From contig CM055111.1 of the NCBI GenBank assembly GCA_029204225.1, positions 18,432,668 through 18,496,667 of the forward strand: DNA of 64,000 nucleotides, written 5' to 3'. The stretch comes from Diphasiastrum complanatum (lineage: Eukaryota > Streptophyta > Lycopodiopsida > Lycopodiales > Lycopodiaceae). Shown here in pieces: positions 1 through 64,000 of the stretch (positions are counted from its first letter, which is position 1; each line of letters opens with the position of its first letter). Below the pieces are notes generated by a model that saw nothing but the letters and a program-made list of their open reading frames with translations, did not search any database and was not told the origin of the DNA. Made by a program: the position numbers and the translations under genes.

Positions 1-1244
1 CCTTTGCAATACATCTGACGAAAGATCTCGTGCAAAATGTTTCTATTTACAAAGCTTTGCTAGCTTTCAGCCCTCTACTTGATGAAAATGTTCGCGAACA
101 CGAAAGTGAAGAGACATGAAGCACGAAAGATTCACGAACACCTGACGAGAAGACACGAACACAAAAGATTTGCGGACGAGAATCTTTTGCGGTCCATCAC
201 GAGAAAGTCAGACGACGGAGACGAAACCAACGATGCGACACGAAAAAATGTCATGAAACCTTTTCTGCCCTCATGCTCCATGAAGGACCAGCAAGGTCAC
301 ACAAGTACCCAGAAGTACAGATGTCTGATCTGATGGCATGACGTCAGCAGATACACTGTAAGTCGCGGCTAATCCGTCACTTTTGTATTTTTTGGATTAG
401 TTGTAGATTTAATTACTCTAATCTAAAAGGTTACACAGAGCGACTACATACTTACTAGATGATACTTGATAGAGAAAGATGTATGAAGTAGTCTGATGCT
501 AGTAAGCCGCTAGTAAGCGAGACATCCACTCGTGAGAGGACTGTATTTCTGTCACGCCAACACACTACGTGCATGCAGTGCTTGAAGAATCAGAGAAAAA
601 TCAATAGATGATCTTGTAGCCATTGTGCACATGTCACTTTTATGATGTATGATCTTGAATGCAAATGTATCTGCTGTTATTCGTATGTCCGATTCTCTCA
701 TTCATTTAATTTTGCACCTCAGTTGAAACTTTGTTGAATGCTACATTAATTTATAAACATAGATCAGCAGTGCCTGACTATATTCTGGAGGACTGTATGA
801 GTGATTCAAATGGTAGTGACCAGCGATCGCATCTGAAATCCATCCGATTCGCATTGGATCGTTTGTGACTCATCCAATCTCTTCCATCATCTGCGCAAAT
901 TGTCAAGATATGGTGAAACTAGTTACTTTGTCTTGCATCATTTTGATGTTGGAGTTGTACTAGCCTTCTTGGCTAGTTTTCCTGATGGAAATGAAGCTAA
1001 GGGAGGATCATTATATCACTCATTCATAGTCAAGTCATCAACTGATGATGATATCTTGTGGCAAGATGGCAATCATTAGAGGAGTTTTTGATTCCAAAAG
1101 GGCTGTATAAGAAATCGTGCCTTAGTAAGAGAATGTTAGAGAGAGAATGATAAAATGACCGGATTTTTTTCTCATTTTCTTAGTTTTCGGTGCTGCCCAC
1201 CGTCTAAGTTGTGTGGTTGGCTCATTTTTTGAAGTATATTAACA
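1..1244. other. No supported gene (left edge)
   Basis: I see no gene in this stretch. A short open frame at 79-333 is built from repeated ACACGAA-like and GAGAAG-like runs, which give a charged low-complexity peptide (R, K, H, E) with no family resemblance. The rest is AT-rich with many stops in all frames. Confidence 0.5.
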
Positions 1245-1580
1245 GTGCGCATGAAACAAAACACGCTGCCAAGAAACAAAGCACGCGCCACAAGCGGGAG
1301 AAATTCCCTCCAAAATTTCATGTGTAAAGGATCGAAGTTTTATATAAATAGAACCTCTAGCCTTTTAGATTTCTCCGGTCATGTTGTCACACTAATTTGC
1401 ATGTCAGCTTGTCGAATACTTGTGAGTCATCCTGAGAATGACTTTGAGGAGTCTTGTAAGGAAGTTTTAGCAATGCGGGCTCCTTTGCAGCTTTTTATTG
1501 ATGTTATATGCCTTGTTCTTGTAGGTGCTATGATTGCTTTTCGCAGAGTTCATGTTTATTGTTATTCTGCTCCCTCTTAG
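1245..1580 (+). other. Open frame of 111 codons, unrecognised
   Basis: The frame has a basic N-terminal half and a C-terminal hydrophobic stretch (around residues 82-97, LFIDVICLVLVGAMIAF) that could be one membrane segment. I recognise no family, no neighbour supports a function, and a TATA-like string lies inside it. It is most likely a chance frame or a relic of a mobile element. Confidence 0.12.
1341..1351 (+). promoter_or_regulatory. TATA-box-like sequence
   Basis: The string TATATAAATAG matches the plant TATA-box consensus. It lies inside an unrecognised open frame (1245-1580), so if it is a real promoter that frame is not coding. It could instead be the U3 promoter of an old solo LTR. 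No downstream gene can be assigned. Confidence 0.2.
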
Positions 1581-1856
1581 ATTAATAGTTAATATTGTTG
1601 TAGATAATGTACCGATGTTTCTAGCTTCTTGGTTGAGTAAGATGTTCCCTTTGTTATTAGATTAACCACTCCGTTGTTTAAGATTAAGGGTTTGGAAGAC
1701 AAGGCTTAACCTTTTAGAGGTTCAAATCCTCTTCCCTTAAATTATTAAAATAAGAGAGAACTTAAAGTTGGGTCTGAATTTTGCTTTTATGTTTTTTCAA
1801 ATTTGAAAATGCAAATTAAAAAGAGCTCAATTATGAAATGAAAATGCAAGCTTTTA

Positions 1857-2643
1857 ATTTTTATAGAATTATAATCAAGATACAAACATTCCATCATATT
1901 CTATGCAAAGAGTAGATCAATTTTGCTTCTGGCCTCATCTCTATCAGAGTTTAGATAAGAAAGTTATGGTAGATCAAAGATTAAAGTACAAAATAAGCTT
2001 TTGATGACGCAACACTTGATTATGTGGAATATCTCCACCACGCGAGGATCTGCATTCTAGTAAAAAAAAACTTGTCTATTCTCACGTCATGGCGATATGC
2101 CACATCATCATATTCTATGCAAAGAGTACTTCAATTTTGCTTTTGACCTCATCTCTATCAGAGTTCAGATAAGAAAGTAATGGTAGATCAAAGATTTATA
2201 GTACAAGATAAGCATTTCATGATATAGCATTTTTGATGATGTAGCATTTGATGATGTGGAATATCTCCACCACGCGAGGATCTGCATTCTGGTAAAAAAC
2301 ACTTGTGTATTCTCGCGTCATGGCGATATGCCACAACATCAAAATCTTTGATTAGCCATAACTTTTTTATTTGAACTCGGATCGAGATGAAGTAAAAAGC
2401 AAAAATGATCTACTCTTCACGTAGAATCCATTGGAATATCTCCACTATGCGAGAATTTGCATTCTGGTAAAAACAAACTGGTCTATTCTCGGATCATGGC
2501 GATATGCCACATCATCAAAATCTTTATTAGCCATAACTTTCTTATATGAACTCGGATGGAGATGAGGTGAAAAGCAAAAATGATCTACTCTTCGTGTAGA
2601 ATACATTGGAATGATCACATATTGATTATGATTCTATAAAAAT
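1857..2643. repeat. Foldback / MITE-like element with long imperfect inverted repeats
   Basis: The first about 85 bases (from ATTTTTATAGAATTATAATC) reappear as an imperfect reverse complement at the right end (to about 2643). The interior alternates the same modules: a block with TCTATGCAAAGAGTAGATC occurs at about 1900 and 2105, and its inverse occurs at about 2400 and 2580. Between them lie three copies of a hairpin module, GGAATATCTCCACC... paired with ...GGCGATATGCC, near 2030, 2255 and 2445. No coding capacity is seen. This is typical of a foldback or MITE-type non-autonomous DNA transposon with internal rearrangement. A target-site duplication was not confirmed. Confidence 0.7.
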
Positions 2644-3416
2644 ATCAAAAATGTCTATAAAATTTATTGTTGTTCTACTCATCTGTAGTTTAATGGCTGA
2701 TGTTGTTGTAGATGATGTTTTGCAGCTTCTTGTAGGTTGGCCCTATTTAAAACATGTAAGTTTGTTTAACTATGCTTTGCTCAAAATATATTACTACTAA
2801 CCATAAGTTTTAAGAGTCGGGCAGTTAGGAGTCTTGCGGGCAACAAGTATTGTCAAATCACAACTCTAGACCCTGCCCAGCGGGAGTTTTGAAATGTTCA
2901 AAATATTACCGAAAAACTCCAAATTTTTTCAGACCGACAAACAACGTTACGTTCCTTCACATGTGTAAAAACTTTATCGGGCCACATGTACATTGAATAG
3001 TTGAATAGTCAATAAAAGCATCTTGACAAACAGCCCTTTTGGTGCTTGGAACTCCTCTAATGGGAGGCTCATTCATGGATTTTCTTGGTGGCCCACATTT
3101 CAGGGAAGGACAAAGATGGAGGAGATATGCAAACATTGGTTGATTACTCACAATTATTGTTTGTTTGCTGTTATTTTCTAGAAAGTTCAAAGTTGGAAGT
3201 ATGGAGGAATCATTGTATTTACATTCTATTTGGTTCTTGATATTCTAGTTACATCTTGATATGTAAAATTGATGTAAGAAATAGTGAAGCATCCAATGTG
3301 GATACTATTTTCTATATCAATTATGAAGGCTACTATAAAACCATAGAAAGAAGGTCTATACTTAGAATGGATATCATTCTATCAAAGTTGTGTGGTAGAA
3401 CTAGTTGAAGAGAGAG
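2644..3416. other. No supported gene
   Basis: This is an AT-rich stretch. Short frames such as 2957-3190 on the minus strand have no recognisable features. Confidence 0.4.
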
Positions 3417-3890
3417 TGTGAAAAATTGTCAACTAGTTTAAGATTTTTCATGTTGAGTTTATTTGGCAATTTTGAGGAATATGTATTTTAATCTTAGAGC
3501 TATATAGACTTTATAAAGTTAATAAGGGCTAAGAATAGTGTATTTATGATTTTTGGCAACTTAGGCAAGTTGATAAGGTCGAATTTGGACCTACTCTAAT
3601 TGGTTATTATAGATGCATTGAATCTAGTCATGTTAGATTTAGGGTTTGGAAGAGATCTAGAACCTTCCATAAGTTGATAAGCTTGAGTAAGAGCATCCAA
3701 ATAGGACAAAAGGCTATTATAAATAGGCTACAAGCGTGGGAGCATTTCATCTCTCTCATTCTTCTCTCATTCATGCTTATGGAATATCTCTTTGGGGTTC
3801 TACATCCATTTTTTGCATTTTGGTGATGATATAATAATGGATTATTGTGTATAAAATGCTATTTTTCTTATATGTATGAGGTCCCACGTG
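3417..3890 (+). repeat. Probable Copia-type LTR (3' or solo), right end uncertain
   Basis: The sequence starts TGTGAAAAATTGTCAAC directly after a purine run (GTTGAAGAGAGAG). This closely matches the polypurine tract and LTR start of the complete Copia element at 28,609-28,640. A TATAAATAGG string at about 3,718 would fit an LTR promoter. I could not find a matching second LTR or a clear CA end. The right limit is a guess from loss of LTR-like character. Confidence 0.4.
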
Positions 3891-4444
3891 TGAGTATTGT
3901 TGTTGTACGACTGTTGCACGGACTGGAACAATAAATCAACTTACATAAGTGATTTTGACAAGTTCTTGTTGAGTTTACGTCTTTTACATGTAGTAGATGC
4001 AATATTTCTACATTGTAAAAATCTTGATTTCTCAAAAAAATTATGTATGCAATTCATGTTCGCCACATTGTGTGAACATAAGATAATTGTAAAATTTTGG
4101 CCACCATATTATGGAAAGTGAAAGTGGTCACCTACTTTCTTGACATGTGATGAAATCTTTATGAAACTTGAAAATGACCTCACATGAGAGGAAATGTTTG
4201 TTTATCGGCAAAAAATTTGGGACGCAGGATTTCGAAGGCAAATTTTTTTAAAAATCGATATACAAATTGGAAGGAAACCTAATTTAAAAATTTCAGCCAT
4301 GAATAAAGGATTTCATCATTATCCTTTAAATTTTATGCTTGAGAAAGATCCTTTCATTTTACACTTAGTAAGATCATTCTTTAGTAACAACTTCACTTGA
4401 CAAACTCACCATAATTTTATGACGAAATTATGTTGCTAAAATGA
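3891..4444. other. No supported gene
   Basis: Short frames at 3897-4121 and 4194-4400 (plus strand) are AT-rich and unlike any family I know. Confidence 0.35.
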
Positions 4445-4620
4445 ATTTTTTTTTTTGCATACATATTAAGCAACTAGTTACAACATATACAACTTGGCAA
4501 TGCCATTTACAAAGCTAGCCTCCTTAGATGTTACTACATAGCATAGTGGTCGGGATTCAAGACTTCACCTTTTTGGTGGCAATCAACAACTCTACCGAGT
4601 ACACCCCACTGTGACGGGCA
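4445..4620 (-). mobile_element. tRNA-derived SINE (minus strand)
   Basis: Read on the minus strand, there is a Pol III box-A-like segment (TACTCGGTAGAGTTG), then a box-B-like segment (GTCTTGAATCCC) about 35 bases later. An unrelated body follows, ending in a run of 11 or so A residues (the T run at 4446-4457 on the plus strand). That order of parts is the standard layout of a plant tRNA-derived SINE. Boundaries are approximate and no target-site duplication was confirmed. Confidence 0.5.
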
Positions 4621-5477
4621 GATCCTTTTTTAATACCTAAAGGATAAAGTAAGCTTAAATAACTCCAATTTCAAAATCTTGGATGCCACATGTAGTAGAA
4701 GCTCCTAGAAGCAACGGGTTTTTGTGTGTGAGGCTTCTTCCAATTCTTTTTGATAGACTCTCTAAATCAATACGAATCTTCTCGGACTCCTCTTTTTTGG
4801 CTGCAAAGTTCAAACGTGCTCAATTCAAGATGGCCACGACGCTAAGACCTCGGGCTCCAGCCTCCGACGCGGACCGACCTCTCACATAAGAAATATTTAG
4901 GGAGTCGGTTTCCTAATTTCCTTTCATGAGTCCAAGTGAGAGGACTACTGTCTAAGCACCAACGCCACGCAGCTGCCTCACGGACGGTGTTGTATGCTTG
5001 CACAGGTCACGTCAGATATTATTATTATTGCTATTCAGTCATTCGCTATTCCTATTCTCGAATCTCCACCGGCTATTCTCGCCCTTGTTCAGAATTGCAC
5101 GACTGGGCCCTGCAGCAATGCCTGCAACACCAGCCTTCCTGCTTGATCGATCATTGTGAATGCTTTCATACAGTACATACAAAGCTTAGATATTTTGCAT
5201 GACTTCTTGTTTCAACAGATCAAGTCATCGCTTGATAATTGACTAAATATCAGACATTTTATCACTGGCAGATAAAAAAAACAACTAGCTCATCAAAGGT
5301 TGATCTCCAAAATACATACAACTGACTGTATAATAAGTGAAGAACACGTAGGGCTTGTTCGTAGAGTTGTAAAGCAGATTAATTCTTTATGCGGGAAAAG
5401 TTTGAAGCACTCAATTTGGCTCTGCTGTCATATAAGCTGCACGTCGAACGAGTTTGGGTGCTTTTAAGAAGTAGGGA
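4621..5477. other. Upstream region of the transporter gene, no separate gene seen
   Basis: Short frames (4683-4889, 4936-5202) have no family resemblance. The region probably contains the promoter and 5' leader of the gene starting at 5478, but I see no convincing TATA box at the expected distance. Confidence 0.3.
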
Positions 5478-6089
5478 ATGTTTCTGCAATTAAATGCCGT
5501 GACTTTTGCTCCAAAACATTATTTTCGACGCACTTCAATATCTGGCACTCGACTTAAGTGTTCAGTTCGAGATCTTGCTATACAATGTCTCGTACGAAGA
5601 AAAAGAATAAATAACGTTTCGTCTTATACATCAGCTTCTAGCTCTACACGTGTTCTTGATAGTTACTCTGTGTACAATGACAGGCCGTGTGTGGCAAACA
5701 GGAAATGTGTTGTAGCTTCTCGTCTCCACCAAGCACAATATCCTATACTCAACTACTCTTGCCACAGATCTAATTCCCTTGCAAGATTGTCGAAGAAATT
5801 TACCTATGTCGCAGCCGATGTAGATCGCAGATGGAGTTATATGGGTTCGATAGATTGCTGCAAACGACCGCAATGTAGATGTGTATGTCTTAGATTTGAC
5901 ATAGAAAAACACATCTTGAAGGCAAGACAAAAGAAAGATAGTAGATACCGGGTGAAAGAGGACGATAGTAGAAGTCTGGTAAACAAGACAATTCACGATC
6001 CCGAAAACGAATGCCCATACGCAGCAGTGGACCAAGCACCTCACAATGCAAATCCCTCAAATTACATCGGCGCCATCCGTCCACAGCTA
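5478..6089 (+). CDS. EamA transporter exon 1 (leader)
   Basis: The exon encodes 204 residues from the first ATG of the frame and ends at CTA|GTAAGT, phase 0. The product is basic and serine-rich with few acidic residues in its first 120 positions, which fits a plastid transit region joined to a soluble linker. The frame would continue 20 codons into the intron to a stop at 6149 if unspliced. Start choice rests only on the long open frame. Confidence 0.6.
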
Positions 6090-8201
6090 GTAAGTACAAA
6101 TGCATTTGAAATTTCAATCCAATTTGATCGAATGCCCAAGTCTGATTGATCTGCCTTTGATCCGTCTTCTAGCTAAAACGTTAGGTACTATTTCTTCACG
6201 TGTATATTTTATGTCTTTACTTGCATGATGATTGAGTTTTTATATAAGGTTAATGAAACTCTATTGATTGATCCGTCTTTACCTAGAACGTTATGTAGTA
6301 ATTTCTACTGCATATTTCCATTTGATGCGAGGTTAATGAAAGTCTACGAGGTGTTGAATTAGTGAACAGATGATCCGACTTTTAGCAATATAACTGTTTG
6401 TTCCACTACATTATATTCATGTTTTCTTCCAAAATTGTTCACGCTTTGTAGTTGATATTGGTTGTCGCAGGCGTCATCTCAAAGATTGTTTGGAAACGTT
6501 CTGGAAGTAGACTCCGGCTTCCATAAACTCGCCTGGTTGAAAAGAATAAGGAAACTGGCCAAGAGTAAGCAAGTCATCGCTCTGATGCTGTTGAACCTAT
6601 TAGCTGCTCTATACGGTTCGGGTATTGCTGCAACAGAGATTGCTGATCACGCCACACCTGGCATGCCTCCAAGCTTCAGTTCTCTTTTACGATCTATATC
6701 GGCCCTGTTGGTTCATTTGCGCCCTGAGGGATCTGGACCCTACACTTATCAGAGCAGGAGTGGAGCTAGGCTCATGGTCATTCCTATATAGCATCATCCA
6801 AACAATCGGTGCAAACGGGGATGGTTTGAACGATGCGCCGTTGCTGTATACACTCAGCGTAAGTGCTTCAACAAAGATGATGCTAAAAGACAATGATTAC
6901 ATTGACCTGAAAATATTTAGAATCTTTTCCCCGCCTTGAAACCACACTGCAATGTACAACATAAGACATATCGTAGCATTGTACGTACGTAATTCTAAAT
7001 ACTAGTGCGAAATGTTAGGAACATGGATCTTGAGATACAAACTTATGGCAATGCAATATTATGAAAGTGATGAAAATGAAGTGTTTATTGTTTGATTATC
7101 TCTATCGTTATGATCTTGCGGTTTTGTCTTTTTACAAAACTCTTTCCATCACTTCATATAAAAATTCGAAGACACAAAACTTTTGTTTACATGTCTCTCT
7201 CCTTCAAGCTAACAATGCATGGATAGCAGGTGATGCTTGTTCCCTTGATGAAACTTTGCGCTGGCCGGTCGGTAACTGGAGTCAAGTGGCTTTCTACCTT
7301 TATAGCACTATCTGGTAATCTATCTAATATCAGCTATCAAATATTTAGTCATTCAGGCAGTTAATTAGTAGAAGCTCTCAGATGTACTACATGGTAAAAG
7401 GCATTCAGTGCATGGTCTTTCTGGAGGTGTCGATAACCTATCCCAGATGAGCGGTTAAAGTCAATAATCAAACATTGATTTTCCCTGTTAGGTATGGGTG
7501 TGCTGGAGGAACAAGGTTCAGGGTGGAAAGGCATCATTATTCCACAACGTGGAAACCCGTGGGTTTTCGCGAGTTCATTAATTTCTGCTCTGCAAATATT
7601 TCGATCAGAAGTCTTTGGAAACGCTAAAGCATTGGATGCAAAGCGTTCAAATGCCATTCAGTCGGCCGTATTATCTGTCCTCAGCTTTTTCTGGGAGATA
7701 TGCAACCTATGCACCAGTTCTAGTGATTGGGGTTTAGACTTTACAACACTGGCTCAACATTTACCATGGCTTCCATTAATCTACAATGGCATCGTCTGTG
7801 GTGGAATTTGCAGCTGGTTGGAAATACGAGCTCTGCGTGGAGTGAACGCATCCGTCGCCACTTTGATTTACATGACTATTCCGGTCTGGGGTGCATTTTT
7901 CTCTACACTTCTCGGACACAAATCTCCGAGCGAGCTTGAACTTGTGGGAGCGCCAATGATTCTGCTAGCAACTATGTGGACTAACAAAATGACTTCTGAA
8001 CAGCGTACCAATAGTTCTCAACCATACCAAAATGATCAGGGCCTTACTAGACAGAACAGAGATCAGAGTAGCCATTTGAATCGTCGACAGGAATTTTCCA
8101 GGCCAGATGAAGGCTATTTGATGGAAAATGTCCTGGCATCGACGCTCCTCAGTCATGTTAATATCTCAACTAAAATCTCCGTTCTATACTGCTCAAACTG
8201 A
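5478..8201 (+). CDS. EamA/DMT-family transporter, four exons, one apparent frameshift
   Basis: This is a plant EamA (drug/metabolite transporter superfamily) membrane protein, probably in the plastid envelope. Exons: 5478-6089, 6471-6858, 7230-7314, 7492-8201. All junctions are GT-AG and phases agree (0, 0, 1). Exon 1 gives 204 residues rich in S, R and basic residues, like a plastid leader. Exon 2 starts the first EamA repeat (LMLLNLLAALYGSGIAATE, then RAGVELGSWSFLYSIIQ). Exon 3 is a membrane segment (VMLVPLMKLCAGRSVTGVKW). Exon 4 holds the second repeat (LPLIYNGIVCGGICSWLEI, then ATLIYMTIPVWGAFFSTLL) and a polar tail. Reading must shift by one base in exon 2 between about 6,705 and 6,720, so it is either a young pseudogene or carries a sequence error. 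The substrate is unknown. A 3' duplicate lies at 50.87 kb. Confidence 0.8.
6471..6858 (+). CDS. EamA transporter exon 2, contains the frameshift
   Basis: The exon lies between acceptor TTGTCGCAG| and donor AGC|GTAAGT. It begins ASSQRLFGN and reads as EamA repeat 1 up to ISALLV. The family pattern resumes one base later as ALRDLDPTLIRAGVELG. Length is 388 bases; with both ends phase 0 the intact form should be a multiple of three, which independently supports one extra base. Confidence 0.7.
7230..7314 (+). CDS. EamA transporter exon 3
   Basis: This is an 85-base exon between GATAGCAG| and CTG|GTAATC. It encodes VMLVPLMKLCAGRSVTGVKW and then LSTFIALSG, the short membrane segment that sits between the two halves in this family (compare the usual VVLVPLL.. 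and ..WLSTFLALLG). It was found by family pattern and splice sites and is too short for ordinary ORF detection. Confidence 0.7.
7492..8201 (+). CDS. EamA transporter exon 4
   Basis: The exon follows acceptor CCCTGTTAG| and completes a split glycine codon (G|GT) to read GMGVLEEQGSGW. It runs through the second EamA repeat and a 70-residue polar C-terminal tail to a TGA at 8199-8201. The last 70 residues are poorly constrained and the real stop could differ if the gene is decaying. This exon and its 3' flank are what is duplicated at 50.87 kb. Confidence 0.75.
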
Positions 8202-9082
8202 GAGGCTTGTCAAAGATGTAGATGTCATATTTCAAGAGAACACGGATTGTCGATCCGACTTTACCACCATTTTTAAACCTCCACAATGCGCCAAAGTTCA
8301 TAATACGGCTGTAAATCTTGGATCTCCATGTTTTCCGTGCACTGAAGAGCATGTCTGTGATATTGGCGCATGATCAGTGCTTAATATTTTGTTCGCCAAA
8401 TGCGTAATTCAATCTAAGTAGATATAAATAATAGGCCCACGCTTGGTGCGGTGGTCTACTGTGCGTGTGTTGGGCTTGACTACTCAGATTCCATTCGCTT
8501 CCCTGCCCCACTCGTGGGCGGAAACTTGGGCCAAAGGCTCAAAGCCTCCTTAATATAAAAAGTTAAATAGAATTAGTAGCAGTTCTAGTTTTCTAACGAG
8601 ATTAGTTTCTTAGCACTACGTCTTAAGAAGCATGAGGACAAAAGTTGCTAAAATATCTTGGAGAGCAGGAAATTGTGTGCAAGTTCTATTTGCATTTTCA
8701 CTAGCTTTAAGATCCGCTTTCCACTGATCTGTGATCTGTATAAGCTTCTTTGCTGTCAACTATCCCCTAGGCACATCCGAATCAAAAGCCTGCCATTTGT
8801 GTATAAACTCTCTCGTCCATCTCACTTCTGATCTCCGTCAGTCCATTGATTATTTATCGCGCAGTACAGAATCACGTTGATTAGAATCGAAAGCTGAAGT
8901 GGTAATCATAATTAGTTCTGAGCCATGGAGGTTAAGAATCATGCAAGAGCATAAGAGGTCAGATGTGACAATACATTTGACCATTGCTTTCATTCCCAGC
9001 AAGACATGTTCATGTTCTCAGACTAAAATGCGTCAGCTCCAAGCCGTTCTGTGAAGCATACGCGGTTTCAGCATCAGCATGG
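7545..9082 (+). repeat. Segmental duplication, left copy (partner 50,866-52,905)
   Basis: From GGAAACCCGTGGGTTTTCGC in exon 4 to the segment TTCAGCATCAGCAT, the sequence is matched in the same order and orientation at 50,866-52,905. The match includes the gene end, a SINE-like insert and about 500 bases of 3' flank. The partner is longer mainly because it holds a GC-rich block (51,840-52,085). Confidence 0.75.
8431..8570 (+). mobile_element. SINE-like insert with box-A-like motif
   Basis: The segment TAGGCCCACGCTTGGTGCGG then TGGTCTAC resembles a tRNA box A. CAGATTCCATTCGCTTCCC follows in a box-B-like position. The same insert occupies the same place in the duplicated copy (from about 51,775), so it predates the duplication. 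It appears internally shortened here. Confidence 0.4.
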
Positions 9083-9164
9083 AAGGGCTTGTACGTATGA
9101 TAGGTACAAGCCTGAAGCCTCAGTACCATGTTACAATGAGCTATTTCATGTTGGGAACAAACCC

Positions 9165-9310
9165 AATGAGGTTGGCTTAGTTGGTTGGCTTGGCATCCAA
9201 AGTTTCTTTGATCCCAGGTTCGAGCCTCCCCTTGGAAACCAAGAAGCATTTTGGGAACAAACCACTCAAAGATATTATCTCGCGTCTATTTCTTTCTTGC
9301 AAGTCCGACA
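9165..9310 (+). mobile_element. tRNA-derived SINE
   Basis: A clear internal Pol III promoter is seen: box A TGGCTTAGTTGG at about 9,174 and box B GGTTCGAGCC at about 9,218, with tRNA-like spacing. The downstream body is unrelated to tRNA. The anticodon arm is not well formed, so this is a SINE head and not a functional tRNA. The 3' end is not sharply defined. Confidence 0.5.
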
Positions 9311-10101
9311 CACAAATGTGACATATAAGTAAATTTTGTCCGTTTTAAGCTTAATTTATGATACTCTTCTATTTTTTAATTAATTTTGTATAAGCAAAGG
9401 TAGTTACAAATTTACAATGTGAGAGGACCTTTGCTCTAGGTCCCCAAGGGCTGTGGAACCCTTGAGCAAGGAAGGCCAACCATGTTGAAGGCCTAAGACC
9501 CCTTTTCGAGTTTGATGTCTAAGTGTGAATTTTGTTACATGTTTATTTTGAGTGGACTTTGCATGACAACCAATAAAGGTTACTTAATTTGTGAAAGTTT
9601 TTATACTAGTGGACTTTGGTCATAAATTCTATGAGGACATCCAATGCCTAGATGTCACAAGGCTCATGTGCTATGTGGCAGCCAATAATTGGGTTGTTGG
9701 CACAAGATTTAGTGTTAGGTGCTTATCTCTCATTAGACGTCAATAAGAGAAGTTTATTGGAAAACTAAAATGTGATGGTATTGCTCATAAAATAAATCGT
9801 TCATAACGTAGATCTGAAATGTACTTTGTAAATTGTTTAAATAATGATAATAACCTCGTACATGAGAAGATTTGTCTAAGAATTTACAATGATCCTTATG
9901 AGGCTTGAAGATGAAGATAAATGTAGTGTTTGAAGCATAGATTTTGAGACACATTTTTTTTCAAGAGACAACCTCCAATGAGCTCCAAACATGGTTTCTC
10001 TAAGAGAGAATTGACGTCTTTTTCTTTTCTAGAAATGAATCTCCATAAAACTTTGAAGTATGTTCACAACTTTGGGTAGGTGCTCGAGCCGCCCCCAAAA
10101 T
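9311..10101. other. No supported gene
   Basis: This is AT-rich intergenic sequence. One short minus-strand frame (9754-9954) shows no recognisable features. Confidence 0.4.
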
Positions 10102-10213
10102 CTTTCCTAGCCAAGGCCTTCTATCTGTCATCTCTCTTTTTCTCTCTCTTTCCTTAGTTGGGTGTCAATAGCTTTGGGTGCACTCGAGCCCCCAAAGCCT
10201 CTCTAGACCTAGG

Positions 10214-10262
<49 letters not shown>

Positions 10263-10448
10263 TATGCAAGTGAAGGCGGGGTTGATGCTCCCAATGTTCG
10301 GACCCTATGCTACATTGATGGCGCCATTGTCAAAGCCTTTCCTAGCCAAGGCCTTCTATCTCTCCTCTCTTTCTCTCTCTCCTTCATAGGTTGGGTGTGA
10401 ATAGCTTTGAGTAGGCGCTCAAGCCCCCAAAGCCTCTCTTGACCTAGG

Positions 10449-10514
<66 letters not shown>

Positions 10515-10577
10515 TTTGCTATGCAGGTGAAGGCGGGGTTGATGCTCCCAGCGTTCGAACCCTATGCTACATTGACA
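10102..10577 (+). repeat. Two-copy tandem repeat of about 240 bp containing (TC)n runs
   Basis: Unit 1 (about 10,102-10,336) and unit 2 (about 10,337-10,577) share the ordered landmarks TTTCCTAGCCAAGGCCTTC, TTGGGTGTSAATAGCTTTG, AGCCCCCAAAGCCTCTCT, a (TC)n run, and GTGAAGGCGGGGTTGATGCT. The (TC)n runs are 10,219-10,261 and 10,452-10,512. Open frames across the runs are artefacts of the dinucleotide repeat. Confidence 0.75.
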
Positions 10578-10765
10578 CAACAGAAGTACTCTTTGTAAAT
10601 AGTCATGTGTGAACTTGCTCCACTATCAATCCACCATGGATCTAGATCTCCATCATTAGCAAGCATGTATGAAGACAACACAAAAGCATCATCATTTTCA
10701 TCTTGAACATCCAAACCATCCTCATCAAGAATAAGCCTACCAAATTTGAACTTGTTTTGAGACAT
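10562..10765 (-). pseudogene. Copia gag-protease fragment
   Basis: The minus-strand product contains LDPWWIDSGASSHMT followed by KEYF, which is the Copia aspartic protease active-site region (D-S-G), preceded by an acidic linker. The complete Copia element in this window reads DPWWIDSGASSHMT at the same place, so this is a relic of a related family. It is cut off on both sides: by the tandem repeat at its 3' end and by non-homologous DNA before its ATG. Confidence 0.7.
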
Positions 10766-10824
10766 TTATAGAGAGGGTTATAGAGAGGGTCCAGGTGACC
10801 AGAGGCATTTCAGGACACTCTGCT

Positions 10825-10892
10825 AACCGAGGGTAATACCGAGACTGATGAAAAAAAGGCCCCTCGGTATAAACCACGGTATAAAACAGAAT
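10825..10892. repeat. Short inverted CCGAGG/CCTCGG motifs, CACTA subterminal-like
   Basis: The strings ACCGAGGGTAATACCGAG and CCCTCGGTATAAACCACGGT stand in opposite orientation within about 65 bases, just outside the left edge of the CACTA-like unit. Plant CACTA elements often have TACCGACGG-type subterminal repeats, so this may be a remnant of an element end. No matching terminal inverted repeat was found on the other side. Confidence 0.3.
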
Positions 10893-11142
10893 TTAAATGG
10901 ATCTCACTTTTGGAATTTGTTACCTATCAACACATTGAATACCATTTTCTATCAACATTGGTTGCCATATGCACAAGTGTATAAAGAAATTTATGTATCA
11001 CAAAAAAATGATGATCACAAATTGTGTACTCACATGCATCTACTTTTTGTTCGATGTCAACTAGTCAATTAATAAAGTGTTATTGCATCTATGAGCAATA
11101 TGATTAATATTACAATGAGTTAAAATACATCGTATTGTGTCA

Positions 11143-11700
11143 CTTATTTATTTGGTAGTTCATCATTATCATTTTCTGCATCATTATGCGACAAATCTAC
11201 CAAACCAAATGAGTCTATCTCTAATTCTATCCAAATATCTCTTATAGCTTCATCATTAATAAATTGATCTTCAAAAGCTAATGGCGACGGTTGCAACGAG
11301 TGAGACCAAGAAGGTGTGTCGTGTGTCGTTGATCCATCCGATGATGATGCATCACGCTCAACCTCATCATTAGCTTGTGAAGCTTGCACATGATTATCCT
11401 CCAAAAATGTGTTATCGAATCCGTCATCACGATCTTGTTCATGAGGTTTCTGACAGTTGCATTGGGACCATTGCAAATAACTTTGAACCATTTGACATCA
11501 AATATGAAAAAGCTGAATTGTCTAAATCCAACTGGTGTCTGTTGTGCTTGCTCGACTCTCTTGGGTAAAATTTGCCATGACTCCACAATCGTATGTATTT
11601 CTGTTTTTGTCGATATGCTCTGTACGAAAGTGTCATCCATGCGTCCACACATGGCATTGTATTTTTTGTACTGAACGAAATGGAACTAAATGTCACAAGA
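11143..11700 (-). pseudogene. CACTA transposase C-terminal (DUF4216-like) remnant, left copy
   Basis: The minus-strand product matches the better copy at 31,396-32,317: FRQFSFFIFDVKWFKVICNG, then an acidic tail ending ENDNDELPNK. Two deletions separate it from the right copy. About 390 bases are missing between GTCAGAA and CCTCATGAAC, removing the middle of the domain and the intron. About 50 bases are missing before GGATTTAGAC. It cannot be functional. DUF4216 is the region that follows the TNP2-type DDE transposase in plant CACTA elements. Confidence 0.65.
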
Positions 11701-11757
11701 ACACATGTAGCAAATATCCACGCACAACACAAAGGAGGAGGCACGGGCAAAAAAATT

Positions 11758-12212
11758 TCGCATGGATATAGTTGTGGATGGGCATGGATATACGCATGGA
11801 TATGATGCGTGGATTATCCACGCATGGATGTTCCACACAAGTGTCATTTCCAGCAGCAGATCGGTTGGATGTTGTGAAATTCAAACTGCGTGGATTATCC
11901 ACGCCAACTCCGACAACCGGCAGTCGGGCAAACCTCCGACACCCGAAGCCGGAAATGTGACTTTTTATTTCGCATGGATAATCCACGCCATAGTAAGATT
12001 TTCTAAAAAAAGGCTCGGCTTTTGCGTGGATATTGTGTGTCAAATTATCCACGCGTGGATTATTAACACGAGATTTTTTTATCCACGTGAAATCCAGAGA
12101 GCTGGGGTTGTGGATACCACGTGGATAAGTTTTTTTTTATCCACGCGGTATCCATGCAATTAAGTCTCTGGATTTTGCGTGGATTATCCACACGTGGATA
12201 ATCCATGAAAAA
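11758..12212. repeat. Cluster of palindromic GTGGAT/ATCCAC motifs, left copy
   Basis: About 20 copies of TGGAT in both orientations occur here, many paired as the 17-base palindrome GCGTGGATWATCCACGC or variants. The centre near 12,135 is a longer hairpin: CCACGTGGATAA, a T run, then TTATCCACGCGG. The cluster is conserved in the inverted partner at 30,837-31,318. Such arrays resemble transposase-binding subterminal repeats of CACTA elements, but here the cluster is internal, beside the transposase end. Confidence 0.7.
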
Positions 12213-12459
12213 AAATTGACCCAAAAAAAAAAACATTTGGTGCAAACCAAAATGTGGTTCGCTCCTAAACTAGAGGTCGACTTCCTTTTCCTGTTGTGTG
12301 TGCGAGAGAAAAAGAGAGTATAGATGGGAGTGAGGATGAGATGGGGATGAATGTGAGTGAGAAGATTGATAGTGTTTAGGATTTTTTGTTCATTGATGGA
12401 TGTTAATAGTATGTGTTTTGTGATCATATGTTTTAGGATCTTTTTTGTTTGTGATGTAG

Positions 12460-12569
12460 CCTTGGATATGCAAAATGAAAAAAAGAGCTTTCATTGCAAA
12501 GGATTGAAAGATCAAGTGCATGCAAAAGGAAAAGCGAAGATTAAAAACAATGGAGATACAATAGTAAAG
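12460..12569 (+). pseudogene. Short conserved exon of the SET-side gene (left copy)
   Basis: This is a 110-base segment between acceptor TTTGTGATGTAG| and donor AAAG|GTAAAT. It encodes LDMQNEKKSFHC then KGLKDQVHAKGKAKI and KNNGDTIVK. The inverted copy at 30,475-30,584 has the same length and splice sites. It lies on the same strand as the SET-like gene, about 2.8 kb upstream, and may be its 5' exon. The product is basic and I do not recognise it. Confidence 0.45.
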
Positions 12570-12916
12570 GTAAATTCACATTTATTTTGATTCATTTGCC
12601 ATGCAAATCATGTGCTAAAATAGATACATTACATTAAATTCATCAATAGATACATTTGCATTCCATAGATGTGCATTAAATAGACTATACATTGCATTGA
12701 ATACATCAATAAATACATGTGCATTCAATAGATGCACATTCAAAGACTATACATTTGCATTCATGAATTAAAAATATATGCATTCAAATTTTTTGCAAAA
12801 ATGATGTGGTGCCAAAACATTATATTGATTGATTTAAAAAAAAGTACATTTATGAGAGAATAAATTTTCCCTTCATACATTGCCTTCTACAAGGCCTTAC
12901 ATTTAATTTAAACACT

Positions 12917-13088
12917 CTACTCATCATCACTTCCTCCCTCCTTGCTTCCTTCGTCTTGTAGGTGTACGTTGGTGTCCCCATCTTCAAACTCCCCATCGCT
13001 CTCATTCATGTTCTCTTCCACATTTTGCTCCTCAATATTTTCCACACTTTCTTCCACATCACGAACGCTTGAAGTTGTAGAGCCTCTC
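12917..13088 (-). pseudogene. Acidic C-terminal exon, left copy
   Basis: On the minus strand, acceptor TCTATTTTGTAG| opens an exon very rich in E and D (VEESVENIEEQNVEENMNES, and so on) ending SDDE and a TAG stop. The right copy (29,971-30,141) is clearer. An upstream exon (minus strand, about 13,137-13,310) can be read with an in-frame stop as FDHGYVGLKAFMESHGLF. The family is not recognised. It is transcribed toward the transposase end, opposite to the SET-like gene. Confidence 0.45.
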
Positions 13089-13310
13089 TACAAAATAGAA
13101 TCGAAAGATTCAATTAAATTGAAATTAAACTTACTTGTAAACCACAAAGTAAACAATCACGAAACAATAAGGGTTAAGAGTTTACGATTGAAAACAATCC
13201 ATGGGATTCCATAAAAGCCTTAAGGCCGACATATCCATGATCAAAACCTTGTTTGTACTACGTGGCGGTCATGTGTCTTCCAAAATCACTAAGCTACATT
13301 CAACAAAAAA

Positions 13311-13840
13311 ACATAGTTTAGTAATAAAAAAAATTAACAATCTCACTATCATAATCTTTTCTAGATTTTAGGAGAATATTTTACTGTAGGATTTTACATA
13401 AAATATATTTTTTAATATGATGGAACATAAAAAAATCAAATTTAATTGTTAAAACTAGTTTTATATTGTTATAAATTTTATTTTTTTGAGATTTGACATA
13501 CAAGACAAAATCAAGAGATAAGAAATAGTACATATTATTATTAAACAAGTAATTTGACAAGTTTTTTAAGATTTTATGACGTAATATTATGTCAAATTGG
13601 TAGCAATGTTACTAGAATATTAGATTTACATTAAGCATAACTAGAATATACATGGATTAGATGTTGGCATGTCTTTAACAAATTTTATTATATTTGTTCA
13701 GTTCATGATCACAATAGCAGGTATATATTGTTATTGATATTGACATCAATTGCACTTTATTTGTTATTTGAATATGAGTGTATAATTTTTCTTGCAAATT
13801 TATTCTTACAATGACATTTGATTGGAATTATGAATTCTAG
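13311..13840. other. AT-rich spacer of the left unit
   Basis: There is no gene here. The spacer matches the right unit around the Copia insertion. Near 13,705 it lacks about 115 bases (unique sequence on both sides of the Copia insertion) that the right unit keeps. Confidence 0.5.
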
Positions 13841-14002
13841 GGAAATTATCGTACCTCCACATGATTTGGAGAAAAGATAAAAATTGAGCTCTATCACAGA
13901 AAAAAGGAACAAGCAAGACTAAAGTACAATGAACAACTATTGATTGGTTCATCTTCAAGCTCTTCCATCAGTCGACGTAGACCGCCTATTGATCAATCAC
14001 AT
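13841..14002 (+). pseudogene. Second short exon of the SET-side gene (left copy)
   Basis: Acceptor TTCTAG| and a GTATGT donor bound about 162 bases. The inverted partner is 22,495-22,656. The readable frame gives IELYHRKKEQARLKYNEQLL then a serine run and SRRRPPIDQSH. There is a TGA near its start in both copies, so the true exon may begin later. In the right copy a CGA arginine codon in the SRRRPP stretch is TGA. A charged helix followed by a Ser/Arg-rich segment suggests a nuclear protein, no more. Confidence 0.4.
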
Positions 14003-14593
14003 GTATGTATATTGATTTATGTCGTAATTTTTTTATTTGTAATAGTAATGTACTCCGATTTGGTTGAGGATTGTGATATAGTATATTGCTCTTTGGAAAG
14101 CCAAGACACCACTCCATCACAAATAAAGTTGCAAATGCACTAAATGTACAAAGACTATTTTGTCAATTTTTGTCACATGTTACAATTTGTCAATTTTCAC
14201 TTGAATGACACTGAAAGAATTTGTGCGATTTGCAATTGGATTATTGGAACGATCATATTTGGGCCAATGGAGTGCACACAGAGAATCCAAGAGTATGAGA
14301 GATAAAGTTTTTAAAGTTTTTTTTGAAAATGCTTTAATCTTTGACCCTTATTGATCGATAGGATGAGTGCCACGATACTTTGAAGTTAATCTCTCACTTG
14401 CTTCTAAAAGGAAAAATCCAAATAGATAATTAGATGAAGTTAATCTCTCACTTGCTTTTAAAAGAAAATCCAAATAGAATGATTAGATGAAGTTAGTATC
14501 TCACTTGCTTCTAAAAGAAAAAATCCAAATAGAATGATTAGATGTAGTTTATCTTGATTTCCATATCCAATCACCCATAATAGACTCATTCAC

Positions 14594-14595
<2 letters not shown>
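14003..14595. other. Spacer with three-copy short tandem repeat
   Basis: There is no gene. Near 14,384-14,545 a unit of about 63 bases (GAAGTTAATCTCTCACTTGC ... AAATCCAAATAGA) is repeated three times. It is also present three times in the right unit (about 21,835-22,000). Confidence 0.5.

Positions 14596-14649
<54 letters not shown>
14596..14649 (+). repeat. (GA)n microsatellite
   Basis: This is a pure GA run of about 27 units. Its orthologous locus in the inverted unit is the (TC)n run at 21,732-21,783, of almost the same length. Confidence 0.9.
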
Positions 14650-14652
<3 letters not shown>

Positions 14653-15084
14653 GCTGGCATTCTTAAGGAATGGAATTGGCATCTTTTTCCCAAAATTGAC
14701 ATCTACAAAATTTTGCAGGATATTTTACGTAATAAATTTGAGATTTTATAGAGGAAAACTGGCAAGTAGAAGCATATTCCTTGTCAGTAGCCGAAATACT
14801 CCTTAAGATATGGGATTTTTGAGGGAAACCTCAAAAAAGTTTTCCGAACACTGGAGAGAGAGTTAAAAGTAACCAACGCTCCCAATTCTAGGAAGGTGTG
14901 AAGCCATTGTTTTCTTCTATTAAAGGCGTGGTTCAAATTCTTTTGTTGGAAGATGAGTTCCACAAAAAAACCCAAACGCCGCAGGGAGGGAGCATGTGGT
15001 GACATTTTGGAGTAGGATATAAATTGTGTGGTTCGGGAGTTTTGATTAGCACTCTATAATGTTCTCATGAAATGTGTTTAGGGT

Positions 15085-15119
<35 letters not shown>

Positions 15120-15121
15120 TG
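15085..15121 (+). repeat. (TG)n microsatellite
   Basis: This is a TG run with minor interruptions. It is matched by a CA-rich stretch at 21,262-21,297 in the inverted unit. Confidence 0.85.
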
Positions 15122-15189
15122 TGTGCGTATGTGTGTTTCATGCTACCAATTTACGATTTATGTTATATATTAATTTATGTTTCATGCTT

Positions 15190-15207
15190 GAGAGAGAGAG
15201 AGAGAGA
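15190..15207 (+). repeat. Short (GA)n followed by A run
   Basis: Nine GA units are followed by about 14 A residues. The same locus in the inverted unit is a 138-base (TC)n run (21,069-21,206), so repeat number changed strongly after duplication. Confidence 0.85.
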
Positions 15208-15251
15208 AAAAAAAAAAAAACTGATATATCTAACATTTTCAACTTTTGCAG

Positions 15252-16278
15252 AAGAAGGAACATAAGTTGGTTTCAAGGAAAAGAGTTGCAAGAGAGATCG
15301 AGAATATTATTGATAGGATAAATCACATGAATATTGATTTTGGATCATCATTGGCCTTAGATGATGCTCTTGTTGATGATGACCCCTTGCATGATATAAT
15401 TAGTTCATCAATGCCTTGTGATTCAATCCATGTCTCCAAATCTCTAGAACATTCTTACCACCCAACCACACCTATCCTAGATGTTGCACATGAGTCCTCC
15501 ACGATACTCCACGTGGATTCCACAAACTTGACCACCCTTTAAAAAGGAGAACACGTCTTGGACATACTATGACTAGTTTGAAAGATAATTGAAAATTTCC
15601 ACTCACTGTTGATGTGTCAAAAGACATTATAGGTTCTTTGTCTGATCTTCCTCTTCCACCTACCTTGCAACCATTAGTAAAAACTTTCATTAGAAGTAGA
15701 TATTCGTGTTGGCCATTCCAATCACCAGTACCATTAAATGGAACACCATTTACGTATTGGGGTCAAATGTACAGGATCATGCCTAGTGAACACTTTCCTG
15801 AGGCTAGAGTTTGGGCCTTTTTGCATTGAGTAGTATTGAGGTCCCTCTAAATAGTGTTGTGACATTGATGCCATATGCAGGACATCAATACAATTGGGGT
15901 GATTGGCATGCTTTGTGTCATCACCAATGGAGGATGCAAGTATATGGCTTGAATTCAAATGCTTGTTCTTTAGAGGAGCAACGCATGCAAGGAGGCAACA
16001 TCTCAAGGGCAAATCATACATACATTGATGGACATCCAGATGTGCATGGAAACATTGCTGCATATATAAATAGTTCCATTGGCCACCCTCTATTGACAAA
16101 TTGTGATTTTGAAGAATGCACCAACGGAAAAGAATAATGTTTTACTAGGAATGTAAAGGGAACTTATGTAATGGTCTGTGCCACTAGATCTATTAGGTTT
16201 AGGGAGGAATTGTTCATCAAGTATAGTTTCAACCATCCTCTACCCAAATGTTTGCAAAAGATAATAAGTCAGATGTGA
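15252..16278 (+). pseudogene. SET-domain-like protein carried by the CACTA-like unit, left copy
   Basis: Acceptor TTTTGCAG| opens KKEHKLVSRKRVAREIENI. After a frame change near 15,540, the product reads LPLPPTLQPLVKTFI, then a SET-type core: LFALSSIEVPLNSVVTLMPY (start of SET), HGNIAAYINSSIGHPLLTNC (like GN.AR.INHSC.PNC), and TYVMVCATRSIRFREELFIK then YSF (like A.RDI..GEEL..DY). SET folds are lysine methyltransferases using S-adenosylmethionine. Defects here: a one-base frame change near 15,815, a TAA at 16,135-16,137 where the partner has a GAA glutamate codon, and Gly to Arg in the GEE motif. The Asn-His-Ser of active enzymes is Asn-Ser-Ser. Its partner is 20,008-21,035. The SET call is from motif order only. 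Confidence 0.6.
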
Positions 16279-16642
16279 AAAATTAAAGTTTGTTGATATG
16301 CAGAGATGTATAATTAATGCATCTTGTATTTGGTTTGTGTCATTAAATATGTCAAATGTTAGGAGCATTATTTGTCATTTGCCTAGATGTTTACATAAGA
16401 TAATAAGTGAAAGCTAATGAATGTGAAATCCATAAATATGTAAATATGTAGAAGCGTGCAATTCTTTGAGTTCATTGAATATTAACAAGTTGAAATGAAA
16501 AATGGTCTAATAGATACATTGGTATGTTCATACTTTTTAAACAAAGAGGTAATTTATATTCATATGCAAAATTTATCAAGTATTGGAAGGAAATGTTTAT
16601 CAAGCATTGTTTCAACCTACTTCTTGTTATTTTGGTATATAG
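16279..16642. other. Intron or spacer before the last exon
   Basis: AT-rich, with no gene. It is matched in the inverted unit (19,644-20,007). It ends at acceptor GGTATATAG|. Confidence 0.45.
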
Positions 16643-17107
16643 GATTCTTCATCCTCATTTAGCATTGGAGACAATAATCCTCGTAATGGTCAATGTAGAC
16701 GACGAATGCAATACAACGGTCTTCATATAAAGCAATTACCTCGTCGTCTATGTCAAGGCTTAAAAGAGATGATGGAAATTGATGAGCACATTAATCAAGA
16801 GACTAATGCATCTGAATCTAGCTCATCTAGATCTACTTCTTCACAAACAAGTTCCAACGATGAAAATGAGCTTCTAATGGTCAAGTTAAATGGAGCACTA
16901 AGAAGTATATATGGCTTACATCCTCAATATGAGAGTATTGTGAAAAACTATCTACAAACTACTTCTCTCCAGCCTGGGTTTCGATTAAGGGAAACTATGG
17001 AATATGTTTTAAAGTACGAGCAACGAGAACAAAGGCTTAAGCTGGAAGCTGAAAGGAAAGAAGAACAATCTAGGTGGTTTGAGAAAATGAAGATGCAATT
17101 TCAGAAC
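16643..17107 (+). pseudogene. Charged last exon of the SET-side gene, fused to Copia RT
   Basis: After acceptor TATATAG| the exon reads DSSSSFSIGDNN, then HIKQLPRRL, a serine-rich stretch, LNGALRSIYGLHPQYESIVK, and a predicted helix YEQREQRLKLEAERKEEQSR. The helix looks like a coiled coil. The family is unknown. At about 17,107 the frame runs without a stop into Copia reverse-transcriptase sequence (QFQNTWELVEPPN). In the inverted partner it instead continues into IQNLVSVY. The sequence change marks the recombination or insertion edge of the unit. It may be a separate gene from the SET protein. Confidence 0.5.
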
Positions 17108-17640
17108 ACATGGGAGCTTGTGGAGCCACCAAACTACATGCATGTGATTGGATGTAAGTGGGTTTTCAGAATCAAGTATAATCATGATGATCTATCAATA
17201 AGTATAAAGCAAGACTTTGTGCCAAAGGCTACTCACAAATCAAAGGTCTTGACTATGAAGACACCTTTGCACCAGTTGCAAAGATGGTAACAATCAGAAT
17301 ACTCATATCTCTTGCATGTTTTCACAATTGGAGTATGTTCCAACTTGATGTTTCTAATGCATTTCTCAATGGTTACCTTGAGGAGGAGATTTACATGGAG
17401 CAACCTCCAGGTTTTGTGAAAGAAGGTGATGAATCAAAAGTTTGTCTTTTGTTCAAAAGTCTCTATGGACTGAAACTTGTATGCAAGGCTCAACTCTTGT
17501 CTCATATCACTCCAATTTTGTATAAGTGAATATGACCCTTCTCTGTATTATAAGTTTGTAGGTAATTTTGTAATTATTCTTCTCATCTATGTAGATGATA
17601 TCATTCTTTGCGGTCAGAGACTAAAATGATTAAATTCTAG
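17108..17640 (+). pseudogene. Copia reverse transcriptase fragment
   Basis: The fragment reads NTWELVEPPNYMHVIGCKWV and then, in shifted frames, [47 protein letters not shown], and the catalytic IYVDDIILCG at about 17,590. These are consecutive RT motifs of a Ty1/Copia polymerase. At least two frame changes and loss of the conserved QAPR after YGLK show decay. It is the right-hand neighbour of the left CACTA-like unit. Confidence 0.75.
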
Positions 17641-18150
17641 CCCTTTAGAGAGCTTTAAAAATTAGGCACATGGGCTAGTTGTGCTGAAGTGTCAGCCTTT
17701 AATTGGATTACATATATTATATTCCCAAGAAATTAGGAGCCAGATTCACCTTTTGCCAAGTGTCAAAAAATCAATGGTGGGTAGCAATGATACAAAGGTA
17801 AAAGTGAAAATGTGAGAGTATGATGGAGGGGGTCTACTAAATCTGAGACACATGGTAGTAGGTACCTAAATGGAAAAGTGCTTGTTGAAGGTCTGCAACT
17901 TGCTTTTCCATTGGGGAAAAATAATGGTCGAAGAAGAGGCTGATGAAAGATCCATATTGCTTGCAATTCTTTCATAAAAAATGGTAGTCATGAATTGATG
18001 TTCATATATAAATGCTCCAAATGAAGTAGTCAGCATAAATATTGACACATGTCTCTAGGCATACTCTTGACCAAAATATATTTCTTCAAATTTGGTCAAT
18101 ACCTCATTCATAGGTGGTTGTAGATATTCGACCTCATTGATCTCTAAAAT
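17641..18150. other. Unassigned; possible 3' extension of the minus-strand ORF in the direct repeat
   Basis: There is no clear gene. Minus-strand frames (for example 17,866-18,048) run on from the direct repeat at 18,151-19,165 and may be decayed 3' exons of the same unknown gene. This part is not present in the right-hand repeat copy. Confidence 0.25.
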
Positions 18151-19165
18151 GGACTCTCGTTTTGAAATATAAAATTTGCAGTTGCCCATATAAATCGTTG
18201 AAGCATCAATCCCAAATAGTGAAAATACATTCCAAAGTTAAACCAAATAACCATTGATGAACAATCATTGTTGACATTATTGAATGAAAGATTCACTAAG
18301 TTAGTATCGATTGAGCAATGCGAACTTCTCCAAAGAAACTGATATAGATTGATGGCATATTTTAAAATCAACTTCCTATAGAGTATTGGTTGACTGAGAG
18401 AATATTCTTAATAATTATTCACATCCATACATGCTAAATATGCATGTGAATTACATATTGGCTTTTGAGTTCTAGAGAATCTCTAGGAATAGGGTTCTCC
18501 ATCTGAAGTTATGAGGCATTGAACAATAATCCAAGGTATTGATACAAGTTAGATTATATGGAATAATGAAATCTCTTCATTGTGGACAATATCCTTGTTG
18601 AATACCTCATACTCCATCAGTTTGTTGTCAAAAATAGAAATATTCTCAAAGGCTCCCAAATCAAATTGAATTGGTTCGCAGATCCTGGATCCTTTAAATA
18701 GCCACTCAATTCCAAGCCATGGAATATCGGTGCCATATAGTCCTCATTCTGAAATTTTGGTGAATGCCTTGATCGACTTTCTTTGAGCATAACAATTTTC
18801 TCATTTTGATGACCCATAGTTGATTGATCATTCACTAGATTGCATCGATGTAGGTCAAGTTCCGGACTTTGATGGTTGAAGTTGAACTCAAAAGGATGTT
18901 TAATTATCTTCACATCCTGATCTAAATCTCAACTTTCGTCTGGAACTTTAACTTGGTCCGAATCTTGAATTGGACTTTTGTTGTCTGCAACTATATCTGG
19001 ACCTGGGACTTGACTTTCATTGTCGCTTTGCTCATCAGAATCATTGTCCTTGCTTCGCTCATTCGCTTTGTCGTTGTCACTTTGCTCATTAGACTCATTG
19101 CTAAGATCATCTTCATCTTCATAAGTTTCTTCCCTTTCATTCCCATTGTCGATCTGTTGATGCTT
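18151..19165 (-). repeat. 1.0-kb direct repeat, centre copy, with unrecognised minus-strand coding remnants
   Basis: The repeat matches 32,531-33,575 in the same orientation with high similarity. Minus-strand frames in both copies encode an acidic protein with DEQSDN repeats (about 18,929-19,177). They continue to IIKHPFEFNFNHQSPELDLH and, in shifted frames, PWLGIEWLFKGSTICEPIQF and LILKYAINLYQFLWRSSHCS. This looks like one decayed multi-exon gene that I do not recognise. The repeats stand just outside each end of the right CACTA-like unit but are absent from the left unit's ends. This copy lacks about 22 bases (GATTTGATGTTTCGATTGTT region) that the right copy has. Confidence 0.65.
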
Positions 19166-19189
19166 TAGTATATACACTCACTAAGTTCT

Positions 19190-19643
19190 GAATTTGCATC
19201 TTCATTTTCTCAAACCACCTAGATTGTTCTTCTTTCCTTTCAGCTTCAAGCTTAAGCCTTTGTTCTCATTGCTCGTACTTTAAAACATATTCCATAGTTA
19301 ATCGAAACCCAGGCTGGAGAGAAGTAGTTTGTAGATAGTTTTCTACAATACTCCAATATTGAGGATGTAAGCCATATATACTTCTTAGTGCTCCATTTAA
19401 CTTGACCATTGGAAGCTCATTTTCATAGTTGGAACTTGTTTGTGAAGCAGTAGATCTAGATGAGCTAGATTCAAATGCATTAATCTCTTGATTAATGTGC
19501 TCATCAATTTTCATCATCTCTTTTAAGCCTTGACGTAGACGACGAGGTAATTGCTTTATATGAGGACCGTTGCATTGCATTCGTCGTCTATGTCGACCAT
19601 TACGAGGATTATTGTCTCCAACGCTAAATGAGGATGAAGAATC
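19190..19643 (-). pseudogene. Charged last exon of the SET-side gene, right copy
   Basis: The exon matches 16,643-17,107 through HIKQLPRRLRQGLKEMM, the serine-rich part, LNGALRSIYGLHPQYWSIVE and the RLKLEAERKEEQSRW helix. A one-codon loss (RLTMEY against RLRETMEY) and a TGA before GQRLKLEAE are visible. After EKMKMQIQN the frame enters sequence unrelated to the left copy. Confidence 0.45.
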
Positions 19644-20007
19644 CTATATACCAAAATAACAAGAAGTAGGTTGAAACAATGCTTGATAAACATTTCCTTC
19701 CAATACCTGATAAATGTTGCATATGAATATAAATTACCTCTTTGTTTAAAAAGTATGAACATACCAATGTATCTATTAGACCATTTTTCTTTTCAACTTG
19801 TTAATATTCAATGAACTCAAAGAATTGCACGCTTCTACATATTTACATATTTATGGATTTCACATTCATTAGTTTTCACTTATTATCTTATGTAAACATC
19901 TAGGCAAATGGCGAATAATGCTCCTAACATTTGACATATTTAATGACACAAACCAAATACAAGATGCATGGATTATACATCTCTGCATATCAACAAAATT
20001 TAAATCT

Positions 20008-21035
20008 TCACATTTGACTTATTATCTTTTGCAAACATTTGGGTAGAGGATGGTTGAAACTATACTTGATGAAGAATTCCTCCCCAAACCTAATAGATCT
20101 AGTGGCACAGACCATTACATAAGTGCCCTTTACATTCCTAGTAAAACATTCTTCTTTTCCATTGGTGCATTCTTCAAAATCACAATTTGTCAATAGAGGG
20201 TGGCCAATGGAACTATTTATATATGCAGCAATGTTTTCGTGCATATCTGGATGTCCATCATTGTATGTACAATCTGCCCTTGAGATGTTGCCTCCTTGCA
20301 TGCGTTGCTCCTCTAAAGAACAAGCATTTCAATTCAAGCCATATACTTGCATCCTCCATTGGTGATGACACAAAGCATGTCAATCACCCCAATTGTATTG
20401 ATGTCCTGCATATGGCATCAATGTCACAACACTATTTAGAGGGACCTCAATACTACTCAATGCAAAAAGGCCCAAACCAGCCTCAGGAAAGTGTTCACTA
20501 GGCATGATCCTGTACATTCGACCCCAATATGTAGTAAATGGTGTTCCATTTAATGGTAATGGTGATTGGAGTGGCCAACACGAATATCTACCTCTAATGA
20601 AAGTTTTTACTAATGGTTGCAATCTAGGTGGAAGAGAAAGATCAGACAAACAACCTAGAATGTCTTTTGACGCATCAACGGTGTGTAGAAATTTGCAATT
20701 ATCTTTCAAACTAGTCATAGTACGTCCAAGACGTGTTCTCCTTTTTAAAGGGTGGTCAAGTTTGTGGAATCCACGTGGAGTATCGTGGAGGACTCATGTG
20801 CAACATCTAGGATAGGTGTGGTTGGGTGGTAAGAATGTTGTAGAGATTTGGAGACATGGATTGAATCACAAGGCATTGATGACCTAATTATATCATGAAA
20901 GGGGTCATCATCAACAAGAGCATCATCTAAGATCAATGATGATCCAAAATCAATATTCATGTGATTTATCCTATCAATAATATTTTCGATCTCTCTTGCA
21001 ACTCTTTTCCTTGAAACCAACTTATGTTCCTTCTT
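20008..21035 (-). pseudogene. SET-domain-like protein carried by the CACTA-like unit, right copy
   Basis: This copy has the same architecture as 15,252-16,278 and is better preserved in the N-terminal SET part. SLSDLSLPPRLQPLVKTFI leads into FPEAGLGLFALSSIEVPLNS and VVTLMPYAGHQYNWGD in one frame. The C-terminal part reads ENIAAYINSSIGHPLLTNC, CDFEECTNGKEECFTRN, and GTYVMVCATRSIRFGEEFFI then KYSF. Here the GEE motif is intact, but GN of the GN.A motif is EN. Stops replace Trp after NWGD and Ser after YGLN, where the left copy reads through. Because disabling changes differ between copies, the ancestor was probably intact when the unit was duplicated. The chromatin-modification role is inferred from the fold only. 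Confidence 0.6.
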
Positions 21036-21065
21036 CTGCAAAAGTTGAAAATGTTAGATGTATCA

Positions 21066-21209
<144 letters not shown>

Positions 21210-21261
21210 CATGAAACATAAATTAATATATAACACAAATCGTAAACCGGCAGCATGAAAC

Positions 21262-21297
21262 ACACACACGCACACACACAAACACACACACACACAC
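21262..21297 (+). repeat. (CA)n-rich microsatellite
   Basis: An interrupted CA run, the counterpart of (TG)n at 15,085-15,121. Confidence 0.85.
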
Positions 21298-21728
21298 CCT
21301 AAACACACTTCATGAGAACATTATAGAGTGCTAATCAAAACTCCCGAACCACACAATTATATCCTACTCCAAACTGTCACCACATGCTCCCTCCCTGCGG
21401 TGTTTGGGCTTTTTTGTGGAAGTCATCTTCCAACAAAAGCATTTGAACCACGCCTTTAACAGAAGAAAACAATGGCTTCACACCTTCCTAGAATTGGGAG
21501 TGTTGATTACTTTTAACTCTCTCTCCAGTGTTCAGAAAACTTTTTTGAGGTTTTCCTCAAAAATCCCATATCTTAAGGAGTATTCCGACTACTGACAGGG
21601 GATATGCTTCTACTTGCCGGTTTTCCTCTATAAAATCTCAAATTTATCACGTAAAAATTCCTGCAAAATTTTGTAGTTGTCGATTTTGGGAAAAAGATGC
21701 CGGTTCCATTCCTTAAGAATGTCGGCTT

Positions 21729-21731
<3 letters not shown>

Positions 21732-21783
<52 letters not shown>
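21732..21783 (+). repeat. (TC)n microsatellite
   Basis: The counterpart of the (GA)n run at 14,596-14,649, of similar length. Confidence 0.9.
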
Positions 21784-21786
<3 letters not shown>

Positions 21787-22494
21787 GTGAATGAGTCTAT
21801 TACGGATGATTGGATATGGAAATCAAGATAAACTACATCTAATCATTCTATTTGGATTTTTTCTTTTAGAAGCAAGTGAGAGATTAACTTCATCTAATCA
21901 TTCTATTTGGATTTTTCCTTTTAGAAGCAAGTGAGAGATTAACTTCATCTAATTATTCTATTTGGATTTTTCCTTTTAGAAGCAAGTGAGAGATTAACTT
22001 CAAAGTATCGTGGCACTCATCCTATCGATCAATATTTATTGGCCAAACCTTGAAATCTCATAAGGGTCAAAGATTAAAGCATTTCCAAACAAAACTTTAA
22101 AGAGTTTATCTCTCATACTCTTGGATTCTCTGTGTGCACTCTATTGGCCCAAATATGATAGTTGACAATCCTCCTTGACCGAATCCTAAGGCTTTTGCAT
22201 TGTGCGCATGTACATGGTATCTACTCATCATATTCTGGTTGGAACTGGTCCAATAATCCAATTGCAAATCACACAAATTCTTTCAGTGTCATTCAAGTGA
22301 AAATTGACAAATTCTAACATGTGACAAAAATTGACAAAATAGTCTTTGTACATTTAGTGCATTTGCAACCTTATTTGTGATGGAGTGGTGTCTTGGCTTT
22401 CCAAAGAGCAATATACTATATCGCAATCCTCAACCAAATCGGAGTACATCACTATTACAAATAAAAAAATTATGACATAAATCAGTATACATAC

Positions 22495-22656
22495 ATGTGC
22501 TGGATCAATAGGCGGTCTACGTCAACTGATGGAAGAGCTTGAAGATGAACCAGTCAATAGTTGTTCATTATACTTTAGTCTTGCTTGTTCCTTTTTTCTG
22601 TGATAGAGCTCAATTTTTATGTTTTCTCCAAATCATGTGGAGGTACGATAATTTCC
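22495..22656 (-). pseudogene. Second short exon of the SET-side gene, right copy
   Basis: The inverted partner of 13,841-14,002 has identical length and encodes ELYHRKKEQARLKYNEQLL and a serine run. A TGA replaces the first Arg of SRRRPP. It lies 188 bases from the Copia insertion. Confidence 0.4.
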
Positions 22657-22838
22657 CTAGAAATCATAATTCCAATCAAATGTTATTGTAAGAATAGATT
22701 TGCAAGAAAAATTATACACTCATATTCAAATAACAAATAAAGTGCAATTGATGTCAATATCAATAACAATATATACTTGCTATTGCGATCATGAGATGAA
22801 TCGCTATCTGATGATGATGACATCATCGATGACATGTA

Positions 22839-22843
22839 CACAT
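22839..22843 (+). other. Probable target-site duplication of the Copia insertion
   Basis: CACAT precedes the 5' LTR and CACAC (29,276-29,280) follows the 3' LTR. They match at four of five bases, and Copia elements make 5-bp duplications. The difference is a single mutation. Confidence 0.5.
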
Positions 22844-23498
22844 TGTGAAAATTGTCAACATTTCCTAGCTAGTTTGAGGCCTAAATTGGCTAAAATTGTA
22901 AATAGTTTTGGTTCTGGAGTTTTGCACGTGTGAACCAGGCCACAATGTTTTTATTTACTGTATTTTTTCAGTATGATGAAGTGTCAAACTTCATACCCTT
23001 CAAAATGAGACCATTTTGATGTATTTTGGTCATATAAGCCATTTTTAGCTATTTTTCCTATATAGGGAATATCTAGGGTCAAGTACCTTCTAGAGAGAGG
23101 AGAGAGAGTCATCTTCCTCATCCATAAATAGTAGGGAAGTCGTGGAGAACAGGTTGGAGAAACCTTTTGTATGCTTCATTGAGATCAATAGATCATTGTC
23201 ATTGTTTCTTCCTCCATTGAGAGCATTGTTGTGTGTATTGTCTTCAAGCTATTGTGTATGATCTTAGGTGCTATCCAAAAGTGATAGGCTGATGTATTAT
23301 GGACTGTATAATGCTATTTTGGGCCGCACTTGATGTTTATGGAAGTTTCCATTTGTGATAAATGCTTTTTGATCAAGTTCTTTGCATTCTAGGTAGCATA
23401 GAATGTGTTGCCAATTCCTAGCTTATGTAGTTTGGAGTGCAAGCATTCAAGCCAATGATCTTGGAGTTTAGATCCACTTAGGATCTGTATTTTTCACA
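22844..23498 (+). repeat. Copia 5' LTR
   Basis: It starts TGTGAAAATTGTCAACATTT and ends ATCTGTATTTTTCACA. A CATAAATAG string at about 23,121 is in the position expected for a TATA box. It differs from the 3' LTR at, for example, TTGCACGTG against CACACGTG. Confidence 0.95.
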
Positions 23499-23511
23499 TG
23501 GTATCAGAGCT
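23499..23511 (+). other. Primer-binding site (initiator tRNA-Met)
   Basis: TGGTATCAGAGCT directly follows the LTR end and is the standard plant iMet primer site for reverse transcription. Confidence 0.95.
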
Positions 23512-24670
23512 GGTTGGCTTCTATTTACAGTAAGTATTCCATTTTTGGTGATATTTGGATGTTTGATCAAGTTCTAGCATGATTTTGCATTGCTTTGTTG
23601 ATCAAATCTTACTAACCTTTGTTTTGTGAGTTGAACTTATGGATCAAAAGCATATTTCAGGTCTATTGAAGATCAGAGGCTGAAAAGAAACTATTTTGGA
23701 TCAGATCATAACACCTAATCATTTGTGATTGTGAGGCTTGTGCATATTCAATACTAACAATGTTCTTTTCAATCCTATTGTTGACAATCTCCATTCTTGG
23801 ATGAACACTCTCCTTAAGTGGATGAAACTTCTCCTTAAGTGGATGACAAATGCTCTTTTGAGTGAGTTGTAATTCTCCTAAAGGCTGAGCAAAGCTCCCA
23901 TTTGGATGAAAGATCCCCTTTTTTGGGTGAACATATTGTAAGCTCCATTGTGAAGAGCATATTGTAAAGATTGTCATCAATTTTGGCATAATTTTTGGTG
24001 TACTTTGTTGAGCATGTAAGTAACTCTCCTTATGTAATTTGATTGGAGCATTTGCTGGAAGGTGTTAACCATTATGCAAGTGTGTTTTCAGGTTCTTAAC
24101 AGGCTGAGGAACATTCTCATGTGAAGTGATCTTAGATCTACATCTAAACACCAAGATTTGACAAGATAGTGAAGCTAGTCTTGTGATTCACTAAGTGTGC
24201 TCATTCATTCACCTCTAAATCTTGTATTTATCACTTGCTGGAGTTTATAAACTTTTAGAAGTGTGGTTTACATGTGGTTTTACAGGTTGAATCAATATCT
24301 TAGTGTGTTGATCATATGTTGATCAAGTTTGTTCATTACTAGGTAATCTTGGCATCCTAGTTTTGGGTATTTTCTAAGAATGCAAGTAACTCTTCACACC
24401 ATAACTTGATTTGGTCACTTGCTGGAAAGTTTGAGAGCTTAAGCAAGAGTGTGTTCAGGTTGGTTTGATTTTGTAATCCATTCTTAGTGTGTGCAAAGTG
24501 TTGCATGTGTTTCAATCTTCCTTTCTATGCTTGGAAACCATCTAGGTTCAAGATAGAATTGTTTTAGGGTCCTAAATCTTCATAGATCTCTTTATCTATC
24601 ATTTGTTGAGAGAAAAGTGAGTGCTAAGTGCTTTAGGACAAAACCTAAAAGTTGAAGAAACATTAGAATC
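23512..24670 (+). other. Long untranslated leader of the Copia element
   Basis: This is 1.16 kb with no credible coding sequence. It holds a short tandem repeat near 23,795-23,850 (TTAAGTGGATGAA-type units). Three loose copies of a segment with CTTGCTGGA and GTGTTCAGGTT landmarks lie between about 24,040 and 24,470. The packaging signal would be expected here. Confidence 0.6.
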
Positions 24671-26032
24671 ATGGCTTCCAATGGTGGGATCATGCTAGAG
24701 TCTAGTGAAAGGTTGAGTTCATCAAACTACTCTACTTGGAAAGTGAGGATGGAGTCCTTACTTGAGTTGAATGAACTCATGGACATAGTTGCAGAAATTG
24801 AAGAGAGACCTCTCACACTTCAAGAGCAACAAAGTTTTGATAAGAAGGCCAAAAGGGCTCTTCATATCATTAAAATGAATGTTACAAATGAACTTCTCAA
24901 GGAAGTTGGAAAGTGTCAAAGTGCAAGTGAGGCATGGAATGCCTTAAAGAAGCTCTTTGAATCAAAGTCCACATCTAGGGTATTGACCCTAAGGAGACAA
25001 ATATTTTCTAGTAGGCAAAGAGAGGGTGAAAGTGCTCATGCATTTATCTTGAGAGTTAAGTCCCTAAGTGATGATTTAGCATGCATTGATGAGAACATAA
25101 AAGATGGTGAAATAGTCCAAGTTATGTTGAATGGTTTGCTAAATGAACATGCTAACCTTGTGCAAAGTTTTGCCATTCAAAGAGTCTTGCCAAGTGTGGT
25201 TGACTTGCAAGAAATCTTATTGGCTGAAGAACATAGGTTGCAATCAAAGCTTGATGGTGCATCCTTGCAAGGTGGAGGTGAAGAGGCTTTCTTCACAAAA
25301 GGCAAATTCAAGGGCAAAGGTAAAGGCAAAGGGAAATGGTCCAAAGGTGGTAACTTTGATCATGATGATCACTCTTCCTCTTCCTCTTCTACTAAGAACA
25401 ATAAGTCAAAGTTCAAGTGCTTTTATTGTGGGATAAAAGGTCATTTTGCAAATGAATGTTATAAGAAGAAAAGAGAACAAGGAGAGAGGCAAGGAAATCT
25501 TACAATAGATGAGGAAGAACATAACACATGTGAATCACTTGTTATGACTTCAAGTTTGTTAGCCAACATAGATGATAATGATCCTTGGTGGATTGATAGT
25601 GGAGCCTCATCTCACATGACAAGACATAAGGAATACTTTACATCCTTATTGTCTTATGAGGGAGAAGGTAACATCATCTACACTGCAAATGATGGTCAAT
25701 GTGACATCAAAGGCATAGGCACTATTCCTATTTCCCTTTCAACAAATAGGAAAGCAAATCTTGAAAATGTTTTGTACATTCCTTCAATCACTAAGAATTT
25801 GCTTAGTGTAAGTCAAATGATTGACAAAGGACTTGATGTGGAGTTCATTGGAGATGCATGTTTGATAAGTAAATGTGGATCCTTGATTGCTCAAGGTAGG
25901 AGGCATGGTAAACTTTTCAAGCTTGATGCATGTGTGATCTCTAATCATGAAGGATGTATGGCTAGGGAGCAATTGACAAACCAAGAAGTTTGGCACAAGA
26001 GGTTGGGCCATCCCAACTTCAAATCTTTGTAG
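24671..26032 (+). CDS. Copia gag and protease, ended by in-frame TAG
   Basis: 453 codons. Residues 1-200 form the Gag (UBN2-type) region, with SNYSTWKVRMESLLE near the start. A Lys/Gly-rich segment follows. A zinc knuckle, CFYCGIKGHFANEC, lies at about 250-263. The aspartic protease motif, WWIDSGASSHMT, lies at about 306-317. The GAG-pre-integrase domain ends with WHKRLGHPNFKSL. The TAG at 26,030-26,032 is in the same frame as the downstream pol, where related elements read on. It is therefore a point nonsense mutation or, less likely, a readthrough codon. The ATG at 24,671 begins the usual short hydrophilic Copia Gag N-terminus. Confidence 0.9.
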   Translation: MASNGGIMLESSERLSSSNYSTWKVRMESLLELNELMDIVAEIEERPLTLQEQQSFDKKAKRALHIIKMNVTNELLKEVGKCQSASEAWNALKKLFESKSTSRVLTLRRQIFSSRQREGESAHAFILRVKSLSDDLACIDENIKDGEIVQVMLNGLLNEHANLVQSFAIQRVLPSVVDLQEILLAEEHRLQSKLDGASLQGGGEEAFFTKGKFKGKGKGKGKWSKGGNFDHDDHSSSSSSTKNNKSKFKCFYCGIKGHFANECYKKKREQGERQGNLTIDEEEHNTCESLVMTSSLLANIDDNDPWWIDSGASSHMTRHKEYFTSLLSYEGEGNIIYTANDGQCDIKGIGTIPISLSTNRKANLENVLYIPSITKNLLSVSQMIDKGLDVEFIGDACLISKCGSLIAQGRRHGKLFKLDACVISNHEGCMAREQLTNQEVWHKRLGHPNFKSL

Positions 26033-26035
26033 GTA

Positions 26036-28624
26036 ATGGCAAATAAAGAGCTTGTTCTTGGTCTCCCTAAAAGTCTTGTTGCAAACAATAGTGTTTGTGA
26101 ACATTGTGCCTTGTCCAAATCTCATAGACTTGCTTATTCTAGATCTACTTCTAGATCTAAAGAAGCTTTTCAACTTGTGCATTCTGATATTCATTCTTCT
26201 AGTACAACTAGCAATGGTGGGGCAAAGATGTATGCAACTTTCATTGATGACTTTAGTAGGTATACTTGGATCTATCTTCTTAAAAGTAAGGATGAAGTGT
26301 TTGCTGCATTTGTCAAGTTCAAGAATGAAATGGAAAACCAATTCAATACAAAGATCAAATGCTTAAGATCTGATAATGGAGGGGAATACACCTCAAATAG
26401 GTTCAAAGACTTTTGTATAGCACATGGGATTAAGAGGGAGATGTCTAGTCCTAGGACTCCACAACAGAATGGAGTGGCCGAGAGGAAGAATAGAACCCTT
26501 TTTGAATGTGCCAAGGCAATGAGACTACATGCTAATCTTGCTAAGTCTTTTTGGGGGGAAGCTTTAGCATGTGCTAACTATCTATGTAATAGATGGACAA
26601 GTGCTTCCTTGGATGGTAAAACTCCTCATGAGGTTCTTTATGGTAGAAGGCCGAGTGTCAAGCATTGTAGGATCTTTGGATGTACATGTTTTGTCAATAT
26701 CACACTTGATGATAGAACTAAAGAAGATCCTTCATCAAAGAAGGGTGTGTTTGTTGGCTATAGTGAAGTAAGCAAGGCTTACAAAGTGTACATTCCTTCT
26801 ACAAAGAAAGTTGTCATAAGTAGGGATGTCATCTTTCATGAAGAGAATGTTTCCAATGTTGTTGATGTTGATGTTGATGTGCCTACTAATCATCATGATG
26901 TGCAAGATGTCTTGGATGAAGATGGAGATGCCACTCCAAAGCAAACTTCAAGGAAGACTCAAAGGCAAAGGGCTAAGCCATCAAGGCTAACCTATGATGA
27001 AAAAGGAAAGCAAGTGGTGGACAACTCTAACTTTGCTTTTCTTACCTCTTTTGATGAACCAACTTGTGTAGGTGAAGCAATTCAAAAGAAGGAATGGATC
27101 CAAGCCATGGATCATGAGCATCAAGCACTCATCAAAAGCAACACATGGAGGTTGGTAAAGCTTCCAAAGGACAAGAAGGCAATTGGTTGTAAGTGGATCT
27201 TCAAGATCAAGACAAATCAAGATGGATCAATCAACAAGTACAAGGCAAGGTTGGTGGCAAAGGGGTATGCTCAAGAATATGGTATTGACTATGATGAGAC
27301 CTTTGCACCCGTGGCAAAGATGGTAACTATTCGAATCCTAATCTCTCTTGCAACTCTTTATGATTGGGATATGTGGCAAATGGATGTTACTAATGCCTTC
27401 TTGAATGGTGATCTTGAAGAAGATATTTACATGGAGCAACCCGAGGGCTATGTTTCACATGGTGAGCCTAATCATGTGTGCTATCTCCAAAAGAGTTTGT
27501 ATGGGCTAAAGCAAGCACCAAGGAGTTGGTATGCTAAGCTCAATTCCTTCTTACTTTCTCAAAACTTTGTTATGAGTGAGTATGATCATTCTCTCTACTT
27601 TAGATTGAATGAAAATGATATCACTTTACTTTTGATCTATGTTGATGACATTATCTTAAGTGGTGGTAACAATCTAGATATAGATGAAATCAAGATGGCA
27701 CTCAAAAGAGAGTTTGAAATTCAAGATCTTGGTAAACTTCATTATATCTTAGGAATAGAGATTATTAGAACTTCTAAATCTACATTCATATGTCAAGAAA
27801 AGTATGTTAACTCTATTCTAAAAAGGTTTCATATGGAAGATTGTAAAGTTGTTTCTACTCCTATGGAATCAAATGTAAAGCTAACTACAAGAAGTAATGA
27901 AAGATCCTTCAAGGACATTACTCTCTATAGAAAGCTAATAGGATCTCTTATATGGTTAACCATCACAAGACCTGATCTAAGCTTTGTGGTTGGTAAACTA
28001 AGTCAATTTATGCAAGATCCTAGTGAGGCTCATTGGAAGCTAGGAAAGAGAGTACTTAGATACATCTCGGGATCTAGAGATTTTGGCATCTTGTATGGAG
28101 GTACTGCACCTAACCTTTGTGGATTTTCAGATTCAGATTTTGCAGGTGATCAAATGGATAGGAAGTCAACAAGTGCCTTTGCAATCTATCTTGGAGATGG
28201 AGTGGTCTCATGGCTATCAAAGAAGCAACCAACTATCTCTCTATCTTCCACCGAAGCCGAGTACAAGGCATTAACAACATGCACCAAGGAGATTCTTTGG
28301 ATCAAGAGGATGTTATTGGATCTTCACTTGCTGGAACCAGAGAAGACTCCAATCATACTTTGTGATAACCTTTCAGCCCAAAGCTTGGCAAGCAATCCTG
28401 TTTTTCATGCAAGGAGCAAGCACATTGAGATTGCTCACCATTTTGTGAGAGATCAAGTCATTGCCAAAGAGGTGGAGCTTCAACATGTCTCTTCAAAGGA
28501 GTGTGTGGCTGATATCTTCACCAAACCATTGGGAAAGGACCTATATTTAATGCATAGATCTAATCTTGGAATGTGCTCAAAGACTATGTTGAAACTAGCA
28601 TCCAATGTTGAAGAGGGAGTGTGA
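26036..28624 (+). CDS. Copia integrase, reverse transcriptase and RNase H
   Basis: 862 codons in the same frame as gag-protease. Integrase: zinc-binding CEHC; catalytic D in FIDDFSRYTW, D in RSDNGGEYTS and E in NGVAERKNRTL, all present. A linker ends RLTYDEKGKQV. Reverse transcriptase: WQMDVTNAFLNGDLEEDIYM (about 446) and YVDDIIL (about 535). RNase H: GFSDSDFAGD (about 695), SSTEAEYKAL (about 737), and the C-terminal DIFTKPLG. No other stop is seen, so enzymes appear intact apart from separation from gag by the TAG. The ATG at 26,036 is the first after the stop and is not a family start. The stop lies at the first bases of the 3' LTR. Confidence 0.92.
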   Translation: MANKELVLGLPKSLVANNSVCEHCALSKSHRLAYSRSTSRSKEAFQLVHSDIHSSSTTSNGGAKMYATFIDDFSRYTWIYLLKSKDEVFAAFVKFKNEMENQFNTKIKCLRSDNGGEYTSNRFKDFCIAHGIKREMSSPRTPQQNGVAERKNRTLFECAKAMRLHANLAKSFWGEALACANYLCNRWTSASLDGKTPHEVLYGRRPSVKHCRIFGCTCFVNITLDDRTKEDPSSKKGVFVGYSEVSKAYKVYIPSTKKVVISRDVIFHEENVSNVVDVDVDVPTNHHDVQDVLDEDGDATPKQTSRKTQRQRAKPSRLTYDEKGKQVVDNSNFAFLTSFDEPTCVGEAIQKKEWIQAMDHEHQALIKSNTWRLVKLPKDKKAIGCKWIFKIKTNQDGSINKYKARLVAKGYAQEYGIDYDETFAPVAKMVTIRILISLATLYDWDMWQMDVTNAFLNGDLEEDIYMEQPEGYVSHGEPNHVCYLQKSLYGLKQAPRSWYAKLNSFLLSQNFVMSEYDHSLYFRLNENDITLLLIYVDDIILSGGNNLDIDEIKMALKREFEIQDLGKLHYILGIEIIRTSKSTFICQEKYVNSILKRFHMEDCKVVSTPMESNVKLTTRSNERSFKDITLYRKLIGSLIWLTITRPDLSFVVGKLSQFMQDPSEAHWKLGKRVLRYISGSRDFGILYGGTAPNLCGFSDSDFAGDQMDRKSTSAFAIYLGDGVVSWLSKKQPTISLSSTEAEYKALTTCTKEILWIKRMLLDLHLLEPEKTPIILCDNLSAQSLASNPVFHARSKHIEIAHHFVRDQVIAKEVELQHVSSKECVADIFTKPLGKDLYLMHRSNLGMCSKTMLKLASNVEEGV
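28609..28619 (+). other. Polypurine tract
   Basis: GAAGAGGGAG immediately before the 3' LTR primes plus-strand synthesis. It lies inside the last codons of pol. Confidence 0.85.
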
Positions 28625-29275
28625 AAATTGTCAACATTTCCTAGCTAGTTTGAGGCCTAAATTGGCTAAAATTGTAAATAGTTTTGGTTCTGGAGTTTCA
28701 CACGTGTGAACCAGGCCACAATGTTTTTATTTACTGTATTTTTTCAGTATGATGAAGTGTCAAACTTCATACCCTTCAAAATGAGACCATTTTGATGTAT
28801 TTTGGTCATATAAGCCATTTTTAGCTATTTTTCCTATATAGGGAATATCTAGGGTCAAGTACCTTCTAGAGAGAGGAGAGAGAGTCATCTTCCTCATCCA
28901 TAAATAGTAGGGAAGTCGTGGAGAACAGGTTGGAGAAACCTTTTGTATGCTTCATTGAGATCAATAGATCATTGTCATTGTTTCTTCCTCCATTGAGAGC
29001 ATTGTTGTGTGTATTGTCTTCAAGCTATTGTGTATGATCTTAGGTGCTTTCCAAAAAGTGGTAGGCTGATGTATTATGGACTATATAATGCTATTTTGGG
29101 CCGCACTTGATGTTTATGGAAGTTTCCATTTGTGATAAATGCTTTTTGATCAAGTTCTTTGCATTATAGGTAGCATAGAATGTGTTGCCAATTCCTAGCT
29201 TATGTAGTTTGGAGTGCAAGCATTCAAGCCAATGATCTTGGAGTTTAGATCCACTTAGGATCTGTATTTTTCACA
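28620..29275 (+). repeat. Copia 3' LTR
   Basis: A 656-base copy of the 5' LTR. It ends CACA followed by CACAC, the likely target duplication. Confidence 0.95.
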
Positions 29276-29280
29276 CACAC

Positions 29281-29760
29281 TGTAGCCAGCTACTCTATAC
29301 CACATCATAAGTAGTCATTATGAGACTGTATGTACTGAACAAATATAATAAAATTTGTTAAAGACATGCCAACATCTAATCCATGTATATTCTAGTTATG
29401 CTTAATGTAAATCTAATATTCTAGTAACATTGCTACCAATTTGACATAATATTATGTCATAAAATCTTAAAAAACTTGTCAAATTACTTGTTTAATAATA
29501 ATATGTACTATTTCTTATCTCCTGATTTTGTCTTGTATGTCAAATCTCAAGAAAAATAAAATTTATAACAATATAAAACTAGTTTTAACAATTAAATACT
29601 ACCATAATGATCTTTGAATTGATTTTTTTATGTTCCATCATATTAAAAAATATATTTTATGTAAAATCCTACAGTAAAATATTTTCATAAAATCTAGAAA
29701 AGATTATGATAGTGAGATTGTTAATTTTTTTTATTACTAAACTATGTTTTTTTGTTGAAT
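29281..29760. other. Right-unit spacer resumed after the Copia insertion
   Basis: AT-rich with no gene. It matches 13,311-13,700 in reverse complement. Confidence 0.5.
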
Positions 29761-29764
29761 GTAG

Positions 29765-30141
29765 CTTAGTGATTTTGGAAGAGACATGACCACCACGTAG
29801 TACAAACAAGGTTTTGATCATGGATATGTCGGCCTTAAGACTTTTATGGAATCCCATGGATTGTTTTCAATCGTAAACTCTTAACCCTTATTGTTTCGTG
29901 ATTGTTTACTTTGTGGTTTACAAGTAAGTTTAATTTCAATTTAATTGAATCTTTCGATTCTATTTTGTAGAGAGGCTCTAGAACTTCAAGCGTTCGTGAT
30001 GTGGAAGAAAGTGTGGAAAATATTGAGGAGCAAAATGTGGAAGAGAACATGAATGAGAGCGATGGGGAGTTTGAAGATGGGGACACCAACGTACACCTAC
30101 AAGACGAAGGAAGTGAGGAGGGAGGAAGTGATGATGAGTAG
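29765..30141 (+). pseudogene. Acidic-tailed gene, last two exons, right copy
   Basis: Exon 29,971-30,141 follows acceptor TATTTTGTAG|. It encodes 56 residues, highly acidic (SVRDVEESVENIEEQNVEEN, then GSEEGGSDDE), to a TAG. The preceding exon (about 29,765-29,923, donor CAAG|TAAGT) reads FDHGYVGLKAFMESHGLF after an in-frame stop. The protein end looks like a nuclear or DNA-transposon-encoded product, but I cannot name the family. It shares strand with the transposase fragment at 31.4 kb and could belong to the same element. Confidence 0.45.
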
Positions 30142-30474
30142 AGTTTTTAAATTAAATGTAAGGCCTTGTAGAAGGCAATGTATGAAGGGAGAATTTATTC
30201 TCTCATAAATGTACTTTTTTTTAAATCAATCAATATAATGTTTTGGCACCACATCATTCTTGCAAAAATTTTGAATGCATATATTTTTAATTCATGAATG
30301 AAAATGTATAGTCTATTGAATGCAAATGTATTTATTGATGTATTCAATGCAATGTATAGTCTATTTATTGCACATCTATGGAATGCAAATGTACCTATTG
30401 ATGAATTCAATGTAATGTATCTATTTTAGCACATGATTTGCATGGCAAATGAATCAAAATAAATGTGAGTTTAC

Positions 30475-30584
30475 CTTTAATATTGTATCTCCATTGTTTT
30501 TAATCTTTGCTTTTCCTTTTGCATGCACTTGATCTTTCAATCCTGTGCAATGAAAGCTCTTTTTTTCATTTTTCATATCCAAGC
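30475..30584 (-). pseudogene. Short conserved exon of the SET-side gene, right copy
   Basis: The inverted partner of 12,460-12,569 has the same 110-base length and the same acceptor and donor. It encodes LDMKNEKKSFHCTGLKDQVH and AKGKAKIKNNGDTILK. Conservation of splice sites between diverged copies supports a real exon. Confidence 0.45.
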
Positions 30585-30836
30585 CTACATCACAAACAAA
30601 AAAGATCCTAAAACATATGATCACAAAACACATACTATTAACATCCATCAATGAACTAAAAATCCTAAACACTATCAATCTTCTCACTCACATTCATCCC
30701 CATCTCATCTTCACTCCCATCTATACTCTCTTTTTCTCTCTCACACACAACAAAAAGAGGAAGTCGACCTCTAGTTTAGGAGCGAACCACATTTTGGTTT
30801 GCACCAAATGTTTTTTTTTTTGGGTCAAAAAAGTCT

Positions 30837-31318
30837 GCATGGATTATCCACACATGGATAATCCACGCAAAATCCAGAGACTTAATCGCATGGATACCGC
30901 GTGGATAAATAAAAATTTATCCACGCGGTATCCACGACCCTAGCTCTCTGGATTTCACGTGGATAAAATAATTTCATGTGGATAATCCACGCGTGGATAA
31001 TTTTCCACGCAATACCCACGCAAAAGCCGAGCCTTTTTTAAAAAAATCTTACTATGGCATGGATTATCCAGGCAAAATAAAAATTCACATTTCCGGATCC
31101 GGGTGTCGGAGGTTTGCCCAGCTGCCGGTTGTCGGAGTTGGCGTGGATAATCCACGCAGTTTGAATTTCACGACATTCGGCCGATCTGCTGCTGACACTT
31201 GCATGGAACATCCATGCATGGATAATCCACGCACCATATCCATGCGTATATCCATGCCTATCCACGACTATATCCACGTGAAATGTTTTTGCCCGTGCCT
31301 CCTCCTTTTTGTGCGTGG
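30837..31318. repeat. Cluster of palindromic GTGGAT/ATCCAC motifs, right copy
   Basis: The counterpart of 11,758-12,212. The hairpin centre is near 30,912: TACCGCGTGGATAAAT and ATTTATCCACGCGGTA face each other across four bases. Flanking CCAGAGA/TCTCTGG pairs extend the palindrome to about 85 bases. More GGATAATCCACGC repeats continue to 31,275. Confidence 0.7.
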
Positions 31319-31395
31319 ATATTTGCTACATGTGTTCTTGTGACATTTAGTTCCATTTCGTTCAATACAAAAAATACAATGCACTGTGTGGACGC

Positions 31396-32317
31396 ATGGA
31401 TGACACTTTCGTACAGAGCATATTGACAAAAATAGAAATACGTACGATTGTGGAGTCATGGCAAATTTTACCCAAGAGAGTCGAGCAAGCACAACGGACA
31501 CCAGTTTACTCTCTTCTCAAATTGATTATTGTAAGACAATCAATGGCATCTTTGAATTTGGATTTAGACAATTCAGCTTTTTCATATTTGATGTCAAATG
31601 GTTCAAAGTTATTTGCAATGGTCCCAATGCAATTGTCAGAAATGAGAGTAGTTATTTTGCCATTGAATCTGCCAAGCTTTGGACAGATCAAAGCGATACA
31701 TTTGTTTTTCATCAACCATGTGAGCAGGTACATTTCTTCTATGTCTTCAAGATGTCTATGCTCTTTTGTTGTCAATCAGTCGATTTTAAGTGTACTGCAA
31801 AAAATGTATATTGTGTATAGTGATACCCAACCAGCTGTAACAAAGCTATGGATATTAACTACAAGTCAATGTTTATGGTAACATCGATCAATTACAGGTG
31901 GTCTTTCACCCCGATCGTTCCAGATGGTCATACGTGATTCAAGTCGCTCCTCGAAGTAAAAGAATTTTTGAAGATAGAGATGTCGTGGAGGACATGGCGC
32001 TGCTAGTTGATGCACCTCATGAACAAGATCGTGATGACGGATTCGATAACACATTTTTGGAGGATGATCATGTGCAAGCTTCACAAGCTAATGATGATGT
32101 TGAGCATGATGCATCATCATCGGATGGATCAATGACACAAGACACACCTTCTTGGTCTCACTCGTTGCAACCGTCGCCATTAGCTTTTGAAGATCAACTT
32201 ATTAATGATGACGCTATAAGAGATATTTGGATAGAATTAAAGATAGACTCATTTGGTTTGGCAGATTTGTCGCATGATGATGTAGAAAATGATAACGATG
32301 AACTACCAAATAAATAA
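31396..32317 (+). CDS. CACTA (TNP2-type) transposase C-terminal domain, DUF4216-like, partial
   Basis: Two exons: about 31,396-31,727 and 31,898-32,317, joined at CAG|GTACAT and TTACAG|GTG (phase 0). The product reads NRNTYDCGVMANFTQESRAS and DYCKTINGIFEFGFRQFSFF, then IFDVKWFKV, KLWTDQSDTFVFHQPCEQ|VV, and WSYVIQVAPRSKRIFEDRD. It ends in an acidic tail, ENDNDELPNK. This order matches DUF4216 (..SGV.., an internal W in a hydrophobic strand, then PF..A.Q..QV.. and W..V....PR). That domain follows the DDE transposase core in plant CACTA/EnSpm proteins. The core itself is missing upstream, where the palindromic cluster stands, so this is a truncated gene. Confidence 0.65.
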
Positions 32318-32530
32318 GTGACACAATACGATGTATTTTAACTCATTGTAATATTAATCATATTGCTCATAGATGCAATAACACTTTATTAATTGACTAG
32401 TTGACATCGAACAAAAAGTAGATGCATGTGAGTACACAATTTGTGATCATCATTCTTTTGTGATACATAAATTTCTTTATTCACTTGTGCATATGGCAAC
32501 CAATGTTGATAGAAAATGGAATATAAAATT

Positions 32531-33575
32531 TCTTGTTTTGAAATATAAAATTTGCAGTTGCCCATATAAATCGTTGAACCATCAATCCCCAATAGTGAAA
32601 ATACATTCCAAAGTTGAACCAAGGATTTGATGTTTCGATTGTTCCAAATAACCATTGATGAACAATCATTGTTGACATTATTGAATGAAAGATTCACTAA
32701 GTTAGTTTCGATTGAGCAATGCGAACTTCTCCAAAGAAACTGATATAGATTGATGGCATATTTTAAAATCAGCTTCCTATAGAGTATTGGTTGACTGAGA
32801 GAATATTCCCAATAATTATTCACATCCATACATGCCAAATATGCACGTGAATTACATATTGGCTTTTGAGTTCTAGAGAATCTCTAGGAATAGGGTTCTC
32901 CAACTGAAGTTATGAGGCATTGAACAATAATCCAAGGTATTGATACAAGTTAGATTATATGGAATAATGAAATCTCTTCATTGTGGACAATATCCTTGTT
33001 GAATACCTCATACTCCATTAGATTGTTGTCAAAAATAAAAATATTCTCAAAGGCTCCCAAATCAAATTGAATTGGTTCGCATATCGTGGATCCTTTAAAT
33101 AGCCACTCAATTCCAAGCCATGGAATATCGGTGCCATATAGTCCTCATTCTGAAATTTTGGTGAATGCCTTGATCGACTTTTTTTGAGCATAACAATCTT
33201 CTCATTTTGATGACCCATAGTTGCTTGATCATTCACCAAATTAATGCATCGATGTAGGTCAAGTTCCGGACTTTGATGGTTGAAGTTGAACTCAAAAGGA
33301 TGTTTAATTATCTTCACATCCTGATCTAAATCTCAACTTTCGTCTGGAACTTTAACTTGGTCCGAATCTTGAATTGGACTTTTGTTGTCTGCAACTATAT
33401 CTGGACCTGGGACTTGACTTTCATTGTCGCTTTGCTCATCCGAATCATTGTCCTTGCTTCGCTCATCCACTTCGTCGTTTTCACTTTGCTCATTAGACTC
33501 ATTGCTAGGATCATCTTCATCTTCATAAGTTTCTTCCCTTTTATTTACATGCGGTTGTCGATCTGTTGATGCTTT
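32531..33575 (-). repeat. 1.0-kb direct repeat, right copy
   Basis: The partner of 18,151-19,165, same orientation. On the minus strand it carries the same acidic frame (SNESNEQS..., DEQSDNESQVPGPDIVADN). It also has the longest version of the second part (32,389-32,838, MACMDVNNYWEYSLSQPILY through CSSMVIWNNRNIKSLVQLWN and GNCKFYISKQ). It starts within about 10 bases of the end of the CACTA-like unit. The gene family is not recognised. Confidence 0.6.
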
Positions 33576-34282
33576 GCCAATTAGAATACTTAAGCTGTGA
33601 TTATATTTTGCATAAGCTTTCTATTAGATTGTTTTTGCATCTAGCAATTGATTGTAACGAGAGAGCTGTTCAGCAATATTCATGCTCTCTTCTCCGTTCG
33701 CGTTCTTCTATCTCCCTTGCCCCATCAATTTCTTGTGCAATAGGCCGAGTGTTATTTTGGATGGAAGGACACCTTTTGAGATGCTATTCAAGAGGAGGCC
33801 GAGTGTCAACTTGATGAAAGGACCAAGGAGGATCCATCTTCAAGGAAAGGTATATCTGTTGGATATAGTGAGGTGAGTATTTAGAGTCTACGGCCGTTAT
33901 GCTGTCGGATTGATAAGCACTTTCTATCATAGAGATTTGCCATACTCCCTAGTGCTCGGGGGCTAGATCGGACGGTCTAGGTTTGGTTGGGATGGTTTCG
34001 TCCACTGCAGTCTCTTATTGTGTTCTCGACGCTCAATCCTAATTGGAGGTCTTGGGGGACATTTTAGATGATACTTTGGATGTTGATGTTGAAGAGCCTA
34101 CTGCAAATCAAAAGCCAAGGATGACATCAAGGCAAAGACAACAACCTTTGAGACTCACTTATGATGAAAAAGGTAAGCAAGTTGACTTCTTTCACAAGCA
34201 CAGGCTCCTCCAACGGGCTACTAAATATCCAATTTTATGCTTGTTGAAAAAGAAAGTTCATAGTGGTGTGAGTTGGGTATAG
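33576..34282 (+). pseudogene. Copia integrase C-terminus and linker fragment
   Basis: LDGRTPFEMLFKRRPSVN (about 33,758-33,812) is followed in another frame by LDERTKEDPSSRKG and VGYSEV. A non-matching stretch comes next, then EEPTANQKPRMTSRQRQQPL and RLTYDEKGKQV (34,043-34,190). The intact element here reads RLTYDEKGKQV at the same position. There are several frame changes and an interruption of about 170 bases. Confidence 0.65.
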
Positions 34283-34457
34283 TTGTTTATTGTGGTCAAG
34301 CTTACAAATCCTCAAACCTTGGTTGTTATATTGTTGAGATGTAAGGGCCTTATGGTTCATGTTTAAACTTGGTCAATTGTTTACAACACTCTATTCTACG
34401 GGCTCATATGTTCAAAACTCAAAATAAGAATGAAAGAGGGGAAGGTCCTTCTTTTAC

Positions 34458-34880
34458 CAATCTACCAATGGGAAAACTCCAATCTAAATAAAAAATGAAG
34501 TGGATTATATGAAACGTCCTCTTTCTTTTATCTTAATCTCAGTTTTACATTTTTAATGAAGAGAATGGTGCTGCCTCCACCACAAAATTTGGTGGGAGCA
34601 AAAAAATTATGGTAAAAAATTTTTACGTGCACCAAATTTTACCTTGTTTTACATGCACGTTCCGCTCGAAAGGTGCGGGTAAAAAAAATTTTACGACAAA
34701 AGGAACATTGAAAAAACAAAGTAAAAACAAAACTTATGGTAGGGAAGGATGCCTCCTTGGGTCATTCCGCTTTAGGAAGGGTAAATGTCCTCGGAGGGTG
34801 ATACCGACCCCCCACCCCCAAATCAACCAATGGGAAAATTCCAATTTAAATAAAAAAAATGCAGTGGATTGTGTAAAACC
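34458..34880 (+). repeat. Two direct repeats of about 55 bp
   Basis: CCAATGGGAAAACTCCAATC (34,466) and CCAATGGGAAAATTCCAATT (34,829) begin matched stretches ending GTGGATT...AAAC. They are about 365 bases apart. Confidence 0.55.
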
Positions 34881-34899
34881 AGTTTGTGCATGGAGTGAA

Positions 34900-36780
34900 G
34901 TTTCTTAGATGACAAGGGGTGTGCTCATGGTTGGCAACTTGCCTGCATTTCTTTTTAACATAGTTTCTAATTTATACATAACTAAGCAGTGCTCGAAAAA
35001 ATTGGTAGATTTTCTCAAGAACCAATACCATAAAATATCTGACGATTTTTAATACATGAATAGATACCTCTTTATGAGTAATTTAAAAATTCTTCAAAAA
35101 ACTGAGCATTTCTATAAATTGCAGGTTTTTTTGAGGATAACTCAAATGAGGTTTCCCGAGCACTAGAACTAAGAGTAGGGCCCCATGGGCTGGATATGTG
35201 TCTTCTTTTCCTTGAGTTTATCTTGCTCAAAGGTCCTCATGTAAATTGCATCCACCAGAGGCTACAATATAGGGATCCGGCTCTCCAGAGAAGTACCCTT
35301 TGTGAGGCTAAGATACCATTGAATTGCAAATCTTGAAAATTAGCTAGATTTTTATGGCGTGCCAATGATCTCCACTCAAATAGGGGATCACATGAAATCC
35401 GTCACCTTTGCATTTTGCAGGGTAGTCCTCTTCATCGGGCTTGGAAACACCTCAGGGGTATGTTCACCAGCGATGCTCTATTCAGTGGGCTTGGAAACAC
35501 CCAATGAAGTTCTCTCTTCAAAAAATTCTCAGGTTTTTTGCGCTGAGCTGGTGAGTAGATTTTGTGCTTTTGTTGGTTAGAGAGGTTGACGCTCTGCCCT
35601 TGATCCTGCAGAGTTCCAAGAAATATCTTTCTTGAAGCCGAAAATATGGTCCTACAACCAACCGGTTGGTTTTAAAATTTACCGATTGATCTTGAAACAT
35701 GTAGGAATCCAAAAGTCTAAAAATCGACTAAAAATATGAGTAGCGAGAAACTTATCTCCTTGATGCAAAAATAGGAAAAACTTTTTTAGAATAGTTTGAC
35801 ATATTTCATTTAATCAATTACATTTTATGTCAACTTTTGGAAAGTAGATATACATGTTACAATAAATAGCATTACTCTTTGGATTTATTTTGGCAAACTT
35901 AGAAGTATTTCAAATTTATGCTTGTTATTAAGGGTTGTAAACTCTTTTAATTTATTACCTAGTTTCAAATTGCAGAGAATCAATTTCCTAAGAAGATTTT
36001 AATAAACAATTTGCAAATGCACTTTTGAACTTCTAAAGATTTAGAACATTCACACAATGTCCTATTTCTCCTTTCGGCTACCCCATTTTGTTGAGGGGTA
36101 TAGGGACAAGAAAACTCCTTTCAGTTGAATCTCATGGAGCCATACTCCACTTTTGTCCCTCTATCAAGGATCGACTCAAAATAGCTAAGCAATTGGGATG
36201 GATGTATGTTGTACTATGAATACTTGGGTGTCACAAGCTAGTTATCCATGTGGTAACTTTTGTGCCACCTCTAGCTCCAAATTCAATTGGACTAAAGGAT
36301 CGATAAATCATTCTTTCATAGTTTGTATTCATACCAAAGTCAAAATCAAATGAACTTTTACCCCTTTGTTCTAAGAGACTATTGTTCTTGTTTAGCTCAT
36401 CTTAGTACACCTAGGCTACCACTTATTTTACACCTCTCAATTCATTTCACAAAGTCGGCACTTGAACTGGGTCGTCTTTCACTTGAATAGATGCTTGAAT
36501 AGGTGCCTTAGCCAATAAGATATTCAAATAAGTACAATGGTTGAGGATTTGTATCTATTTTTGCAGAGACCCTTTTTTCCTTTTGAATACTACTGTCTAT
36601 GCATCTAACTCCATGCATCTAACACGATATGTCAAGAATACAGTACTCTCTAAAGACTAAGAGCCGCATCATCAACATACAATACCTAGTGTTCCTCTCT
36701 AGACCAGCAATATGAACAGTAGTTTACCAACAAATCGAGTTACCAGCTCTAATCACTTGCATAAGGGCAGTGTGGGACCT
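34900..36780. other. No supported gene
   Basis: I see no coding family in this stretch. A short near-duplicate (GGGCTTGGAAACACC at 35,436 and 35,489) and a segment at about 36,040-36,130 that may be Copia-derived (low confidence) are the only landmarks. Confidence 0.35.
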
Positions 36781-36839
36781 TCCCCCACTTGGGATCTTTC
36801 AGCAGGACCGATCCTTGGATGAAAAATCTGCCCACCAGA

Positions 36840-39095
36840 TCCTCCAATTGGCCCTATCATTCAAATTTTATGTCTATCACTATAGATAGCTTGATTGTGG
36901 CCCTTATCACTCAAGGTTGGCCATTGGGTGATTAAATTAGAGTAACCTTGAGTGTAGGACATTCAATTCTATTGGTCGAGATACCTTGAGTGCTATGTTG
37001 CAATTATGCTCCTTATCACTCAGCATAGTTCATCGTCTAGTCATAATTCATAGCTCGGTGAATAGGCTCCTTTCAAATATCTGCCCAAATTGTATATCTG
37101 TCAATCGAGGTAGCTTGATTTTGGATCTTATCACTCAAAATTGTCCATTGAGTGATAAAAGTAGAGGAATTTTGAGTCTAGGATATTCAAATGAATCAAA
37201 TTGATGTGGTATTTATCACTTGTTGACATCGTATCTGATCAATAATTTAGATTAATCAGATTTGATCCCTCATTATTGAATTGGCCCCTATCACTTGAGA
37301 TGGCTCAAATTCATATCTCTCACCCACCTTGATGTCTAACATTCAAGATAGGTCAATTTTGCCCTCATTACTTGAAATTGTCCATTGAGTGATCAAATTA
37401 GAGGAATATTTGATTTAGGACATTCAAATAGCTCAAATTTGATGTTTATTGCTCGAGATAGATTGATATGCCTATGTTACAAGTTTGCTTCTTATCACTC
37501 GATGAATCTCAACTTTAGGATATTCAATTTGCTATAGTTTGATCTCTTATTGATGAAAGTAGCTCCTATCACTCGAGATAGCACAAAATTAATGTCTATC
37601 ACTCAAGATAACTTGAATTTGATGCCACATATGAAAAAACTCAAATTTGGTTGTTTTCAATAGACATGACTTACTAAATGATTGAAATAGACCAAAATTT
37701 AGTTTGGTACGTTCAAATTTCTCAAGTTCCACCTCTCATTGATTGAATTGGTCCCTACCACATGAGATTGTCAAATTTGATGTTTGTAACTTCAAGTATC
37801 TCAAATTTGGCCTTTTTCATTTGAGGTTGTCGATTGAGTGATCAAATCAAAGGAGTCTTTGCTTTAGAACCTTAAAACAAGTCGAGTTCAATCCATTTTC
37901 TATGCAACTCACCCCTATTGAATTTGATGTATGATCATTTGAGATAGCTCAATTTTGTCTCTTATCATTTGAGATTGCTCATTGAGTGCTTAAATTAGAA
38001 GAATCTTGAGACTAGGACATTCAGGTAGCTCAAATTTGATGTCTATTCTTTGAGAGCTCAACTTTGATGTCTAACATGCGACTTTGGTCATTATCAGCCA
38101 ACAATGTGGCTCATTGAGTGAGCAAAATTGGTCAATATCAAGTTGGTACATTTAGGTTGATTGAGTTCTACTTCCTATCAATGAAATTGACCCATATCAC
38201 AAGAGATAGCTCAAATGTAATCTCCATCAATCGAGATAGCTCAATTTTGGTTGTTATAAGCTGAGGTTCTTCATACAGTGATTGAATTCATAAAATCTCG
38301 GGCTTACAAAATTGGAGAACTCAAATTAAATGCCTGTTATTTGGGACAGCTCAATTTTGATGTCTAACATGCAATTTGGTTTTTATGACTTGATGTAATT
38401 CATCAAGCAATCAAACTCAGTCATTTTCAAGTTTAGGATGATTAGATTGCTTGACTTTGATCCCTCGTCATGGAATTGGCCCCTACCACTCAAGATAGCT
38501 CAAATTTGATGTCTATCAATCAAGATAGCTCGATTTTTGGATTGCTAGATTGCTTGAGTTTGTCTAGATTGCTTGAGTTCGACTCCCTATCAACGGAATT
38601 GACCCATATCACAAGACATAGGTCAAATTTTAGATGTTTTGGTCGCGATAGCTCAATTTTGGCTATTATGTTCCTTGTCACTCGATCAAGTTTAAGCTTA
38701 GGACAATTGGATTGCTTTAGTTTGATTCCTTATGGATGCAAGTGGCCCCTATCACTCGAAATAATTCAACTTTGAGGTGTGTCAATCAAGATGGCTCAGT
38801 TTTGGCCTTTATCATTAGAAGTTGCTTCTAAAGTGATCAAATTCATGGAATCTCAAGCTTACAAAATTCAGATAGCTCAAATTTGATGCTAATCGCCCAA
38901 GATGGCTCAAAGATCATGCCTAACATGTGGTTTTGGTCCTAATCACTCAACATAGTTCATTTTTTGTGTTCAAACTCGATCCATCTCAAGTTGACACTTA
39001 CATCACTTGAGTTTGGTCTAGCCGTACTAATGGATTTGCCCCTACACTTGTGATTCTCAAATTTCATTTTTATCACTCAAGATAATTCGAATTTG
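36840..39095 (+). repeat. Degenerate tandem repeat field, about 2.2 kb
   Basis: Variants of TATCACTCGAGATAGCTCAA and ATTTGATGTCTATCAATCAA, GGCCCCTATCACT, and CATTGAGTGATCAAATTAGA recur in the same order many times. The approximate periods are 60-70 bases inside a higher-order unit of several hundred bases. Individual units are strongly diverged. There are no long frames. It behaves like an old satellite or the remains of a tandemly amplified sequence. A dot plot would be needed for the true period. Confidence 0.7.
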
Positions 39096-39126
39096 ATTCC
39101 TATGAATGAGAAAGCATCACAAGTAC

Positions 39127-39156
39127 CACCCCCCCCGTCTCTCTCTCTCTCTCTCA
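39127..39156 (+). repeat. C run and (TC)n microsatellite
   Basis: A run of eight or nine C residues is followed by a TC run, next to ATGCGCGCGCGAATG. Confidence 0.8.
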
Positions 39157-39500
39157 TGCGCGCGCGAATGCTCAAAAAAACTGTACAGTATAGGCATGAA
39201 ACCAAGATTTTCATTGGTTGACATTTTGGCCATCGAGAGAAAGAGAAAGAGATTGAAATTTTGGGGCTTTTATAGCTAATGATCCTTGAATTGGGTCTTG
39301 ATTTTGGGGATTTTGGAGCTCTTCGGGCCATACTTTCCCGCGCTATTCCTCTCCTCTGCTCGCCCTTCTCTCCTAGTCCACCATCACGCTCATCCAGCTC
39401 TCCTCTTACGTTCTATTGTTGCGCTCATCCACCATCGCATGCTGATCTTGGTGATCGTCCGCCATCGCGGGTTCGTTCTCTCTCTCTCATATGTTTTCAG

Positions 39501-39978
39501 GGTGGATATGGTGAAAAAAGCAAACGGGATCTACTTTCCTGAAAAAGTAAATGTTTTTCATTTCTTTTTATGGAGTGAAAATGTTCTTGCATCTAGATGC
39601 TGCAGCCATCAGATGTTGTGAAGTGCTTAAAGCTTCTTGTTGAATCCTGAAATTCCGTAGCTTTTTGACAACTGCTCACCATGTTAGGCGAAAGTAGATT
39701 ATTCAATATAACGTATATATTTCTGATGCAATAGCTAACATTCAGGGATCTCCATTTGTTGTAATCTGAATATGGCCACTTATAAACTGTGAGATTTCCA
39801 TGAAATTTATTTGCATGTGGTTTTGAGTTATCACAAAATTAAAGCTGATAGTGATAAGTATAGTATCTTAGTATCACAGCTTGTATAAGTAGTATCTAAA
39901 GACTTCTTGAAGATCTTGCAGGAGATTTGGGATTGGCAAAGGACCTCATGGAAGATGATCTAGCTTCTTCTATAAGTT
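39501..39978 (+). pseudogene. NEK (NIMA-related) protein kinase pseudogene, two exon remnants
   Basis: After acceptor GTTTTCAG|, 39,502-39,546 reads VDMVKKANGIYFPEK and ends at a GTAAAT donor. Plant NEK kinases read GGDM...IKKANGV.FPEEK here. After acceptor ATCTTGCAG|, 39,922-39,978 reads GDLGLAKDLMEDDLASSIS and a stop. Plant NEKs read GDFGLAK.L..DDLASS.VGTP. The order and spacing of the two exons are right. The catalytic DFG is DLG, the expected exon between them (with HRD) is not recognisable, and no normal donor follows. NEK kinases act in microtubule and cell-growth control; this copy is dead. Confidence 0.55.
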
Positions 39979-40348
39979 AAGGAACATCTGACCATTTAGA
40001 TATGCATAATATTTTGTGATAGTTTAAGGTATTGCTAACTTTGTTGAACCATGTTGTGAATTATTAATCCAGTCGGATGAGTGCCTGTTACTGTAGATTT
40101 GGCTCTTTCTTAAGTCTACTAAGCTATATCTTCGAAAAATAAATTTTTTTGCCTTTGTACATGTTTTATAACATGTATCAAAAATTAATACATCAACAGT
40201 AATGCTACTCAGAGTTTGATCATATGATGCTCTTGTTGTCTACTAGATCTCACTCATTCATACGTATCTGAAAGGTGTTTTGCCAATTCCACTGAAATAT
40301 GTTCATATATGCACATTGCATGCTGAGGTACATGTGAGGCACATGTGA

Positions 40349-40710
40349 TTGAGAGACTTATTAATCTTCACATTCTATTTGCTTGGAATACAAAACCAGA
40401 GTCCCTGTCTAAATCAGCTATCAAAAAGTTGGAAGAAGTTCTTTGAAAAACATGATTACATAAAGGAAATGTCACAATTGAAAAAAGTGAGAAATTGTCT
40501 GGAAAGTCAGGAAATGTTCCTAATAAGCCATCAATTGGAGGTGCTAAAGCAAGGATATTCGTATCCAATCACACTTGCAAAGAATCCAGTATCACTTATT
40601 GTATTTGGAAAGATATTGTTTCAGTAACACAAGAGAATAGAAGAAGTACTCGAATTCCACACATGTATGGCCAAAGTGCCACGTGGAAATCTACTCCTAA
40701 AGTAGGTTAG
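40349..40710 (+). other. Possible kinase-tail remnant or chance frame
   Basis: Overlapping frames give lysine-rich segments such as EKLSGKSGNVPNKPSIGGAK. This could be part of the C-terminal tail of the same NEK pseudogene, which is variable in that family, but no motif proves it. Confidence 0.15.
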
Positions 40711-41182
40711 CTTGAGTCAAAATAAGTGGTTGCATATATTTGGTAGATATTCCTACTTTATATGATCTAGACCTTGATTTATGATGAGATTCTGACCAAC
40801 TAGCTATCTACCAAGCGTGACTCTAGGAAATAGACTAGGGTTTCATTTTAGGGCAAAAAGGTTGAGTTAACTTCCTTATTACATGCTAGAAATTCACCTA
40901 ACTTTACAAAGGAAGTGAGTTTTGCTATGTATTCCATTTCTCCATAGTGAGAAGATAGATTAATTTTGGAGCACATTGGCAATCTCGGATTTGCTCTCTA
41001 TGTACATTGTTTTTCTTTGATCCAAATGAAACCAACACTTAGTACACTTCAAACACTATCTACAGGCCGTACAACAGGCTACTCTTCACACATGTGGGCT
41101 CAGATCTATGTTCTTGATCTTTGATTTGATTATCAATGCTTGTTATTTGTCAAATTGCCAATCTAGATCAAGATTTTGTTGA
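40711..41182. other. No supported gene
   Basis: AT-rich intergenic DNA with no recognisable feature. Confidence 0.4.
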
Positions 41183-41864
41183 CTAGTTTTTTGATAGATT
41201 GTTAAGCAAGTATATAATTACTCTTGTGGATCTTGACAAAGTAATTTTTACATCTCTAATTCCATCTAGATCATTACCACACAGAATAATGTCATCTACA
41301 TACAATACAAGAATAATGATTTTACCGTCATGAACTCTTATATACAATGATGGATCATATGCACTCAATACAAAATTGATGTACATGAGAAAAGAGTTTA
41401 GCCTAGAGGACCATGCTCTAGGTGCCTGCTTAAGCCCATAAAGGCTCTTATTAAAAAAATACACCTTTCCTTCATGCTTTTCCTTGATGAAGCCCTCGGG
41501 TTGCCTCATGTAGATCTCCTCCTCCAAATAATGTAAGCTGAATAAAGGGCCATTGAAGATGATCTTTTGTTGTATTTCCAAGGACATAACCCAATATTTT
41601 AATGGCTAGATCCCTCTTAACAAAAACAATTTTGAATGTTCCTCTTGAGTAATTATGGCCTCCTAAGCAAATAGATAAGGCCTTAATTGCCATTATAACA
41701 GTGGCAAAAAATGGACCATAACTTGAATAATATATACAAATTTTACTATTTACAAAACTTTTCAAGTAATGGGTGAGCGACGATTCATTTTGCCCAACAG
41801 CTGATCCCTCGTGAAGTCCTCCATGTCTCATTGTAAAGGAATCTATTTCGATGGTATTCAGCAA
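41183..41864 (-). pseudogene. Copia reverse transcriptase fragment (minus strand)
   Basis: The fragment reads LEEEIYMRQPEGFIKEKHEG, FNKSLYGLKQAPRAW, DPSLYIRVHDGK and the catalytic LYVDDIILCGNDL. Upstream, in other frames, a few weak pieces of the preceding RT and linker can be read (about 41,590-41,864). The RT palm is present, but both ends and the RNase H domain are missing. Confidence 0.75.
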
Positions 41865-41999
41865 GGAATTCCAAATGATATATTTACATTGAAGGAAAAA
41901 AATGCTATCTCAAACTTTTACCTCTTGTATTTTAGAAAAAATATTACAATAACAAAATTATAAATCAATGTTATACTTTATAAGTTCATCTGAGCGTAG

Positions 42000-42600
42000 T
42001 CTAGATCCTGATCCTCCTAGTCCTCCAAGTCCACCTAGTTCACCACCACCTGATAATATGGCTGACCCAGCGCCACCCACATCTACAAAAATCAGATACG
42101 GTTTCTTCAAGGGTCATCATCTAAAGATGCGGACAGTTATTTGTCTCAATTTGAATCTATTACTATAGCAAATAAAAAACATACAGCTAGAAATTTTCCA
42201 GGTTTTCTGCGGAAGCAGGTTAGGATTTGGTACAGTCAATTAGTACTGGAAATGGTTAAAAAACCCAGTAGATACACCATCATATTCAATATTATTTGGG
42301 TGGAAACAAATATTTTTTTCCAAGCGTTCTCACAGCTAGTCCAATAGGTGGTCACCTTTTGAGATGGGGTGAGCAGACCTGCTGAATCCTGGATCAATTT
42401 CATAAAGTGCTATGAGATTGATGAGGATGAGAAAATACCAACAACATCCGAGTCGAGGGAAGTTTTGGGTGGAACCAAAGCAAGCCTGACTGAAGGGATG
42501 GTAGATGAAACATATTATGTAGAAATAAAAATTAACAAAGATAGAATTTTGAGTTTATATAAACACCAATCGAACTAGGAATGTGAAGAATATATATTAC
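42000..42600 (+). pseudogene. Possible Gypsy gag remnant
   Basis: The sequence between about 42,130 and 42,240 reads DSYLSQFESITIANKKHTAR then GFLRKQVRIWYSQL. This resembles the Retrotrans_gag pattern (F...L...A..WY..L). It lies upstream of, and on the same strand as, the Gypsy integrase fragment, consistent with one decayed element with protease and RT deleted. Confidence 0.35.
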
Positions 42601-42635
42601 TTTTTCAAAAATACCAAAATGTATTTGCTTGGTCC

Positions 42636-43240
42636 ATGGACTATTTAATAGGAATACCAGTTAAATGTGATGCATGTCAGAGGATGGGAAAACCCAGCTT
42701 CGCGACACATTGGCCACTTACTCCAATTATTCCCTTAGCACCTTTTGAGAAGTGGGGGATAGATTTTGTAGGGCCTATCAAACCGATCACTCGTAAAACT
42801 CATCGACGTTACATTCTCGTTGCTACGGACTATGCTACCACGATGGTAGAGGCCAAAGCCATAGCTAAAAATGATGCTAAGGCTGTAGCAAAGTTTTTAT
42901 TCCAAAACCTTATCACACGATATGGATGTCCCTTAGAACTCATTAGCGATAGGGAAACTCCTTCCCTTAATCAAATCATCGAGGCCATGTTGTCATAATT
43001 ATCTATTACGCATCGCCAAACCACTCCATATAATCCAAAAGCGAATCGGCTTACGGAGCGGGCAAACAAAATCTTGTGTCAAATTCTGAATAAGTAATGG
43101 AAACGCATTCTTCTGATTGGGATCAAAAGTTACCTTCTGTCTTATGGACATATAGAACTGCCGAAAAGATCACAACTAGGCAGACTCCATAGTATCTTTT
43201 GTATGGAATGCATCCCATATTACCAATAGTTTTTGAAGTT
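42636..43240 (+). pseudogene. Ty3/Gypsy integrase fragment
   Basis: VKCDACQRMGKP is the second half of the H2C2 zinc finger. The catalytic core follows: PFEKWGIDFVGPIKP with the first Asp, then YGCPLELISDRETPSLNQII with the second Asp. After a stop at 42,996-42,998, THRQTTPYNPKANRLTERAN is the position of the third catalytic acid (usually G..ER.N). Stops and frame changes continue after it. The order is that of Gypsy-type integrases and not Copia. Confidence 0.8.
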
Positions 43241-43429
43241 TCGATGTTTCGCATTAGTAATGAAGAGCGAATGGATGAACACGGTAGTCTCCGGGAGTGA
43301 ATGATATCTGTTACGCAACTAGAGGATGATCGTCGTCTTTCATCAATCGAGACTGAACGAGTTCAGATTAAAAGATAAGAAATTTTTGACCAATCCATTA
43401 AAAAATAAAAATCAATCGAGGGGACTACG

Positions 43430-46400
43430 TGCTTCTGTATGATAACAGAGACATGTTGTTTCCTGAGAAATTACATACTAGATGGATGGGACTTACAAAG
43501 TCATAGAAGTTTTAACAACGGATTACTTCAGTTAGCCAATCTTGAAGGACATTTACTTGATTACCCACTAGTTTACCATTACGAGCATCATGGCGATTGT
43601 GTTCAAAACGCATCCAAAACCAATCTTACCGGTTTTACAACCATTAGCTATACGAGCACAGATTGAACGACTTCTTCAATTTGATCCCTCAGTAATCCTT
43701 ACGGATGTGTGCCATGAGTTGATTTGAAATCTGAGCGAGACAGAGGAAGGACATATTTCCACCACTGTCTGGAATCAAGAGATCGTTATTACAGAAGGAA
43801 TTTACTATCGTGCCTTAGGTTTGCCTATGGACGACAGTATGCCTGTTACAAAGCCCGACTTCATCACTGAGAGCGGAGTTTTTCAGGAACAAGCTTATCT
43901 CGAGAAAATAGGTTATAAACTCTCTTATATCAGAGACCCTAATCTCAAAAGCTTTGTGTGCTTACTTCTTTTTTCTTATTGGAGGAAGAGTATACCATTT
44001 CTAACACGAATATGAGATACCTGCTGAGAGCCCTGAACAGAGAATCCATTGCCTTTAGATAGATTGCTTTTAAGCACTTCTGTCAGTTAGTAAAGATTAA
44101 TCAGTTTTCTAGGCTTGATTTGCAATTTGGTATTCTATGTATGCATGCCGATGTGTTAACTATGTAGGAAGATATTAGAATTGCACCGGTGCTGCCAGGG
44201 TTAGCCCCTTCAGTTGAGGCTGATTTCCAAATGCAAGCATCAAAGGCAACCACTATAGAGATGGCATCATCATCATCAAGCCAACACCAAAGGAGCTCGG
44301 TGAAGATGTCCTCTCTGTCATCGCAATATAAGCCACCTTCCAGTGCAGAAAGGAGCCAAGAAATGGAAGAAAAAACAAAAAATGTTGTTGAGCAGGAGCA
44401 GAACCAAGAAGATATCTAGCAGGAGCCAACACAAGAAGAAAAAGAATTTCTGATATTCAGCAAAAAAGTGAAAGTGATGTCGAGGCACCAATTCTTGATG
44501 AAAAATTATATGTGAAGACTTTTGGTACATTGTTGTCAGACACACAAGTAGCCATTCAACATTTTGCCAGCCTAGAGAAAGTCTCAAGGAAGCTTGGATC
44601 AAAATATGATTCCATTTGAACAGACCTAATCCAGAAGAATAATGAGCTGAAAGAAATCAAGGCTAAGCTATCACACAAGAGCAAAGAGCTTGAAGCAGCC
44701 CAAGCAGAGCTGATCAAGAAAGATACAGCCCTCAAAGAAGCAAAAAGTAGACATGATGCTACGCTGGAGGTACTTGAAGCAATTCAAGAGTAGTCCAATG
44801 CATTTGAAAATGAAAATCTATTGCTCAAGCAGCAGATCCAGACCCTGCAGGCTTTTTTGCAAGAGGAAAGACATGCACGAGCTACTTTGCAGAGTAGTAA
44901 CGAGGAGCTAAGCGACAAACTCAGCAATGCCATTACCAACAAGGAGAGTGCCCAAGCAAATCCAAGCAGCTTTAGGACTCTGTTGCCTAGCTGTAGAATT
45001 CTACAGACTCTGTTGAGGAAAGGCAACCAAATCTATAAGAAACAAGCCGAAGAGACAATTCTATGGCGGATAAGTGCCGAAATCACATTGGGAGCTTGTG
45101 TATCTCATGGGAGATACATGATCGACCCAACAACTTGGAAAGGTATTCAAGAAAAAATTATCCAGACCTTCCAGCTGCAATATTTGCAACCCTAGATGGT
45201 TTTATATGAGAAATTGAAAGAAGAACTGGAAGAGGCTAAGTTTCAATCAATCCAAATCCAAAATTTTGAAGATAAATAACATGTCCAGCGCCAAGACCAG
45301 TCTACGCAGATGGATGAGCCAGCTAAAGATACATCAGAGAAGGCCATCTAGACAGATATTGTTTTTAAGTAAATCCAAAAAGATCAAGACGTGTAGACTG
45401 ACCCTGAGGATGCTGTGAAGCCAAAAGCAACCAGTGACACAGCTTCTTTAGACCAACCAGCAACTCTAGCAATCATTTCGTAGCAGGCTGAAGCACCACA
45501 CAATGGAGTTGTCGAGAGAAGAACAAGGTAGTGTATTCACTACTAAAGACAGAATTTCAGACATTCCAACAAGAACTAACATTTTTTCTTCTACCTTTTA
45601 ATAGTCCAGAACTCCAGTGAAGAATGGATTACCTTCTTTTACCTAAACTTTTTGGTTATACAAAAGAACAATGGGAATGCCCTTGGATTTTTTCTAGCCT
45701 AAACACTTTTTGGGCCAAACTAACAGTGCACCAAAAAGGTATCTTTGCTCTTGCCATTGTTCAGAATAAGCTCAATGTGCAAACTAACTATATCCATGTT
45801 GTTACAGGATCTTTGCATATATATATCCTAGAATATCTAAAAACATTTGAAAACAATATTTTTCCAGCTTTGGATGAGTATCGGAATAAGCTAGACCCAA
45901 TTAACATTTTTGATGTTAATTGAGTAGTTCCTAGACCCGATCCAACTCCTTCCAAGTTCTCTAGTCAGTTATTATTCCTTGATCTGTGGGGAATCTACAC
46001 AGATTGGGAAGCTAATTATTCTCATTATTTGGAGGAAGTTAAAGCAGATGATATACTTCGCTCCACTAACCCAATAACCAGACCATACTATACTTACAAT
46101 TATGTAAATATTGGTTCTCTCATTTCATATGCCCTTTTGTCCATTCAACAATTGTACATTAAAGAAAAATTCCCAAAATATACATATGCAGCCCTCTCAC
46201 TAATTGTCCCTTCTGCTGAGATGTCTGAAATCTTGTCTGGGGATAGTTGGTACACTCATCTTGAAAATAACACATTGATCGACAACCCCCTTGCACCATT
46301 GGGAAATCAAGGAATGGGAGGTTATTCGAATTTATCATTTCAGGAAGATTACAACCAGAAGAACAATTACTACCTTGCTACAAAAGGGATGACCTTAGAG

Positions 46401-46440
46401 CAAGTCAATGAATGAAATGAAGCCCGAGCAAAAGCTATTT
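43430..46440 (+). pseudogene. Decayed extra ORF of the Gypsy element with coiled coil
   Basis: After the integrase, all on the plus strand, several frames form what looks like one broken gene. ILTDVCHELI... and IVITEGIYYRALGLPMDDSM lie at about 43,690-44,000. A Ser/Gln-rich low-complexity part lies at 44,189-44,420. A long heptad-like helix follows at about 44,450-45,000 (NNELKEIKAKLSHKSKELEA, LKQQIQTLQAFLQEERHARA). A C-terminal part lies at 45,624-46,440 (WIFSSLNTFWAKLTVHQKGI, WGIYTDWEANYSHYLEEVKA). At least six stops or shifts are present. Some plant Gypsy lineages have an additional ORF between pol and the 3' LTR. Whether this is one is an inference from position, and the protein family is unknown. 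Confidence 0.4.
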
Positions 46441-46511
46441 TCCATAGAAAGCCAGCCAGCAGGAAGTGACAAAGAAGATTGTAAGCAATTTGTTTGCGAG
46501 CCACTGCACAA

Positions 46512-46880
46512 CTGAGGAAGGGGATATGTGGAGCCTCATGATCCCACATTATCCAAAATTATTGTTTATATTGTACATGTAAATGTGTTATAGTGCCTAT
46601 ATTCATATAAAGGCCTACTTGCACTTTGTAAATTCATATTTAGATTAGAACTCGCGATGTTTTGTGCGACGTTCTTGATGAGGAATCAGGTTCGTGTATC
46701 GCGATTTGGGTTTTGCAGTCACGAAGCTTCCGCGAAGGAACCACAATCCTCTTGCGACTCGGATGGAGTTTAGATGCGATCACTGGACACTACCAGCTGA
46801 ATCACTCCTACAATCCTCCAGAATGTAGTCAAGCTGCTCTACTGATCTACATTTATAAAATTAATGCAGCATTCAACATA
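46512..46880 (+). repeat. Probable polypurine tract and 3' LTR of the Gypsy element
   Basis: CTGAGGAAGGGGATA (46,512-46,526) is followed by TGTGGAGCCTCATGATCCCA, the expected PPT/LTR junction. ATATAAAGG at about 46,603 would serve as a TATA box. The 3' end and the 5' LTR were not found, so the right limit is approximate. Confidence 0.4.
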
Positions 46881-47029
46881 GTTTCAACCAAGGTGCGGAA
46901 TTAAAATGAACGAGAAAAAGAAAAACTCAGACACACGATTAACAACAGAAGCATTTGCATACTAGATCAAACACAACTAGAGAAATTATCTATATTAAAC
47001 TTCCCCTACTTTTTTCAAGCATTGCATTC

Positions 47030-48180
47030 AAATCCATGCAATGCATTGGCAACATATTCTGCTGGGCTACAACAGTCTGCTTCTTGCTGACTCAGAGACC
47101 TGCTGCTCCTGATGCGATGGTGCATCCTCCCGAGACGCTTTTACAGTCGTCCTTGAGAGATGCCCAGCTAGCGTCACTATAGGAAAGTATCATGAAGCAT
47201 GTACCATGACAATAACACAAGCCATAATCCCTCGTTAATTGAAGATATTGCAAAATTCATTTCGCAATCTTCCAATGTGTCGAGCCTGGGTTCGTGCAGA
47301 ATTGGCTCATCCTGAATACTGCATAAGCAATATCAGGCCGTATATTGTCAGCAAGATACATCAGTGATCCTATCAGCTTCCTCTAAGGTGTGAATTGCAT
47401 CTGTTCTCTCTCTTCCTCAATCTTTGGACAATTATCATTCGTCAGCACCATCCCTACGAGCATTGGAGTGTTCGCTCCTTTGCAGTTCAGCATCCCAAAG
47501 TCCTCTAGGATCTTCTGGGTGTATCTGGACTGGTGAATGTTTAGCTTACCTCCCTCATAGTCCCTTTCAATTTGCAAGCCTAGGTAACACCTGGCTTCTC
47601 CCATATCCACGATCTCGAAATGTTTCAAGATGTTTGTCTTTACTTCAACAATAAGCTGCTCACTTATCAGAGTGTCATCCACATACACAGCCACAATGAT
47701 GATTAGCCCATCTGTAACTCTGACATATACATTGGAATCAGCCAAGAGAGGCTTCAATCCTAATGATTTCAGGGCTTGATCTTTCTTCTTGTACCATTGT
47801 CGGGCTGATTGTTTCAGACTGCAGATGTTTCTATGCATTCTGCATGCATAGTCAGAAAGTGAATTTGAGACAGATCCTGGGGTTGATCCATGTAGACCTC
47901 TTCGCCTAATTCGCCATGCAATAAGGTTGTCTTCTCATCCACAATGTGGATCTTGAGGTCATAAGCTGCTGAATTTTGTTTTCAAGATCATCGTAGCTAG
48001 AAAAGACTTCTTCCCTCAAATAAAAAATATCTTCTATATCACTAAAAGATATATAACTATCATTGTTTATAGTATATAGAAGAAGATATAATATAGGTTT
48101 TTTAGGACTATGAGATAACGTCGGTTCCGACAAAATGATTGAGCGAGAAGTTGTCTGCTCAAATTTTGAAGCCATTGCGA
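47030..48180 (-). pseudogene. Deleted Copia element, gag start, RT and RNase H fragments (minus strand)
   Basis: Reading on the minus strand: MASKFEQTTSRSIILSEPTL (from 48,175) resembles a Copia gag start and is preceded by GTATTGGAGCTGAAGC, a decayed primer-site-like string. It jumps directly to the RT piece ELGEEVYMDQP (about 47,905), then SLKQSARQWYKK, the catalytic AVYVDDTLIS, and ARCYLGLQIERDYEG. A stop comes before RKLIGSLMYLADNIRPDIAY (about 47,380-47,320). After a gap, YSDASWASLKDDCKSVSGGC of RNase H lies at about 47,180. Most of gag, protease and integrase is deleted. Confidence 0.75.
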
Positions 48181-49721
48181 CATTGCGGCTTCAGCTCCAA
48201 TACTATATCAACATTTGTTTCATCTACAACCATTGGAATAGATACATTAGTTGTAGTCAAAGGAATTTAAGATAAACCTTTAGACTCATCTTTTGCCACC
48301 TCAACAGAAATATAAAATATGAAAGCCATGCCTTTTATAAGAAGATGACATTTTTTATCATGTATATCATAGTGAATGTACATTTTATCATGTATATCAC
48401 AGGGACATTTTTTATCGGGTATATCACAGTGAATATATCTCTTGAAGCTTTCATGTACATTTGAGAATTTCCTATCGTGTCTTTGCTTATAAGAAGGATA
48501 AGCGTGTATTAGGTCACGAAAATGTACAAAACTAGAGTTGTCTATATCTATAAGTAGAGTAGTAATAATATTACTAAATCTACCAAGAAGATCAGCAAAC
48601 TAAAAACGATTCTCATAAAAAACTTATCTATATCAAATGGTGCATAGAAAAGGATAAAAAAAAATTCAAGAGATAATGCACTTTCGGCAAGAGTCAATTA
48701 AAATTATTGTGGAAAATTCTATTCCTGTTACTATTGCACATATTCCGCCGAGGGGTCTTGATTAAGAAGAACTGGATGTGGAGATCATAGACCAAAAAGT
48801 TGGTATTCAGACGGAGCAAAAGAAAGATGAGATACAAGAAGGAAAATAGAATGGTCAGCCTTCATGGGGATGAACTGAAATGTATTTCAAATGTACAGAA
48901 AAATTTATACAAATATATTGAGTTAAAATTATGATCTTTTATGCATCCTCAATTTCGATTGTTGTTGTTATATCTTTGCATTTCATGTGCTCTTCTTGCC
49001 TTATCCTTATCTACACACACAAAATTAAAATCATTGTAACATTCAACATCTTGAAACAATAACAAATCAAAATTTAAAATTTGCATATTGAATAACATAC
49101 CTTAACACCGCTCAACAAAAATTGATAGTATCAAAGAAGGTCAAACTAGAACATGTCAAGTTCTAATCGAATGACTCCAATCTTCCTCCACCTCGATTAC
49201 TATTACATCCATGTCCAGTATGAGGAATTCGGAATAATTCCTGACATGGATAGCCGGTCACTCCAGTGCATGTGGCTATTAGTTATGCCTCGTCATTCTG
49301 GGCTTGACCAGTAAAGTAATTTATAATCATATGTAGGCCCAGACCTATATTGTACATGGGAGCACTTGCATGGTGTTTGACTGCTATGATTGAAGAATAG
49401 GAGGGCAATTGCTATTCCAGGTTGCATGGGGTGTTGGATTATTCTCCTATTAATCGACTACTTAATCTTCGTCCAATTTTTATCCAGACCTGTACCTTTC
49501 TTCATGTTTTTACACAGTCTACATAATTACTCAAAAATGGCTCATAGGTGGCTCCAGCATTTAGTGTCATCATCAACAAATTTCGTGTCGTTTGATTGGC
49601 AATCAATGACAAATTTCGTGTCGGTTGAAAGACAATTTATTGTTCAATTTGTTTTAAAGCTATAGACTTGCCCTAATTTTATAGCAAGTAAATTTCCAGG
49701 AAGATCCAGATGGATTCCAAC
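48181..49721. other. No supported gene
   Basis: AT-rich. A short repeated TTTTATCATGTATATCA string (48,352 and 48,382, with a variant at 48,411) is the only structure noticed. The frame at 49,390-49,665 is unrecognised. Confidence 0.35.
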
Positions 49722-50236
49722 TCACTATGGCCCACTAGCCATTATGGTCTACGATCTAATTAGTTGTCCTACTATTGGACGTTGTCGCATTTGCTTAGTA
49801 TAAATAGCTGCTCATATTTCTACATTATAGTGAATCAAGTATTGAATAGTTAGTGTTCTCTCTCAAGCCTGCGGGCTTGGACACTCTTGAGTATTCTAGC
49901 TCATTTCTTTAGAGTTGATTAGAGATTTCTATTGTGGTTCTAGTCATCAGTAGTTGCGCTTAATTCAGACTTATATTTAGTCACTATGGCCCACTAGCCA
50001 TTATGATCTACGACCTGATTAGTTGTCCTACTATTGGATGTTGCCACATTTGCTTAGTATAAATAGCTGCTCATATTTCTACATTATAATGAATCAATTA
50101 TTGAACAGTTAGCGTTTTCTCTCAAGCCTGCGGGCTTGGACACTCTTGAGTATTCTAGCTCATTTCTTTAGAGTTGATTAGAAATTGCTATTGTGGTTGC
50201 TCATCAGTAGTTGCGCTTAATTCAGACTTATAGCGT
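49722..50236 (+). repeat. Tandem duplication, two units of about 257 bp with TATA boxes
   Basis: Units 49,722-49,980 and 49,981-50,236 both begin TCACTATGGCCCACTAGCCA. They contain GTATAAATAGCTGCTCATAT, then CTCAAGCCTGCGGGCTTGGA, and end AGTTGCGCTTAATTCAGACT. Identity is about 93% by eye. A TATA box followed by a hairpin (AAGCCTGCGGGCTT) inside a tandem unit suggests partial LTR duplication, but no TG/CA ends were identified. Confidence 0.75.
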
Positions 50237-50865
50237 CTAACCAATTGATGAATGGCTTTCTTCAGTTCTACATTATAAGCTGCTGCAAGGAATATTGACT
50301 GTATCTCTTAGTTTTGTTTGAATAAACTCATGACTGTGATTTGTGCCATTTCGAGATGCGATGCTTCAGCCCACCGTTTGCTTTGAGGTCACTCTCACTC
50401 TCTATGCCATTATATATAAGATCGTTTGTTCCTTCTAAACTTCGCCCTTCTTCTTCTTTATTTCTATTTTAGTTGGGAATTCTCATCTCGGTTCTAGTTT
50501 GCCTGCAAGCTTTTTAATAGTTTAAGTTTGGAATTTGTGTTGCCTAAGTGTATTTATTTTTCAGAGAGAAGTCCGTATGATTTTCCCCACCAAACAACAG
50601 CTAACACCATATTTAACGTATTTAATGCTTTGGGACAAGTAGAGTTGGCTACTATATTGCAACTGATCAAAGGAAGCTATTTATCTATATAGGAAAACTA
50701 ATTCTTTTCTGTTAAACAATTTCTATATAGGAAAATACTTATTCTAGGAAATTCTTGGTCAAAATTTTCCTATATAGGAAAAGTTTTCCTATATTGTCAA
50801 TCTAGGAACTGTTTCATTTTTCCTAGTGAATGCACACTTCCTAGTTATGTGTATTTCATTCTAGG
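50237..50865. other. No supported gene
   Basis: AT-rich. Between 50,680 and 50,870 the string CCTATATAGGAAA and CTAGGAAA variants recur in both orientations six or more times, forming a small palindromic cluster just before the duplicated gene fragment. Confidence 0.45.
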
Positions 50866-51489
50866 AAAATGTGGAAACCCATGGGTTTTCGCCAGTTCTT
50901 TAACTTCCGCTCTACAAATATTTCGAGCAGAAGTCCTCAGAATTGGTAAAGCATTGAATGCAAAGCGTTTAAATGCTATTCAGTTAGCCATATTAACTGT
51001 CCTCAGCGCTTTTTGGGAGATATGCAATCTATGCACCAGTTCTAGTGATTGGGGCTTAGATTCCACAACGCTAGCTCAACATTTACCATGGTTTCCATTA
51101 ATCTACAATGGTCTCACTGTGGTGGACTATGCAGCTGGTTGGAAATACGAGCTCTGCGTGGTGTGAATGCATCCGTCACCACTTTCATTTACATGACTAT
51201 TCCAGTCTGGGGTGCACTTTTCTCTACACTTCTCCGACACAAATCTGCAAACGGTCTTGAACTTTTGGGAGGCCTGATGGTTCTGCTAGCAACTATGTGG
51301 ACCAACAAAATGACATCTCGAAAACCTACCAATCGCTCTCAACTGTACCAAACAGATCTGGGCCTTAAGATACAGAAGACAGAAAATGGCCACCTGAATT
51401 TTTGCCAGAATCTTTCCAGACCGGATCATGGCTATTTGATGAAAAATGTCCTGGTATCAACCCTCCTCAGTGCTGATCATCTTCCATGA
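50866..51489 (+). pseudogene. EamA transporter fragment (second EamA repeat), frameshifted
   Basis: GNPWVFASSLTSALQIFRAE and FWEICNLCTSSSDWGLDSTT, then LAQHLPWFPLIYNG, lie in one frame. After a one-base change near 51,110-51,120, CGGLCSWLEIRALRGVNASV and IYMTIPVWGALFSTLLRHKS follow in the next, ending at a TGA (51,487-51,489). Exons 1-3 and the start of exon 4 are absent. Relative to the gene at 5,478 it has many replacements, so the duplication is old. It cannot make a functional transporter. Confidence 0.8.
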
Positions 51490-51774
51490 GTCATGTTGAT
51501 ATCTCAACTAAAATCTCCGTTCTATACTGCTCAAACCGAGAGGCTTGTTAAAGACGTAGATTTCATGATTCATGATTCAGAAGAACACGGATTGTCTATT
51601 CGTATTTACTAACTCTTTCAAACCTCCACAATACAGTACCAGAGTTCATAATATCTCCATCTTTTTTGGGCACTGAAGAGCATGTCTATGATATTGGCGA
51701 ATGAGTGCTCAAAAATCTGTTCGCAAAATATTGCGTAGTTCAGTTATATAGATAATATGAAATACATAGAAGTA

Positions 51775-52090
51775 ATAGGCCCCCGGGTGTGGTGGTTGGG
51801 TTGGGTTGGTTATGTACATTCCCATTACCTTCCCTGCTCACGTGTGGGTGGATATCCGGGCCGCTTCAACCCCCTGGGACTTACGAGCACGGCCCGCACA
51901 TGGGAGGGGTTTGGCCCCGGTGCACCCCCTAGCGGCTAACAGGTGTCCGCAGGGGGGTGCCCGCCAAAATTTGAGGTGTGGCTGGCGTGAAGGTTTTCGA
52001 CAGGCAGCCCCAGGCCACGGGCACTGAGCCGCGGTCTCGGACAGGGCAGGTGGCACCGGGCACCCATACACACACACACACATGCTAGCG
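51775..52090 (+). other. GC-rich island with SINE-like head
   Basis: From AATAGGCCCCCGGGTGTGGT to the CACACACA run at 52,068-52,082, the sequence is strikingly GC-rich in a window that is otherwise AT-rich. The head matches the SINE-like insert at 8,431 and the tail GGGGCCAAAGCCTC reappears at 52,282. The left copy has only the head and tail joined. Open frames on both strands here follow from GC bias. It is likely a longer SINE-type insertion. Confidence 0.5.
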
Positions 52091-52905
52091 ATTAGGTGAG
52101 TTTCTGTATATATTCCCTCCCCTTACCTTGTAGAAATGCTTATGGGATATAAATTGGCTACCTAGACACGTGGCGTTCAGGCAGCCAGTTTTTAAAAAAA
52201 AGAAAAAAAAAGAAAACGTGTGGTTAGGAGGGCACCGGGGCCAAACCATCATAAGTGCGGCCCGTGCTCGCAAGATGCGAGGGGCCAAAGCCTCTTTAAA
52301 ATAAAAGTAGCATAAAATAGATAGAATTAGAAGTGGTGTTAGCTTTCAAACGAGATGAGTTTCTCAGCAATATGCCAATAAAAGCTCGACTACGAGCTCG
52401 AAGGTTGTTAGGATGTCTTGCAGGGCAGGAAATTGTCTCCAAGTTCTCTTTCCATTTCCACTAGTTTTAGATCCAATTTCCTACTCTGTCAAAGGTTAAC
52501 CTGAACTTTGTATCTGCTTCTGTGTAGTCAATCCCCTCTAGGCACAACCGAAGTTATAAGAGCTTGCCATATTCGTAAACAATGATATGATGATGGGTGT
52601 CCAACAATGCCGGTATGGAGTTCCGAGTAAGGCAGTGATGTTGAATCTCGACAAAGAGCAGTTCTCTCCTTCAATCCATTTATAACCTATCAAACTTGTT
52701 TACACGCTGTATAGAATTGTGCCGAGATTCATAGCCCTACTTAGCTCTAACTTTAAGATCTTAACAAAACGAGATTAAGAATAATGCACGAGAATAAGAG
52801 AGAAAATGTCACAAGAGGTTATCCATTGCTTTCATTCCCAGCAAGACGTGTTCGTGCCAACTAATTGAGTCTTTTTGTGAAGCATACTCCTTTTTAGCAT
52901 CAGAT

Positions 52906-53693
52906 CTTATGCTACATTTATGCTTTTCTATTACAAGTAAGTTTTGTACAAGCATGGTTATTTTAAAGTATTTATATTGTTATGGTATGGGGATTTTTTT
53001 TGGGGTGGAGAGGAGTTTTGCAATGCTCTTCCGCCTAGGCATAAAGAAAGGCCCTTCCCTATTGTCAAATAAGCGAGAAGTATTTTGTTATCTTAAAATT
53101 TCAAAAAATTGTAGTGACAATTTGCACAAATTTTTGTATGAAAGGGTATGTGCAAAAAAGGTTGTGATATTGTGAACATTGTTATTTCAAAAAATTGCCT
53201 TCGATATGGACTTAATAATCTCTTTGTTAATCAAAACTCTAATTTCGTAATAGGTAGAAAATTGTGGAGAATTTGGGTTACAGTTGCAAGTGTGTACCTT
53301 GGAGAGAGACACTTCCTTGGGCTTGGGACTTGACACTTTGCAAGTAAATGTGTGCGAGTTATGCGAGCTTATGATTTGCTAAATCACATATTTTAACAAT
53401 CTCCAAATTGTTGGATATTTTGTTTGTTGAAAATGAATTGCACTGTTAGACTCATTTACAAATATATATTTGTATTAATAATGTTGCAAAAAATTATAAA
53501 GATGTGAAATAGCATGAATATAACATCATTTGTAACCATATTCTACATTTCTAAGTTGCATTCAAACAACCCAATGAAGTTTGAAATTCTATTTATTAAG
53601 CTTGAATTTTAAAAGAGGAGCGGACATAGTCATTTGATTAACAACCAACAACCTTAAGATGTCAAGACCTTGACATCACATAGAACAACTCTT
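52906..53693. other. No supported gene
   Basis: AT-rich. The frame at 52,909-53,175 has no recognised features. Confidence 0.4.
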
Positions 53694-53698
53694 GTTAA
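53694..53698 (+). other. Target-site duplication GTTAA (partner 58,775-58,779)
   Basis: GTTAA stands immediately outside both LTR ends of the element at 53,699-58,774: a perfect 5-bp duplication, as Copia integrase makes. Confidence 0.9.
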
Positions 53699-54518
53699 TG
53701 TTGAATTTCACACGTGTGGATTGTCCACTACATGTATTTGTGATCTCCTAAGGTGTGTAGATGCACCAAGATCAAGACTAGATTGAGATTCAAGATCTAT
53801 CTTTGATTCTATGGCAAAAACACACTACTACATGCATTCAATCACTTCCAACTCTCACTCACACGTGTGGGAGGTGTTCCAAAAGTATTCTAAGTAAAAA
53901 CAAGCTGCTCTCCTCGGGTAGAGAGAGAAAAATCATCATGAGCTCTCGGGTAGAGAGAGAAAGCTAGAAATTCAATGACACTCAAAATCCACTCAATCTC
54001 AAAATCAATTAGATCCAAAAGGAGGAGTACAATGATACTAATAGATTCATGAGCTACCACTATGCTTAACTATGATTGGATCACACTTTGCCACCTCTTA
54101 ATCCTATTGGACCATTGATCCATGCACCTCTAAATTCTATTGAACTATATTCAAGCACACCTCAATTTTCTATTGGACCTCACAAGGTTCCACCTCTAAA
54201 TCCTATTGGACCTCTTAAGCTTCATCAAACAAAAGCATGACACTTGTCTACACTCTAATTGGCACAAGTTTGGCTCTATTTTGGCTCAATATTGGCATTA
54301 CAAGTGGAAATGGATAATTTGCCATCTATGCCAAATTTGACCCTATCAACATCCTACACCTAAATGCTTGACTATGAAATTCTATGAGACCCCTATATCA
54401 AACATTTTGATTAACTTTACAATTCTCCACACGTGGGAACATCCTCCACACATGTGAGATTCACTTGCAAACTTCTATCATAAAAAATACCAAGTTAGAT
54501 TTTTGCCAATTTCTCACA
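53699..54518 (-). repeat. 3' LTR of the minus-strand Copia element
   Basis: On the minus strand it starts TGTGAGAAATTGGCAAAAAT and ends ACACGTGTGAAATTCAACA. It keeps ACGTGGGAACATCCTCC (about 54,432), which is deleted from the other LTR. Confidence 0.92.
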
Positions 54519-54533
54519 CTCCTCCTTAAAAAA
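54519..54533 (-). other. Polypurine tract (minus strand)
   Basis: On the minus strand TTTAAGGAGGAG lies directly before the LTR start TGTGAG. Confidence 0.8.
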
Positions 54534-54644
54534 TAGCTTGGAAAGGTACTAGATCACTTGAGAAGTTTGTAAATTTTTTTGAGTGGATCCTTTGGTATGC
54601 ATAAGAAGTGAAGATCAGCCAAGGGATCCATCATAGCAGCACCC

Positions 54645-55451
54645 TCACCATATCCATGATAAGGTCTCTTTGGTAGAGATCTCTTGCCAATGCCTTTGAA
54701 GAGTGCTCCACCAATATGCCACTATTATCATGGGCTTCCTCCATGCTTGATGATGATCTTTGCCTTGAAAGTTCCACTTGCATGATGGATGCACCATAAA
54801 TAGAGAAATCTGAGGCTTCCAAGCCTCATAAGGATCATGGAGATCAAGATCATAAGATGTGAAACAATGATGATTATCAAGATTATGCTTTCTAGCTTGA
54901 CTAGTCCACATACAATGAACTATATCCATGATGGATCTAATCTTGATATCAAAGACTATCTTGATCTTTTTTAGGCTAGTTACTCTCTCAAGGATGTAAG
55001 TGTCCACTTTGGATGCTTCACTTAATCTCAAGAGGAGTTTACAATTTGCCTCAAAACATGTGAAAACATGATTTTCAAAAAAGTGAGTACCAAGCTCAAT
55101 CTTGTTCTTACTAGAACCAAGAGCATACTTTTGACAATACAATATCTTGCTTTTAAAAAGTATTGGAAACACATCTAAGTCAATAATAACAAGAAACATG
55201 TCCATACCATAAGCATCATACAAAACTAGTATAGCTTTTCTTGAACTTTGAGATCCAAAAAATTCAATGAAGCAAGATAGCATTTCAAGCAAAGGAAGAG
55301 AAGCATATATGAATGTGTTGTAGTAGATACAACATGAAAGATGCCCCTCTTTGCCATGTAAGGTGAGCCATAAAGACTCGGCCAAGCATCTTGAAGATCT
55401 TCTTGAAATCATATGAAGAAGAAACTCCTCCTCGCACATTGGCCCCATCAT
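54645..55451 (-). CDS. Unrecognised 268-aa ORF inside the Copia element
   Basis: An uninterrupted frame sits where integrase core, RT and RNase H should be. The product is rich in aromatic and hydrophobic residues (LVLYDAYGMDMFLVIIDLDV, KLLLRLSEASKVDTYILERV). It has no YVDD, no GGEY, no RNase H motif and no zinc knuckle. I do not recognise it. It could be a captured host fragment, a coding-like by-product of a rearranged pol, or simply a long chance frame. A second overlapping frame at 54,631-54,822 covers its end. Confidence 0.3.
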   Translation of the reverse strand: MMGPMCEEEFLLHMISRRSSRCLAESLWLTLHGKEGHLSCCIYYNTFIYASLPLLEMLSCFIEFFGSQSSRKAILVLYDAYGMDMFLVIIDLDVFPILFKSKILYCQKYALGSSKNKIELGTHFFENHVFTCFEANCKLLLRLSEASKVDTYILERVTSLKKIKIVFDIKIRSIMDIVHCMWTSQARKHNLDNHHCFTSYDLDLHDPYEAWKPQISLFMVHPSCKWNFQGKDHHQAWRKPMIIVAYWWSTLQRHWQEISTKETLSWIW

Positions 55452-55463
55452 AACTTGAATACC

Positions 55464-55745
55464 TTAAAAAAGGATAACTTGTGATGCTTCTTGAGAAGCC
55501 TTGATCTCGGCCACTTCCAAGATTGAATCTTCATGCAATATGACATCTCTATTCACGATCACATTTGAAATAGAGAGTGTAAAGACACTAAAGGCCTCCT
55601 TGATGGATGAGTATCCAATCATGATCCATGAGCTTGGATCATCCTTCCTCCTTGTTTCCAAGGGAATATGTGCAAAGCAAGCACTACCAAGTTCACTAAG
55701 GTGATCAACCTTAGGCTTCATCTTGAATAAAACTTCATATGGCAT
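55464..55745 (-). pseudogene. Copia integrase C-terminal scrap
   Basis: MPYEVLFKMKPKVDHLSELG, then FAHIPLETRRKDDPSSW, MIGYSS and VIVNRDVILHED match the Copia segment that follows the integrase core (P.E.L....P...HL...G....H.P...R.K.D......GY...KA). The catalytic core is missing, because gag-protease is joined to this piece after a short junction near 55,718-55,745. Confidence 0.75.
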
Positions 55746-57217
55746 ATTCCTTCAAGAGCTCCAATACTCCTCAAAGCTTTGATCTTCAATGAGAATTTCA
55801 TCTCAACATATGCTTTGAATAATAAGGAATAATCATACACCATAATACTCAAAGAGAGAAGATATGTGCATCTTGTGTAATCCTCCTCCTTTGAAATATT
55901 GGAAATATAAGAAACATCAAGAGAGTTTGCACTCTCACTTAGATCCAATTTGTAGATGCCTTCAAATCTTGATCCATATGCAAGGATCTCACCATCCTTA
56001 ATCACACAATTGTCAATATTGAAATTGACATCAAAGCCACTATCAAGAAGTTGGCCAACACTTAAGATGTTCTTTGTAAGCTTTGGGACAAAAAGAACAT
56101 TGTTGAGAAAGAGACCTTTAAAAGATGCAAGCTTCAAGGGAATAATCCCTACTCCTTCAATATTGCACTCATGCTTACTTGCAAAGTATATGGTCTTCTT
56201 GACTCCATCATAAGGCATAATAGATGAAAAAGAGTGCTTGGAGCCACACATATGTGAAGATGCTCCACTATCAATATACCATGAGTCGTCCTTGTTGAAG
56301 GTGGAAGAGGAGAAGCTTGATGCCATAAGAGAGCCTTCTCCATCACTTGCAATATAGTCTTCTTTCTCATTGGTGATGTTGGCTTGATTGAGTTGATTCT
56401 TCTTCTTGAAGCAATTGGTGGCATAATGGCCTTTCTTGCCACAATAAAAGCACTTGATCTTCTTCTTCTTGAGATTTGAAGTAGAAGCATGAGAGGTATC
56501 CCCCTCCTCATCTTCATCTTGGTCTTTAGCTTTGTCATTAGAGAAGTGATGGTGTTGCTTCTTACTCCTCTCTTTGTGCTTGGCAAATAGAACTTTGCCA
56601 TCATCATGATTGAGTGATAGCTTGTCCATCCTCAAGAGTTTGTAATCTTGTCTTGATTCTTCATAAATAAGCACACTTTGAAGGGCCTCCAAACTTGGTA
56701 GCTCCTCCTTAATGGCATAGGATTGGACAAGGTTGTCATATTCATCTCTCAAGCCATTGAGAATGACTTGGACTAGCTCACTTTGATTGACTGATTCACC
56801 AATACATGCAAGCTCTCTATGAATATCCTTGACTCTCAAAACATAATTAGATGCACTCTCATCACTCTTTTGACTACTTTGGAATATTTGATTTCTAAGA
56901 GTGAGGAGCCTAGAGGTGTTCTTAGCCTCATAGATGGACTTGAGACAATCCCAAGCTTCCTTGGATGTAGAACAATCACCAATCTCCCTCAATATCTCAT
57001 TAGAGACATTCATCTTAATGTAGTGGAGAGCCATCCTAGCTCTCTTCTTGTATTTTTGTACTTCTTGAAGGACTTGAGGCTCCTCCTCAATCCCAAGTAC
57101 AATGTCCATCACATCTTGGAGTATCAAGATGGACTCCATCCTCAACTTCCATATTGAATAATTGGAATTAGACAATCTCTCACTTGGTTGCAACAAGTAT
57201 GAACTCATTGAAGTCAT
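55718..57217 (-). CDS. Copia gag and protease
   Basis: 499 codons. The Gag region (SNYSIWKLRMESIL at about 19) is followed by an acidic/Lys-rich linker. The zinc knuckle CFYCGKKGHYATNC lies at about 256-269, and the protease motif WYIDSGASSHMC at about 310-321. LTKNILSVGQLLDSGFDVNF is the following conserved part. The usual WHKRLGH pre-integrase motif is absent: after EGIYKLDLSES the sequence turns unfamiliar. The frame is intact from its ATG, and this start gives the usual Copia Gag N-terminus. Confidence 0.88.
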   Translation of the reverse strand: MTSMSSYLLQPSERLSNSNYSIWKLRMESILILQDVMDIVLGIEEEPQVLQEVQKYKKRARMALHYIKMNVSNEILREIGDCSTSKEAWDCLKSIYEAKNTSRLLTLRNQIFQSSQKSDESASNYVLRVKDIHRELACIGESVNQSELVQVILNGLRDEYDNLVQSYAIKEELPSLEALQSVLIYEESRQDYKLLRMDKLSLNHDDGKVLFAKHKERSKKQHHHFSNDKAKDQDEDEEGDTSHASTSNLKKKKIKCFYCGKKGHYATNCFKKKNQLNQANITNEKEDYIASDGEGSLMASSFSSSTFNKDDSWYIDSGASSHMCGSKHSFSSIMPYDGVKKTIYFASKHECNIEGVGIIPLKLASFKGLFLNNVLFVPKLTKNILSVGQLLDSGFDVNFNIDNCVIKDGEILAYGSRFEGIYKLDLSESANSLDVSYISNISKEEDYTRCTYLLSLSIMVYDYSLLFKAYVEMKFSLKIKALRSIGALEGICHMKFYSR

Positions 57218-57961
57218 GTAAAGTGGAGATAAATAAAAGTGATGAACAAAAAATGTTGCTTCTCTCTCACTATAGGATCCAATAGTGGTGTGCTACCATC
57301 TCCTATGCAAGATCTTGCAACAAACTGTGAGATGATTCTCACTAGCTATCTCAATCTCTCCAAAACTAGATCTACTTCACATCAAATGATGGAGTATGGG
57401 CAAAGTTAGGATCAAACACTCTTAGCACGTGTGAAATACACTAAGAAACCAAATTTGACTCAAATACAATGATATTGCATGAAACAAAATGGCTAAGATC
57501 TCAAAACAGTGCCTAGATCACATATAGATGAGATTGGTAAGCATTCAGCTGTGATTTTGGATCAAAGAAGCAATCTTTTGACCAAACCAAATGTGTCCAC
57601 CCAGTTCTAGGTGCCCTACCTAACCCTCTTCAAAAGCTTATAACTTTTGATTGGCTCAACCAAATGGAATGAAACTGATTGCATCAGAAACTAGACAAAA
57701 ATAGCTTCAAAACAAGCTATCTAGCAAGATTTTTGGATCAAACATGAAAGAGAACTCCCAAACTGAAATTGGATGTTCCTCACACGTGTCTAAGCACCTG
57801 ATTCCATACAGTACCAGGTCAGACCCAATCAATGTCCTTTTGATCTCTTTTGATCCAAAATTGAACAAGATAGCTAGGAAAATGGGCCTTGACAATTTCT
57901 AGCTCAAGATTGATGAATAGTTTTCACTCAAATGGATCAAAATGCATGGTAACCTTAGGTA
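57218..57961 (-). other. Untranslated leader of the minus-strand Copia element
   Basis: There is no credible coding sequence between the primer site and gag. Packaging signals would be expected here. Confidence 0.5.
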
Positions 57962-57974
57962 GGCTCTGATACCA
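57962..57974 (-). other. Primer-binding site (initiator tRNA-Met, minus strand)
   Basis: On the minus strand TGGTATCAGAGCC follows the 5' LTR directly. Confidence 0.92.
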
Positions 57975-58774
57975 TGTTGAATTTCACACGTGTGGACTGT
58001 CCACTACATGTACTTGTGATCTCCTAAGGTGTGTAGATGCACCAAGATCAAGACTAGATTGAGATTCAAGATCTATCTTTGATTCTATGGCAAAAACACA
58101 CTACTACATGCATTCAATCACTTCCAACTCTCACTCACACGTGTGGGAAGTGTTCCAAAAGTATTCTAAGTAAAAACAAGCTGCTCTCCTCGGGTAGAGA
58201 GAGAAAAACCATCATGAGCTCTCGGGTAGAGAGAGAAAGCTAGAAATTCAATGACACTCAAAATCCACTCAATCTCAAAATCAATTAGATCCAAAAGGAG
58301 GAGTACAATGATACTAATAGATTCATGAGCTACCACTATGCTTAACTATGATTGGATCACACTTTGCCACCTCTTAATCCTATTGGACCATTGATCCATC
58401 ACCTCTAAATTCTATTGAACTATATTCAAGCACACCTCAATTTTCTATTGGACCTCACAAGGTTCCACCTCTAAATCCTATTGGACCTCTTAAGATTCAT
58501 CAAACAAAAGAATGACACTTGTCTACACTCTAATTGGCACAAGTTTGGCTCTATTTTGGCTCAATATTGGCATTACAAGTGGAAATGGATAATTTGCCAT
58601 CTATGCCAAATTTGACCCTATCAACATCCTACACCTAAATGCTTGACTATGAAATTCTATGAGACCCCTATATCAAACATTTTGATTTACTTTACAATTC
58701 TCCACACATGTGAGATTCACTTACAAACTTCTATCATAAAAAATACCAAGCTAGATTTTTGCCAATTTCTCACA
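57975..58774 (-). repeat. 5' LTR of the minus-strand Copia element
   Basis: An 800-base copy of the 3' LTR. It lacks a 19-base segment near 58,700. Confidence 0.92.
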
Positions 58775-58779
58775 GTTAA

Positions 58780-59138
58780 CTTAGTATTGGTTGGTAAATA
58801 AACATCTCTTCATTCACATCGAAGCCTTTTAATCTCAAGTAAACATAATATATTTGCTTACATTTGGTGTATTTTTGTTTTTTGTTTTTGATGATTTTCT
58901 ATTAATCCATGCATTTGCAAGAGGGCTCTTTTGAAATCATAATATTGTATGTCATCCCAGTTGCATCACTATCAAAACTTTCAATGACATACAAATCGGA
59001 CAAACTTGATTTTCGTCTCATCTTGTTTCGATTACGACCATTACCAACTTGTTGTTTTGATATGTGTGGAATTGGATTTGGTACAGTTGCAATGTTGTCA
59101 TTAGGATCCAAGGAAGCCTCTGGCTCATTCTAACATAA
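58780..59138. other. Spacer between two Copia elements
   Basis: A minus-strand frame (58,902-59,111) encodes HISKQQVGNGRNRNKMRRKS and other polar sequence. No family was recognised. Confidence 0.3.
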
Positions 59139-59411
59139 TGTTTCACTTAGAATTTGCTTCGAACAGGAACAAAGATCATGCTACACAGTAACACAAACAG
59201 AAAACACTCTCCACACCAAGCTCACGTAGCAACTGTATTTCTCAAAATGAAAATACACAATACATATAGTTCTTCACTTAGGCAACACATGCATGACCCA
59301 GGTTGTCATTGACAAGACGCGTGTCCCATCGCCTCGTGGCAAGGCCAACTGATCCTTATCTACTAATAGGACCCACACTACAGTAACACAGTGATTCTAC
59401 TTTAATTCTAA
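59139..59411 (-). repeat. Possible 3' LTR of the right-edge Copia element
   Basis: On the minus strand a purine tract (GTAAGGGAGAGAG, 59,412-59,424) follows the end of pol. The sequence then runs from TTAGAATTAAAG to about AAGTGAAACA. The LTR ends are not clean TG/CA and its partner would lie beyond 64,000 or be lost, so limits are tentative. Confidence 0.35.
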
Positions 59412-59467
59412 CTCTCTCCCTTACAGTAGAGTCTACTTTCTATACAGTCATATACATAGCTTTAAAG

Positions 59468-60261
59468 TCAACAAACTTTAAGTACATAAAGCTTTGATTT
59501 CAACTTATCAAAATTTTTTCTAACAAGTGGCTTAGTGAAAATATCAGCTAGTTGTTCATTCGTACTACAATGAATAACATGAATTTCACGACTCAACAGC
59601 CTCACGCATATAAAGTGATACTAAATCTCAATGTGTTTGGTTCTCGCATGGAACACTAGATTCTTTGCTAGCTTAATGCCACTCTGATTGTCGCTATGTA
59701 TAGTTGTGGGATTCTCCTGTTTCATGCCAATTTCTTCCAAGATTTGCCTCAACCATATAGCTTCTTGTGCTGCACTACACATTGCCTTGCTGCTTCTGTG
59801 GTGGATAAAGAAAATGTACTTTGCTTTTTGCTAGACCAGGAAAAGCAACTGCCACAAAGCTGGAATACATACCTTGTGGTGGATCTACGATCATCATAGT
59901 CACCTCCCCAATCCGCATCCATATAGCCACATAACTCAGGTAAACCCTCATGCTTTCTGTAAGCCAAGCCATAATCTAAAGTGCCTTTGACATAATGCAA
60001 AATGCGCTTAGCTGCCTTCCAATGCATTTCCGTAGGTGCTACCATAAATTGACTTACAATACCAACAACATAGCATATATCTGATCTAGTCGTGGTAAGG
60101 TAAATCAAGCTCCCTACTAACTGTCTATACAGCGTAGCATCAAATGGCTGTGACTCATCAAGATGAGAAAGCCTTTTACCTGGTTCAATAGGAGTGTTCA
60201 TTGGCTTGCAGTCCTTCAACCTGAACCTATGTAACAACTCTCTGACATACTTCACCTGTGC
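59468..60261 (-). pseudogene. Copia RNase H region, with stops
   Basis: From KYVRELLHRFRLKDCKPMNT it continues GYMDADWGGDYDDRRSTTRY and SWSSKKQSTFSLSTTEA. A frame change near 59,790 leads to DNQSGIKLAKNLVFHARTKH. An in-frame TAG follows before YHFICVRLLS, and ADIFTKPL is near the end. A TAA at about 60,260 separates it from the RT ORF upstream. Confidence 0.8.
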
Positions 60262-61581
60262 TTAACCCAGTTCATGTCCTTTTTGCCACACCTCCACTCC
60301 AAGGCAATAATGCATTAGGTTGAGATCTATCAACTCGAATTGTTTCATGAGGTCTTTCTTGATCATGTCTATCATCTCTTGATTATTTCCCGTGATAATC
60401 AAGTCATCAACATAAAGAGCAATCAAAGCAACCATACCATCAAAGCATAAGACATAAAGATTTGGATCAGAATGTGTTCTCACCATCCCCTTAGAATGAA
60501 AGTAGACTTCAATCCCGCTATACCATGCACGTGGTGCCTGTTTAAGACCATAAAGCGCTTTCTTCAAGCGACATACTTTATTTTCCTGTCCTTTCTCTAC
60601 AAAGCCTTCAGGTTGATCCATGAACACCTCTTCTTCTAATTCACCATTTAGAAAATCAGATTTCACATCCATCTGATGCAAAGGCCAACCAAAATGTGAA
60701 GCTAAAGCAACAAGTAGACGTAGAGTATTCCACTTACATACTGGCACAAAGGTCTCCTCATAGTCGATCCCTTTACTTTGTGCATACCCTTTGATCACCA
60801 ATCTTGCTTTGTGCTTTGTTATACTTCCATCTGCATGGTACTTAGTCCTGTATACCCACTTACAACCTATGGGTTTCTTGCCAGCTGGTGGTTCCACTAA
60901 GTCCCATGTGTTATGCTTAGCAATTGACTCCATCCCCTCTCCCATGTCCTTGACCCAAATGTCATGATCCTTCGCTTCACCATAAGTCGAAGGTTCTTTG
61001 CTTTGAATAATACTAGATAAGAGAGGATAATTTGCTTCATACCTTTCAGGTTGTGTCTTCTCTCTTGTTGATCTTCGTAGCTCTCCCTGGCTAGATGATC
61101 CTCGAAAGTAATCCATGTCGTAGTTCTCCAACAATGTCTCAAACCACTTAGGGAGCTTTCTGTCAGGTGATCGGCTTCCTGGTGAAAATGTATCCCACGC
61201 TACATCTTTCTCCTTGCATTTGTCACCTGCAATTTCAATCCTTCTTGCACCAAAGGGTTTGTCCCTACCTCTCCAACTTGTGTCTTGAGGTTGAGTAGTA
61301 GTATCTTGAGGTGTATCCTTGTGTCCATCACTACGAAAGTCAATAAATGGATCATCATCACTAGGAAAGTCAATAAATGGATCATCATTAGGAGGTATAC
61401 TCACTATACCATCTTTCCCACTAGATGTGTCTCTCTTCTCAGCATCCTTGTCTTCATACATCTTAGATTCATCAAAGATGACATCAGGACTGACATGTAT
61501 TTTGTTCTCCACTAGATCAAAACATCTATAGCCCTTCACACGATCATCATATCCTAGAAATATACACTTGATAGCTTTCAT
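60262..61581 (-). CDS. Copia integrase C-terminus and reverse transcriptase
   Basis: 439 codons. It starts in the post-integrase segment (AIKCIFLGYDDRVKGYRCFD), then a linker with a short repeated unit (DDPFIDFPSD, DDPFIDFRSD). The RT domain has PIGCKWVYRTKYHADGSITK, MDVKSDFLNGELEEEVFMDQ, KKALYGLKQAPRAWYSGIEV and the catalytic LYVDDLIITG. It ends at a stop after WQKGHELG, before the RNase H region. The RT appears intact over its catalytic motifs. Confidence 0.85.
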   Translation of the reverse strand: MKAIKCIFLGYDDRVKGYRCFDLVENKIHVSPDVIFDESKMYEDKDAEKRDTSSGKDGIVSIPPNDDPFIDFPSDDDPFIDFRSDGHKDTPQDTTTQPQDTSWRGRDKPFGARRIEIAGDKCKEKDVAWDTFSPGSRSPDRKLPKWFETLLENYDMDYFRGSSSQGELRRSTREKTQPERYEANYPLLSSIIQSKEPSTYGEAKDHDIWVKDMGEGMESIAKHNTWDLVEPPAGKKPIGCKWVYRTKYHADGSITKHKARLVIKGYAQSKGIDYEETFVPVCKWNTLRLLVALASHFGWPLHQMDVKSDFLNGELEEEVFMDQPEGFVEKGQENKVCRLKKALYGLKQAPRAWYSGIEVYFHSKGMVRTHSDPNLYVLCFDGMVALIALYVDDLIITGNNQEMIDMIKKDLMKQFELIDLNLMHYCLGVEVWQKGHELG

Positions 61582-61648
61582 ATCAAGTTACGTCTCTCTT
61601 CCTTAGGAATGTGTACAAAGGCCTTACATCCAAAGATTCGCAAGTGGT

Positions 61649-62485
61649 TTACCTTTGGCTTCTTCTTCGTGAATCAGGTGTTATCTTTGGTATGGCAATG
61701 GTAGGACTTCTATTTTGAAGATAGACTACGGTACTACATGCTTCTGACCAAAAATATTTTGGTAGTTTCATCTCAGCTAGCATAGATCTAGCACTTTCCA
61801 CAATCGTATAATTCTTGCGCCCAGCTACACCATTGAGTGCAGGAGTATGAGCTTGGGTAAATTGTCTTTTGATTTCACATTTATCACAAAGATCATTGAA
61901 GTCATTAGACTTATACTCACCTCCTCTATCTGATCTTAGAATTTTGATCTTCCTACCTATCTGATTTTCGACCAATGCTTTGAAGCTCTTGAAATTGTCA
62001 AATGCATCCAATTTCTTCTTCACGAAGTAAATCAATGTCTTACGTGACATATCATCTATAAAGGTCATGAAATAGAAGACTTTACCTAAGGACATAGTCC
62101 TCATAGGCCCGCATAAATCTGTGTGGATCAAATCCAGGATGTTCTTTGCTCTAGCAACACCACCTTTATTGAACTTCTCTCGATGCTGCTTCCCATACAC
62201 ACATGATTCACACATCGACTTCAAGTGGTCTTCTATCATAGACAATCCTCTCACCATTTCCAATTTCCTCATGAAATTGAGGCTTCCTAAGTTCAAGTGA
62301 CCAAGCCTCTTATGCCACAGTTCAGTTTGCGATGGAATGGATGAGACAAGTCCATGTTGCCCCTTGATTCTAGCATTCAACCTGTACAATTTAGTGTTGG
62401 GCTCTCTTATACCATCCGCAATAGCTTTGACTTTTTGGTTCACATCCTTCACAATGCAACGATCATGGGCAAATTCTACTTTCAA
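61649..62485 (-). pseudogene. Copia pre-integrase and integrase, catalytic Glu lost
   Basis: ELWHKRLGHLNLGSLNFM leads into CESCVYGKQHREKF (zinc-binding), FIDDMSRKTLIYFVK and RSDRGGEYKSNDF with both catalytic Asp. The third motif reads NGVAGRKNYTIVESARSM, where Copia integrases read NGVAERKN, so the catalytic Glu is Gly. The frame then shifts before the C-terminal part. Non-functional integrase. Confidence 0.85.
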
Positions 62486-62492
62486 CTTTTGA

Positions 62493-63041
62493 TTAGTAAT
62501 AATACCAACTGAAAGTTTTCTTCAAACCTGGTATGTAAAGTACCTCCCTGATCATCCTGCTTTTGTCATCAGGTAGTTGGATTGAAACGGTGCCTATCCC
62601 CTTGATCTTGCACACATCACCATTTGCTTGTGAAATGGATGTTCCATTATCCAACACTTTCAAGCTACTGAACCAATCCTTGTTACCTGTCATGTGTCTT
62701 GTGGCTCCTGAGTCAATGTACCACGCTTGATCATCTTGATTAGATGACAATACTGATATGAAGATGCTAGAGTCTTCAATCTCACCCTCATCGACAAGGT
62801 TAGCTTGCTTTGGTTTTCCCTTGCCTGATTTTGCCAGGAATTTCTGACATTCACTCTTCTAATGGCCCTTTTTACCGCAATGGAAGCACTTGCCCTTCTT
62901 CTTGGTCTTGCTAGAAGATCTCTCATCCTCTTGAGTCTTGGCGAATTGTTGCTTAGACTTCTTCTTGCCCTTGCCCTTGCCTTGTTTTTGGCATGTCGCA
63001 AGTGCCTGATCATCAGTGTTTTGACGTCTAGCTTTCACCAT
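62493..63041 (-). pseudogene. Copia gag zinc knuckle and protease fragment
   Basis: The fragment reads KGKCFHCGKKGH, then a stop where the last Cys of the knuckle region follows, and KSECQKFLAKSGKGKPKQAN in the same frame. Next come QAWYIDSGATRHMTGNKDWF (protease active site) and VLYIPGLKK, then a frame change near 62,500. Confidence 0.8.
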
Positions 63042-63616
63042 TTCTCGTCATTGCTCTTCCTGCATCAAGATTCTTATGAGCTCGTCAAAGGTTGGCAATC
63101 TTTCTCTTGATGCTATTCCACTCACAAACATCTGATAGGGTTCTACAATGCGCACAATGCATTATGCACTAGCTCCACATCACATATGTGCTCACCAATA
63201 GAGTGCAATTCATTCCTCATTGTCTTGATTCTGGTCATGTACGTCTAAATGTGCTCTCCTTGTTCCATGTGGGAACTATTCAGTTTTGACTTCAAAAACA
63301 TGATTCTTGATGGATTTGACATTTTGAACTGCTCCTTTAGCACATCCAATGCCTGTCTGGGTGTAACAACATCACAAATGTGGGTAATGATGTGATCCTT
63401 CATTGACAAGTTAATGAAGGTCAAAGCTTTCCTCACCTTCTTATTGAACACTTTGATTTCAATTTCATTTGGCGGTCTTCTCTCATCACATGTGACGACA
63501 TCCCACACATCCTTCTCCATCAATATGTTTTTCATTTTGAATTTCCACACTGCATAGTTGAAAATCCCATCCAATTTCCTACTTTCACTCAAAATGGACT
63601 CTCCCATGTTTGTCAT
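63042..63616 (-). pseudogene. Copia gag N-terminal region
   Basis: From the ATG at 63,616: LDGIFNYAVWKFKMKNILME, ALTFINLSMKDHIITHICDV and MFLKSKLNSSHMEQGEHI, a Copia Gag (UBN2) pattern. A TAG-type stop after HI (63,245) and further changes to 63,042 break it from the zinc-knuckle part. Confidence 0.75.
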
Positions 63617-64000
63617 CGCAAAACTGCTTGAAACTTCAACCGTAGGCTAAAAGCTGTATGTCGAGGCCAACTGCAATGTCAGAAGTTGAAGATAGTGACC
63701 TGCTATTTTCTCCTTACTAGGCCACCCACTATTTTTTTGCCAAATTGAAAGCCGAATCGGCGTCGCCTTCCGAAATGCACTTTGTCGCCAACTCCCAACT
63801 ACGTGCCCTCTGAACACTCTGAACACTTTTGGTGCACTCTGAACACTTTCTCCATTGCAATCACTCTGTTTTGCAGTACCGTACTTGTAGGTACAGTCCG
63901 GGTGCCCTTTGTTTGGAGGTTATAGCCTTTCGTTCGAGTCAAATAGGCTTAAGGACTAGAAAATAAGGGTTTTTCTAGTTTTTGAACTATTTTTTTAGCT
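63617..64000. other. Right edge, probable Copia leader; no primer site or LTR recognised
   Basis: No TGGTATCAGAGC-type site is seen upstream of gag. A short CTCTGAACACT repeat lies at 63,810-63,850. The 5' LTR, if present, lies outside the window. Confidence 0.35.

Follow-up and report, generated by a model that had tools for sequence, protein, structure and literature searches.

A SET exon in the transposase gene of a CACTA (En/Spm) transposon family from the clubmoss Diphasiastrum complanatum

The window, i.e. the complete 64,000-nucleotide stretch of Diphasiastrum complanatum DNA analysed here, contains two units that are inverted copies of each other and 91-97% alike by segment (Table 1). 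Including its outer part, the left unit spans 10939-17107. Each unit contains a SET exon, and the outer coordinates of the region delimited in a first-pass annotation therefore coincide with two splice acceptors. The left acceptor (15252) was read by eye, the right one (21035) was placed by symmetry. Three SET-type peptides had been noted in the same order in both units; they are present at 15808-16260 (+) and 20026-20477 (-), with small residue differences. The minus copy contains ENIAAYINSS instead of GNIAAYINSS, and the plus copy contains FREELFIKYSF instead of FGEEFFIKYSF. Both SET copies of the window are broken, and neither the left nor the right one retains a single open frame. Furthermore, each copy possesses one 5' terminus and lacks the 3' end, and no Transposase_21 place lies in the window among the genome matches listed. 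The cluster around the window (C20) comprises ten listed transposase places versus zero listed SET places. Direct repeats at 18155-19166 and 32531-33575 were considered as LTRs of a SET-bearing element; this was rejected because the termini, the subterminal repeats and the linkage described below point to CACTA.

Table 1. Features of the two inverted units and of their surroundings in the window.
Feature	Position	Strand	Basis or remark
5' terminal sequence (TIR) CACAAGAACACATGTAGCAAATATCCACG, left SET-CACTA copy	11694..11722	+	exact 17-bp core at 11694
Subterminal palindromes GYGTGGATNATCCACGC, left copy	11807..12208	.	14 of the window's 29 matches
Broken SET exon of the left copy, splice acceptor through final stop codon	15252..16278	+	acceptor by eye
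Following exon of the left copy, acidic and rich in Ser, N-terminal portion of the transposase gene, cut off at 17107	16643..17107	+	ORF; assigned by eye, resembles the exon that other copies have before Transposase_21
Broken SET exon of the right copy	20005..21035	-	PF00856 E=0.0013 on 20008-20328
Following transposase-gene exon of the right copy, truncated	19185..19643	-	ORF and similarity between units
Palindromic subterminal repeats, right copy	30837..31232	.	14 of the window's 29 matches
5' terminal sequence (TIR), right SET-CACTA copy	31314..31342	-	exact 17-bp core at 31342
DUF4216-type transposase C-terminal fragment, outside right terminus, opposite orientation	31404..32317	+	similarity to copy E5
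Inverted copy of the DUF4216-type fragment beside the left element	10939..11687	-	10939-11447 97% identical to 32522-32014 (-)
Copia LTR retrotransposon inserted in right unit	22844..29275	+	LTRs 22844-23498 and 28620-29275, 98.9% identical
Main inverted arm of the left unit; counterpart 22800-19185	13697..17107	+	similarity between units

The assignment to SET was examined by means of profile searches. The C-terminal piece of the minus-strand copy matched PF00856 with E=0.0013 and 19.6 bits, which is below the cut-off of 22.4 bits, and the other eight window pieces scanned gave no match to this profile. Family members from elsewhere in the genome exceed the curated cut-off: E=3.3e-7 and 31.1 bits for the open reading frame of copy E1, E=6e-8 and 33.5 bits for E9, and E=6.5e-7 and 30.2 bits for P0002. 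The same holds for P0001 (O6H91_01G035400 of D. complanatum; E=8.3e-8, 33 bits), the only match among annotated proteins. All these matches span the C-terminal half of the domain only (from profile position 36-46 to 104), and the N-terminal half was assigned from motifs. Active SET enzymes are marked by an NHS motif and a catalytic tyrosine. In the aligned sequences, NHS reads NSS or NCS, i.e. His is replaced by Ser or Cys and Asn is kept. Five aligned sequences share the glycines of GxG, the Asn of NHS and the GEEL..Y tyrosine. A structure prediction from four sequences had a mean pLDDT of 32.7 and was too poor to use. Compared with host SET domains at the profile level, the domain gave a colinear yet weak match (E=0.007, probability 5.5%), and sequence searches of the PDB matched no solved SET structure, the single match being a chance one to a nanobody.

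The genome (1.74 Gb) was then searched for the SET exon and for the transposase. The SET exon is open over 303-424 residues in ten copies elsewhere (E1-E10), which were chosen for their long SET reading frames. Of the 219 listed SET places, 55 are followed within 10 kb by a Transposase_21 exon in the same orientation, and in 50 of these 55 cases the distance is 1,167-1,988 bp from centre to centre. In contrast, the transposase exon was found upstream on the same strand once and on the opposite strand eight times; the expected number is 0.38. The first 8 of 146 SET rows had been left out before these linkage counts. An independent test started from 150 listed PF02992 places (of 180 matches) and found a SET place within 10 kb in 26 of them: 21 on the same strand with SET upstream, one with SET downstream and four on the opposite strand, compared to an expectation of 0.39. 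No listed transposase place occurs within 10 kb of 155 of the 219 SET places, and among the 80 best transposase places 37 lack a listed SET place; this is partly due to the fact that each search scored 150 candidates of thousands. Two SET-less transposase copies were inspected; both arose by deletion and retain the beginning of the SET exon.

Among the ten fetched copies, eight (E1, E3, E4, E5, E6, E8, E9, E10) have a match to the Transposase_21 exon behind the SET exon and in its orientation; for the exon of E10, the match to Transposase_21 (PF02992, tnp2) has E=1.1e-49. Copies outside the window that possess both genes were thus found, in a fixed order and orientation. In E5, the 5' terminus, the SET exon, Transposase_21 and a DUF4216-type end follow each other on one strand. 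In a 9.9-kb copy, the two termini enclose SET, Transposase_21 and the final exon of the transposase gene; the SET exon of this copy is broken and its DUF4216 core is deleted.

The termini are inverted (CACAACTACA ... TGTAGTTGTG) and start with CAC and end with GTG, but do not literally read CACTA; they have CACAACTACA or CACAAGAACACATGTAG instead. The 5' ends were found in E5 and E6 and the 3' ends in E1, E4 and E10; the 3' end of E9 was read by eye. The terminal 16-mer has 161+156 genome matches versus 2+1 for its reversed control, and the 29-mer of the 5' terminus has 297+284 versus 0+0 with at most three mismatches. The 17-bp core is exact at both window termini. Subterminal repeats occur in both orientations, being of the TGCCACGCGTGGCA type in related copies and of the GYGTGGATNATCCACGC type in the window, where 29 matches were counted and 0.39 are expected (palindromic sites count on both strands). 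A 3-bp target duplication is indicated by identical flanks at four of the five loci with both ends read: TAA, again TAA (an evident duplicate of the same insertion), AAT, and AAA in an A-rich stretch. At these four loci only the ends were read, and the two ends were assumed from their spacing to belong to one element. The flanks of the fifth locus, the 9.9-kb copy, are imperfect (TTG versus CTG). Scanning individual copies for inverted CAC...GTG pairs flanked by target duplications gave nothing useful; the ends came from the comparison of copies.

In the related copies, an upstream exon is followed by the SET exon and by exons that contain the Transposase_21 core and the DUF4216-type end. The SET gene is an exon inside the transposase gene and not a separate cargo. 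This exon precedes the next transposase exon in all four families (E, E9, P34b and that of the window). The exon joints were read by eye; those on both sides of the SET exon read as phase 0. The SET exon ends in its own stop codon, which is also the end of the annotated P0001, and in several families coding similarity continues to this stop. A phase-0 GT shortly before the stop was seen by eye in the E family, E9 and P34b; it is a weak donor candidate and absent in the window family. From its appearance, the upstream exon had been taken for a Transpos_assoc domain; this was dropped, as Pfam gave no match for the exon.

A DUF4216-like CACTA transposase end had also been ascribed to the window units. 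The DUF4216 profile did not match the corresponding window piece. However, this piece is similar to that of E5 (50% identity over 112 residues, E=1e-32, and 41% over 37 residues, E=6e-7), which itself reaches E=7.9e-5 and 23.6 bits for DUF4216, below the family cut-off of 30.6. Such a fragment does adjoin both window copies, but its position is beyond the SET element's 5' end, and it faces away from this element. It is therefore not part of the same intact unit in the window, and its assignment to the SET unit was rejected.

Between families, dN/dS of the SET exon is 0.13-0.20, and the SET pieces of the window yielded 0.07-0.26 against other families. Synonymous divergence between the four families is 0.46 to about 2. 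For the transposase exon, the comparison of E9 with four others, which covers about 109 codons only, gave 0.09-0.15. The SET exon is thus under purifying selection between families, about as strong as that on the transposase. Within the main family, dN/dS of SET is about 0.4-1.4, as expected for dead copies, and shows no selection between most copies. The SET set left out E6 and one of the two P34 pieces, with E10 trimmed; the transposase set left out E2, E3, E4, E6, E7 and P34. The linkage of SET and transposase, the element ends, the target duplications and the purifying selection therefore support the view that a CACTA-like transposon carries the SET gene; what has to be corrected is that the latter is an exon of the transposase gene, and that the window copies are broken and truncated.

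To judge from related copies, the SET exon is very probably integral to the CACTA element, and the window probably holds two inverted, broken copies of a CACTA (En/Spm) family with a SET exon in its transposase gene. Both joints of this exon read phase 0 and its last codon is a stop; one pre-mRNA might therefore yield the transposase, with the SET exon skipped, or else a short protein with the SET domain at its C-terminus. We consider the chances of such alternative splicing to be about even. The two products would be comparable to those of En/Spm, which arise by alternative splicing. Most uncertain is the next step, in which the SET protein would methylate histones (or the transposase, or another protein) at the element copies. 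Such methylation might keep the copies open or tolerated by the host, and the family would spread. An active chromatin-modifying enzyme is conceivable, if somewhat doubtful. The complete scheme, in which one alternatively spliced CACTA gene would encode a transposase and a SET methyltransferase that is directed to the termini of the same element, changes the histone marks there and lets the family multiply in the genome, is put forward tentatively, and a role in the element's own chromatin is to be understood in this conditional sense.

Alternatively, the SET fold might lack enzymatic activity and be retained for binding, e.g. of the subterminal repeats or of the transposase, in the role that a TNPA-type protein has in other CACTA elements. 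The replacement of NHS by NSS or NCS fits this idea, and purifying selection by itself is no proof of catalysis; moreover, five proteins scanned, which is a thin test, contained no TNPA/TNP1-type match. However, the conserved GxG glycines, Asn and tyrosine are what is expected of a working enzyme, and we regard a pure binding function as rather unlikely. SET might also be an in-frame domain of the transposase, i.e. a SET-TNP2 fusion that serves target choice or protein contacts and is not a separate enzyme. The SET exon and the next exon both read in phase 0, Transposase_21 follows SET at 1.2-2 kb in the same orientation, and the GT before the stop could act as donor. Given that this donor is weak and missing in the window family, and that coding similarity reaches the stop at which P0001 ends, a fusion is improbable. 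CACTA elements often carry pieces of host genes, and SET copies within one family evolve nearly freely, which would suit a host SET fragment captured by chance (Pack-CACTA) and merely copied along; yet four families as diverged as these keep SET at low dN/dS and at the same place before the next transposase exon, which makes a passenger very improbable. A host SET gene family that merely lies near transposons, as the annotation of O6H91_01G035400 as a host gene might suggest, can be dismissed in view of 2,715 first-look candidates (150 of these were scored, and every one matched), the fixed distance and strand relative to Transposase_21, and the SET exon between both termini of the 9.9-kb copy.

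A transposase gene with a SET exon allows a concrete test of whether histones at the copies of a plant transposon are methylated by the element itself. The finding is also a warning for annotation: at least one such exon, O6H91_01G035400, was deposited as an ordinary hypothetical protein.

Hallmarks of CACTA elements are named in passages of PMC2613891 and PMC4158355. The Diphasiastrum elements share with the plant CACTA/En-Spm elements Spm/En and Tgmt* the Transposase_21 (tnp2) core, the DUF4216-type end, the CAC...GTG termini, the palindromic subterminal repeats and the 3-bp target duplication, but differ in their termini, which are not CACTA, and in the SET exon of the transposase gene. A literature search found no description of a SET gene in a CACTA element or in a plant transposon. 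SET genes have been described in transposons before, namely in oomycete HarbingerS, MuDR and Helentron elements. HarbingerS and MuDR of Phytophthora carry a SET gene according to a passage of PMC12730594 that cites Kojima and Jurka 2014. Compared by description only, these are likewise DNA transposons encoding a SET histone-methyltransferase-type protein, but belong to other superfamilies and to an oomycete host. Proto-Helentron-Pi of Phytophthora, as portrayed in a section of PMC4067079, is also a mobile element with a SET reading frame, which is reported to be similar to Clr4 and to give a strong profile match. In contrast, it is a rolling-circle element, and the clubmoss SET is diverged, with NSS or NCS for NHS; this comparison, too, is by description. 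Fungal EnSpm and other DNA transposons encode TET/JBP proteins, for which an escape from silencing is proposed in an excerpt of PMC12730594. The EnSpm-type element with an enzyme acting on chromatin marks is the common feature; the enzyme there is one of DNA demethylation and the hosts are fungi. The anti-silencing protein of Vandal elements is VANA, which is not known to be a SET protein. These MuDR elements of plants, whose anti-silencing proteins are mentioned in PMC12730594, are plant DNA transposons with an own protein acting on their epigenetic silencing, but are not CACTA. Transposon-encoded epigenetic enzymes are thus known from oomycetes and fungi, and the present case concerns a land-plant CACTA family, with many copies and with selection on SET like that on the transposase.

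The first-pass annotation took a SET-like gene to be the cargo of a CACTA-like transposon. This reading holds and can be sharpened: in a clubmoss, the transposase gene of CACTA elements incorporates the SET region as an exon, and the function of the SET protein is putative. Inspection by eye placed a splice acceptor directly before the SET exon in E1, E9 and the window, and a second one before the next exon in E1, E5, E9, P34b and the window (E1 to E10 are ten fetched genomic copies; E9, P34b and the window represent separate families). Both acceptor joints read as phase 0, and in E1 and E9 so does, again by eye, the upstream exon at its end. A stop of its own closes the SET frame in copies with less damage.

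The ten copies were selected from those with long open SET frames. In eight of them, E2 and E7 being the exceptions, a match to the exon for Transposase_21, the CACTA tnp2 core, follows downstream on the same strand. Linkage was then assessed by coordinates alone, comparing 150 listed transposase places with 219 SET places (150 listed places merged with 138 of 146 from another listing, whose first eight, host-like rows were removed). The association is genome-wide: 64 of the 219 SET places have a listed transposase place at ≤10 kb, against 0.38 expected, and for 55 it lies downstream on the same strand. Fifty of these 55 show a centre-to-centre distance of 1,167-1,988 bp. In the remaining linked places the transposase is upstream on the same strand (one) or on the opposite strand (eight), all within a dense cluster on contig C1. 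Conversely, a same-strand SET place lies upstream of 57 of the 150 listed transposase places. Of the best 80 of the 150, 43 show this arrangement and 37 are without a listed SET place. Three of the latter were read in sequence. A 9.9-kb copy on C4 contains a broken SET exon; two copies on C20, which may be duplicates of one another, are deletion forms in which the transposase is fused to a retained initial portion of the SET exon.

The C1 cluster (48.5-50.3 Mb, roughly midway along this 101.6-Mb contig) holds 27 of 39 SET places and 30 of 34 transposase places on C1 among the matches listed. Many of its copies share one stop of the same kind, and the cluster may represent a subfamily that seeks centromeres or was amplified locally. 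A second cluster, at 17.0-20.3 Mb on C20, contains the window (18.43-18.50 Mb), 14 of 100 listed window-type termini and, among the matches listed, 10 of 16 C20 transposase places versus none of five C20 SET places; both transposase copies that were read from this cluster carry SET deletions.

Comparison of copies yielded the 5' end CACAACTACAAATATAGG (E5, E6) and the 3' end ACACATATATGTAGTTGTG (E1, E4, E10; in E9 by eye). The terminal 16-mer core has 317 genome matches, compared to 3 for a reversed control. At four of five loci with paired ends the 3-bp flanks are identical (TAA, TAA, AAT and the A-rich AAA; TTG versus CTG at the fifth), the two TAA loci being one duplicated insertion. Both ends are present in the C4 element, together with a frame-broken SET exon, Transposase_21 and the final exon of the transposase gene; the DUF4216 core has been deleted from it. 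E5 reads 5' end, SET, Transposase_21, DUF4216-type end; no 3' end was found within the fetched stretch.

In the window, the three SET-like peptides noted at first pass were recovered from both units with small differences. Each unit runs from the 5' terminus through subterminal repeats and the SET exon to the start of the next exon and is then cut off. Left and right copies are alike broken. Of 29 window matches to the palindromic subterminal repeats, 28 fall into two subterminal stretches (0.39 expected). The listed genome matches to Transposase_21 include no window place.

Features of the window
Feature	Position	Remark
Large inverted repeat	10939-32522	two inverted units
Unit A, left	10939-17107	pairs with 32522-19185
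5' terminus CACAAGAACACATGTAG	11694 (+) and 31342 (-)	one per unit
Copia retrotransposon	22844-29275	breaks right unit
Copia reverse-transcriptase fragment	17105-17530	RVT_2 E=7.2e-34; abuts cut end of left unit
Direct repeats	18155-19166 / 32531-33575	94% identity; on both sides of right unit
Acidic open frame	18929-19177 (-)	within the direct repeats flanking right unit
EamA-like transporter gene piece	7546-8424 / 50868-51754	two copies, ~80% alike; first PF00892 E=2.3e-10
Direct repeats	53698-54518 / 57974-58774	96% identity; around minus-strand Copia gag-type frame; probably LTRs of a further element

The expected SET profile match (PF00856, cut-off 22.4 bits) was obtained for less damaged relatives, namely E9 (33.5 bits), the annotated Diphasiastrum complanatum protein P0001 (O6H91_01G035400; 33), E1 (31.1) and a second protein, P0002 (30.2), but not for the window, whose best piece scores 19.6 bits. 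The match is limited to the C-terminal half of the profile; in the N-terminal half of the region, a glycine motif and PYxG were recognized by eye. In the aligned SET exons NSS or NCS replaces the NHS motif, and the tyrosine following GEEL is conserved. In a profile comparison, four host SET stretches aligned colinearly across the whole domain but only weakly, and the predicted structure was of too low quality for use.

Between families, dN/dS for SET is 0.13-0.20 at a synonymous divergence of 0.46-1.6 (ten rows; E6 and one P34 piece excluded). The window pieces give 0.07-0.26, and the transposase exon of E9 against four others 0.09-0.15. Inside the main family, dN/dS varies widely, at 0.4-1.4 for SET and 0.5-1.9 for the transposase, as for copies decaying after insertion.

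A search of 5.8 billion protein sequences, which reaches relatives sharing short exact words, returned only P0001 (65% identical to E1, 84-87% to the window pieces) and, with an alignment query, also P0002, a 112-residue piece from a contig of 1,521 bases. In the literature searched for SET genes of CACTA or lycophyte transposons, mostly outside subscription journals and without Repbase Reports, no such gene was found in CACTA or in a plant. Two papers describe the CACTA hallmarks (PMC4158355, PMC2613891). Elsewhere, HarbingerS and MuDR elements of Phytophthora are reported to have acquired SET genes, TET/JBP genes occur in EnSpm and other fungal elements (both PMC12730594), and a Phytophthora Helentron carries a SET frame (PMC4067079).
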